Of a stretch of DNA of 36,627 nt, positions 1 to 36,627 are shown piece after piece. The notes beneath the pieces were generated by a model. It worked only from the letters and a program-made list of their open reading frames with translations. It searched no databases and was not told the DNA's origin. A program made the position numbers and the translations under genes. Origin of the DNA: a virus; IMG/VR virus record IMGVR_UViG_3300046002_000666, positions 1 through 36,627 of that record. The stretch is one strand, 5' to 3'. Numbering within the stretch: position 1 is the stretch's first letter; every line of letters starts with the position of its first letter.

Positions 1-522
1 ACCATAGACAATACCAGTATCACCAGTTAGCGTTAGTGTGCTGGGTATAGAATAGACAGGAAAATAATTAAAATCAAGAGTAGGATCTGCAATCTCAACA
101 CCAGGCTCCCAATTCTGAATGAATCCTATTTGCTGTGCGTATGTGGTGGTTCCATCAAACCATTGTAAGTGAACTACTGTTAGAGGAACATGATAATCAC
201 CACCTGGTAGAATAGGTCCAGCATACATATTGGCGGGCAAACTGATAACACCAGTGCTATATTGTGTGCTGGTGCTTCCTTCATAATAACCTATAACTTG
301 ACTGCTGTCAACGTTGGGAATATATCCAGTTGCTTGACTTGAATAACTTACAGTATCTAATATCAATGTTTCCCAACTGATGGTGCAAGTCCAAGAGGCA
401 GTTGTGCCACCAGCTACACTAAAATTATAAGTCTGTTGGTTACTGGGAAAAGTCTGACCTAAATCATTCAGAGTTTGTAATGTGTTTAGGTATCGTTGGT
501 AATCTAATACGCCGTTTGCCAT
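1..522 (-). CDS. Giant tail fibre, N-terminal 174 codons (partial, runs off the window)
   Basis: The ATG is at 522 and the frame stays open to base 1, so only the N-terminal 174 residues are present. They match the start of the 1420-residue fibre at 24642-28904; I count seven substitutions in 522 bases. The first ~150 residues form an adaptor-like domain that also occurs as the separate protein at 24023-24538. The gene follows the J-like tip protein by nine bases, the usual place for a fibre. The truncation is an assembly end, not a biological one: the first 126 bases are identical to 28383-28508. Confidence 0.85.
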   Translation of the reverse strand, partial: MANGVLDYQRYLNTLQTLNDLGQTFPSNQQTYNFSVAGGTTASWTCTISWETLILDTVSYSSQATGYIPNVDSSQVIGYYEGSTSTQYSTGVISLPANMYAGPILPGGDYHVPLTVVHLQWFDGTTTYAQQIGFIQNWEPGVEIADPTLDFNYFPVYSIPSTLTLTGDTGIVYG

Positions 523-531
523 GTTTTTTCC

Positions 532-2430
532 TTAAATGCCACCGTAGTCATTAGGGTTCCAATAGAAGCCCACTGATGTTGAAGTTGATAGATTGCTGTA
601 TCTAGATCCCAATCCTGTTCTGGCCTGAAAGTAGAATGTTCCTTCTTGAGGCAAGCTGACAATGTCAGTGACAGTACTGCCCGGTGCATATGTTCCACCT
701 GCTGGATACTCATTGGCAAAATAACTAAATGCACCTGTGCTGGTTGTGTTATACCACCATTGCACTTCGTCCACTGCGGTTGATGCTGGATTAATGATTG
801 TTGACAGTCTAAAGCTAGGTGTAGTTGTAGAGATAGTGGCCACTATGGGCTGACTTGGTGCTGGCAGCGTTGCTGATCCACCAAATGTAGGAATACCTGA
901 ACCTGGAGTGTCTGCAGAATCAGTTAATGTTTCATCTGTGTAGATTGTTGAATTGTATTCTAGTGCTGTGATCTCAACTGTAAGGGTTCCTTCTTCACCT
1001 TCAACTTCACGAATCTTGGTAATGCGGAATAGTTTGTCTGTGAATCCATAAACGTCATTGTTAATCTTGACCACATCTCCTGCTTCACACTGTATTGCTG
1101 AATAGTCAGCATTGAAAGTAATAATTTTATCAACACGACTTTGTTTCAATTCAATTAGTCCCACACGGGCTGCGTGAAGTGCATTGTTGACCATTTCTAA
1201 TCGCAGGTTCAGTGTGTTGGGTGGCTCAAGATCATTAAGTTCACTTTCATCAATAGCACCTTTGAAGTAGTCATTCTGATCTCGAATCTTGCGACTTGCA
1301 TATTCAACTTCTAGATAATTGTATAGGTCTTCCAAATTAGTAGCAGTGATGCCAACTTCACCTAGAATATTGTCATCATTGAATACAAATGCTGTGGCAA
1401 GTTCACCTTCGCTGGCTGCACGATTGTTCAACAATTTCCACTGACCCTGACTGTAGTCAAAGGTAGTCCATGCACTTGCACTCTGTGTAATCTTTTCCAT
1501 ACTGCTTTTTACAGTGTCACCTGTTGAGATAACACCATTCATCTGGTAGCGAACCTGTGTTGAAGTTGTGACACCATTTGATAAGAATTGGTTAGCAGGT
1601 ATTTGATTGCTGTAATTGAAAACACTCAATACATTACTGGTGCTGATACTGGTAGTGGTATTGATCTGTGCAGTGGGAATGGCAGCACCATACCGCTCAC
1701 TGGTCAAGTAATCATTCCATACCAATGCAGGATTGTTCAGTGTGTTTGACACTTGGAACGTCACCTGACCTAGACCAGTAATGCCTTTTTCACCATTGTA
1801 GTCAATTTGAATAACTGCAAACACTAGACCATTCAATAGATAGTTGGTATCTGATTCGTCCAGTGTAGTGCGGGCATTCACAGTGTTGCCGGTGGCCTGT
1901 GGAGGAAATATTTGACTGCCGCTGTTAGTGTCGCCTGAGTAGACACGCACTCGGATCAGTCCATCATAGTTGGTATTGCTGTCGCCTTGTCCGTTTTGGT
2001 CAATACTGCTGCGAACAATGTGACTTTCACCAGCGTCTGCGTCAAACACCAACAGTTGGTCGTTCCAATAAATTTCACCAATGCTAAAAGTTCCTGTCTG
2101 TGTTTTCTCACTTAGAGCCAACACATAAGTCATTGTTTTGTTTTCATTACTGATACGAGCATCTGTCACAGTGCCTTTGGTATTGACTGTGCCGTAGACA
2201 ATTGGTATCTTGTTTTGTGTTGCTGGGGGGAACTGAATACGCACACCTGGATCTTGTTGTGTGCCACCAGCACCACCAGTTAATCCCAATAGTCTTGAAG
2301 TGGCCAATGCCAAGCCCACTGCAACTACTGAAGTAATGAATGCTAATCCTGCTGATCCAACTGCCGCTGCTAGACCAATACCGCCAATGCTGGCAACAAT
2401 ATAACTGGCTGCTATGGTAAATGCTGGCAT
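532..2430 (-). CDS. Tail tip attachment / host-specificity protein, J-like (version A)
   Basis: 632 residues. An Ala/Gly/Val-rich hydrophobic N-terminus (about residues 5-50) precedes a region like the start of lambda J-family proteins, with IPIVYGTVNTKG near residue 75 and ITGLGQVTFQVSN near 220. The middle resembles tail-hub domains and the C-terminus is Thr/Ser-rich with fibronectin-like character, ending FYWNPNDYGGI. By family, such proteins close the tail tip and contact the host receptor. The gene follows the GNAT gene by one base and precedes the fibre. A 630-residue homologue lies at 28914-30806. It is much shorter than lambda J (over 1100 residues), which fits receptor binding being moved to the large separate fibre. 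Confidence 0.8.
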   Translation of the reverse strand: MPAFTIAASYIVASIGGIGLAAAVGSAGLAFITSVVAVGLALATSRLLGLTGGAGGTQQDPGVRIQFPPATQNKIPIVYGTVNTKGTVTDARISNENKTMTYVLALSEKTQTGTFSIGEIYWNDQLLVFDADAGESHIVRSSIDQNGQGDSNTNYDGLIRVRVYSGDTNSGSQIFPPQATGNTVNARTTLDESDTNYLLNGLVFAVIQIDYNGEKGITGLGQVTFQVSNTLNNPALVWNDYLTSERYGAAIPTAQINTTTSISTSNVLSVFNYSNQIPANQFLSNGVTTSTQVRYQMNGVISTGDTVKSSMEKITQSASAWTTFDYSQGQWKLLNNRAASEGELATAFVFNDDNILGEVGITATNLEDLYNYLEVEYASRKIRDQNDYFKGAIDESELNDLEPPNTLNLRLEMVNNALHAARVGLIELKQSRVDKIITFNADYSAIQCEAGDVVKINNDVYGFTDKLFRITKIREVEGEEGTLTVEITALEYNSTIYTDETLTDSADTPGSGIPTFGGSATLPAPSQPIVATISTTTPSFRLSTIINPASTAVDEVQWWYNTTSTGAFSYFANEYPAGGTYAPGSTVTDIVSLPQEGTFYFQARTGLGSRYSNLSTSTSVGFYWNPNDYGGI

Positions 2431-2431
2431 T

Positions 2432-2887
2432 TTATTTTTCCTTTAAATATGTAGATTCTTTTAATTTGAATCCTCGACGCTCTAAACCCACTGGATCAGT
2501 AGTAGACATTCTAGTAGTAAAATAACCGTCAATCTCTTCTTTTTCAATTAAAAGTTCTGCTGTTTCGCAGTATTTTGCGAACAATCTGCCTCCTAATGAG
2601 GTCTTTCTATGTAGGGGCCCCACATACCACACTAATTCTCTAAGTTGAATGTTTTTAGGTGCCCAAAGATTTGGTTCCTTGATTGCAATCAAAATGCCCA
2701 CAGGTTCTTCTTCATGAAATGCCAACCAAACATAACCATTTTGAATAAAAGTAAAAGCCAACTTGCCCAAATGCTCAATGTCTTTGCTAGCCTCTGCTGC
2801 TTTGTCATAGCTGGTCTCATTGAGGAACTGACCCATCAAAGTTATGATGTGTCGTGCATCCATCAATGTGTGTGCCTGTTTGATCAT
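2432..2887 (-). CDS. GNAT-family N-acetyltransferase inside the tail operon (version A)
   Basis: 151 residues with a GNAT layout: a beta-strand with WLAFHEEEPVGILIAIKEP (about residues 53-71), then WYVGPLHRKTSLGGRLF (about 87-103), which fits motif A (R-x4-G-G) for acetyl-CoA pyrophosphate binding, then a C-terminal GFKLKESTYLKEK strand typical of the fold. The substrate is unknown. It overlaps the previous gene by four bases and is followed after one base by the J-like gene, so it is translated with tail genes. In lambda this slot holds the NlpC/P60-type gene K; here no peptidase is seen. The homologue at 30811-31260 keeps position and motif. Confidence 0.75.
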   Translation of the reverse strand: MIKQAHTLMDARHIITLMGQFLNETSYDKAAEASKDIEHLGKLAFTFIQNGYVWLAFHEEEPVGILIAIKEPNLWAPKNIQLRELVWYVGPLHRKTSLGGRLFAKYCETAELLIEKEEIDGYFTTRMSTTDPVGLERRGFKLKESTYLKEK

Positions 2888-3534
2888 GCTCCGCCGCCAT
2901 CAAAGACTGTAGAGTTGTCAGTTGAACTCGGTGCGCTAGGAGCACTGTATGGCTTGCCAAAGTCGAACTGACTGTCCGCTAATATTTTTACACGATACAT
3001 GCCAGTGTCTCCTGCAAACCATCGTTGTTGATCTGCATCATTAGTTCTGCGACCAGTGTACTTCTTCTCCATGATAGCATGAATACTTGAACACTGAATG
3101 CCCACAGTGTTGCTGACCAATTTGTTATCTTGATCCCAGTTTTCACTTAGACTGTAGTTGCTGATATAACCACTGAATCTCAAGTAGACCTGTGTGGCCA
3201 CATAGTTGCCTGTGCTGACATCAAAGAATGCACGATATACCTGCACTCTACTGCCTTTGATATTTGAATTCAATACCACTGACATGTAGTTGGGACTACC
3301 GTCGTCTGGCGGTATGCCACTTAGTTGTATGCCAAGTTGATTGTTGGTAATACGCAGGTCATCTTGTATTTCACTTATGCCCATAAAGTGTCCTAACTGT
3401 GTGTAGGTGTTGCCATTAAACACAATAGGAGCATAGGCATTGCTGATATAATAGGTGGTAGTGTTGACTTGAATATCAACCAACAGACAGTGTTTTATAT
3501 TTGTTGCGGTTAACGCTGCTATTACGGTTGTCAT
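2884..3534 (-). CDS. Minor tail protein, probable tail-tip/hub component (version A)
   Basis: 216 residues, beta-rich. It begins with a short hydrophobic helix and HCLLVDIQVNTTTYYISNA, then NTYTQLGHFMGISEIQDDLR and a central GIPPDDGSPNYMSVVLNS segment. I believe it belongs with the DUF2163/DUF1833-like phage tail proteins found between the tape measure and the tip protein, but this is from memory of family style. A Gly-rich tail ends DGGGA. The start overlaps the upstream stop at 3534 by one base. The copy at 31263-31907 is close through the core and diverges in the last ~20 residues. Confidence 0.65.
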   Translation of the reverse strand: MTTVIAALTATNIKHCLLVDIQVNTTTYYISNAYAPIVFNGNTYTQLGHFMGISEIQDDLRITNNQLGIQLSGIPPDDGSPNYMSVVLNSNIKGSRVQVYRAFFDVSTGNYVATQVYLRFSGYISNYSLSENWDQDNKLVSNTVGIQCSSIHAIMEKKYTGRRTNDADQQRWFAGDTGMYRVKILADSQFDFGKPYSAPSAPSSTDNSTVFDGGGA

Positions 3535-4181
3535 TAAATTACCTTTTCAATCAGTTCAAAGTCACCTGTGTATTGAACTTGACGCATAGGAATCAATTGA
3601 TAAGTTGGCAATCCTGCCACTACCACTCTCCATGTGCAACTATTTCCCACTGCTAGTCCTTGACCAACTAGACTGATCCCTTCGCTAGTAATTATAGGTC
3701 TATGTAAAGTCACTGAAGTAGTTGTGGTTAGTCCTCTTGTCACAGTATTAGCCACTGTGTAGGGATAACGACTATTTGCTGGTTGAATAATATCACCTTG
3801 TGCAAATATCACAGTGCTGGAACTAACGCTGGGCATATCTGTAATTGTTATAGTGCTGGTGCCCACTGCTTGAATAGTTAAACTGTTCAACTGGCCTTGA
3901 GTGATAGCACCCATGTAGGCTGTGATGTAATTCATACCTGAATTATTGTTTAGACTAATCTCATATTCACCAACACGGTCATTGAAGTCAATTACCTGTA
4001 TGAATGCACGACTGGCAGTCCAAGGCAAGCTACCTGGTGGGGTAATCTTGAAGCGCCAAGGTTGCGCTGTGCTGCGTTCTGCTGTTTTGATACGCTGGCT
4101 ACGGCTGATGGTCTGACCAACTATCCTACGTTTGTCGATCTCAATCTGCTGTGCCTTATCTATAATATTTTGTATTGACAT
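3534..4181 (-). CDS. Minor tail protein, distal-tail position (version A)
   Basis: 215 residues. The N-terminal ~35 residues are charged and helical (MSIQNIIDKAQQIEIDKRR), followed by an all-beta body with KITPPGSLPWTASR near 45, a Thr/Ser-rich middle and QVQYTGDFELIEKVI at the end. Directly downstream of the tape measure, with a one-base overlap at 4181, it occupies the place of distal tail proteins (lambda M/L region). I do not recognise a named family. The homologue at 31907-32554 has the same length and is very similar, most strongly in the first 60 and last 40 residues. Confidence 0.6.
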   Translation of the reverse strand: MSIQNIIDKAQQIEIDKRRIVGQTISRSQRIKTAERSTAQPWRFKITPPGSLPWTASRAFIQVIDFNDRVGEYEISLNNNSGMNYITAYMGAITQGQLNSLTIQAVGTSTITITDMPSVSSSTVIFAQGDIIQPANSRYPYTVANTVTRGLTTTTSVTLHRPIITSEGISLVGQGLAVGNSCTWRVVVAGLPTYQLIPMRQVQYTGDFELIEKVI

Positions 4182-6415
4182 TATCTAGTCCTTGTTGGCT
4201 GACTGCGTCTGCCCTGTTCTGTCACAGCGTAGATGAAGCTTGGATCTTTGGCCACTAGGCTGCGGAAACTGCTGGCATCAACTGCCTGTATGTTATAGTT
4301 GACTACAGTTTGGCCGCCACCTTGAGATGATCCGCCAGCACTGCCATTTAAAACATTATTGGCAACAATTTTACCTGCACTCTGCGGAATGAATAATTCG
4401 GGGCCACGTTCACCAACAACAATTGGTGTTTTGCCCATAACATCACCACCGTTGGCAAATCCAAACAAACTGGTTCCAATGGCAACAATGGCACGCTTGG
4501 CAGCAATACGAGCCAAGTCAGCGATGATACTTTGTGCTAGGTCTTTAAAACTTAGCTTACCAGTCATAACAAATTTAACCAAAGCATCTTCCATTCCATT
4601 GGTAAAGTTTTCAAAACTGTTCTTGATCTGTTCTGAACTGTCCAATGCTTTGTTCTTGTATTCTTCCCAAGAATCCATTAATGGATTAAGATTATTAATT
4701 GCTTCAATTTGTGCATTGGCAATATCTTTATATCCTTGTGCAATTTGTCCTAATCCATCAGCAAGTTCTTGAGCACGTTCTGGAGTCAGTCCATCTTCAC
4801 TGTCGAATGATGCTGAAAAACTGCGACCTGCTTCGAGTGCTGCCTTGCGAGCTGTTTCTTGAATCTTAGCAATTTCTTGTTGCAGTGGTGCTAGGCCTTT
4901 TAGGCTAGCTTCAAAGTTTAAATCAATTCTCTGATCGTTAATACCACGCAGAATATCGCCTAACTGTGATTGTCGATCAATTTGCTTTTCAATCTCATCT
5001 GTAATACGTTTAACAGCCTCTTGCTGTTGTTGATATTCGAAAGTTTGTCGTCTAGTGATTTCAAAGATATCTTGTTCGCTGGTTTTTAATCCTTCGAGTT
5101 CATCAATAGATTCTTGAATTAATTTTAGTGTTTGCCCTTTGGCTGTGGCTTTCTTAGCTTCTAGAGCAGCAATCTGATCACCATATTTCTTTTCAATTTC
5201 TGCTGTGCCTTTGATCAATTCTTGTTCGTATTCAGTCTTGCCCAACAGTTCAACCTGTGTGGTATAACGATCCATGTTGGCTTGAGTTGCACGGCGATAT
5301 CCACCAGTCATATCTTTAATAGTCTGCATCTCACGTTCTAACTGTTCAGCTAGACGTTCTTGTTCTTTGCGGCGTTGTTCTGCTTCACGCTTTAGTCTTT
5401 CTGGATCTGCCTTGCCAAAGCCACCTGGTGCGGCTTGTTCTGTTCTTCCTCTTGGAGCACCAGCAGCCGGAGCCATTAACCGTGCCATTTGTTCTTCAAA
5501 TTGTCGTCGTTGTAAGGCGGCCTGTTCTTCGGCAGTTAATGCTCTACTGCCACCTCCCATGCTGCCTGGAGCATTATTCAATGTAACACTAGGTCCGCCC
5601 GCAGCAAATGCTCTAGTAGTTCTACCTTGTTGATTTAATTCTTTTTCTTTTTGTTCTAATTTATTATAATAGGCATCAATTTTCCCCATTGCTGCTTCTG
5701 CTTGTTGAGCAACACCGCCAAAGAAACTTAATAAACTTCTTTCTAACTTATCACGCACACGATCAATAGCTTCTGAATATTCATCTAACTTTTTAATCTC
5801 AGCATCTTTAACTGGATCAGCAATGGCCTGCAATTTACCTAGGTCAAGTTTGGTAATGTTCTTGCCTAGAATATCCACTGCGGCAGCATATCTCTCACCA
5901 CTTAGATTACCTTCTTGAAATCGTTGAGTAATGTCTCGAAGTATTGCTTCAGTGCTGCGAATATTTCCGCCAGCATCAGTGACAAATACTCCCAGTGCTC
6001 TAAAACTCTGTTGCAGTTTTTCATTACCACCAGCAGCATCTTGAACGTTTTGATTTAGCTTGGCAGCAATCTGACCAAAGTCTTCAGCTTTGCCACCGGC
6101 TTCAATTACGCTGGTTCTAAAGTTTAACAGTGTGCCTTCAGCAATGCCAGTTGCACCTGCAATGTCACTAATGCCAGCAGCAAGATTAACTGCCTGCAGG
6201 CCCAAGGCAGCAAACGCTCCACCCACTGCTCCAGCAGCCAAGCCAATAGGACCAAGACGTCCTAGTATGCCACTCAGTGCGTTGTTTAAAGGACCAGTGT
6301 TGGCACCAAATTGACTGACTTCGTTGCTTAAATTTTTAATGCCTGAACTGGCTTTATCAACAGCACCTTGCCCTTCTACCTTAAATCTTAATAAGAAATT
6401 CTCTATGGTTGCCAT
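4181..6415 (-). CDS. Tail tape measure protein (version A, 744 residues)
   Basis: The longest gene of the tail module. The N-terminus (residues 1-120) is Gly/Ala-rich and hydrophobic around 45-85. Residues ~205-480 are highly charged with long coiled-coil segments rich in Lys, Glu and Gln. The C-terminal ~230 residues carry the lambda H-like ending: FENFTNGMEDALVKFV, FGFANGGDVMGKTP and GERGPELFIPQSAGKI. By family it sets tail length; at roughly 0.15 nm per residue the tail would be near 110 nm (inference). The C-terminus is nearly identical to the second copy (32554-35016), whereas the N-terminal two thirds is largely unrelated. Confidence 0.9.
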   Translation of the reverse strand: MATIENFLLRFKVEGQGAVDKASSGIKNLSNEVSQFGANTGPLNNALSGILGRLGPIGLAAGAVGGAFAALGLQAVNLAAGISDIAGATGIAEGTLLNFRTSVIEAGGKAEDFGQIAAKLNQNVQDAAGGNEKLQQSFRALGVFVTDAGGNIRSTEAILRDITQRFQEGNLSGERYAAAVDILGKNITKLDLGKLQAIADPVKDAEIKKLDEYSEAIDRVRDKLERSLLSFFGGVAQQAEAAMGKIDAYYNKLEQKEKELNQQGRTTRAFAAGGPSVTLNNAPGSMGGGSRALTAEEQAALQRRQFEEQMARLMAPAAGAPRGRTEQAAPGGFGKADPERLKREAEQRRKEQERLAEQLEREMQTIKDMTGGYRRATQANMDRYTTQVELLGKTEYEQELIKGTAEIEKKYGDQIAALEAKKATAKGQTLKLIQESIDELEGLKTSEQDIFEITRRQTFEYQQQQEAVKRITDEIEKQIDRQSQLGDILRGINDQRIDLNFEASLKGLAPLQQEIAKIQETARKAALEAGRSFSASFDSEDGLTPERAQELADGLGQIAQGYKDIANAQIEAINNLNPLMDSWEEYKNKALDSSEQIKNSFENFTNGMEDALVKFVMTGKLSFKDLAQSIIADLARIAAKRAIVAIGTSLFGFANGGDVMGKTPIVVGERGPELFIPQSAGKIVANNVLNGSAGGSSQGGGQTVVNYNIQAVDASSFRSLVAKDPSFIYAVTEQGRRSQPTRTR

Positions 6416-6420
6416 AACCG

Positions 6421-6690
6421 TTATCCTTTACTTTGTTTCTTAACCCATTCCTGAACATATGCTTCAGTGGGCTTTGTCATACCGTCTCGAGCCTGGGGGC
6501 TATAACCTTCATCTAGTCTGCGGGCATAAGGATAAGTGGCTTCGATAGTATCCTTGTTAAGAAAGGTATTGCGTTTAGCGTTGCCTGACTTAAAAGGAGT
6601 AATCTTTCGAAAGTGATTAAACCCTTCCTTAGCCATGGCTTCAGCTGTGATCTCTTTTTTGATCTGCTGCAACCTTTGAAATATACTCAT
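6421..6690 (-). CDS. HK97 gp10-like small structural protein (version A)
   Basis: 89 residues. The ATG at 6690 overlaps the stop of the frameshifted chaperone (ATGA), so translation is probably coupled. ITPFKSGNAKRNTF followed by TYPYARRLDEGYSPQARDGM resembles the HK97 gp10 / minor capsid family, whose members keep a basic SGNAR-type turn and a YA-x-LD-x-GYS-x-QA motif; these act at the tail completion point or neck. The position between chaperone and tape measure is unusual for that family. The copy at 35018-35314 (98 residues) shares the C-terminal motif and differs before it. Confidence 0.6.
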   Translation of the reverse strand: MSIFQRLQQIKKEITAEAMAKEGFNHFRKITPFKSGNAKRNTFLNKDTIEATYPYARRLDEGYSPQARDGMTKPTEAYVQEWVKKQSKG

Positions 6691-7219
6691 CCTTTTGTCC
6701 TTTTTACCAGTTCTTCAAGATCTTCAGTTTTGTAATTGTTTTCACTCTGAGGATCTCTTTTATAATTTTCCCAAGTAGTCATCACATCCATAACCATGAC
6801 ATCGAATGTTGTGGCATGTTCTACTATCTCACTAGGTAATTTGCGATAGTGTCTTGCCAACGTTCCAATTGTGATTAGTCTTGATGTGTCCCAGTCTCCT
6901 TGTTTGACTTCTTGGTCCCGGACTTTCCCAGGTTGTCATTGATCCTCACTAAAACTGCCAGTGTAAGATCTAGCGGCAACACTTCATCATCGGCAATGGC
7001 TTTAGCGCCATCTTCTTTGAGAATAATTTTACGAATTGTTGCCATTAATTGGTCGCTGCTGGATTCCTTTTGATATCTATAGAAATCAAAGTAAGTGTCA
7101 AGATCAATATGATCCTTCATCCAGAATTTAACAGCCTCTCCATAGTTTTCAACGATGTCAGCATCGTCAATGGCTATTTCAAGTAGTTGGGGTTTCTTTA
7201 CGAAATTTGTGATGTTCAT
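6687..7219 (-). CDS. Tail assembly chaperone, long form made by -1 frameshift (G-T type, version A)
   Basis: The zero-frame product (7219 to the stop at 6875) is 114 residues. At codon 98-99 the gene carries GGGAAAG in the frame G-GGA-AAG. A -1 slip there enters an open frame of 78 more codons ending at 6687, giving a 177-residue fusion. The extension contains LPSEIVEHATTFDVMVMD, matched in the second copy by LPSEIITRATTFDLVIMD. GGGAAAG is the same heptamer used by lambda G/GT. By family, the short and long forms coat and recruit the tape measure and tube during assembly. The second copy also yields 177 residues in total. AAAGG precedes the start. Confidence 0.85.
6875..7219 (-). CDS. Tail assembly chaperone, short form (gpG-like, version A)
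   Basis: 114 residues read without the frameshift. The first ~99 residues are shared with the long form; the last 15 are Lys/Ser/Thr-rich and occur only in this form. It starts two codons after a VLHIIKER gene end at 7232, with AAAGG eight bases upstream. Together with the long form it would work as the tape-measure chaperone. The equivalent in the second copy (35547-35843) ends immediately after the slip site. Confidence 0.8.
   Translation of the reverse strand: MNITNFVKKPQLLEIAIDDADIVENYGEAVKFWMKDHIDLDTYFDFYRYQKESSSDQLMATIRKIILKEDGAKAIADDEVLPLDLTLAVLVRINDNLGKSGTKKSNKETGTHQD
6923..6929 (-). promoter_or_regulatory. -1 programmed ribosomal frameshift slippery site GGGAAAG
   Basis: On the minus strand the heptamer reads G-GGA-AAG in the chaperone frame and fits the X-XXY-YYZ rule. 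The same heptamer stands at the equivalent codon in the second copy (35550-35556) although the sequence around it has diverged. Both -1 frames are open up to an ATGA overlap with the next gene. I did not identify a definite downstream pseudoknot. Confidence 0.85.
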
Positions 7220-7231
7220 CTTTATACCTTT

Positions 7232-7393
7232 TTATCTTTCTTTAATAATGTGTAGTACTGCAAGTGCAAACCTGAGTCTACTGTTAATCTTATCAAGGTC
7301 GCCTTGTGCGTTCTTGATCTCGGCTAGAGATTTTGCTATCTCTGCCTCTAAACTTTTAATCAGATCCTCATCGGAAAAATTCCTTAGGTCCAT
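7232..7393 (-). CDS. Small conserved coiled-coil protein (version A)
   Basis: 53 residues, beginning MDLRNFSDEDLIKSLEAEIA and ending ALAVLHIIKER. GGAG stands five bases before ATG. Heptad-like Leu/Ile spacing predicts one long helix. The version at 35846-36013 (55 residues) is almost identical in the middle 40 residues while third codon positions differ, so the protein is under selection. It sits between the tail tube terminator and the chaperone gene, with the chaperone ATG ten bases after its stop. Function unknown; a tail-assembly helper is a guess from position. Confidence 0.8.
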   Translation of the reverse strand: MDLRNFSDEDLIKSLEAEIAKSLAEIKNAQGDLDKINSRLRFALAVLHIIKER

Positions 7394-7420
7394 ATTAATC
7401 TCCTAACGATGTATTTAACG

Positions 7421-7451
7421 CAAAAGAAAAAAGGCACCCTAAGATGCCTTT
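7421..7451 (-). terminator. Rho-independent terminator after the tail tube gene (version A)
   Basis: Minus-strand stem AAAGGCA/TGCCTTT with an eight-base loop, followed by TTTTTTCTTTT. It lies 30 bases downstream of the tail tube stop codon. A hairpin of different sequence lies at the same place in the second copy (36041-36076), which supports function. It probably gives high tube expression relative to the chaperone and tape measure. Confidence 0.8.
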
Positions 7452-7479
7452 CTTTTACCACTGTTTGTCTAATTTAAAA

Positions 7480-7935
7480 TTAAACTGTGCCGGCAGTTAG
7501 GTCACCATTCACAGAGATTGTGATTGGGGAGACCCATACTGGAGCTGTTGGATTCACAGTAGGTGCTAGGTTAGTAACGAAGCCGGAGCCACTTACATAC
7601 TTGGCACCCGAGCCACGACCGTTAAAATACACACGGAAGTAAACTTCAGTTGCATCATTGCTCAAGTCAAACAATCCTGGCACGCCGTTTGTGGCTGCGA
7701 AGAATGTAGCTGAGTCTAACACTAGGTTAGCTGAGATGCTGTTGGTAGCTGGAGTGGATACCGCTAGTTGTGAGAACACATCCAACTGTGTCCAGTTGAA
7801 TACGCCTGCTGCGTTGTTGATAGTGACATCCTGTAGTGCTGGAATGATGTAACCAGAACTGGTAGTAGAGATACTAGCAGTAGATAGTTGAATCACAGCA
7901 TTTTGTGTAGGAGCACTGACGTTAATGTAAGCCAT
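7480..7935 (-). CDS. Major tail tube protein (version A)
   Basis: 151 residues, nearly all beta, Ser/Thr/Ala-rich, no cysteines. It begins MAYINVSAPTQNAVIQ and contains YFRVYFNGRGSGAKYVSGSGF near residues 98-118. Its place after the tail terminator gene and before the frameshifted chaperone is that of the tube protein in lambda-type cassettes. AAAGGAAAAA precedes ATG and a terminator follows the gene, consistent with high expression. The second copy (36097-36552) differs at only about seven of 151 residues, so the tube is the best conserved tail protein between the two versions. Confidence 0.8.
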   Translation of the reverse strand: MAYINVSAPTQNAVIQLSTASISTTSSGYIIPALQDVTINNAAGVFNWTQLDVFSQLAVSTPATNSISANLVLDSATFFAATNGVPGLFDLSNDATEVYFRVYFNGRGSGAKYVSGSGFVTNLAPTVNPTAPVWVSPITISVNGDLTAGTV

Positions 7936-7949
7936 CGCTTTTTCCTTTA

Positions 7950-8348
7950 TTATGTTGTTGCTTGATTTAGTCTAAACTCAAAGGTGTAGATCAATACATC
8001 TTCTTGCTTATCCAAGGTATAATCGCTTTCAAAACCGAAGTTAACTATACCAGTGCTATTTTTGGCACCTAAAATCTTAGTGATAAGACTGTCCAACTGA
8101 CTAGGTTGATTTTTTGCATCCACTGCTAGATAGACTTCACATATTGAATCATTCTGAAATACTTCTCCACCATTGAGTGTTGGGATTAATGTTGATTGCT
8201 CAACACGTTCCAAGTCAACGTAGACTTTCTTCATGTTCTTGATATAGAGGGCGGTCCCATTCTGTTCCCAGGGTAATTCACTGGCAACTGCAAACTGTGT
8301 AAGTGTGCTGATTGCTGTGGTTATCGCTGTCTTCAGTTCTGTTCTCAT
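7950..8348 (-). CDS. Probable tail terminator / tail completion protein
   Basis: 132 residues of alpha/beta character: an N-terminal helix (MRTELKTAITTAISTLTQF), then strands such as KKVYVDLERVEQ and DVLIYTFEFRLNQATT at the end. Size, fold pattern and position between adaptor and tube fit a tail terminator (lambda U / DUF3168-like role), which caps the tube and joins it to the head; this is mostly context. It overlaps the adaptor stop by four bases. Its last 20 codons recur identically at the right end of the window (36567-36627). Confidence 0.55.
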   Translation of the reverse strand: MRTELKTAITTAISTLTQFAVASELPWEQNGTALYIKNMKKVYVDLERVEQSTLIPTLNGGEVFQNDSICEVYLAVDAKNQPSQLDSLITKILGAKNSTGIVNFGFESDYTLDKQEDVLIYTFEFRLNQATT

Positions 8349-8878
8349 CTTACTCTCACAAGATTTAAACGGGTTGGCATTTTCTCATCTTTAGTGACTG
8401 TGCCACTAGCATCAAAGTCATACCAAGTTCCATCTTCAATAAGTTCCATAAACAGTTTATCAAACTTAGTTCTATAGAAACCAATCTTCACTACTTCTGC
8501 ATTATCCTGAGCACTGAAGTCTGCTATTTTTGGTAGCAAATATTCATACAGGGTAAAATACACACATAGGTCTGTGAAGTCTGCCTGACGCCCAAGAATT
8601 AAATCGGGGTCAGGCAGAGGTGCATCTATATAACCATTACGAGTCTGAGTGGCTGTTCTTTGGGAACTACTACCTTCTGCAAGATAGTAGTTCTTCCACC
8701 ATGCTGTGTTGCGAATTAACTGCAAAATACGGCTTGTGGCCTTGATAGTTAAATCTTCAACAGTAGTCTGATCGGCAATGCCTTCATTAGCCTCAAACAA
8801 TCTTTGGTCAGTAGCAGTTACATCCTCATATTCTGCGAATGCAATTACTCCAGTCTGATTGGGGTTAATAAAAGCCAT
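8345..8878 (-). CDS. Head-tail adaptor / connector protein
   Basis: 177 residues, mainly helical. VEDLTIKATSRILQLIRNTAWW near residues 40-60 and QADFTDLCVYFTLYEYLLPKI near 97-117 resemble gp6-like head-tail connector proteins, which ring the portal. It lies directly downstream of the major capsid gene, where adaptors are normally found. The C-terminal third has an acidic FDASGTVTKDEKMP segment. It is single copy in this window. The specific family is not certain. Confidence 0.6.
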   Translation of the reverse strand: MAFINPNQTGVIAFAEYEDVTATDQRLFEANEGIADQTTVEDLTIKATSRILQLIRNTAWWKNYYLAEGSSSQRTATQTRNGYIDAPLPDPDLILGRQADFTDLCVYFTLYEYLLPKIADFSAQDNAEVVKIGFYRTKFDKLFMELIEDGTWYDFDASGTVTKDEKMPTRLNLVRVR

Positions 8879-8894
8879 TGTCTTCTCCTAAGGA

Positions 8895-9758
8895 TTAGAT
8901 AGATGCGTCGAAAGTTGCGTTTACGCCATAACCTTCGTAAACAGTGCCAACACCATAAAGAGCGGAAGCAACTACGTCTGTGCCGATATAGCTAGCACGA
9001 CGTTGTGTTTCGATAGTGATGTCACGCATTAGACCAAAGCCTAGAGCGTCACGGTGGAAGATACCACCTAGATAATCACCTGCAGAACCACTAGTGATCA
9101 ACGGAACGTTTGCACTTTCATACATTGGAACACCGAACAACTGTCCGATATAACCCATACGCATTGCTTCGTTAGCAACATCACCATAAGCACCAGCTGT
9201 GAATACAACGTTACCTTGGCTTGTTAAAGCTGACTTCAAGTCATAAGCAACGTTAGGGTGTAGAACACCAACGATGCCTTCGCTTGGAACACCAGCAGCA
9301 CGTAGCTTAGTTACAGCTTGCATAACCAAAGCAGCAGTAATAGTTGTGGAACTAGAACCAACTGTGTTAGTTGTGAAGTCAGCAAACTTAGCCATCAAAT
9401 CACCGTCGATTTTCTTAGCAATTGCTTCACCGAATAAACGGCCTAGGTCAGCAACAACATTAGAAGCAGATGCTTGTAATGCTAGGTCAGTAACCAAAGT
9501 GCGTAGACCAACTTGTCCAACGCTGAAAGTTGCAACATCAGTAGAAACTGCTGTGTTGCTGAACTCATCGCCTTCAGTCAATGCTGCCGCAGTTTGCACT
9601 GGGTAGATTGGAACCTGAATGGTTTTGCCCTGAGTTGGGGCTAGCGAATAGTTTTTAACCAATCCGCGCATAATAGAACGCTCATTAGCAACGAACATTG
9701 CTTCTTGAACGATTGTAGGTAATAGGTCATTTAAGGTGACGCTTGTAGATCCAGCCAT
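8895..9758 (-). CDS. Major capsid protein
   Basis: 287 residues. MAGSTSVTLNDLLPTIVQEA begins a helical arm; the spine-helix region near 95-120 contains LGRLFGEAIAKKIDGDLMAKF; GIVGVLHPNVAYDLK and GYIGQLFGVPMYESANVP follow, and FHRDALGFGLMRDITIETQR near 235-254 is typical of HK97-fold coats of the N4-gp56 / P22-coat type. AGGAGATATAAC before ATG is the best ribosome-binding site in the head module. A scaffold gene ends 22 bases upstream. There is no cleaved delta domain, so the separate scaffold presumably serves assembly. Confidence 0.88.
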   Translation of the reverse strand: MAGSTSVTLNDLLPTIVQEAMFVANERSIMRGLVKNYSLAPTQGKTIQVPIYPVQTAAALTEGDEFSNTAVSTDVATFSVGQVGLRTLVTDLALQASASNVVADLGRLFGEAIAKKIDGDLMAKFADFTTNTVGSSSTTITAALVMQAVTKLRAAGVPSEGIVGVLHPNVAYDLKSALTSQGNVVFTAGAYGDVANEAMRMGYIGQLFGVPMYESANVPLITSGSAGDYLGGIFHRDALGFGLMRDITIETQRRASYIGTDVVASALYGVGTVYEGYGVNATFDASI

Positions 9759-9780
9759 GTTATATCTCCTGTATTAATAG

Positions 9781-10449
9781 TTAGGCTATGCCAGCGGACT
9801 TTCTATACTCTTGATAGATCTTTCTGTCTGCTGACTTGGACATATCCAATTTGGTTATGTCTAATTTTTCACGTGACTGACTCACATTGCTTTTACTTTG
9901 TGTAGTTGATGGGCCTGCGCTTTTAAAGTGCGGGTTGCTGTCTAAGAATTCCTTGACCAAGTCCTCTACTCTGAAAGGTTGTCCCTTGTCGGAATATCTA
10001 ACTGTGCCTTTTTCATCTAGCACTTCAACTTCACCCGTTTCTCCCAATCTAAGATTGGACTTCAATAATGCTTGCACCTGCTTAGGATTCACTGCACCCA
10101 ATTGTGCGGCAGTGTTTACTAATGGCATATCTACAGTATAAGACTTGATAATCTCATCACGTTTACGTATTTCTTCGTCTTTCTTGGCAGCTAGATCAGC
10201 AATGATTTTATCAAAGTCGCCGCGCTTTTTTTGTAGCTCGAGCTGTTGCTGTTCATGTGTTGCTTTAAGTTGACGTAGTTCGTCAATATCACCTAGATCT
10301 GCAAATGTCTTTTCATACTTCTTTTGGACTGCACCTTTTGTGCGGGCCATCATGTCGTTGACTTCTTCTTGCGTATAAGTTTTTACTGACTGAGCCTGGT
10401 TATTTTCAGAAGATCCAGTATCTTCATTAGCCAATGTATTGTCTGACAT
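9781..10449 (-). CDS. Capsid scaffolding protein
   Basis: 222 residues from ATG at 10449. Residues ~20-105 are very rich in Glu, Lys, Asp and Gln and form coiled coil (TYTQEEVNDMMARTKGAVQK, then LKATHEQQQLELQKKRGDF). A Ser/Thr/Gln linker follows, and the C-terminus is short and basic (KIYQEYRKSAGIA). This composition and the position between portal and major capsid are classical for a scaffold. No protease triad is seen. An upstream ATG at 10503 in the same frame would add 18 residues, but AAAGG before 10449 makes the inner start more likely. Confidence 0.8.
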   Translation of the reverse strand: MSDNTLANEDTGSSENNQAQSVKTYTQEEVNDMMARTKGAVQKKYEKTFADLGDIDELRQLKATHEQQQLELQKKRGDFDKIIADLAAKKDEEIRKRDEIIKSYTVDMPLVNTAAQLGAVNPKQVQALLKSNLRLGETGEVEVLDEKGTVRYSDKGQPFRVEDLVKEFLDSNPHFKSAGPSTTQSKSNVSQSREKLDITKLDMSKSADRKIYQEYRKSAGIA

Positions 10450-10533
10450 CGTCGCATCGCCTTTATAAGTTAAAGTAGGTTGATGCAACCATTGTGATTG
10501 CATCAGTGTTTCTATTTATAGCCATTGATAAAA

Positions 10534-10875
10534 TCAGGCTATTTTATCCCTGATTTGATTCAATTGCTGTCTGTTCTGTTGTATCAGAACAGCTACGGGT
10601 GTAGCATATTCACCGTATCCGGGATACGAAAACAGCCATTCATGAACAGGATCTCTTGAATCAAGTTCTTCAGCCATTGCCTCAACTACCGTGTCAGGGT
10701 ATTCAACATGCCATACCCTAGCGTGATAGTGACCCAATGGTGGGATTGAATCTTTGTCTCCCCAATCCTGTAGATCGATAAGCCCTTGTTGATAAGCTCG
10801 CAAGCTCCAAGGGCATTCTTTAGCTATACTCTTATAGTAGGCTAACCAATCAACGCTTTGGTGGTTTCTTACCAC
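10534..10875 (-). CDS. Conserved-looking protein between portal and scaffold, unknown function
   Basis: 113 residues from a GTG at 10875, preceded by AGGAAGAGG. The sequence is aromatic-rich (DWLAYYKSIAKECPWSLRAY near residues 9-28, then HARVWHVEYPDTVVEAM) and ends in a basic helix. I do not recognise a family. A stronger ribosome-binding site (GGAG) points instead to ATG 10897 in another frame, which gives only 15 residues; a +1 shift would join that start to this frame. Start choice is therefore open. Confidence 0.6.
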   Translation of the reverse strand: MVRNHQSVDWLAYYKSIAKECPWSLRAYQQGLIDLQDWGDKDSIPPLGHYHARVWHVEYPDTVVEAMAEELDSRDPVHEWLFSYPGYGEYATPVAVLIQQNRQQLNQIRDKIA

Positions 10876-10897
10876 GGCCTCTTCCTCTTCCTGGCAT
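10850..10897 (-). CDS. 15-residue Arg/Gly-rich ORF overlapping the start of the next gene
   Basis: ATG at 10897 is preceded by GGAG at a six-base distance, 11 bases after the portal stop. It encodes MPGRGRGRGKKPPKR and stops with TGA inside the following gene. It may be a leader peptide for translational coupling, the true N-terminus of the 113-residue protein reached by +1 shifting at CGT-TGA, or a consensus error in the assembly. I see no way to decide from one sequence. Confidence 0.35.
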   Translation of the reverse strand: MPGRGRGRGKKPPKR

Positions 10898-10907
10898 AGT
10901 AGTCTCC

Positions 10908-12617
10908 TTAGTTGTTATTTCTTGCGGCTTCACTGGCAGCATACACAATGTCTTCTACTGTGACGCCTGGCAGTGCAGCCATGATCTCAGCATTGGTCAT
11001 GCCTGTCATGATCATATCTTGAATTTGTCGAGCAACGTCTGCATTTAGACCTGCGTTATATGATACTTCTTCTTCTACTGGTTCCCATTTGGCACACCAG
11101 TATACTGCACGGACTGGGGCATCAAACTTGGTGCAATATAATTCACCTGGCTTATAGTATTCACAATTGCCGCAGTTCTGTCCTTCAGGGACATCTGCAT
11201 TGCTGGCTGGTTGATATGCGTCGGGTAAGTTGCTGTTGATCTCTTCACCGTCAGGATAGAGTCTTCCTGGCTGTGGGTTAGGATCATTGAACGGTAGACG
11301 AGATTTTTCTTCGCCCAGCATTTCGATTAGTTGTTCATCAATAACACGGAACATAACAGGATCAGTTGCCGCTGCTTTGGCTGAGACCAACTGTGATATT
11401 TCACGCTGTTCATCACGGATGTTAAAGCTGTCTGGATATTCTACTTCTCCCATCCACTCACGGCCTTGATATAGACCAAACAAACGCCAGATCTGTTCTT
11501 CAGCTAATTCAAGTTGATCTGCTTTCTCTGCTAACTTAGCATTAAGCAATTGAAATTCTGTTTCTAATGATACACCACTTTGGCTTTGTGTTTTAGTTGT
11601 GCGAACACCACTAGTGAAACTCATACGATCAATGCTTTCAACTAACTTGTCAATGCTGCTGTGAATGTTAGCAACACTGGTGCCACCTGACTCTAGATAG
11701 TAGGGATTCAAGCCTGGATCACTGCCTTCTTGCAGTTGAATAATTGCACCAGCACCGCTACCTAATTGTGCAGTAGGTGGAACAACAAGACTAGGGTGAC
11801 CGTCTAAGCGAATAGCTTGTTCATTCTCTGAAGTTAAATTATAGATCTGTCGTTGCACATCGCTGATGTCAGCAATGTCGCTAACACCAATGTCTTTAGT
11901 AATACCACGTTGATTGTAAACTAGAATAGCGGGAATCTTGCCCAACATATTCAATTCTTCATCACGCAAGTATGCTTCTTTCTTGACATCATCCATCATC
12001 CAAGTCTTGATTGTCTCTCGAGTCCATTCTTTAACAACTGTTATACCATCAACAACTTCTTCAACATACTTAAAATAACTTAATTCATAACGTCCATTAG
12101 GTTGACGCTCCCAAGTCCAGTCCGATACAACAAGTGGGGTTAACAAATTAACATAAGGGCGAACACCCATGACTAATTCATCTGCTGCTGTTTGTTGACC
12201 AATATAGGGCTTGGTCATAATGATCCAAGAATGTCCAAATACTGAAGACCAAATACTAGTTTGCTTCATGAAAGCATCTAAACTGCGTCCTTCCATATCA
12301 CAGTCTTTTAAGAAATTTTCTACATCAGGTTGATCTTGCCAATCTTTAAATTCACGTTCAGGGCTTTCTCTAAACATAAAACTAATGTAAGTTGAAATAA
12401 CTGATTGGCAGTGATTGTCTAATGGAGTATTGTTTAAGCGAGCTTGATATTCATTACCAGTTTCTAATACATACTTTGTCAAATATCCGCTTCTACGATA
12501 TTCTTCGCCGCCTGCATATGATTCATAAAGAAACTGCCAACGATCACGGTTTCTCATGTAAAGCCAATGCGTTGAAGCAAGGGCGGTGTAGTCGTCAAGT
12601 AAGGTCTGATTGGCCAT
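10908..12617 (-). CDS. Portal protein with C-terminal cysteine cluster
   Basis: 569 residues. The N-terminal 420 residues look like a portal: NRDRWQFLYESYAGGEEYRR, a helical wing, NLTSENEQAIRLDGHPSLVV near residue 265, and SSIDKLVESIDRMSF in the stem/crown region. It lies four bases downstream of the large terminase, the usual order. Residues ~480-510 add a feature not usual for portals: NCGNCEYYKPGELYC followed by VYWCAKWEP, a C-x2-C-x9-C-x12-C cluster like high-potential iron-sulphur proteins or a zinc knuckle. The last 40 residues resemble a small helical domain (MIMTGMTNAEIMAALPGVT). Confidence 0.85.
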   Translation of the reverse strand: MANQTLLDDYTALASTHWLYMRNRDRWQFLYESYAGGEEYRRSGYLTKYVLETGNEYQARLNNTPLDNHCQSVISTYISFMFRESPEREFKDWQDQPDVENFLKDCDMEGRSLDAFMKQTSIWSSVFGHSWIIMTKPYIGQQTAADELVMGVRPYVNLLTPLVVSDWTWERQPNGRYELSYFKYVEEVVDGITVVKEWTRETIKTWMMDDVKKEAYLRDEELNMLGKIPAILVYNQRGITKDIGVSDIADISDVQRQIYNLTSENEQAIRLDGHPSLVVPPTAQLGSGAGAIIQLQEGSDPGLNPYYLESGGTSVANIHSSIDKLVESIDRMSFTSGVRTTKTQSQSGVSLETEFQLLNAKLAEKADQLELAEEQIWRLFGLYQGREWMGEVEYPDSFNIRDEQREISQLVSAKAAATDPVMFRVIDEQLIEMLGEEKSRLPFNDPNPQPGRLYPDGEEINSNLPDAYQPASNADVPEGQNCGNCEYYKPGELYCTKFDAPVRAVYWCAKWEPVEEEVSYNAGLNADVARQIQDMIMTGMTNAEIMAALPGVTVEDIVYAASEAARNNN

Positions 12618-12621
12618 TGTA

Positions 12622-13851
12622 TTATCCTATTTTATGTCCCCACTGTCTAATCGCAATAGGGGTAGTTGGTTGTCTAATGGGGAACAAGTAATCCACCATA
12701 TATCTAAGAGCATCGTTCATATGATCGAAGCCTGAGTCTTTGTCTGGGATACTTGTTCCCTCTTTATAGGTTTGCTTCTCCAGACACTCGATGCTATATT
12801 TAACTTTGGGGTCAAAGAACAATGTAGTAACACCGCTGGAACTGCGTAGTTTAGCGTTTACTGCGTTGATTCCATCTCTGACTGCATTGTGGCTGTGTGG
12901 TGCTTTTACTGTAAAGCCAGCATTGCGAAGTATGGTGTGATCAGTCTTGCCACCTGCACTAGTCTTACGCTGGGAGCCTGCTGGGTCAGGATAGGCTATG
13001 ATGGTGTGTCCTGGATAGCGTGTCTTAACTTCTTCTACTAGCTCTTCAGTGTTTGATCCAAATATCTTAAACTCATCAAACACATGCAAAATGTTTCCAG
13101 TCTTAACTGCAATGGTTGCTGACATCGGATCTATGTTAAAATCTAAACCCAAATGCAGTTCCTTAGGCAATGGATCAGTGTAAGGTTTAACATTTACTTT
13201 GCGATCAAATGCGTAGAATATACGTCCTGAGAATGTTTCAAAGGTGGCACGAAACTCTTGATTGAATGTGCGCTCATCTAGACTGCGGCGTGCTGCTTCA
13301 ATTTCCGTAATGGAAACATTGCCACCTTGCTCTGTAGTATATTGAAAGCTGGCCCATTCTTCAGGAAATTCATCAGCCAAATCATATAAGTCTTTAGCCC
13401 AGTTCATGCCCTTAGGTGTGCCAATGAACAGTGCTGACCCCATCTTGTCTGCCAATGTGGGACGCAATGTTTCAGTCCATGCAGCTTCATCAATATCTGC
13501 AAACTCGTCCATGACTAAAAAGTCAAGTCCCACACCACGCAAACTATCGTAGTTGTCTGCACCTTTAAGACTGATTGTGCTGCCATTCTTTAATTCAAAG
13601 CTCATGTTGGTTTCGTTGATCTTACTGACCCAACGTAGGTCTTGTAATTTCTTACGCAACTTCTTGAACACAATCATCTTAGCTTGTTTGTATGTAGGGG
13701 CTACGTACCACACTTCCTTATCAGGTAGACGTGCTGCCTTGCACAGTTCTCTAACTGACAAGTGTGTTTTGCCAAAGCGTCGACCGGCTATAACAACCTT
13801 GAAACGCTGTGATGCATCTACAATAGTCTGCTGTGGATTACTCAGTGGCAT
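12622..13851 (-). CDS. terL: Terminase large subunit
   Basis: 409 residues. Walker A is AGRRFGKT (near residue 22), Walker B is FLVMDEF (near 113) and the coupling motif is IGTPKG (near 145). The RNase H-like nuclease shows GLDFNIDP (near 235), IIAYPDPAG (near 290) and DHMNDALRYMV near the C-terminus, which supply the metal-binding acidic residues. It acts with the small subunit and portal as the genome-packaging motor. Being slightly short for the family, it has little C-terminal extension. Packaging type (headful or cohesive ends) cannot be read off, but the circular contig fits headful packaging. Confidence 0.95.
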   Translation of the reverse strand: MPLSNPQQTIVDASQRFKVVIAGRRFGKTHLSVRELCKAARLPDKEVWYVAPTYKQAKMIVFKKLRKKLQDLRWVSKINETNMSFELKNGSTISLKGADNYDSLRGVGLDFLVMDEFADIDEAAWTETLRPTLADKMGSALFIGTPKGMNWAKDLYDLADEFPEEWASFQYTTEQGGNVSITEIEAARRSLDERTFNQEFRATFETFSGRIFYAFDRKVNVKPYTDPLPKELHLGLDFNIDPMSATIAVKTGNILHVFDEFKIFGSNTEELVEEVKTRYPGHTIIAYPDPAGSQRKTSAGGKTDHTILRNAGFTVKAPHSHNAVRDGINAVNAKLRSSSGVTTLFFDPKVKYSIECLEKQTYKEGTSIPDKDSGFDHMNDALRYMVDYLFPIRQPTTPIAIRQWGHKIG

Positions 13852-14062
13852 TGGCGAATAAGTTTATATAACGCTGTTCTTCATCTTGAGCTGCTTCAAG
13901 TGTATCGAAGTAATCAGCTGAATATACTTGATAATTTTCATTAGCATAATCCCACTGATACAAGCATAAGGAATAGCCAGGAGTTTTAGATCTCACTTTA
14001 ACTATATTCTTATGTTTCAATATGTTAAACAGTTGAGGATTAGATTTAATCTCACTCATCAT
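13838..14062 (-). CDS. Small protein between the two terminase genes, unknown function
   Basis: 74 residues from ATG 14062 (a second ATG at 14059 is equally possible); it overlaps the small terminase stop and the large terminase start, so all three are translationally coupled. The sequence MSEIKSNPQLFNILKHKNIV, then YSLCLYQWDYANENYQVYSA, suggests a compact alpha/beta fold. I do not know a family. Frames extending to 14098 are unlikely because they lie inside the small terminase. Confidence 0.6.
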   Translation of the reverse strand: MMSEIKSNPQLFNILKHKNIVKVRSKTPGYSLCLYQWDYANENYQVYSADYFDTLEAAQDEEQRYINLFANATE

Positions 14063-14444
14063 CACTCCATGGTAGAGGAGTGTTAGCTTCACTGTCAACA
14101 GGATTGTCGCTCATGCCTAAGAAGTTTTTAGCTAGGAAAATCTGTAGTGCTGCATTGTTATTCTGACATGCGTTATTCAACATAGCACGTCTAAGACTAA
14201 TCTTAACTGCTACACGAGCTTTTGTCAGTTCTGCGGCGAAGTTTCTACTGATGGCATCTTCAGTAACACCAAACCAGTCTGCAATTTCAATATTCTTACA
14301 ACCTAAGGCTGCTAGTTTATAAACTTCTTCAGGTGGGACTACTTTCTTATCGCGTCCAACAGGGAGACCTAATACAATCTTTTCTTGTAGTTGTTTAGGT
14401 TTTGGTCCTCGCTTGCCAGAGGTGGGAATATCATTATCTTGCAT
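14052..14444 (-). CDS. terS: Terminase small subunit
   Basis: 130 residues. A basic N-terminus (KRGPKPKQLQEK) precedes a helix-turn-helix: VYKLAALGCKNIEIADWFGV followed by TEDAISRNFAAEL (residues ~42-75), typical of TerS DNA-binding domains. The C-terminus has helices (ISLRRAMLNNACQ, AALQIFLAKNFLGM) for oligomerisation and an acidic tail. It recognises the packaging start site and loads TerL. It is the first gene of the packaging operon; a terminator (14538-14572) separates it from the small genes upstream. Confidence 0.85.
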   Translation of the reverse strand: MQDNDIPTSGKRGPKPKQLQEKIVLGLPVGRDKKVVPPEEVYKLAALGCKNIEIADWFGVTEDAISRNFAAELTKARVAVKISLRRAMLNNACQNNNAALQIFLAKNFLGMSDNPVDSEANTPLPWSDDE

Positions 14445-14537
14445 ACCAGTATTTACTTAAATGGTAAAATAACCATTAGGTAATATGACTAATCTATTGT
14501 ATAATTGTTATACGGCATCAGTGCGCGAACGATTGTC

Positions 14538-14572
14538 AAAAGAAAGCCCCCTACTGCAAGTGCAATAAGGGG
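14538..14572 (-). terminator. Rho-independent terminator upstream of the packaging operon
   Basis: Minus-strand stem CCCCT / AGGGG continuing to ATTGC / GCAGT around an ACTT loop, with one bulged T and a final CTTTCTTTT tract. It separates the small-gene operon (ending at 14672) from the small terminase. TTGACA occurs just downstream of it on the same strand, but no -10 stands at a normal distance, so I do not call a promoter here. Confidence 0.75.
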
Positions 14573-14644
14573 TTTCTAATTTCTTATTATTATTACACCG
14601 CGAAGGAAAGAGGGCAATAACTTAACAAGAGAAAACTGTTCAGA

Positions 14645-14669
14645 AGTAGGGCAGTTGCCTGCCCATACT
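14645..14669 (-). other. Ten-base-pair hairpin with GCAA tetraloop
   Basis: The minus strand forms AGTA, a bulged T, GGGCAG, loop GCAA, CTGCCC, TACT, starting three bases after the stop of the 55-residue gene. GNRA loops are stable and often act in RNA docking or 3'-end protection. No U-tract follows immediately, so it is not a classical terminator by itself; the terminator at 14538-14572 lies ~75 bases further on. Confidence 0.6.
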
Positions 14670-14671
14670 CC

Positions 14672-14839
14672 TTATTTCATTTTAGCTTCAATCTTTTTTA
14701 ATGTATTAGCAATACTATCTAAACTTTCACCTAACCAACTAATCAAATTATGTGTTTCTACATTGAACTCAATTGTGGTGTCATTGTCAGTCAAATTATC
14801 AATTGCATTTACTATTTCTACTAATTTTTCTTCTAACAT
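14672..14839 (-). CDS. Small acidic helical protein, unknown function
   Basis: 55 residues from ATG 14839, preceded by AAGGA at a good distance. It begins MLEEKLVEIVNAIDNLTDND and ends SIANTLKKIEAKMK; two amphipathic helices are predicted by eye. It is the last gene of a three-gene unit that starts at the promoter 15480-15508. A longer frame from 15127 exists but would overlap the lipoprotein, so the inner start is preferred. No family recognised. Confidence 0.65.
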   Translation of the reverse strand: MLEEKLVEIVNAIDNLTDNDTTIEFNVETHNLISWLGESLDSIANTLKKIEAKMK

Positions 14840-14930
14840 TTTATTTTCCTTTAAGTTAAACTGCTTTTCCTTCGCAGTAATAATAGTATAACTGAGAATA
14901 CTCTTTTTGCCTAATGGAAATTTAACCAAA

Positions 14931-15179
14931 TTACTTTTTAGATATTCTACCCACTCGTGTGCCAGTGGTTGTGAATATGTTGCCACTTGAGTCAATCCTT
15001 GCCACACGTTCACCATTGGGTTTGAATACACTGCCCTCTTGAATTCGATACACAGTCTGTCCATTAGTATCACGGACATATTGGGTATCAGAGGATCTGC
15101 CCGTATAAGAACTACCACCTGACGCACAACCAGTTAGGGCAAGTGCGGCGACAATTACTATATGCATGTGACTTTTCAT
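14931..15179 (-). CDS. Phage-encoded lipoprotein
   Basis: 82 residues. MKSHMHIVIVAALALTGCAS is a class II signal peptide with lipobox LTGC (Cys at residue 18), so the mature protein should be a lipid-anchored envelope protein. The mature part carries three similar beta units: TNGQTVYRI, PNGERVARI and TTGTRVGRI, suggesting a small beta repeat. AAAGGACG precedes ATG, and the start overlaps the stop of the previous gene (ATGA). Phage lipoproteins commonly protect the infected cell from a second phage by blocking receptors (known for T5 Llp); assigning that role here is inference. Confidence 0.8.
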   Translation of the reverse strand: MKSHMHIVIVAALALTGCASGGSSYTGRSSDTQYVRDTNGQTVYRIQEGSVFKPNGERVARIDSSGNIFTTTGTRVGRISKK

Positions 15180-15439
15180 TCTGCGTCCTTTACCAAACTT
15201 TTGAAGAAATTAAATTGATTTAGATTAAATCCATAATCAATAACATCCCAACTTGTGTCAGCATATTGATTGGAAAGATCAGCAAAACTTTTTACTTTTT
15301 CGTAAAAAACTTTATCTCCTTCAACAAAAATAAAGTTATTATTATTTTTGATACCTTCAATTTTATATTGAGATCCAAAATTGACAACAATAACTTCAAT
15401 CTCATTATTATTGCTAAAATGCAAATTAAGTTGTTTCAT
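15176..15439 (-). CDS. Small protein of unknown function, first gene of a promoter-proximal unit
   Basis: 87 residues from ATG 15439. The frame is open upstream to 15508, but the -35 and -10 boxes of a perfect promoter lie there, so the start must be at or below about 15473. The sequence (MKQLNLHFSNNNEIEVIVVN, then NFIFVEGDKVFYEKVKSFAD) has beta-strand pattern with Asn-rich turns. It is followed by the lipoprotein with a four-base overlap. Codon use is AT-rich compared with the structural genes. No family recognised. Confidence 0.65.
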   Translation of the reverse strand: MKQLNLHFSNNNEIEVIVVNFGSQYKIEGIKNNNNFIFVEGDKVFYEKVKSFADLSNQYADTSWDVIDYGFNLNQFNFFKSLVKDAE

Positions 15440-15479
15440 TATGTGCGCTTTTCTGTATAACGCTGTTGAACAAATATAT

Positions 15480-15508
15480 ATTATAGCAGAAACTGGCACT
15501 CGTGTCAA
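15480..15508 (-). promoter_or_regulatory. Perfect sigma70-type promoter, TTGACA-N17-TATAAT
   Basis: Minus strand: -35 TTGACA at 15508-15503, 17-base spacer, -10 TATAAT at 15485-15480. Transcription should start near 15473, 34 bases before ATG 15439. It drives the unit of 87-residue protein, lipoprotein and 55-residue protein. Host-type consensus implies early or constitutive expression by host RNA polymerase. Confidence 0.88.
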
Positions 15509-15532
15509 TCGCTGGGTTATTGTGTGTTGTTT

Positions 15533-15739
15533 TTACGCAACAACACCAGCACGAGTAAGTTCATATTTAAGTGCTTCAATAATTTCATTATGGTGAGCAA
15601 TATAAGCATATACTTGATCGCATTTTACATCATTACCTTGCTTTTGAAAGACTTCTAATCGTTTATAACAATCTGCTTTTCTTTTAGTGTGAGTAATAAT
15701 GCCATCTTTCCAAGACATAATGTCGTATTTGTTAGCCAT
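15533..15739 (-). CDS. Small protein of unknown function with its own promoter
   Basis: 68 residues starting MANKYDIMSWKDGIITHTKR, with a helical middle (YKRLEVFQKQGNDVKCDQVY). GAGGAG stands upstream of ATG, and the promoter at 15796-15824 lies ~57 bases before it. It is a single-gene unit, because the next promoter (15480-15508) begins soon after its stop. No family recognised; the arrangement is that of a small host-interaction protein made early (inference). Confidence 0.7.
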   Translation of the reverse strand: MANKYDIMSWKDGIITHTKRKADCYKRLEVFQKQGNDVKCDQVYAYIAHHNEIIEALKYELTRAGVVA

Positions 15740-15795
15740 TTTGTGCTCCTCATAAACAACTCATTTTGCGGTGTGCTTTTTGCTGTCTATGTGTT

Positions 15796-15824
15796 ATTAT
15801 AACGCATTTTTACCAGTTTGTCAA
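15796..15824 (-). promoter_or_regulatory. Perfect sigma70-type promoter, TTGACA-N17-TATAAT
   Basis: Minus strand: -35 TTGACA at 15824-15819, 17-base spacer, -10 TATAAT at 15801-15796. The leader to ATG 15739 is about 50 bases. Together with the second promoter 316 bases downstream, the boxes are identical and the spacers equally long, while the spacer sequences differ. Confidence 0.88.
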
Positions 15825-15856
15825 TCCCCTACAAGCACTAGGGTTATTCAGTGTTG

Positions 15857-16093
15857 TTATTCTGCCACACGCCCCCAACGTGCATCATTTGCTTTGCTGA
15901 GTTTTTCACTGATATCCAAACTTTTAATTCGATCTTCTAACCAAAGAAGTGTATTAGCTATGACGTCTACTTGTGCCCAAGTCTCTGAAGTAATTGGCTT
16001 TTCGATTGCATAAGTTCGAGTTAACTTCTTTAATGCATGTTTACACTCTGCTTCATCAAGTGCTGCTATTTGTTCATGTGTTAATATTACCAT
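15857..16093 (-). CDS. Small helical protein, unknown function
   Basis: 78 residues: MVILTHEQIAALDEAECKHA, then a Trp-containing helix (WAQVDVIANTLLWLEDRIKS) and a basic end (NDARWGRVAE). It overlaps the end of the upstream gene by seven bases, so it belongs to the operon running from 18116. It is the last gene before the intergenic promoter at 15796-15824. No family recognised. Confidence 0.65.
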   Translation of the reverse strand: MVILTHEQIAALDEAECKHALKKLTRTYAIEKPITSETWAQVDVIANTLLWLEDRIKSLDISEKLSKANDARWGRVAE

Positions 16094-16296
16094 TCAGTTT
16101 GTCCAAAGCGGTGAAGAAAGCGGCATCCTTTTAGTCCCAATACAGTTGCAGTAGTACTTGGAGTTCGAATCCAATATCCCAAACGCACGTTATCATGACG
16201 ATAGTCGCCCGGCTTGAGATCTGTATGTTGAATATTTTGGGTATGCATATGGGTTTCACATACCCATGCCCAATCAATGCCGCTATCTTCTATCAT
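16087..16296 (-). CDS. Small protein of unknown function
   Basis: 69 residues: MIEDSGIDWAWVCETHMHTQ, then HDNVRLGYWIRTPSTTATVL. It overlaps both neighbours by a few bases. His- and Trp-rich composition is seen but no known motif. The coupled overlaps on both sides are the main support for its being a gene. Confidence 0.55.
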   Translation of the reverse strand: MIEDSGIDWAWVCETHMHTQNIQHTDLKPGDYRHDNVRLGYWIRTPSTTATVLGLKGCRFLHRFGQTEW

Positions 16297-16490
16297 GTCA
16301 TTGTAATAGGTTGAACACCATTCATAGGATGAACTGCATATGTTTCATTCATCTTGATTATTTGAGGTTGTGTTCTTGCAATCAATGCATAGATCAATGG
16401 GCTGGGGATTTTATTACGCACGGTATCTCTACCTGTGCCATATAATCTGCCACTTAATTTACGCCATCCTGTTTTACGCCATAGTTTCAT
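16293..16490 (-). CDS. Small basic protein of unknown function
   Basis: 65 residues, strongly basic at the start (MKLWRKTGWRKLSGRLYGTG), which could bind nucleic acid. It overlaps the upstream 75-residue gene by 17 bases and the downstream gene by four. No family recognised. Long overlaps of this kind are common in this operon. Confidence 0.5.
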   Translation of the reverse strand: MKLWRKTGWRKLSGRLYGTGRDTVRNKIPSPLIYALIARTQPQIIKMNETYAVHPMNGVQPITMT

Positions 16491-16701
16491 TTTTAATTTC
16501 CTTTAGTTGAATTTCTGTGATCCAAACACCACAATAGATGCTCTGACCTTTAATACGATTATACTCAGCAGTGGCCATATCGCGCTCACTGAAGTTTAAT
16601 TCGGCCCAACGATCTTTGCCTAGGTTAACGGCAACTTGATAGACTTTAGGTTCGATAGGGTTTACTAATAATGCTGGGGTTATTTGTTTTTGTGCTTTCA
16701 T
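16474..16701 (-). CDS. Small protein of unknown function
   Basis: 75 residues: MKAQKQITPALLVNPIEPKV, then WAELNFSERDMATAEYNRIK and CGVWITEIQLKEI, suggesting a beta-alpha-beta unit. It overlaps the upstream gene stop by four bases. No family recognised. Confidence 0.6.
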   Translation of the reverse strand: MKAQKQITPALLVNPIEPKVYQVAVNLGKDRWAELNFSERDMATAEYNRIKGQSIYCGVWITEIQLKEIKNETMA

Positions 16702-16934
16702 TTGGATTCCAATTGTTCTAATCTATATTCAAGTTCGCTAATTTTACTCATTAACACATCAATGTGTCGAACAAGTTCTATTAAGCTCTGACTTATTTTA
16801 ACACCTAATTGACTGTGTTCCATAACTTGTCTACTCATTTCACTCATAGCCATGCCTTGACCCATTTGCACTATCTCTATTTCTTCAAGACGGTCAAATG
16901 GATCTGAGATATCATCGAATGGATTATTGTCCAT
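16698..16934 (-). CDS. Small coiled-coil protein
   Basis: 78 residues. An acidic N-terminus (MDNNPFDDISDPFDRLEEIE) is followed by Met/Gln-rich sequence and a C-terminal coiled coil (HIDVLMSKISELEYRLEQLE) with clear heptads. Its start overlaps the HNH-like gene's end by 11 bases. Function unknown; oligomerisation is likely from the heptads. Confidence 0.6.
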   Translation of the reverse strand: MDNNPFDDISDPFDRLEEIEIVQMGQGMAMSEMSRQVMEHSQLGVKISQSLIELVRHIDVLMSKISELEYRLEQLESK

Positions 16935-17253
16935 ATGTCAATGCACCTTCATAAAATTGATTCATATCTTTGCCTGAGCGACGAGCTCGACTGGCACATA
17001 GGTGTTGGTATCGTGTAATGATACAGCAGTTTTTCTTAGTCCAGCCTTTTTCGTAATCAAAGCGACTTAGTACCAATGCGTCTGTATCACGCCCTCTCTG
17101 ATGCCAACGTTCCTCAGTGGACCAGAATGTGCAAAAGTCATCAAATGTTAATCGCCATGCTTCACCTCTAAATGCAGCCTGTGCTCTAGAACGTGCCCAT
17201 GCAGTTCTACGCTTTGTAGAGAACTGATCTCCTGGAAATAGTCTACCGGGCAT
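16924..17253 (-). CDS. HNH-superfamily-like small phage protein
   Basis: 109 residues. WARSRAQAAFRGEAWRLTFD, FWSTEERWHQRGRDTDALVL and SRFDYEKGWTKKNCCIITRY form the pattern L-x-R-x-D-x3-GWT-x2-N-C-x-I-x-T, which I associate with small phage proteins related to HNH/endonuclease VII-type nucleases. A catalytic His-Asn-His triad is not obvious, so activity is uncertain. The start shares a base with the stop of the other HNH-like gene upstream. It could be a nuclease, a homing remnant or a DNA-binding regulator. Confidence 0.5.
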   Translation of the reverse strand: MPGRLFPGDQFSTKRRTAWARSRAQAAFRGEAWRLTFDDFCTFWSTEERWHQRGRDTDALVLSRFDYEKGWTKKNCCIITRYQHLCASRARRSGKDMNQFYEGALTYGQ

Positions 17254-17675
17254 TATGCATATTCCTTAACAATATCTTTCATTGGCCAACCTTCATGATA
17301 GCGTCTAATAAGGCAATGATAATTGATACCTAGTTCACGTGCCCAATTGCTCATTGTTTTAGTTTTACGCTTATAAGTGATATAGACGTTTTGTCTAACT
17401 TTTTTATCACTACGTTGCTGTGCAGTTTGCCATTCTAAATTGCCGGGTTCGTAGTTGCCCTGTTTATTTTTACGCCCTAATACATGTTCAATACTTGGTC
17501 GTTCACCTAATGTATTGATCAACCAAGCATAAAATTCGTCATAGGTTCTAGGACCCCAATAGCACGTAATGCCAGATGCGCCATAGTTCTTATAGTCTGC
17601 ATGATTGGGACATTGTGTTGCTTGTCTCATCCAACGGTACTGATAGTAATAAGGTGGTAATTGTTTTCTCGCCAT
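17253..17675 (-). CDS. HNH-like protein with C-terminal helix-turn-helix
   Basis: 140 residues from ATG 17675, preceded by GGAG; an earlier in-frame ATG at 17717 lacks such a site. YKNYGASGITCYWGPRTYDE (near residue 30), then GNYEPGNLEWQTAQQRSDKK (near 75-95) is the signature of a widespread phage HNH-like family (usual form RID-x2-GNYEPGNCRW). The C-terminus TMSNWARELGINYHCLIRRY plus HEGWPMKDIV is its usual DNA-binding helix-turn-helix. The first catalytic His position reads EHVLGRK, so catalysis is uncertain. It lies ~0.9 kb downstream of the group I-like RNA. Confidence 0.65.
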   Translation of the reverse strand: MARKQLPPYYYQYRWMRQATQCPNHADYKNYGASGITCYWGPRTYDEFYAWLINTLGERPSIEHVLGRKNKQGNYEPGNLEWQTAQQRSDKKVRQNVYITYKRKTKTMSNWARELGINYHCLIRRYHEGWPMKDIVKEYA

Positions 17676-17723
17676 TTTGTTCTCCTTTGTTGTATTTATA
17701 TAAGCAATTTTAAGCACCTGTTA

Positions 17724-18116
17724 TTACTGAAACAGGTCACCGAACTTGTTGTTAGTGGTAGCATAGGTATGATATGATGTATGACCTCGGCTGGCTGCTC
17801 GCAACATGCTTAAAGTATTTTGGAAACGCTCAATATCTATAAGTGGTATCCAATCTTTTTTAGCAATGCCATCTACTACCAATCTTGAATGTACGGCTTG
17901 ATCAATCAACCAAGTGACTATTGAATTAGTTGGATCAGCAACTTTAAAACTGTTATTTTTTATTGCGGTGATTGCTTTGGGGAGATATTCACTTTCGAAT
18001 ATTGCCCAGTTAGCGGGGGTTAGGCTTTTTGCTTTATAATTGACCACAACCTGTAATAGGTCAATTGATCTTTCTAGATCATTGGATGTTAATTTTACGA
18101 AGTCTACTTTTGCCAT
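17724..18116 (-). CDS. Protein of unknown function
   Basis: 130 residues with GGAG before ATG. It begins MAKVDFVKLTSNDLERSIDL and is mainly helical (FESEYLPKAITAIKNNSF, DIERFQNTLSMLRAASRG), ending NNKFGDLFQ. It is separated from the 82-residue gene by 52 bases that contain a short CTAGT/ACTAG hairpin. No family recognised. Confidence 0.65.
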   Translation of the reverse strand: MAKVDFVKLTSNDLERSIDLLQVVVNYKAKSLTPANWAIFESEYLPKAITAIKNNSFKVADPTNSIVTWLIDQAVHSRLVVDGIAKKDWIPLIDIERFQNTLSMLRAASRGHTSYHTYATTNNKFGDLFQ

Positions 18117-18171
18117 TTGGTTTCTCCTAGACTAGTATTTAACTAGAATAGGAAAAACCTAGTGATAATGG

Positions 18172-18420
18172 TTAAATTTTAGTTCGTTTTAAAAGAGATA
18201 TTCTTCTATCCCAAATAGTTCTTTCTTCTGGGATCATATCGAGAACTTCTACTCCTGAATTAACCAAGTCCTCTGCTTCATCCAGAGAAAGCCATTTAAT
18301 CAATTTGGCACAATCATTGCAATACAATCCAGGAACTGGATCTAATTTATTTTTATGTAATCTCCAAAGTATCACTACAGTATGATCACTATGTCTATCT
18401 AATATATCTTCGAAACTCAT
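18172..18420 (-). CDS. Small CxxC protein (possible zinc-binding)
   Basis: 82 residues. GLYCNDCAKLIKWLSLDEAE (near 32-51) contains a single CxxC followed by a KWLS helix, a pattern I recall from small phage proteins of unknown role. An in-frame TAG two codons before ATG fixes the start. The ribosome-binding site is weak. It is the first protein gene after the structured RNA region. Confidence 0.6.
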   Translation of the reverse strand: MSFEDILDRHSDHTVVILWRLHKNKLDPVPGLYCNDCAKLIKWLSLDEAEDLVNSGVEVLDMIPEERTIWDRRISLLKRTKI

Positions 18421-18582
18421 AATCTATTTCTTTCTTTGTTATTGTATTGTAAGAGCTTACTAAGTTCTAATCACTACATAAACAAAATACTCATTTCATT
18501 TCGTATTTTATTTTTATAGTAATTACTTCTTTTTTTTATTTTAATTGAAGTAAAATATAAAGTAAAGTTAATTGATGAAATA
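18421..18582. other. AT-rich spacer between the structured RNA and the small-gene operon
   Basis: About 160 bases of very AT-rich sequence with runs of T and A (for example near 18528-18540). I see no credible protein gene and no promoter with both boxes at a good distance. It may hold the promoter for the operon starting at 18420, or act as an easily melted segment. Confidence 0.4.
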
Positions 18583-19070
18583 CGACAACTCCAGGAAGAG
18601 AGAGCACGCCCTGTTTAGGGGACATGCTACAAACTTCCTGGAGTTAACTCCGTTGTCGATCACAAGATAGGTATTTTACTGACTTTGGACACTTGTTGTG
18701 GGCTCGTGCCTAACCCAACCTATCACGATTTTTAAGATTACTTCTCAGGCGTTATTTGTAATCATCACAAGGATTGTTACAGTGACTATGTCTCTGTATT
18801 CCAAAGATTTCCAACCATTCCGACAGTAGAAATGTTACCTGCATCCAATTGGTTCCAGGGCATTTAAGGCATCCTTGCGTCACAAGGGTAGTCTACTGAA
18901 CTCCGTTTATAGCGAACGGATTTGGCTACCGTCACACATCAGAACGGATTCACCAGCGGTATTACAAACGGCCCGCCAACCTTGTGCTATATGATTTGCT
19001 TTAATGGTGTCCATGATGAAGATATACACTGGCTGCTGAACAAGATTGAACTTGTTTTTATTGCGGCAAT
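18570..19070 (-). ncRNA. Large structured RNA with a group I intron-like core
   Basis: On the minus strand the helices of a group I core occur in order: P3 CACAAGG (18986-18980) with CCTTGTG (18887-18881); P4 TTGGC (18979-18975) with GCCAA (18926-18922); P5 CCGT/ACGG (18971-18968, 18932-18929); P6 TCCGTT/AACGGA (18920-18915, 18907-18902); J6/7 GTTC; P7 AGT-A-GACTA (18897-18889) with TAGTC-ACT (18788-18781), including the single bulged A expected at the guanosine site. GTTCAGTAGACTA and GAGACATAGTC resemble the classic R and S elements. The 3' part adds GATTAC/GTAATC, GATAGGT/ACCTATC and a long hairpin. J3/4 and J4/5 are not textbook and exons are not identified; another large phage RNA class is possible. 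Confidence 0.55.
18583..18658 (-). other. Long terminal hairpin of the structured RNA
   Basis: Twelve perfect pairs (AACTCCAGGAAG at 18587-18598 with CTTCCTGGAGTT at 18634-18645) enclose a second nine-pair stem (18603-18611 with 18620-18628) and are extended by CGAC/GTCG (18583-18586, 18655-18658) across a bulge that itself contains the palindrome GGAGTTAACTCC. The partial duplication of GGAGTT allows two alternative pairings. No U-tract follows, so it looks like part of the RNA fold or a 3'-end stabiliser rather than a plain terminator. Confidence 0.75.
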
Positions 19071-19076
19071 GTATTT

Positions 19077-19105
19077 ATAATAAAGTAATAAAAGGGGTAT
19101 GTAAA
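19077..19105 (-). promoter_or_regulatory. Promoter for the structured RNA, TTTACA-N17-TATTAT
   Basis: Minus strand: -35 TTTACA at 19105-19100 and -10 TATTAT at 19082-19077 with a 17-base spacer. Predicted start near 19070, ~85 bases upstream of helix P3. It lies just downstream of a terminator, so the RNA is expected to have its own transcript. Confidence 0.65.
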
Positions 19106-19122
19106 GCGGTATTTTTGCCAAG

Positions 19123-19160
19123 CAAAAGAAAACCCACGAAACATTGCGTTTGTGGGTTTT
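19123..19160 (-). terminator. Rho-independent terminator ending the fibre/lysis-side transcript
   Basis: Minus-strand AAAACCCAC / GTGGGTTTT, extended by an inner AAAC/GTTT pairing, followed by CTTTT. It lies ~145 bases after the stop of the 85-residue CxxC gene. The stem is symmetrical enough to work on the plus strand too, but no plus-strand gene needs it. Confidence 0.78.
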
Positions 19161-19235
19161 CAGACTTTACTGTTAGAGTAATTGATTTAATACATTGCCG
19201 CGCAAAAAACAAGAAGATGCTGCTAACAATAAAGT

Positions 19236-19299
19236 GCAGGTAGGGTTAAGTAATCCGATCAAGGAGTTTCAAATGGCGTTATGAAATGTCCCTACCCGC
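19236..19299. other. 64-base stem-loop downstream of the CxxC gene
   Basis: GCAGGTAGGG (19236-19245) pairs with CCCTACCCGC (19290-19299) over ten pairs with one G-U, around a 44-base loop. On the plus strand the loop carries AAGGAG seven bases before an ATG that opens only three codons. No tRNA T-arm is placed correctly, so it is not a tRNA. It starts five bases beyond the CxxC gene stop and may be an RNA processing or protein-binding site. Confidence 0.55.
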
Positions 19300-19303
19300 A
19301 TGA

Positions 19304-19558
19304 TTATTTAGTAAAGATGCTTTTAACCAGTGTTTTTTCCTTGCAAACGAGGCATTTTCTGACCCATCCTAATTGTTCTCCTTTGGATGTAATGCGTGCC
19401 CAAAATTCTAAGTTATTGCAATCCGGACAGGAAGTGGGAGTCTCATTTACCACAAACTTGAGATCCTCCCACTCGCCTTTCTCTTTGCCCCAGCCGCCCG
19501 TTTTTCGCTTGAATCGCCCCAAGTCCCGTATTTTTTCAGTGAATAGTGTTTTGTCCAT
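19304..19558 (-). CDS. Small zinc-ribbon-like protein
   Basis: 84 residues from ATG 19558 (MDKTLFTEKIRDLGRFKRKT). Two CxxC pairs, SCPDCNNLEFW and KCLVCKEKT, about 25 residues apart, form a likely zinc ribbon with basic and aromatic residues around. A TTG at 19564 would add two residues. The start codon lies in a 22-base palindrome (19557-19578), which could restrict translation or bind a regulator. It follows the holin-like gene. Specific role unknown. Confidence 0.65.
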   Translation of the reverse strand: MDKTLFTEKIRDLGRFKRKTGGWGKEKGEWEDLKFVVNETPTSCPDCNNLEFWARITSKGEQLGWVRKCLVCKEKTLVKSIFTK

Positions 19559-19578
19559 ACCCAATAATTATCGGGTAT
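19557..19578. promoter_or_regulatory. 22-base palindrome over a start codon
   Basis: ATACCCAATAATTATCGGGTAT on the plus strand is self-complementary except for one central pair per side, which becomes G-U in RNA. It covers the ATG of the CxxC gene and the bases where a ribosome-binding site would be. It could be an operator or a hairpin hiding the start. Confidence 0.5.
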
Positions 19579-19585
19579 TGAACCT

Positions 19586-19879
19586 TCATTTTAGAAAATT
19601 GGCAATAGTGTCAATATGTCCGGTGGCCCAACCTAGTACGGCAATGCCACCCATTACTAGATAAAGCCACTTGTCTTTAAACTTTTCTACTTCTGATAAC
19701 TTCTTAGCCAACTCAGCATGTTGAGCACAGCTGGCATCATACATTGTTTTCAGTTGTGTTTTAATGTCCTGGTGATTAATCTGGACATCTTCTTTTAAGT
19801 TATCAACTTTAGTTTCTAATACGCTGATTCGTTCTGCTTGTGTTGCCATGCTATCGTCCCATTGCTGCCAAGCCAACAT
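19586..19879 (-). CDS. Coiled-coil protein with one C-terminal membrane segment (holin candidate)
   Basis: 97 residues. Residues ~10-65 form a coiled coil (ATQAERISVLETKVDNLKED), followed by one membrane segment WLYLVMGGIAVLGWATG and a short tail ending IANFLK. This architecture is found in XhlA-like and other small phage membrane proteins next to lysis genes, so a holin or spanin-like role is possible; no endolysin neighbour is seen. ATG overlaps the previous stop by one base (TAATG); an inner ATG ten codons later is also preceded by a GGGA site. Confidence 0.6.
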   Translation of the reverse strand: MLAWQQWDDSMATQAERISVLETKVDNLKEDVQINHQDIKTQLKTMYDASCAQHAELAKKLSEVEKFKDKWLYLVMGGIAVLGWATGHIDTIANFLK

Positions 19880-20877
19880 TATACTGCACTATTGTCATGG
19901 ACATAACTCCAACGACTATTTGTTGTATCCCAGAATGCCATCATACCATTTGGACTACCACCACCAGCACTGTTGCTGACAGCACTCATCCAACCTGCTT
20001 GCCCTGTAATGGCTGTCAATGTTGATGTTGTTTTAACAGGCATCTTCATCATTGCTGTTAAATCAGCCTGTGTAATAATTGGACTATATACCAGTGTGGT
20101 TGTCAATGCATAATCGCCGCTTACAGGAGGAGTAAAACTACTAGTTGAGAATATGGCTGAATCAGAGAACCTAATGTTATCCATGTATCCAGCAAAATTA
20201 CTTACACTGCCACCGCCTTCTCTGCGGCAATAGCCTAGTTCCATTGGACTGGCAAGACTCAGTCCTGAGTCACTTCTAGTTTCCCAACTTCCGTTTAGTC
20301 CAACATAAAGAGTCCCACCTGTTCTCATAATGGCAATATGATGCCAACTTCCGTAAGTGGCTGCACCATTATGGAATCCGTCTTGACCTATTGAAGCCAA
20401 TAAGAAAATACCCATACCACTTGTGCCAGGCTGTAATTGAACTTCTAATTGATAATCAGAGTTGAATACTACCAATGTCTGATAGTATCCTGGATTTGCC
20501 TGAGCACTTGGATCAGTCATATAAACCCAAGCATCCCAAGTAAAATCACCTGTGCCTACATTAAAACTACTACTGCTATATCTAATCTGAGCACCTTTAG
20601 TTTCCCAGAAAATACTTTTACTGCCAAAATATGCTGTAGAGGTTGATATAGCAACACCAGATTGGTCTACAATACTAGCATTACCTGTTAGGTCTGCCAA
20701 TGAACTACTTTCTGATGTCATTAAGAATTTAGTAGGGCCTGCTACTTCTACACCAATTGAAAGTTTATCATCATCACTGGCCAGTGTAAATGTAGCATCT
20801 AAGATGATTTTTGTCACTGTGGCTGTTGTTGCTTCTAGGCCGTGCTTGACCTTGAATGCTCGATTATAATTTGTCAT
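19879..20877 (-). CDS. LamG/concanavalin-like receptor-binding or fibre-tip protein
   Basis: 332 residues. A short N-terminal region (MTNYNRAFKVKHGLEATTAT) typical of fibre-attached proteins is followed by a jelly-roll lectin domain, residues ~90-255: DFTWDAWVYMTDPSA, YGSWHHIAIMRTGGTLYVGL and FAGYMDNIRFSDSAIF match the LamG/laminin G-like motif set (WHHIA, G-x-MDNIRFS). The last ~75 residues end QAGWMSAVSNSAGGGSPNGM and WDTTNSRWSYVHDNSAV, a fibre-tip style motif also seen in marine phages. It probably binds glycans on the host surface. Confidence 0.75.
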   Translation of the reverse strand: MTNYNRAFKVKHGLEATTATVTKIILDATFTLASDDDKLSIGVEVAGPTKFLMTSESSSLADLTGNASIVDQSGVAISTSTAYFGSKSIFWETKGAQIRYSSSSFNVGTGDFTWDAWVYMTDPSAQANPGYYQTLVVFNSDYQLEVQLQPGTSGMGIFLLASIGQDGFHNGAATYGSWHHIAIMRTGGTLYVGLNGSWETRSDSGLSLASPMELGYCRREGGGSVSNFAGYMDNIRFSDSAIFSTSSFTPPVSGDYALTTTLVYSPIITQADLTAMMKMPVKTTSTLTAITGQAGWMSAVSNSAGGGSPNGMMAFWDTTNSRWSYVHDNSAV

Positions 20878-20895
20878 TTAAGTTTCCTTTTCCAC

Positions 20896-23514
20896 TTATA
20901 TGGCCATCAATGTGGCTTTAACTGCTGCTTGTGCATTACTAATGCCACTGATAGTTGTAAATTGCACTCTTACTAAACTACTTGAATAAACTGCACTAAA
21001 TGTTCCAAGAATACCTCCAGTATCCAATGCAGCATATTCTGTTGAATAAACATCAGTACCATCACTTAGCACTAACATTTCTACACTGTGTAGTTCTCCA
21101 CCATCTTTAACTTGAATAACAAGTTTAGCAGATCCATAAACTGTTGGATCATATGTAAAGATATTATAGGTAGTAGTGCCGGTATTCATTCCAGTTGTTT
21201 TAACTACTGTTTCTCTGCAAATATTACTGTGATCAATTGGGACCGTAACAGCAATACTGGCTGTGGTAAAGGTGGTCACAGTGGTTCCACTACCTGCATT
21301 GATTTTAACATCGCCGTTATGTGGAGAAAGAATTAAATCACCATTACCGTGTGTGGTCAATGTAGCGTTGGCATTGTTGTCACCAATTCTAACAGTGTCA
21401 GCGTTTAGGTTGATGTTGGCTGTGCCGTCTGCAACAATGTTAAAGTCATCGCCAGTTGGACCTTCAAGGTCTGTAACTTCAAGTTTAACTACGCCAGCAG
21501 TCAGTGTGATTGTGCTTGTGTTGAATACGGCAACCTGTGTTCCAGAACTACTAATACTAGTAGTTCCGTTTGAATTTACATCTACAATACTATTACCGTC
21601 ATCTCCACTCCAAATACCAATACCTCCATTGTAGGGATTGATCAATCTTGGTTGAGTTCCACTAACACCAAGTTGAATTCTGTCTGTGTCTAACGCAACT
21701 GTGCCAGTGGAGAAGTAACCAACCCTAGTGCCACCATTATTTCCAGCATAAAGTGCAACACCAGTGCTACTAATAGTAATAGTACCTTGATCACCTGTAT
21801 GGTTAGTTCTTAAAGTTAAATTGTAAGCATTGGCCGCAGAAATAAAAGCATTTGCACCACCACTACCAACCTGCATACCATTAGTATCCAATGACATATA
21901 ACTTGTGGCGCCAGCCGCATTTCTAAATGTGTGTGTGGCAGCATTATAATAATGATTTAGGTTATCTAATTGTAGTCTTGTAGTTTCAGTATTAGTTCCA
22001 CTATTGACAGAAGTTACGCCCCAACTTGATCCACGAACACTACCACTATAGTTCTCTAATGCAGTCCAACCTAATCTTCCAATTAGACCACCAATACCTG
22101 TTGAACTTGTGGCAGTCTGACCATAGGCTGCTATACCACCAACATTATCATTGAGTTGAATTGGATTACGGCGACCGCTAACACCACTGCGACGATTACT
22201 AAAGATGGCTATTACATTAGTGCCAGTTAATGTGGAATTATCTGGAGCAGTATCGTTTAGAGTAACACCAAATACAAATTGTTTAGTATTAAGCCAGTTA
22301 ACTGAAGTAGCACCATAGCCAGTAAATGTTGTGGTGTTGTTGCTGTGGATCAACGTTGGAGCAGTCTGATCACCAGCACCAATGTTTAAGAATGATACAG
22401 GAGGAACTGTGGTAGATCCAGCCGTCCATCCTGTATTAATGATCATCTGTCGACTGGTTGCATTTAATTGAATACCTTGTGGTTGAATTCTAAAGTAGAA
22501 TCTAGAACCAGCATTGGTTACCGTAGTAGCATTGCCAATAAATGTTTCACTTGCCAATGATACAAACTGGAATGGATATAGATTAGGTTCACTAGGCCAA
22601 CGTGTGCCATCATATCCACCTGCTTGGAGAGCCATGAGTGCATCATTGGACTGCGGAGCATATGGAGTTGATGTGCTGCCACGAGCAGTTTCAAATAATA
22701 TTGCCGGACCAGCATTCGTTGAACTTGTGACTGTGCCCGGACGACCTTGTCCCCATCCTCGAAATTGTGCTGCTGGTAAAAGACCACCCGTATAATTGCT
22801 GACTACTAGTGCTAGTGATTGTGTATTGGCATTATAGATTAATGCTTGTCCGTTGCTGTCTAATGGATAGCCACCTGCTGACATTACTTGAGTAGATTTA
22901 ACACCCTTGAATGTAACTGTAGAAGTTGTATTTAGATCTTGATCATAACCGCCACCTGTAGGGCCAGTAGGACCCGCTGGGCCAGTAGGACCTGTTGCGC
23001 CAGTATCGCCCTGAGGACCCTGTGGTCCAGTATTACCTTGTGGTCCAGTAGGTCCTGGAACTGTTGAATCTGCACCTGCAGGACCAGTAGGACCAATACT
23101 ACCTTGCGGCCCTTGTGGACCTGCAGCACCACTTGGTCCTTGTGGTCCTGTTGCACCACTTGGTCCAGTGGGACCAGTACTACCTTGTGGACCCGATGGT
23201 CCGGTAGGACCTACTGCACCTGGTAATCCATTATCACCTGCAGGACCAATAAGTTCCGAACGACTTGTAATAGGAACACCATCACCGCTGAATACCAATG
23301 CACCAACAGTGGCAGTATTGGTAACATTTAATCCATCGAATAATGGAGTAGAATCTGTGCCTACTTGTTGATCAGGACTGGCTAATATACCACCTACAGT
23401 TTCACCATCGCCTACATATAATTTTTCAGTATCAGTAATCCAAATTGGTTCTGCTAGGTCCGGTGTAATTGTTAATCTTTCGGCATCTGTGCCGCGTCGA
23501 AGTTGCAGGCCCAT
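20896..23514 (-). CDS. Collagen-repeat tail fibre
   Basis: 872 residues. The N-terminus [20 protein letters not shown] with [13 protein letters not shown] is the common fibre adaptor motif. Residues ~93-190 are about 30 Gly-x-y triplets of collagen type ([19 protein letters not shown] style). [17 protein letters not shown] follows, then a long beta-helix-like body rich in Thr, Asn and Gly, and a compact C-terminal domain. Such fibres trimerise through the collagen segment and bind host receptors with the tip. ATG overlaps the preceding stop (TAATG). The repeat is a likely place for length changes. Confidence 0.85.
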
Positions 23515-23660
23515 TATACAATCTCCTCTAATTGTTGATATCTTTTAATATGAGATATCTTCATTTTTAATTTAGTTTCTTCAGAATGATAATATGATCC
23601 TGCAGGTCTTCCATTGCCGCATCTTTTAGCATTATTATATTTTTGTTTAATCGTTATCAT
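23514..23660 (-). CDS. 48-residue ORF with a NUMOD3-like DNA-binding motif
   Basis: From ATG 23660: [20 protein letters not shown], then [20 protein letters not shown]. The H-S-E-E-T-K-x-K-I/M-S series is the NUMOD3 motif found next to homing endonuclease domains. No GIY-YIG or HNH catalytic part is present in this frame. It lies between two fibre genes and shares the TAATG overlap with the collagen fibre. It may be a homing endonuclease remnant or a small DNA-binding protein. A longer frame from 23777 overlaps the upstream gene and is unlikely. Confidence 0.55.
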
Positions 23661-23676
23661 ATCTTTTAATCTTTCC

Positions 23677-24021
23677 TTATCTAATTGGACCGAAGTCAAT
23701 TGTATTAATGAATACTGTTCCTCTATTAGGCACGTTAATACCATTAGGGAAGTTAACAGGAGCACCACCTGTTCCAAACATCGATCCAGCTGTTATGCTG
23801 TTGAATACTACATTATCACCTGTGTTTAAACTTTGGTTATAAGCACCGCCTCCAGAGACTGTGACAGGTGCTATTGTATTATTAACGCTAACAGTGGCAG
23901 TTGTATTGTAGATAGCAACGCTATCCGGTGTATTTGTTAATGCCAGGCTCAATGGGGTAGTCAATGTAGCCGTAAAGCTATTAACTACCTGAGTGACTGT
24001 AAAAGCGAAAGTATAGGACAC
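23677..24021 (-). CDS. Small fibre-associated protein
   Basis: 114 residues, Thr/Val/Asn-rich beta sequence, starting MSYTFAFTVTQVVNSFTATL. GGAYNQSLNTGDNVVFNSIT near residue 58-77 is the fibre motif also present as [13 protein letters not shown] in the collagen fibre. It lies one base after the adaptor-domain protein in the fibre operon. It is probably a structural fibre component or adaptor. Confidence 0.65.
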   Translation of the reverse strand: MSYTFAFTVTQVVNSFTATLTTPLSLALTNTPDSVAIYNTTATVSVNNTIAPVTVSGGGAYNQSLNTGDNVVFNSITAGSMFGTGGAPVNFPNGINVPNRGTVFINTIDFGPIR

Positions 24022-24022
24022 T

Positions 24023-24538
24023 TTAAGCTCCTAATGTAATCGCAGTATATAGTGGACTTGTGCTTACTGTAGGATCACCAGGTGTAACACCCGGTTCCCA
24101 ACATTGAATAAATGCCCAACGATGCGTGTTAACTTGAACTGGACTTGTGTTGTTAGTCCATGTTACACCTACAATGGTGATAGGCACATTAGCACGAGCA
24201 TCAGGTAATATAGGGCCAGTATACAATCCACTAGGAATAGTAATATTAACTAATCCAGTAGTTGCATTAGTTGTAACAATATAACTGCTGGTTGAAATTA
24301 CTGCTGAAGGAAAATAACCAATGACATTACTATTAGCAAAGTTAGGGCTACCTGTGTTGCGATCAAATGCCACAGTATCGACTACAATAGTTTGGTGGTC
24401 TACGTGAAAGTTCCAACCAACAATACTAGTTGAAAAATTATAGTTAAGTGTTCGTTGTGTAGAGGGGAAGATCTGTTCGATCTGAATGTTATCAGCACCA
24501 CCAAGATACTGAGCAAAGTTTAAGACGCCTGCAGCCAT
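24023..24538 (-). CDS. Stand-alone paralogue of the giant fibre N-terminal domain
   Basis: 171 residues. It aligns with the first ~165 residues of the 1420-residue fibre: MAAGVLNFAQYL against MANGVLDYQRYL, IFPSTQRTLNYNFS against TFPSNQQTYNFS, VIGYFPSA against VIGYYEGS, YTGPILPDARANVPITIV against YAGPILPGGDYHVPLTVV, and FIQCWEPGV against FIQNWEPGV. An AAGGAAGGA site precedes ATG. It probably uses the same docking surface on the tail tip and could compete with or complement the giant fibre. Confidence 0.8.
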   Translation of the reverse strand: MAAGVLNFAQYLGGADNIQIEQIFPSTQRTLNYNFSTSIVGWNFHVDHQTIVVDTVAFDRNTGSPNFANSNVIGYFPSAVISTSSYIVTTNATTGLVNITIPSGLYTGPILPDARANVPITIVGVTWTNNTSPVQVNTHRWAFIQCWEPGVTPGDPTVSTSPLYTAITLGA

Positions 24539-24563
24539 AGTTTATTTTCCTTCCTAAGGGAGT

Positions 24564-24589
24564 TAAAAGCAAGGCCTAAGGACCTTGCT
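24564..24589 (-). terminator. Second terminator after the giant fibre gene
   Basis: Minus-strand AGCAAGG / CCTTGCT with an eight-base loop, followed by TTTTAA. It lies ~50 bases downstream of the giant fibre stop and just upstream of the ribosome-binding site of the next gene, so some read-through is expected. Confidence 0.7.
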
Positions 24590-24602
24590 AGTTCGATTAT
24601 TT

Positions 24603-24638
24603 ATAGGATACTTAAAAAAGAGCCTTTTTATATCCTAT
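24603..24638 (-). terminator. First hairpin after the giant fibre gene
   Basis: ATAGGATA (24603-24610) pairs with TATCCTAT (24631-24638), with an inner AAAAAG/CTTTTT pairing. It starts four bases beyond the stop codon. With the next hairpin it forms a tandem stop, probably cutting transcription between the late tail operon and the accessory fibres. Confidence 0.65.
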
Positions 24639-24641
24639 TTG

Positions 24642-27600
24642 TTAGTAGTATGGTGTCAAATCATTACTGGCGATAATCCAATCCAATGTTAAGTTTTCTT
24701 TATAACCTAACAAACAGTTTGCTGGGATTGTTGCCACTAGATTGTTGTCATCATCATAAGCTTCAATGCTGACTCTAATATCTAACCTATCCCAAGTAAA
24801 TGTAGGCGGTCTAGTGTAGAAACGATTTGCCCCAGCTAATGGATTTTGGCTATCGTACCATACAACCTTGTTGTTAAATTGCAATGTAACAATATTAGGT
24901 GAATCCTGAACACTTGATTGTTCAATCTTATATCTGCCCGAACCGCTTTGTTTAGCAGGAACACCATCAATAGGACCTGCTACCGGCACGTTAGCATTAA
25001 TAGGATTTAACATAGCTTCTTTATAAGCAACTCCTGGATAATTTGCTCCACTAGATACAGTTATATAAAGGCTACTAAAATCACCATAAATTGGATAGAA
25101 TACTCCATTCTTGTAATAGCTGTCTCGACCCTTGACAAAGTAAGGTGCAACAATTTCTAGTGTGCCAGTTAATATTATGGCGCCATAATCAGGGTAGGTA
25201 AAGTATGAACTATAAAAACGTTTAACTACTTGTGTTGCAATACCTTGTTTAGGCCATACTTCTGTTGTGTTAGTAAATGTTGAGCATGGATATGCATTAA
25301 AGTTAGTAACTGTAAAATTAGAATTGATTGAAGTGTATGTAAATCCACTAAAATTAAATGCTTCTAATCTTAAATCGCTGAATGAGAAATCATCACGTCC
25401 CACTACCTTGGTCTTAACAAATACAGGAACACCACTTGTTGCATTGGTTGCTACAGTGGCAGTGGTTAAATTATTAGCATAGATAGATGCAGTACCAACA
25501 CCATTAACAATGTTGGTGCTGGTAATCACAGCCCCGGTTGCCACATTAATAAATTGCATTGTTCCACTATTAACAGGAATAACGGAATCGATAGTTGCAG
25601 TCAACTTGACTGGGTTTGTAGGATATACTTTAGTGGCGGAATATTCTAGATACTGCGTAGAAGTATTAGGACTGATATAACTTCCGATACTTACATTGTA
25701 TGCTTCTGCCGGATTGACAATATACATTGGTTGAGAGTAAATGTCAAAAGGATTGTATCTACCATAAATTATTGGCAAACTTAATGTGCCGGTCCAAGTG
25801 ACATGAACTCCGGTTTCGTCAGGTAGTGTGTCAGCAGGTAATTCTAATATACTAAACTGAATATCAGTAGGCGTATATGTATAACTTGTGCTGGTCGAAG
25901 TGATAGGATCGAAGCTTACCCAAGTAGGGTTAGGAGCAAATCTTCTAGCACTACCAGACCAATAATGAGGATTATTATTCTGATATACAGCCGCACCAGT
26001 TGAGAATGTCATATACCATTCATTATAGAAATCTGCAAGATCATCCGCAGCAGCATTTCCTGGATTTGTAGATTGCCAAACTTTTACTCCATAATTAGAC
26101 CATCTGATACCTGCATCTTCCCATTCTTGAAATGATCCAGCAAATCGAGTTCCCGCACCTCTAAATTTAGAATATTTTAAAACATTGGTATTGGTGGACC
26201 ATCCAATGGCTTCACCGGTTAGTTGATATTGAGGGAATGTTCCACCATTTAAAGTTGTAGAATATTCTGCGATTCTAAGACCATTTGTTTCAAAAGTTGT
26301 GCCAGTGTTTATTTTATTTGTAAGGATTGGATCGGGCAATGCAGCTTCTAATGTTCCGGTATTGCCAAAGTTAGTTCTAAATTCCCTTCTAGTTTGTGGA
26401 ATGGTTGGAGTAAATCTAAACAACTTGACCTTGATCTTTGTTCTAGGTTGTGTTCCATTTTCCTGTGCTTGATTAATATAAGGAACTGTCCACTCAACTT
26501 CACCGATATATTCAACTAATTCAATATATCTAAGTTTTGCAGGAAAATAACTAATTCCAGTAACATAAGACTTGTATTTGTTAACTCTAAAATATAATCT
26601 GCGAGGATTCTCTTCAGACACATTAGTTGGACCTGTATATGTCGCCGCATCGAGGCCTACTACATTATAACCTCTAGTATCACCTACTAGGTCTGTTTTA
26701 TAAACATCGTATATGTTGACCTTAACTTGATCTGTTGCTTTATAATAAGCACCGTTAAAATCTAAGATTGAACTATAAATTGAAGCATAATCAAATAGCT
26801 CATTGCCATTTACGCTGAGTGTTCCTTTATAATCAGTATTCCATGTTGTTCCAAATGTAATAGGATCTGCAATTTCACTATAATTTGTTCCGGTAACAGC
26901 TGATAAATTATAATTGCTTCCGTCATAATACTTAAACAATCTATGAGAGTTGATCTTAACGGCTGTGGTATTGCTGTATGGTATCGAAGTTCTTCCTGAC
27001 TGATATCCAGCGCCACCGCCATACCAAGAATCCCAATATGGTCCGGATTCTGAGCTCCAACCATTAGCAGGCTCTATCAACATCTGTGGGGTGCCATAAA
27101 CACCATCCCAGTTTCTTTCAAAACCGCCACTTAATGTTGCCATAGTGGCAGTTAATCCTGCCCAAAGAACAGTGGTTGTAGTGGTTGCAGTGACAATGTT
27201 ATATCTTTCCCACTGGCCTGTTCCTAGAATATCATTGTCATACTTAAATGTCAACGTGTTGGTTAATGTGGTGCTGGTGTTAGCAGTAATTTTAATTGTA
27301 TCACCACTAACAGTGCTGGTTGTTGTTACGATAGGAGTAGGCAATAAATCATTACCTAATCTTACCCTATGTGAAAGTGAGTTGCTAGTGCTAGGTAAGT
27401 TAGCATTAACTAAACTTATACCCAAGTCACCTGGATAACTGGCAGTAATAGTCCAAGTACCAGTTGTGCTTATGATTATATTACTGACTGTGAAAATACC
27501 GGCTCCACTATTGTTTCCACTGTATAATGTAGTGCTAGTGCTGCCATTATTAGCTATTAGGCTAATGTTAGTGTAGTAGGTGGCAGTATTAGTGTTCACT

Positions 27601-28904
27601 GTTATACTAAAAGATTCATCAAAATAAGTTGATGTGCTACTCTGTGTTATTGTTAGTGGAAAAGATTGTCCTGTAACAGTCACACTAGTGCTTGTGGCTA
27701 CATTTATAGTAGTTGATGTTGAGCCTGCACGATATCTACCCAGTGTCTGATAACCCCAACTACTTGTTACGGTTTCTGTATTAGATACAAATAAAGTAGC
27801 AGTGTATTGTGTGCTGTTCTGTGTGCTAGTTGTTATACTATATTGTGTTTGTGGGTAAGTTCTACTAACATCTATCATTGAACTTTGCACAGTGAAATTA
27901 GTTGTTGTCTGCCCGTTTTGGAAATTAGCCGATAGAATGTTTGTTTCAGTAAAAGGTGTAAATGCATTTACTAATTTAATATCAATAGGATTAGCGATGG
28001 CAACACCAGTGGCAGTAAAGGCCGGATCTGCGATAACACCTAATCTATAATTTACAGTATGTCCAGGATAATAATATGCTTGACTTGGTGTAAAGGTTGA
28101 TGTGGTGACAATTAAAGGAACGCCTGCTTCGACACGAACATTCAAGGTGTTAGAAGTTGCTGAACGATAGATACCTCTAGGCTGACTTACTGCATAGATA
28201 TTATAATTGCCAATAGGCAAATTAGGATTTGTAGGAACAACCAATGTGGCCACTGTGCCTGTAAAATAAGCCGTGCCTAATACTATGTTTGTTCCAGTGC
28301 TTTCACGATAAAATCTAACTCTAGTTGCATTGACGCCTAGGTCAATTGTCATGTCTGTAGTGGCTGTCAGTGTTAGGTTATCACCATAGACAATACCAGT
28401 ATCACCAGTTAGCGTTAGTGTGCTGGGTATAGAATAGACAGGAAAATAATTAAAATCAAGAGTAGGATCTGCAATCTCAACACCAGGCTCCCAATTCTGA
28501 ATGAATCCAATTTGCTGTGCGTATGTGGTGGTTCCATCAAACCATTGTAAGTGAACTACTGTTAGAGGAACATGATAATCACCACCTGGTAGAATAGGTC
28601 CAGCATACATATTGGCGGGCAAACTGATAACACCAGTGCTATATTGTGTGCTGGTGCTTCCTTCATAATAACCTATAACTTGACTGCTATCAACATTAGG
28701 AATATATCCAGTTGCCTGACTTGAGTAACTTACAGTATCTAATATCAATGTTTCCCAACTGATGGTGCAAGTCCAAGAGGCAGTTGTGCCACCAGCTACA
28801 CTAAAATTATAAGTCTGTTGGTTGCTGGGAAAAGTCTGACCTAAATCATTCAGAGTTTGTAATGTGTTTAGGTATCGTTGGTAATCTAATACGCCGTTTG
28901 CCAT
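24642..28904 (-). CDS. Giant tail fibre with Ig-like repeats (1420 residues)
   Basis: The largest gene. Residues 1-165 are the adaptor-like domain shared with the 171-residue protein. From ~170 onward come bacterial Ig-like (Big_3/Big_5-type) repeats: TLTLTGDTGIVYGDNLTLTA, then NYNIYAVSQPRGIYRSATSN, VTVTGQSFPLTITQSSTSTY and others, with many Thr-Ser-Thr linkers. The C-terminal ~700 residues have aromatic-rich beta sequence (GGAGYQSGRTSIPYSNTTAV; EWYMTFSTGAAVYQNNNPHY), likely the receptor-binding part. No signal peptide is seen. It lies directly downstream of the J-like gene, and the tandem hairpins follow. Confidence 0.82.
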   Translation of the reverse strand: MANGVLDYQRYLNTLQTLNDLGQTFPSNQQTYNFSVAGGTTASWTCTISWETLILDTVSYSSQATGYIPNVDSSQVIGYYEGSTSTQYSTGVISLPANMYAGPILPGGDYHVPLTVVHLQWFDGTTTYAQQIGFIQNWEPGVEIADPTLDFNYFPVYSIPSTLTLTGDTGIVYGDNLTLTATTDMTIDLGVNATRVRFYRESTGTNIVLGTAYFTGTVATLVVPTNPNLPIGNYNIYAVSQPRGIYRSATSNTLNVRVEAGVPLIVTTSTFTPSQAYYYPGHTVNYRLGVIADPAFTATGVAIANPIDIKLVNAFTPFTETNILSANFQNGQTTTNFTVQSSMIDVSRTYPQTQYSITTSTQNSTQYTATLFVSNTETVTSSWGYQTLGRYRAGSTSTTINVATSTSVTVTGQSFPLTITQSSTSTYFDESFSITVNTNTATYYTNISLIANNGSTSTTLYSGNNSGAGIFTVSNIIISTTGTWTITASYPGDLGISLVNANLPSTSNSLSHRVRLGNDLLPTPIVTTTSTVSGDTIKITANTSTTLTNTLTFKYDNDILGTGQWERYNIVTATTTTTVLWAGLTATMATLSGGFERNWDGVYGTPQMLIEPANGWSSESGPYWDSWYGGGAGYQSGRTSIPYSNTTAVKINSHRLFKYYDGSNYNLSAVTGTNYSEIADPITFGTTWNTDYKGTLSVNGNELFDYASIYSSILDFNGAYYKATDQVKVNIYDVYKTDLVGDTRGYNVVGLDAATYTGPTNVSEENPRRLYFRVNKYKSYVTGISYFPAKLRYIELVEYIGEVEWTVPYINQAQENGTQPRTKIKVKLFRFTPTIPQTRREFRTNFGNTGTLEAALPDPILTNKINTGTTFETNGLRIAEYSTTLNGGTFPQYQLTGEAIGWSTNTNVLKYSKFRGAGTRFAGSFQEWEDAGIRWSNYGVKVWQSTNPGNAAADDLADFYNEWYMTFSTGAAVYQNNNPHYWSGSARRFAPNPTWVSFDPITSTSTSYTYTPTDIQFSILELPADTLPDETGVHVTWTGTLSLPIIYGRYNPFDIYSQPMYIVNPAEAYNVSIGSYISPNTSTQYLEYSATKVYPTNPVKLTATIDSVIPVNSGTMQFINVATGAVITSTNIVNGVGTASIYANNLTTATVATNATSGVPVFVKTKVVGRDDFSFSDLRLEAFNFSGFTYTSINSNFTVTNFNAYPCSTFTNTTEVWPKQGIATQVVKRFYSSYFTYPDYGAIILTGTLEIVAPYFVKGRDSYYKNGVFYPIYGDFSSLYITVSSGANYPGVAYKEAMLNPINANVPVAGPIDGVPAKQSGSGRYKIEQSSVQDSPNIVTLQFNNKVVWYDSQNPLAGANRFYTRPPTFTWDRLDIRVSIEAYDDDNNLVATIPANCLLGYKENLTLDWIIASNDLTPYY
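28383..28508. repeat. 126-base exact repeat of the window start
   Basis: Bases 28383-28508 equal bases 1-126, and the first mismatch is at 127/28509. It lies inside the giant fibre gene. An exact match at the end of a contig is the signature of an assembly graph branch, or of a circular sequence closing. Confidence 0.95.
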
Positions 28905-28913
28905 GAGTTTTCC

Positions 28914-30806
28914 TTAAATGCCACCGTAATCATTTGGGTTCCAATAGAAGCCCGGTGAGCTTGAACTTGAAAGTTCACTATATCTAGATCCTAATCCTGT
29001 CCTTGCTTTAAAGTAGAATGTTCCAGCAATAGGTAATGTTACCACATCAGTAACAGTTACGCCACCTACGTAAGTTCCGCCTGCTGGATACTCATTAGCA
29101 AAATAACTGAATGATCCAGTGCTGGTTGTATTATACCACCATTGAATTTCGTCAACTCCTGTTGACGCAGCATCAATAGTTGTTTCTAATCTAAAGCTAG
29201 GTGTAGTTGTAGAGATAGTGGCCACTGTAGGAGCACTTGGTGCTGGCAAACTAGCTGATCCACCAAATGTAGGAATACCTGAACCTGGAGTATCTGCTGA
29301 ATCTTCTAATGTCTCATCTGTGTAAACTGTGGATTTGTATTCTAGTGCAGTTATTTCAACAGTGATACCACCTGATTCATCTTCCACTTCACGCATCTTA
29401 CTGATACGGAATAATTTTTCTTCGAATCCATAAACATCATTGGTAACTTTAACAACATCACCTGCTTCACATTGTAATGCAGAATAGTCAGCGCGGAATG
29501 TAATAATCAAATCAGCACGACTGCCTTTAAGCTCAATTAATCCAATGCGAGCTGAGTGCAATGCGTTGTTAACCATGTCTAATCTCATACTTAATGTATT
29601 AGATGGTTCTAAGTCATTCATCTCACTAGAGTCAATTGCACCACGGAAGTAGTCATTCTGATCTCGTATCTTACGACTGGCAAATTCAACTTCTAATACA
29701 TTATATAAATCTTCCAAGTTAGTGGCAGTGATGCCAACATCACCAATAATATTATCATCATTAAATTCAAATGCATTATTCAATTCCGTTGCTGTGGCAG
29801 CACGATTGAGAATAACTTTCCATTTACCTTGATTGTAATCAAAAGTAGTCCATGCATTAGATCCCATGCTGATTTTGTCTAGGTTATTTTTAACAGTTTC
29901 ACCTGCAGAAATAACACCATTGATTTGGTAACGAACCTGAGTCGATGCTGTTGTGCCGCCAGTTAAGAATTGATTGCTAGGAATAGTATTACTCCAGCCC
30001 AATAGACTTGTAGTAGTAGATGCAATGCAAGTACTGGTATCAACTTGTGTAACAGGGATACCCGCACCATAACGTTGACTGGTGATATAATCATACCAAA
30101 CTGAACCTGGATTTGCCAAAGAATTGCTGACCTGGAATGTAATTTGTCCCAGACCAGTAATGCCTTTTTCGCTGTTATAATCAATTTGCACAACTGCATA
30201 GACAGTTCCGTAAAGTTGATAGTTAGTATCACTTTCACCAATGACTGTTCTTGCATTAGAAGTATTACCTGTAGATTGTGCAGGAAAGATCTGCTGAGTA
30301 GAATTAGTACCACTACTATAAACACGAATACGAATTAATCCATCAAAGTTTGTATTACTTTCACCTAGACCGTTCTGATCAATAGAGGATGCAACAATGT
30401 GTTCACTGCCTGCTCCTCTGAATACTAATTTCTGATCGTTCCAATAAATGTCTCCAATGGTAAACGTGCCTGTTTGTGTTTGCTCACTTAAGGCCAACAC
30501 ATAGGTCATTGTTTTGTTTTCATTGCTAATACGTGCATCAATTACTGTGCCTTTGGTGTTAACTGTTCCATATACAATAGGAACTTTGTTATTGGTAGCT
30601 GGTGGCAATTGAATACGCACGCCTGGATCTTGTGCTGTTCCGCCTCCACCTCCGGTCAATCCCAATAGGCGTGCTGTAGTGATAGCCAATCCTAATGCAA
30701 TGGCTGATGTGACAAATGCAACGCCAGCTGATCCTACTGCGGCCGCAAACATAATTCCAAATGCCTCGGCTACAATTATACTGGCAACATAGGTAAATGC
30801 TGGCAT
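28914..30806 (-). CDS. Tail tip attachment / host-specificity protein, J-like (version B)
   Basis: 630 residues, homologous to 532-2430 over the full length with shared blocks at VPIVYGTVNTKGTVIDARIS, ITGLGQITFQVSN and the end FYWNPNDYGGI. Differences cluster in the N-terminal hydrophobic stretch (AEAFGIMFAAAVGSAGVAF), around residues 245-275 and in the 540-600 region near the C-terminus. By family it closes the tail and contacts the receptor. The giant fibre follows after nine bases, as in version A. Confidence 0.8.
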   Translation of the reverse strand: MPAFTYVASIIVAEAFGIMFAAAVGSAGVAFVTSAIALGLAITTARLLGLTGGGGGTAQDPGVRIQLPPATNNKVPIVYGTVNTKGTVIDARISNENKTMTYVLALSEQTQTGTFTIGDIYWNDQKLVFRGAGSEHIVASSIDQNGLGESNTNFDGLIRIRVYSSGTNSTQQIFPAQSTGNTSNARTVIGESDTNYQLYGTVYAVVQIDYNSEKGITGLGQITFQVSNSLANPGSVWYDYITSQRYGAGIPVTQVDTSTCIASTTTSLLGWSNTIPSNQFLTGGTTASTQVRYQINGVISAGETVKNNLDKISMGSNAWTTFDYNQGKWKVILNRAATATELNNAFEFNDDNIIGDVGITATNLEDLYNVLEVEFASRKIRDQNDYFRGAIDSSEMNDLEPSNTLSMRLDMVNNALHSARIGLIELKGSRADLIITFRADYSALQCEAGDVVKVTNDVYGFEEKLFRISKMREVEDESGGITVEITALEYKSTVYTDETLEDSADTPGSGIPTFGGSASLPAPSAPTVATISTTTPSFRLETTIDAASTGVDEIQWWYNTTSTGSFSYFANEYPAGGTYVGGVTVTDVVTLPIAGTFYFKARTGLGSRYSELSSSSSPGFYWNPNDYGGI

Positions 30807-30810
30807 GTCT

Positions 30811-31260
30811 TTATTCCTTTAGATACGTTTGTTCTGTTAATCTGAAACCTCTTGACTCATAGTCAATGGTGTCTGTTGTGGTCATTCTAGTGGTGAAATA
30901 GCCTTGAATCATTCCTGATTTCAGCAACTCTTCACCCTTTTTGCAGTAATTTAGGAACAATTTTCCACCGATACTATTCTTCCTATACTCTGGTGCAATA
31001 AACCACACAATCTCTTTTAATTCTTTAGCTCGAGGATACCACATGTTTGGTTCCTTGATAGCCATTAATAATCCAACTGGTTCGCTGCCAACATAGGCAA
31101 GCCACACATAACCATGTTGAAATGTCATCCAAGTTAATTTGCATAGATGTTCTAAGTCATCAGCGGCCGCTTTGGATTGTTCATAACTGGTCTCAAGTAA
31201 GAATTGTTTAAGCAATCCTACCACAGTCATTGTGTCTGCTTGTGTAGCTTGTCGAATCAT
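30811..31260 (-). CDS. GNAT-family N-acetyltransferase inside the tail operon (version B)
   Basis: 149 residues. FIAPEYRKNSIGGKLF matches GNAT motif A more closely than version A (V/I-x-P-E-Y-R-K-x-x-I-G-G). YVWLAYVGSEPVGLLMAIKE and the terminal GFRLTEQTYLKE are conserved with 2432-2887. Position is the same: after the 214-residue protein, before the J-like gene. Conservation of motif and place in both versions argues for a real function. The substrate is unknown. Confidence 0.78.
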   Translation of the reverse strand: MIRQATQADTMTVVGLLKQFLLETSYEQSKAAADDLEHLCKLTWMTFQHGYVWLAYVGSEPVGLLMAIKEPNMWYPRAKELKEIVWFIAPEYRKNSIGGKLFLNYCKKGEELLKSGMIQGYFTTRMTTTDTIDYESRGFRLTEQTYLKE

Positions 31261-31262
31261 TG

Positions 31263-31907
31263 TTAAGCTCCACCACCATCATAAGTTGGAGTATCTGCTG
31301 CGGCAGTGGCTGGAGCAGAGTATGGCTTACCAAAGTCGAACTGACTGTCTGCCAATGACTTAACTTTATACATACCTGTATCGCCTGAGAACCAATACTG
31401 TTGATCACCATCATTAGTTCTTCGCCCACTGTATTTCTTTTCCATGATAGCATGAATAGAGCTGCATTGAATACCAATGGCATTGCTAACCAATTTGTTT
31501 TCTTGATCCCAGTTTTCATTTAATGAATAGTTAGAAACATATCCACTGTATCGCAAATATACCTGAGTAGGATCGTAGTATCCGCTTGAAATATCAAAGA
31601 ATGCACGATAGATTTTAATAGCACTGCCTTTTAAATTGCTGTTTAGTACTATGCTCATATAGTTAGGACTGCCATCATCAGGTGGAATGCCACTAAGTGT
31701 AATCGAAATCTGATTGTTGGTAATTCTTAGATCATCCTGAATTTCACTCATGGACATAAAGTGACCTAACTGAGTGTAGGCATTACCATTATAGGTAATA
31801 GGTGCATAAGCATTGCTTAATCGATATGTAGTTGTATTAACTGTGATATCAATCAGCAAACAATGCTTGATGTTGGTCGCCGTTACTGCGGGAATTACAT
31901 TGGCCAT
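31263..31907 (-). CDS. Minor tail protein, probable tail-tip/hub component (version B)
   Basis: 214 residues. Conserved with 2884-3534 through HCLLIDITVNTTTYRLSNA, YTQLGHFMSMSEIQDDLR and GIPPDDGSPNYMSIVLNS, diverging near the C-terminus (ATAAADTPTYDGGGA). One-base overlap with the upstream stop at 31907; the GNAT gene follows after two bases, whereas in version A those genes overlap. Confidence 0.65.
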   Translation of the reverse strand: MANVIPAVTATNIKHCLLIDITVNTTTYRLSNAYAPITYNGNAYTQLGHFMSMSEIQDDLRITNNQISITLSGIPPDDGSPNYMSIVLNSNLKGSAIKIYRAFFDISSGYYDPTQVYLRYSGYVSNYSLNENWDQENKLVSNAIGIQCSSIHAIMEKKYSGRRTNDGDQQYWFSGDTGMYKVKSLADSQFDFGKPYSAPATAAADTPTYDGGGA

Positions 31908-32554
31908 TATATAATCTTCTCAATTAATTCAAAGTCACCTGTGTATTGAACTTGTTGCATAGGCACAAGTTGGTATGTGGGCAGTCCACTGATCAATACA
32001 CGCCAGGTGCAACTATTTCCTACTTTCAATCCTTGACTTGTTAGAGTAATTCCTTCACTAGTAATTATAGGTCTATTCAAAGTTACTGAAGTAGTTGTAG
32101 TTGCTCCTCTGACCACTGTATTAACTACAGTATAAGGATAGCGACTATTATTTGGTTGTATTAAATCACCCTTGGCAAATATTACTGTGCTACTGCTAAC
32201 GCTGGGCATACCTGTAATTGTTATTGTGCTGGTGCCCACTGCTTGAATAGTTAGACTATTCAATTGTCCCTGAGTAATACTGCCTAGATAACTGGTGATA
32301 TAATTCATTCCTGAATTGTTGTTTAGACTGATCTCATATTCGGTTGAACGATCGTTAAAGTCAATAACTTCAATGAATCCTCTGCTGGCAGTCCATGGCA
32401 AGCTACCAGGAGGAGTAATCTTAAACTTCCAAGGCTGTGCAGTGCTTCGTTCAGCAGTTTTAATTCGCTGGCTTCGACTGATACTCTGACTAATGATCTT
32501 ACGACGATCTATTTCAATCTGCTGTGCCTTATCTATAATATTTTGTATTGACAT
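31907..32554 (-). CDS. Minor tail protein, distal-tail position (version B)
   Basis: 215 residues, the same length as 3534-4181 and very similar. KITPPGSLPWTASRGFIEVI and QVQYTGDFELIEKII are conserved. It starts on the last base of the tape measure stop. Many differences from version A are silent third-position changes, which supports the frame. No named family recognised. Confidence 0.62.
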   Translation of the reverse strand: MSIQNIIDKAQQIEIDRRKIISQSISRSQRIKTAERSTAQPWKFKITPPGSLPWTASRGFIEVIDFNDRSTEYEISLNNNSGMNYITSYLGSITQGQLNSLTIQAVGTSTITITGMPSVSSSTVIFAKGDLIQPNNSRYPYTVVNTVVRGATTTTSVTLNRPIITSEGITLTSQGLKVGNSCTWRVLISGLPTYQLVPMQQVQYTGDFELIEKII

Positions 32555-35016
32555 TATCTGCTCCTTGTTGGCTGACTACGACGGCCTTGTTCTGTTACTG
32601 CATAGATGAAGCTTGGATCACGTGCAACTAGGCTACGGAAACTACTTGCATCAACTGCCTGTATATTGTAATTAACAACTGTCTGTCCGCCACCCTGAGA
32701 TGATCCAGCACCACCGGCGCTGCCATTTAGAACACTGTTGGGAACAATCTTACCTGCTGATTGTGGAATAAACAATTCAGGACCACGTTCACCAACCATA
32801 ATTGGTGTCTTGCCCATAACTGGTCCACCATTGGCAAATCCAAACAAACTTGTTCCAATGGCAACAATAGCACGCTTGGCAGCAATACGAGCCAAGTCTG
32901 CAATGATACTTTGTGCTAGATCTTTAAAACTTAACTTACCAGTCATAACAAACTTGACCAATGCATCTTCCATGCCATTAGTAAAGTTTTCAAAACTGTT
33001 CTTAATCTGTGCTGAACTGTCTAATGCTTTGTTCTTGTATTCTTCCCAAGCATCCATTAAAGGATTAATATTATTGATTGATTCAATTTGTGCCGCAGCA
33101 ATATCCTTATAGCCTTGTGCAATCTGACCTAATCCATCAGCAAGTTCTTTAGAACGCTCGGGCGTTAATCCATCTTCGCTGTCAAATGCTGCTGAGAAAC
33201 TACGTCCTGCTTCTAACGCTGCCTTACGTGCAGATTCTTGAATGTTGGCAATTTCTTTTTGTAATGGTGTTAGACCTTTTAAACTCTTTTCAAAATTTAG
33301 ATCAACCTTCTTATCATTAATACCTCTCATTATTTCGCCAAGTTGTTGTTGACGAGCAATTTGGTCCTCAATAGATTTTTTCATGTTCTCCATGTCTTGG
33401 AGACGAGCTGCATCTAACTTACGTGCTGTCTGAAGTTTAGTAATATTATAATCTAAACTATCATTATGTGTTTTATAATATTCTTCAACTTTCTTACGTA
33501 ATGTTTCATTAGCACCTATTTGCGCTTCGATGCCTGCTTTATCTTCATCTTTGGCAAACTTTAATTGAAAGCGTAATTTTTCTTGTTGTTGTCCAATATC
33601 TTTTAGTTTAGCAAGACGTTGAACGTTAGCATCATCTTGTGCTTTAATGATTTCAACTTGATCTTCACTAATTACATTCTTCAACTTAGATAATTCAATT
33701 AATCTTGCTTCTAGTGCGATAGATTCAGTCTGACGACTTAATCCAATAGCTAGATTATCAATTTGTTGTCTTAATTCAAGTGAGACTTTGCCGCGGGCTT
33801 CTGCTTGACGGTCAAGTACTTCACGAAGTGCTTGTTCTTTCTTGGCAGCTTCTTCAGCATCTTTCTTGCGCTGATCCATTTCTGCTTGTCCATTGCCTCT
33901 ACCAGCACCACCTCCATTATCACCTTTTATTAAACCAATATACTGTGCAAATATTTTAATCTTTTCAATAGCAGGATCTAACCATCCAAAGATATATTCA
34001 AATGCGGCTCCTGCGGCAAATGCCATAGTTTTCCACATTGGAGTAATAAGTTGTATTAAAGGTGCTAAAGTTTCACCAATTATTGCCGCAACTTGTTTTA
34101 TAACAATCCAGATTCCTCTAAATGTGCTACTTGCTTGTCCTACATTGGTGATCAAAGCACCAAATCCATTGTAGATATTTTTAACAAGATTTACAAAGCC
34201 ACCAGCAGTTGAAATAAGTTCAGCAAAGATAAGAATTAGTACTCTTATTACTTGGATTACTTTAGTGATGACTAATAATGACCCAATAATAACTAAACCT
34301 GCCTTGATAGCATCAAAGAATTTAACAAATCCATCAACACCCACATTGACACTGGCAATAAGTTCAGTAAGTGGCTTGATTGCTTCTAATAAACCAATCT
34401 TAAATTCATTTAGTGTCTTATCAATGTTTTGTTGTGCTGCTGCACCTTTGGCAATAGCATCGGAATATTGTTGACTTTTAGCTGTGGCTTCTGCATAGGC
34501 AGCACCTAATTGACCTGTGGCAACATTGCGGAATTCTTTGCCTAACAACTGTGTAACTAGAACACTGCGCTTGGCACTGTTCTCCATTTTATCTAATCCT
34601 GAAATAGTCTTAGATAAAATATCTTGATTACTCATGTTACGTAGGTCTTCAATGGTAACACCTACATCACGGAATGCTTGTTGCAAACTAGCTGATCCGT
34701 CTGCCGCTTCACCGATACTATTGACTAAACGAAGAATAGCTTTCTGTGCACCATCTGCAGATCCACCACTGGCCATAACTGCATTCTGAAACCCAACAAT
34801 ATTACCAATGGCAATCTCACTGGCATCACTAAGATCACTAATGGCATCAGCAAACTGTAATGCTTGACTGATAACAGCACCTAGGCTAATTGTAGCCAAT
34901 GTGCTTTTAAGTCTTATAAATGTATCATTAAGGCCGCCTACTGACTTTTGTAAATTACTAAGACTACGCTCAGCTTGACTTACATCTACCGTGGCTTTAT
35001 AGTTTAAATCCGCCAT
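32554..35016 (-). CDS. Tail tape measure protein (version B, 820 residues)
   Basis: 76 residues longer than version A. The N-terminal ~200 residues share only general character with it. Residues ~235-350 hold strongly hydrophobic segments (GLVIIGSLLVITKV, VLILIFAELISTAGGF, TMAFAAGAAFEYIFGW) absent from version A; such segments in tape measures can insert into the inner membrane during DNA entry. Charged coiled coil follows (390-560). The C-terminus (FENFTNGMEDALVKFV, FGFANGGPVMGKTP, GERGPELFIPQSAGKI) is nearly identical to version A. The expected tail is near 120 nm by the 0.15 nm per residue rule (inference). Confidence 0.9.
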   Translation of the reverse strand: MADLNYKATVDVSQAERSLSNLQKSVGGLNDTFIRLKSTLATISLGAVISQALQFADAISDLSDASEIAIGNIVGFQNAVMASGGSADGAQKAILRLVNSIGEAADGSASLQQAFRDVGVTIEDLRNMSNQDILSKTISGLDKMENSAKRSVLVTQLLGKEFRNVATGQLGAAYAEATAKSQQYSDAIAKGAAAQQNIDKTLNEFKIGLLEAIKPLTELIASVNVGVDGFVKFFDAIKAGLVIIGSLLVITKVIQVIRVLILIFAELISTAGGFVNLVKNIYNGFGALITNVGQASSTFRGIWIVIKQVAAIIGETLAPLIQLITPMWKTMAFAAGAAFEYIFGWLDPAIEKIKIFAQYIGLIKGDNGGGAGRGNGQAEMDQRKKDAEEAAKKEQALREVLDRQAEARGKVSLELRQQIDNLAIGLSRQTESIALEARLIELSKLKNVISEDQVEIIKAQDDANVQRLAKLKDIGQQQEKLRFQLKFAKDEDKAGIEAQIGANETLRKKVEEYYKTHNDSLDYNITKLQTARKLDAARLQDMENMKKSIEDQIARQQQLGEIMRGINDKKVDLNFEKSLKGLTPLQKEIANIQESARKAALEAGRSFSAAFDSEDGLTPERSKELADGLGQIAQGYKDIAAAQIESINNINPLMDAWEEYKNKALDSSAQIKNSFENFTNGMEDALVKFVMTGKLSFKDLAQSIIADLARIAAKRAIVAIGTSLFGFANGGPVMGKTPIMVGERGPELFIPQSAGKIVPNSVLNGSAGGAGSSQGGGQTVVNYNIQAVDASSFRSLVARDPSFIYAVTEQGRRSQPTRSR

Positions 35017-35017
35017 A

Positions 35018-35314
35018 TTATTTCTTTCCTAAAATTGCATCAAGACGTTTCTTGATATATGCTTCTGTGGGATTGCTCATACCATCTGGTGCTTGACGAC
35101 TGTATCCATCATCTAATCTTTGTGCATAAGGATACGCTCCGACAATTGTATCTTTACTTAGAAAAGTATGAGACCGTGCATAGCCAGTCTTAATTGGTGT
35201 ATGAGCCTTGAAGAATATGAAAGCATCCTTGGGAACAGAAGCCAATTGCTTCTGCTTAACCTTAGTTGATGGAGTAATCTTATCATCTATGGTGATTTTA
35301 AAATTTAAACTCAT
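35018..35314 (-). CDS. HK97 gp10-like small structural protein (version B)
   Basis: 98 residues. HTPIKTGYARSHTFLSKDTI and YPYAQRLDDGYSRQAPDGM match the gp10-like pattern better than version A (P-x-K-TG-x-AR, then YA-x-LD-x-GYS). The first ~35 residues are unrelated to version A. ATG overlaps the frameshifted chaperone stop (ATGA). The stop is directly followed by the tape measure start. Confidence 0.62.
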   Translation of the reverse strand: MSLNFKITIDDKITPSTKVKQKQLASVPKDAFIFFKAHTPIKTGYARSHTFLSKDTIVGAYPYAQRLDDGYSRQAPDGMSNPTEAYIKKRLDAILGKK

Positions 35315-35843
35315 GCTCTTTCCTTTATCTTCAATAACTCTTCTGTTGAAATATCAGGAATATAACCTTCTTTACTTGATTGCTGCATATGGTTCTCTAA
35401 TGTCATCGACGAGTCCATAATAACCAAATCAAAGGTTGTTGCCCTTGTGATTATTTCACTGGGCAACAAACTATAGCGTTGCCCCATTCTGTCTAGTGTG
35501 ATAATTAAACCACTTTCTAGACTGTTAGGATCTATAGCCTCCTGCGTTACTTTCCCAATGTTTCAACAACCTTACCAATGACCCTTGTCATTACTGCTGT
35601 TGGCAACATTAATCCATCTTTAATAACCGATTGTCCTTCTTCATCAAGAACCATTTCATTTACTGCTTGGATGAGTTCGCCCATATTATCTGTTCCCATT
35701 TGTGCAAGTCTAATATATTTGTCCATAGGTTGGCGATCCCAGATCCAAAACTCAAGGCTTTCTCCGAACTCTTTAACGGTGTCTTCGTCATTAAGTTCAA
35801 TCTTGATTAATTGGGGTTTTGCGGCTAATTGTGTAAGTTTCAT
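35311..35843 (-). CDS. Tail assembly chaperone, long form made by -1 frameshift (G-T type, version B)
   Basis: The zero frame ends right after the slip site (AAG-TAA). A -1 slip on GGGAAAG at 35550-35556 opens 79 further codons to the stop at 35311, total 177 residues, the same length as version A. The extension contains LLPSEIITRATTFDLVIMD, conserved with the version A extension, and ends in an acidic/basic helix. Two independent open -1 frames with one shared motif make this a strong call. By family it links the short chaperone to the tape measure. Confidence 0.85.
35547..35843 (-). CDS. Tail assembly chaperone, short form (gpG-like, version B)
   Basis: 98 residues: MKLTQLAAKPQLIKIELNDE, then SLEFWIWDRQPMDKYIRLAQ. 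The pattern of version A is kept (KPQL near residue 9, EFGESLEFW against NYGEAVKFW). The stop codon TAA comes directly after the slippery AAG codon, so the short form has no extra tail. AAAAGGAA lies upstream of ATG. Confidence 0.8.
   Translation of the reverse strand: MKLTQLAAKPQLIKIELNDEDTVKEFGESLEFWIWDRQPMDKYIRLAQMGTDNMGELIQAVNEMVLDEEGQSVIKDGLMLPTAVMTRVIGKVVETLGK
35550..35556 (-). promoter_or_regulatory. -1 programmed frameshift slippery site GGGAAAG (version B)
   Basis: Reads G-GGA-AAG followed at once by the zero-frame stop TAA. A stop in the A-site just after the slip codon may affect slippage efficiency (inference). Same heptamer as at 6923-6929. Confidence 0.85.
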
Positions 35844-35845
35844 CT

Positions 35846-36013
35846 TTATTCCTTTTTATCTTTAATAATGTGTAAGACTGCTAATGCAAATCTTAAACGT
35901 GAGTTAATCTTGTCAAGATCGCCCTGTGCGTTCTTAACTTCAGCAAGAGACTTAGCAATCTCTGCTTCTAAACTTTTTATCAGATCCTCTTCCGAGTGGT
36001 CTCGTAGATCCAT
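35846..36013 (-). CDS. Small conserved coiled-coil protein (version B)
   Basis: 55 residues: MDLRDHSEEDLIKSLEAEIA, ending ALAVLHIIKDKKE. It is almost identical in the middle to 7232-7393, with silent changes in between. GGAG stands before ATG. Its stop is two bases before the chaperone start. Function unknown; the tight pairing with the chaperone in both versions suggests an assembly role. Confidence 0.8.
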   Translation of the reverse strand: MDLRDHSEEDLIKSLEAEIAKSLAEVKNAQGDLDKINSRLRFALAVLHIIKDKKE

Positions 36014-36040
36014 GTTAATCTCCTAGCGAATGTATTTACT

Positions 36041-36076
36041 GTAAAAGAAAAAAGGCCCTATTAAAGAGCCCTTTTT
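36041..36076 (-). terminator. Rho-independent terminator after the tail tube gene (version B)
   Basis: Minus-strand AAAAAGG..CCTTTTT with an inner GCTCT/AGGGC pairing and one bulge, followed by a T-rich TTTCTTTT tract. The position matches 7421-7451 but the stem sequence differs, so the structure rather than the sequence is conserved. Confidence 0.75.
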
Positions 36077-36096
36077 CAGTCGTCAATTATTTCTAA

Positions 36097-36552
36097 TTAA
36101 ACTGAGCTTGCAGTTAGGTCACCGTTCACAGAGATTGTGATTGGAGATACCCATACAGGCGCAGTTGGGTTGACAGTAGGTGCTAGGTTGGTAATGAAAC
36201 CACTTCCAGACACATACTTGGCACCAGATCCACGACCATTGAAGTATACACGGAAGTAAACTTCAGTAGCGTCATTACTCAAGTCAAACAATCCAGGCAC
36301 GCCATTTGTAGCTGCGAAGAATGTAGCTGAGTCTAACACTAGGTTAGCACTGATGCTGTTTGTAGCAGGTGTTGAAACTGCTAATTGTGCAAATGTATCC
36401 AACTGAGTCCAGTTGAATACGCCCGCTGCGTTGTTGATAGTGACATCCTGTAGTGCTGGGATGATGTAACCAGAACTGGTAGTAGCAATACTAGCAGTAG
36501 AGATTTGGATCACAGCATTTTGTGTAGGAGCACTGACGTTAATGTAAGCCAT
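36097..36552 (-). CDS. Major tail tube protein (version B)
   Basis: 151 residues, about seven substitutions from version A (for example I for L at residue 17 and ASSV for AGTV at the end). Same ribosome-binding site and context. The near-identity compared with the diverged tape measure shows that the tube is conserved between the two versions. It is followed by its own terminator. Confidence 0.82.
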   Translation of the reverse strand: MAYINVSAPTQNAVIQISTASIATTSSGYIIPALQDVTINNAAGVFNWTQLDTFAQLAVSTPATNSISANLVLDSATFFAATNGVPGLFDLSNDATEVYFRVYFNGRGSGAKYVSGSGFITNLAPTVNPTAPVWVSPITISVNGDLTASSV

Positions 36553-36627
36553 CGCTTTTTCCTTTATTATGTTGTTGCTTGATTTAGTCTAAACTCAAAG
36601 GTGTAGATCAATACATCTTCTTGCTTA
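36509..36627. repeat. 119-base exact repeat of 7892-8010 at the window end
   Basis: The last 119 bases equal 7892-8010; the first mismatch going left is at 36508/7891. It covers the start of the tail tube gene and the end of the tail terminator gene. With the 126-base repeat at the other end it shows that both ends of the window stop where the two tail versions rejoin common sequence. Confidence 0.95.
36567..36627 (-). CDS. Tail terminator protein, C-terminal fragment (partial, window end)
   Basis: The last 20 residues and stop of the protein at 7950-8348 (ending EFRLNQATT), identical in sequence, with the frame running off the right end. It is a contig end, not a truncated gene. Confidence 0.85.
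   Translation of the reverse strand, partial: KQEDVLIYTFEFRLNQATT

Follow-up and report, generated by a model that had tools for sequence, protein, structure and literature searches.

Genomic context and predicted transcript

The window, that is, the whole stretch of DNA analyzed here, is an IMG/VR record of 36.6 kb from a tailed phage and contains genes for the portal, the terminase, the head, and the tail. On its minus strand, flanked by an 86-aa ORF and an 82-aa ORF, lies a conserved, structured, noncoding RNA of about 590 bases. The region folds better than its shuffled versions (z −2.6). An earlier note on this DNA had stated that splicing would find no ORF to join; indeed, the ORF list of the window contains no minus-strand ORF of at least 60 aa across the RNA, and the indels among relatives are of many lengths, so that protein coding was rejected. 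Neither tRNA genes nor a GIY-YIG gene were found near the RNA in the window, and no SegE gene accompanies this copy.

The predicted transcript (type A; 19070–18480, minus strand; ~590 nt) is probably free-standing, with limits read from the sequence: the start was placed from a promoter, TTTACA-N17-TATTAT (19105–19077), and the end from a conserved AU-rich hairpin. The promoter, already reported in the earlier note, is kept together with the downstream TTGCCGC in the relatives L010 and L011, and is retained in L009 although an ORF takes the place of the RNA there; as a bare consensus, this promoter was found three times against 3.7 expected, which is not above chance. Just upstream, as the same note had it, a terminator-like hairpin read from the sequence, AAAACCCAC..GTGGGTTTTC (19160–19128, minus strand), ends in GTGGGTTTTC; L009 and L010 have a hairpin plus TTTTTCTTT at the equivalent place.

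The AU-rich 11-bp hairpin AAATAAAATAC..GTATTTTGTTT (18513–18480, minus strand) is conserved in L010 and L011 and is probably the terminator of the RNA; a terminator scan of the window did not call it, which counts against the interpretation that we prefer below. The stretch 18513–18440, made up of this hairpin followed by GTTTATGTAGTGATTAGAACTTAGTAAG.TCTTACAATA, is more conserved than the RNA itself among the window, L010, and L011, and is possibly a further regulatory site.

Secondary structure and covariation

Eleven type A sequences were aligned (alignment A3), and a structure was drawn on the window sequence with RNAalifold as a guide. Of the cells for the 54 proposed pairs, 85% are paired and 97 are double-changed, compared with 33.6 double-changed in shuffles; the covariation score is 0.437 against 0.174 shuffled, a value reached in 0 of 500 shuffles. 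Drawing the structure in this way favors it somewhat, and the shuffles ignore the relatedness of the sequences. A slide control, which retains relatedness, brought the score down to about 0.1 when partners were moved by one column.

All helices are on the minus strand. Three hairpins come first: hairpin 1, GCGG..CCGC (18976–18956; conserved as GRCRG..CYGYU; 100% paired, two of four pairs changing on both sides); hairpin 2, UGGU..GCCA enclosing CCGUU..GACGG (18955–18923; 95.5% and 100% paired, five pairs changing on both sides); and hairpin 3, UCCGUU..AACGGA (18920–18902; five of six pairs changing on both sides). They are followed by the long-range helix 4, CAGUAGA (18898–18892) with UCUACUG (18830–18824), in which 100% of the cells are paired without a single mismatch across the 11 sequences and both sides change at all seven pairs. 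Inside helix 4 are a CUACCC..GGAUGCC hairpin and another stem; hairpin 5, CCUUG UGACG CAAGG, lies at 18887–18873 (98% paired, four of five pairs covarying). The 3′ domain contains GAUAGGU..ACCUAUC enclosing GGGU..GCCC (18724–18666; 79% and 97% paired, four pairs changing on both sides) and the long 3′ hairpin GACAAC..AACUCCAGGAAG / CUUCCUGGAGUUGUC (18657–18584), which was read from the sequence and had also been seen in the earlier note.

That note had interpreted the same region as a group I core with a P3/P7 pseudoknot. The strings that it quoted exist on the minus strand (CACAAGG, 18986–18980; CCUUGUG, 18887–18881; GACUA, 18893–18889; UAGUC, 18788–18784; UCCGUU/AACGGA, 18920–18902), but the 11 homologues show no covariation in P3 and P7 beyond shuffling, the very outcome that the note had named as speaking against its reading: on A3, P3 and P7 are 62.0% paired against 60.4% shuffled, and their covariation score was reached by 112 of 500 shuffles. 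When the stretch was dinucleotide-shuffled 200 times, a P3 (7 bp)/P7 (5 bp) pseudoknot in the same order and with similar spacing, G-U pairs allowed, arose every time. The claimed R element, CAGUAGA, pairs with UCUACUG as the 5′ strand of helix 4, and the claimed second strand of P3 is the 5′ arm of hairpin 5, which is local and covaries. The group I core was thus ruled out by the covariation in homologues and by the shuffles, and with it went two of the three explanations offered in the note, a free-standing ribozyme with this core and an intron in a noncoding transcript, because both rest on P3/P7. Of the third, a new phage RNA class sharing the core, the class stands, as a conserved, promoter-driven, structured, and noncoding RNA; the shared core does not.

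Relatives in other viruses and in bacteria

Homologous loci were located via the neighboring 130-aa ORF. At this locus, L010 and L011 carry a diverged RNA; L008 (3746–4468) and L009 (3965–4744) have ORFs of 240 and 259 aa, respectively, in its place, neither with a Pfam match. A pattern built from the conserved 5′ motif and run against IMG/VR matched 69 contigs, with 66 genuine relatives and three chance matches; seven further pattern matches in genome contigs were rejected as chance. The relatives are of two types, A, to which the window RNA belongs, and B. Both types occur at the one locus in related phages, type A in the window and L011, type B in L010. Types A and B, on at least 66 contigs, make up an undescribed group of large viral RNAs that are modular and belong to aquatic phages.

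A covariance model built from the 11 type A sequences (R1) finds type A members on which it was not trained (L030, E 6e-41; L024, 1e-38; L076, 3e-32) and type B members (E 2e-9 to 3e-5). Searches of Rfam gave no match for the window RNA at the gathering threshold, no match to group I introns or RF01718 at E ≤ 10, and none for 20 type A and B relatives. Comparison of the RNA queries with named phages and plasmids by blastn retrieved no family member; the weak matches obtained were short and mostly AT-rich. For the Melnitz phages, the nearest named SegE carriers, R1 had no match in L166.

Among bacterial genomes, taken from the family of a Rhodoferax genome, RF01718 was found in one of 401 and R1 in one of 201. 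The R1 match is a type A-like RNA in a genome island (L168, 1501–1676; wider region, L169), next to an integrase, type I restriction genes, and a CD-NTase-like ORF, gene names having been assigned by reading the sequences.

RNA types at the SegE locus

SegE, a gene for a GIY-YIG protein (PF19835) common in T4-like phages, precedes the RNA at many type B loci, and at many the RNA motif begins 7–110 nt after a stop codon, often that of SegE; by the pattern used, SegE lies upstream in 13 of 34 loci. Among the nearest 80 SegE relatives, seven carry an RNA of the CAAGGTTG type, and many others have another structured RNA at the same place. In T4-like phages (L086–L165), RNAs of type B, C, or D occupy this fixed position, about 10–100 bases after SegE. 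Thirteen of the 20 SegE-linked loci scanned match RF01718 at 70–120 bits (cutoff, 37 bits) and constitute type D. Type C has no Rfam match and shares with type D a GGUACCGG..ACCGCC element; a scan for this element returned at least 120 stretches, and among the matches listed, SegE is upstream at 53 of the 69 places with enough upstream sequence (pattern-based counts). A functional pair of SegE and the RNA is unsupported because SegE is a general gene of T4-like phages and the CAAGGTTG-type RNA accompanies it in only seven of 80 cases.

Which gene lies downstream of the RNA varies among loci, and at 13 of 31 it is antisense to the RNA; since the genes differ in this way, the RNA is not the leader of one particular gene, and this candidate was ruled out. 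Two contigs, of 349 kb and 217 kb (jumbo phage), each have two RNAs at separate places, one of RF01718 and one of type A. Many RNAs of types B and D have short repeated motifs that contain GGCA (AGGCA, TGGCA) in their 5′ leaders, just before the core.

A direct repeat in the 3′ domain

A hairpin flanked by ACUC-X and AUCU-X, where X is an exact direct repeat of 6–8 nt that differs between RNAs (at least 12 variants), occurs in the 3′ domain of 33 of 54 RNAs; L053, at about 3340–3410, is an example. The arrangement occurs in types B, C, and D and in type A of T4-like phages, where the window has its long 3′ hairpin; the window RNA has the inverted complement as its second copy, which forms that hairpin. 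The two copies of X agree at 198 of 198 positions, against 134.8 when second copies were shuffled among RNAs, an excess partly built in by the preselection of this set on a four-base match. Several more RNAs, missed by the script, show X by eye.

Comparison with known RNAs

Polynucleobacter-1 (RF01718) was assigned to Burkholderiales and fresh water and tabulated as possibly cis-regulatory (Weinberg et al. 2010, PMC2864571); in the open-licence papers searched, we did not find Polynucleobacter-1 or RF01718 named beyond that paper. Its helices come in the same order as those of the window RNA, three hairpins and then a long-range helix that surrounds two stems, the enclosed short hairpin being CUAUCC..GGACG in RF01718 and CUACCC..GGAUGCC in the window, and RNAs of both kinds have a further 3′ domain. 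In contrast, its sequence departs from that of the window in hairpins 1 and 2 and midway through the 3′ domain, and the window RNA reaches no score with RF01718 at E ≤ 10 (membership cutoff, 37 bits). The RF01718 model is 141 nt long; the RNAs found here extend about 300 nt further.

Two RNAs bridge the gap. L157 and L160, which score 80 and 70 bits with RF01718, are also matched by R1 (E 2e-7 and 7e-10, respectively), although neither was used in building it. A type D model built without them (R2) finds both (E 3e-13 and 4e-10) and no type A RNA. Its score does not place the window RNA within RF01718; judged from these searches it is probably a relative through intermediates, by descent or by module exchange, because R1 reaches L157 and L160 and R2 reaches the same two but not type A. 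The link could stem in part from exchange of one hairpin module such as hairpin 2, which is also present in L157 and L160.

GOLLD and ROOL are likewise large structured RNAs of phages or prophages, and GOLLD, too, combines a conserved region with a variable one (PMC12286853). They differ from the present group in that neither the window RNA nor the 20 relatives gave an Rfam match to either, and the window RNA is not near tRNA genes.

Interpretation

We consider it likely that the window RNA is a free-standing, noncoding tailed-phage RNA with its own promoter, belonging to a modular superfamily of large RNAs (about 400–600 nt) of which RF01718 is best read as describing one 141-nt piece. Such an RNA would be transcribed from its own promoter and fold into a 5′ domain of three hairpins and a long-range helix, in the order of RF01718, followed by a 3′ domain that no Rfam model covers. 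The swapping of types at one locus, the varied or antisense downstream genes, and the rarity in bacteria point to a phage RNA that would act in trans while the phage infects its host, and the interchanging types may do the same job. Against this stand the failure of the window RNA to match RF01718 at E ≤ 10 and of R2 to find type A, so that the link runs through intermediates, and the position of many type B motifs 7–110 nt after a stop codon, where an origin as a 3′ UTR is conceivable.

That position also favors action in cis, with the RNA as a structure in a 5′ leader or a 3′ UTR that would control or stabilize a neighboring mRNA, as does the listing of Polynucleobacter-1 among possibly cis-regulatory motifs; we regard such an element as unlikely, given downstream genes that vary and are antisense at 13 of 31 loci, the presence of SegE upstream at only 13 of 34 loci by the pattern used, and a window copy with its own promoter and no SegE. 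Slightly less probable again is a part in the arms race between phage and host, as a decoy, an antidefense RNA, or a defense RNA. This role would explain both the replacement of types at fixed loci and the presence of an RNA in a bacterial island with integrase, type I restriction, and CD-NTase-like genes; there is, however, a single such island, with no partner protein and no known defense target. We give little credence to the idea that the RNA is a mobile or selfish element that travels with GIY-YIG nucleases: it is widespread over unrelated phages, SegE adjoins many copies, and a GIY-YIG ORF follows the RNA in L010, but SegE is common in T4-like phages and seldom accompanied by a window-like motif, the window has no GIY-YIG gene nearby, and insertion is not shown by any target-site comparison. 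That the RNA is a group I intron or a group I-like ribozyme is very improbable, for although strings resembling the R (UUCAGUAGACUA) and S (AGACAUAGUC) elements are present, as in group I introns (RF00028), and strands P3 to P7 can pair, the same strands build other, fully covarying helices, Intron_gpI was not matched even at E ≤ 10, and there are no exons, the RNA-less relatives L008 and L009 having an unrelated ORF rather than a joined exon.

Within the preferred reading, a free-standing phage RNA of a modular superfamily, the analogy with GOLLD and ROOL lets us guess, at rather less than even chances, that the RNA may be a scaffold or a self-assembling particle. More speculatively, and with doubt prevailing, the window RNA and types B–D might be one functional class whose domains are exchanged as cassettes at fixed loci, the covarying 3′ direct repeats setting specificity (for host or defense target) and each phage carrying one or two RNAs of different specificity.

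Large structured phage RNAs such as GOLLD and ROOL are elaborate and unexplained, and an undescribed group is now added to them. This group is related here to RF01718, of which only an orphan motif of 141 nt had been known; in T4-like phages, RF01718 RNAs have a longer 3′ domain, and they are rare among the bacterial genomes sampled. The swapping of types at one locus, together with the covarying direct repeats, offers testable handles on function.

Other features of the window

A 171-aa ORF (24023–24538) is paralogous to the N-terminus of a 1420-aa ORF without PHROG match (24642–28904), with 36% identity over 165 aa. The tail module is present twice, at 532–6690 and 28914–35314, about 28 kb apart; both copies comprise a J-like protein, tail proteins, a tape measure protein, and a small ORF, with proteins 53–86% identical. 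Either the module is truly duplicated, or two related phages were assembled into one record.
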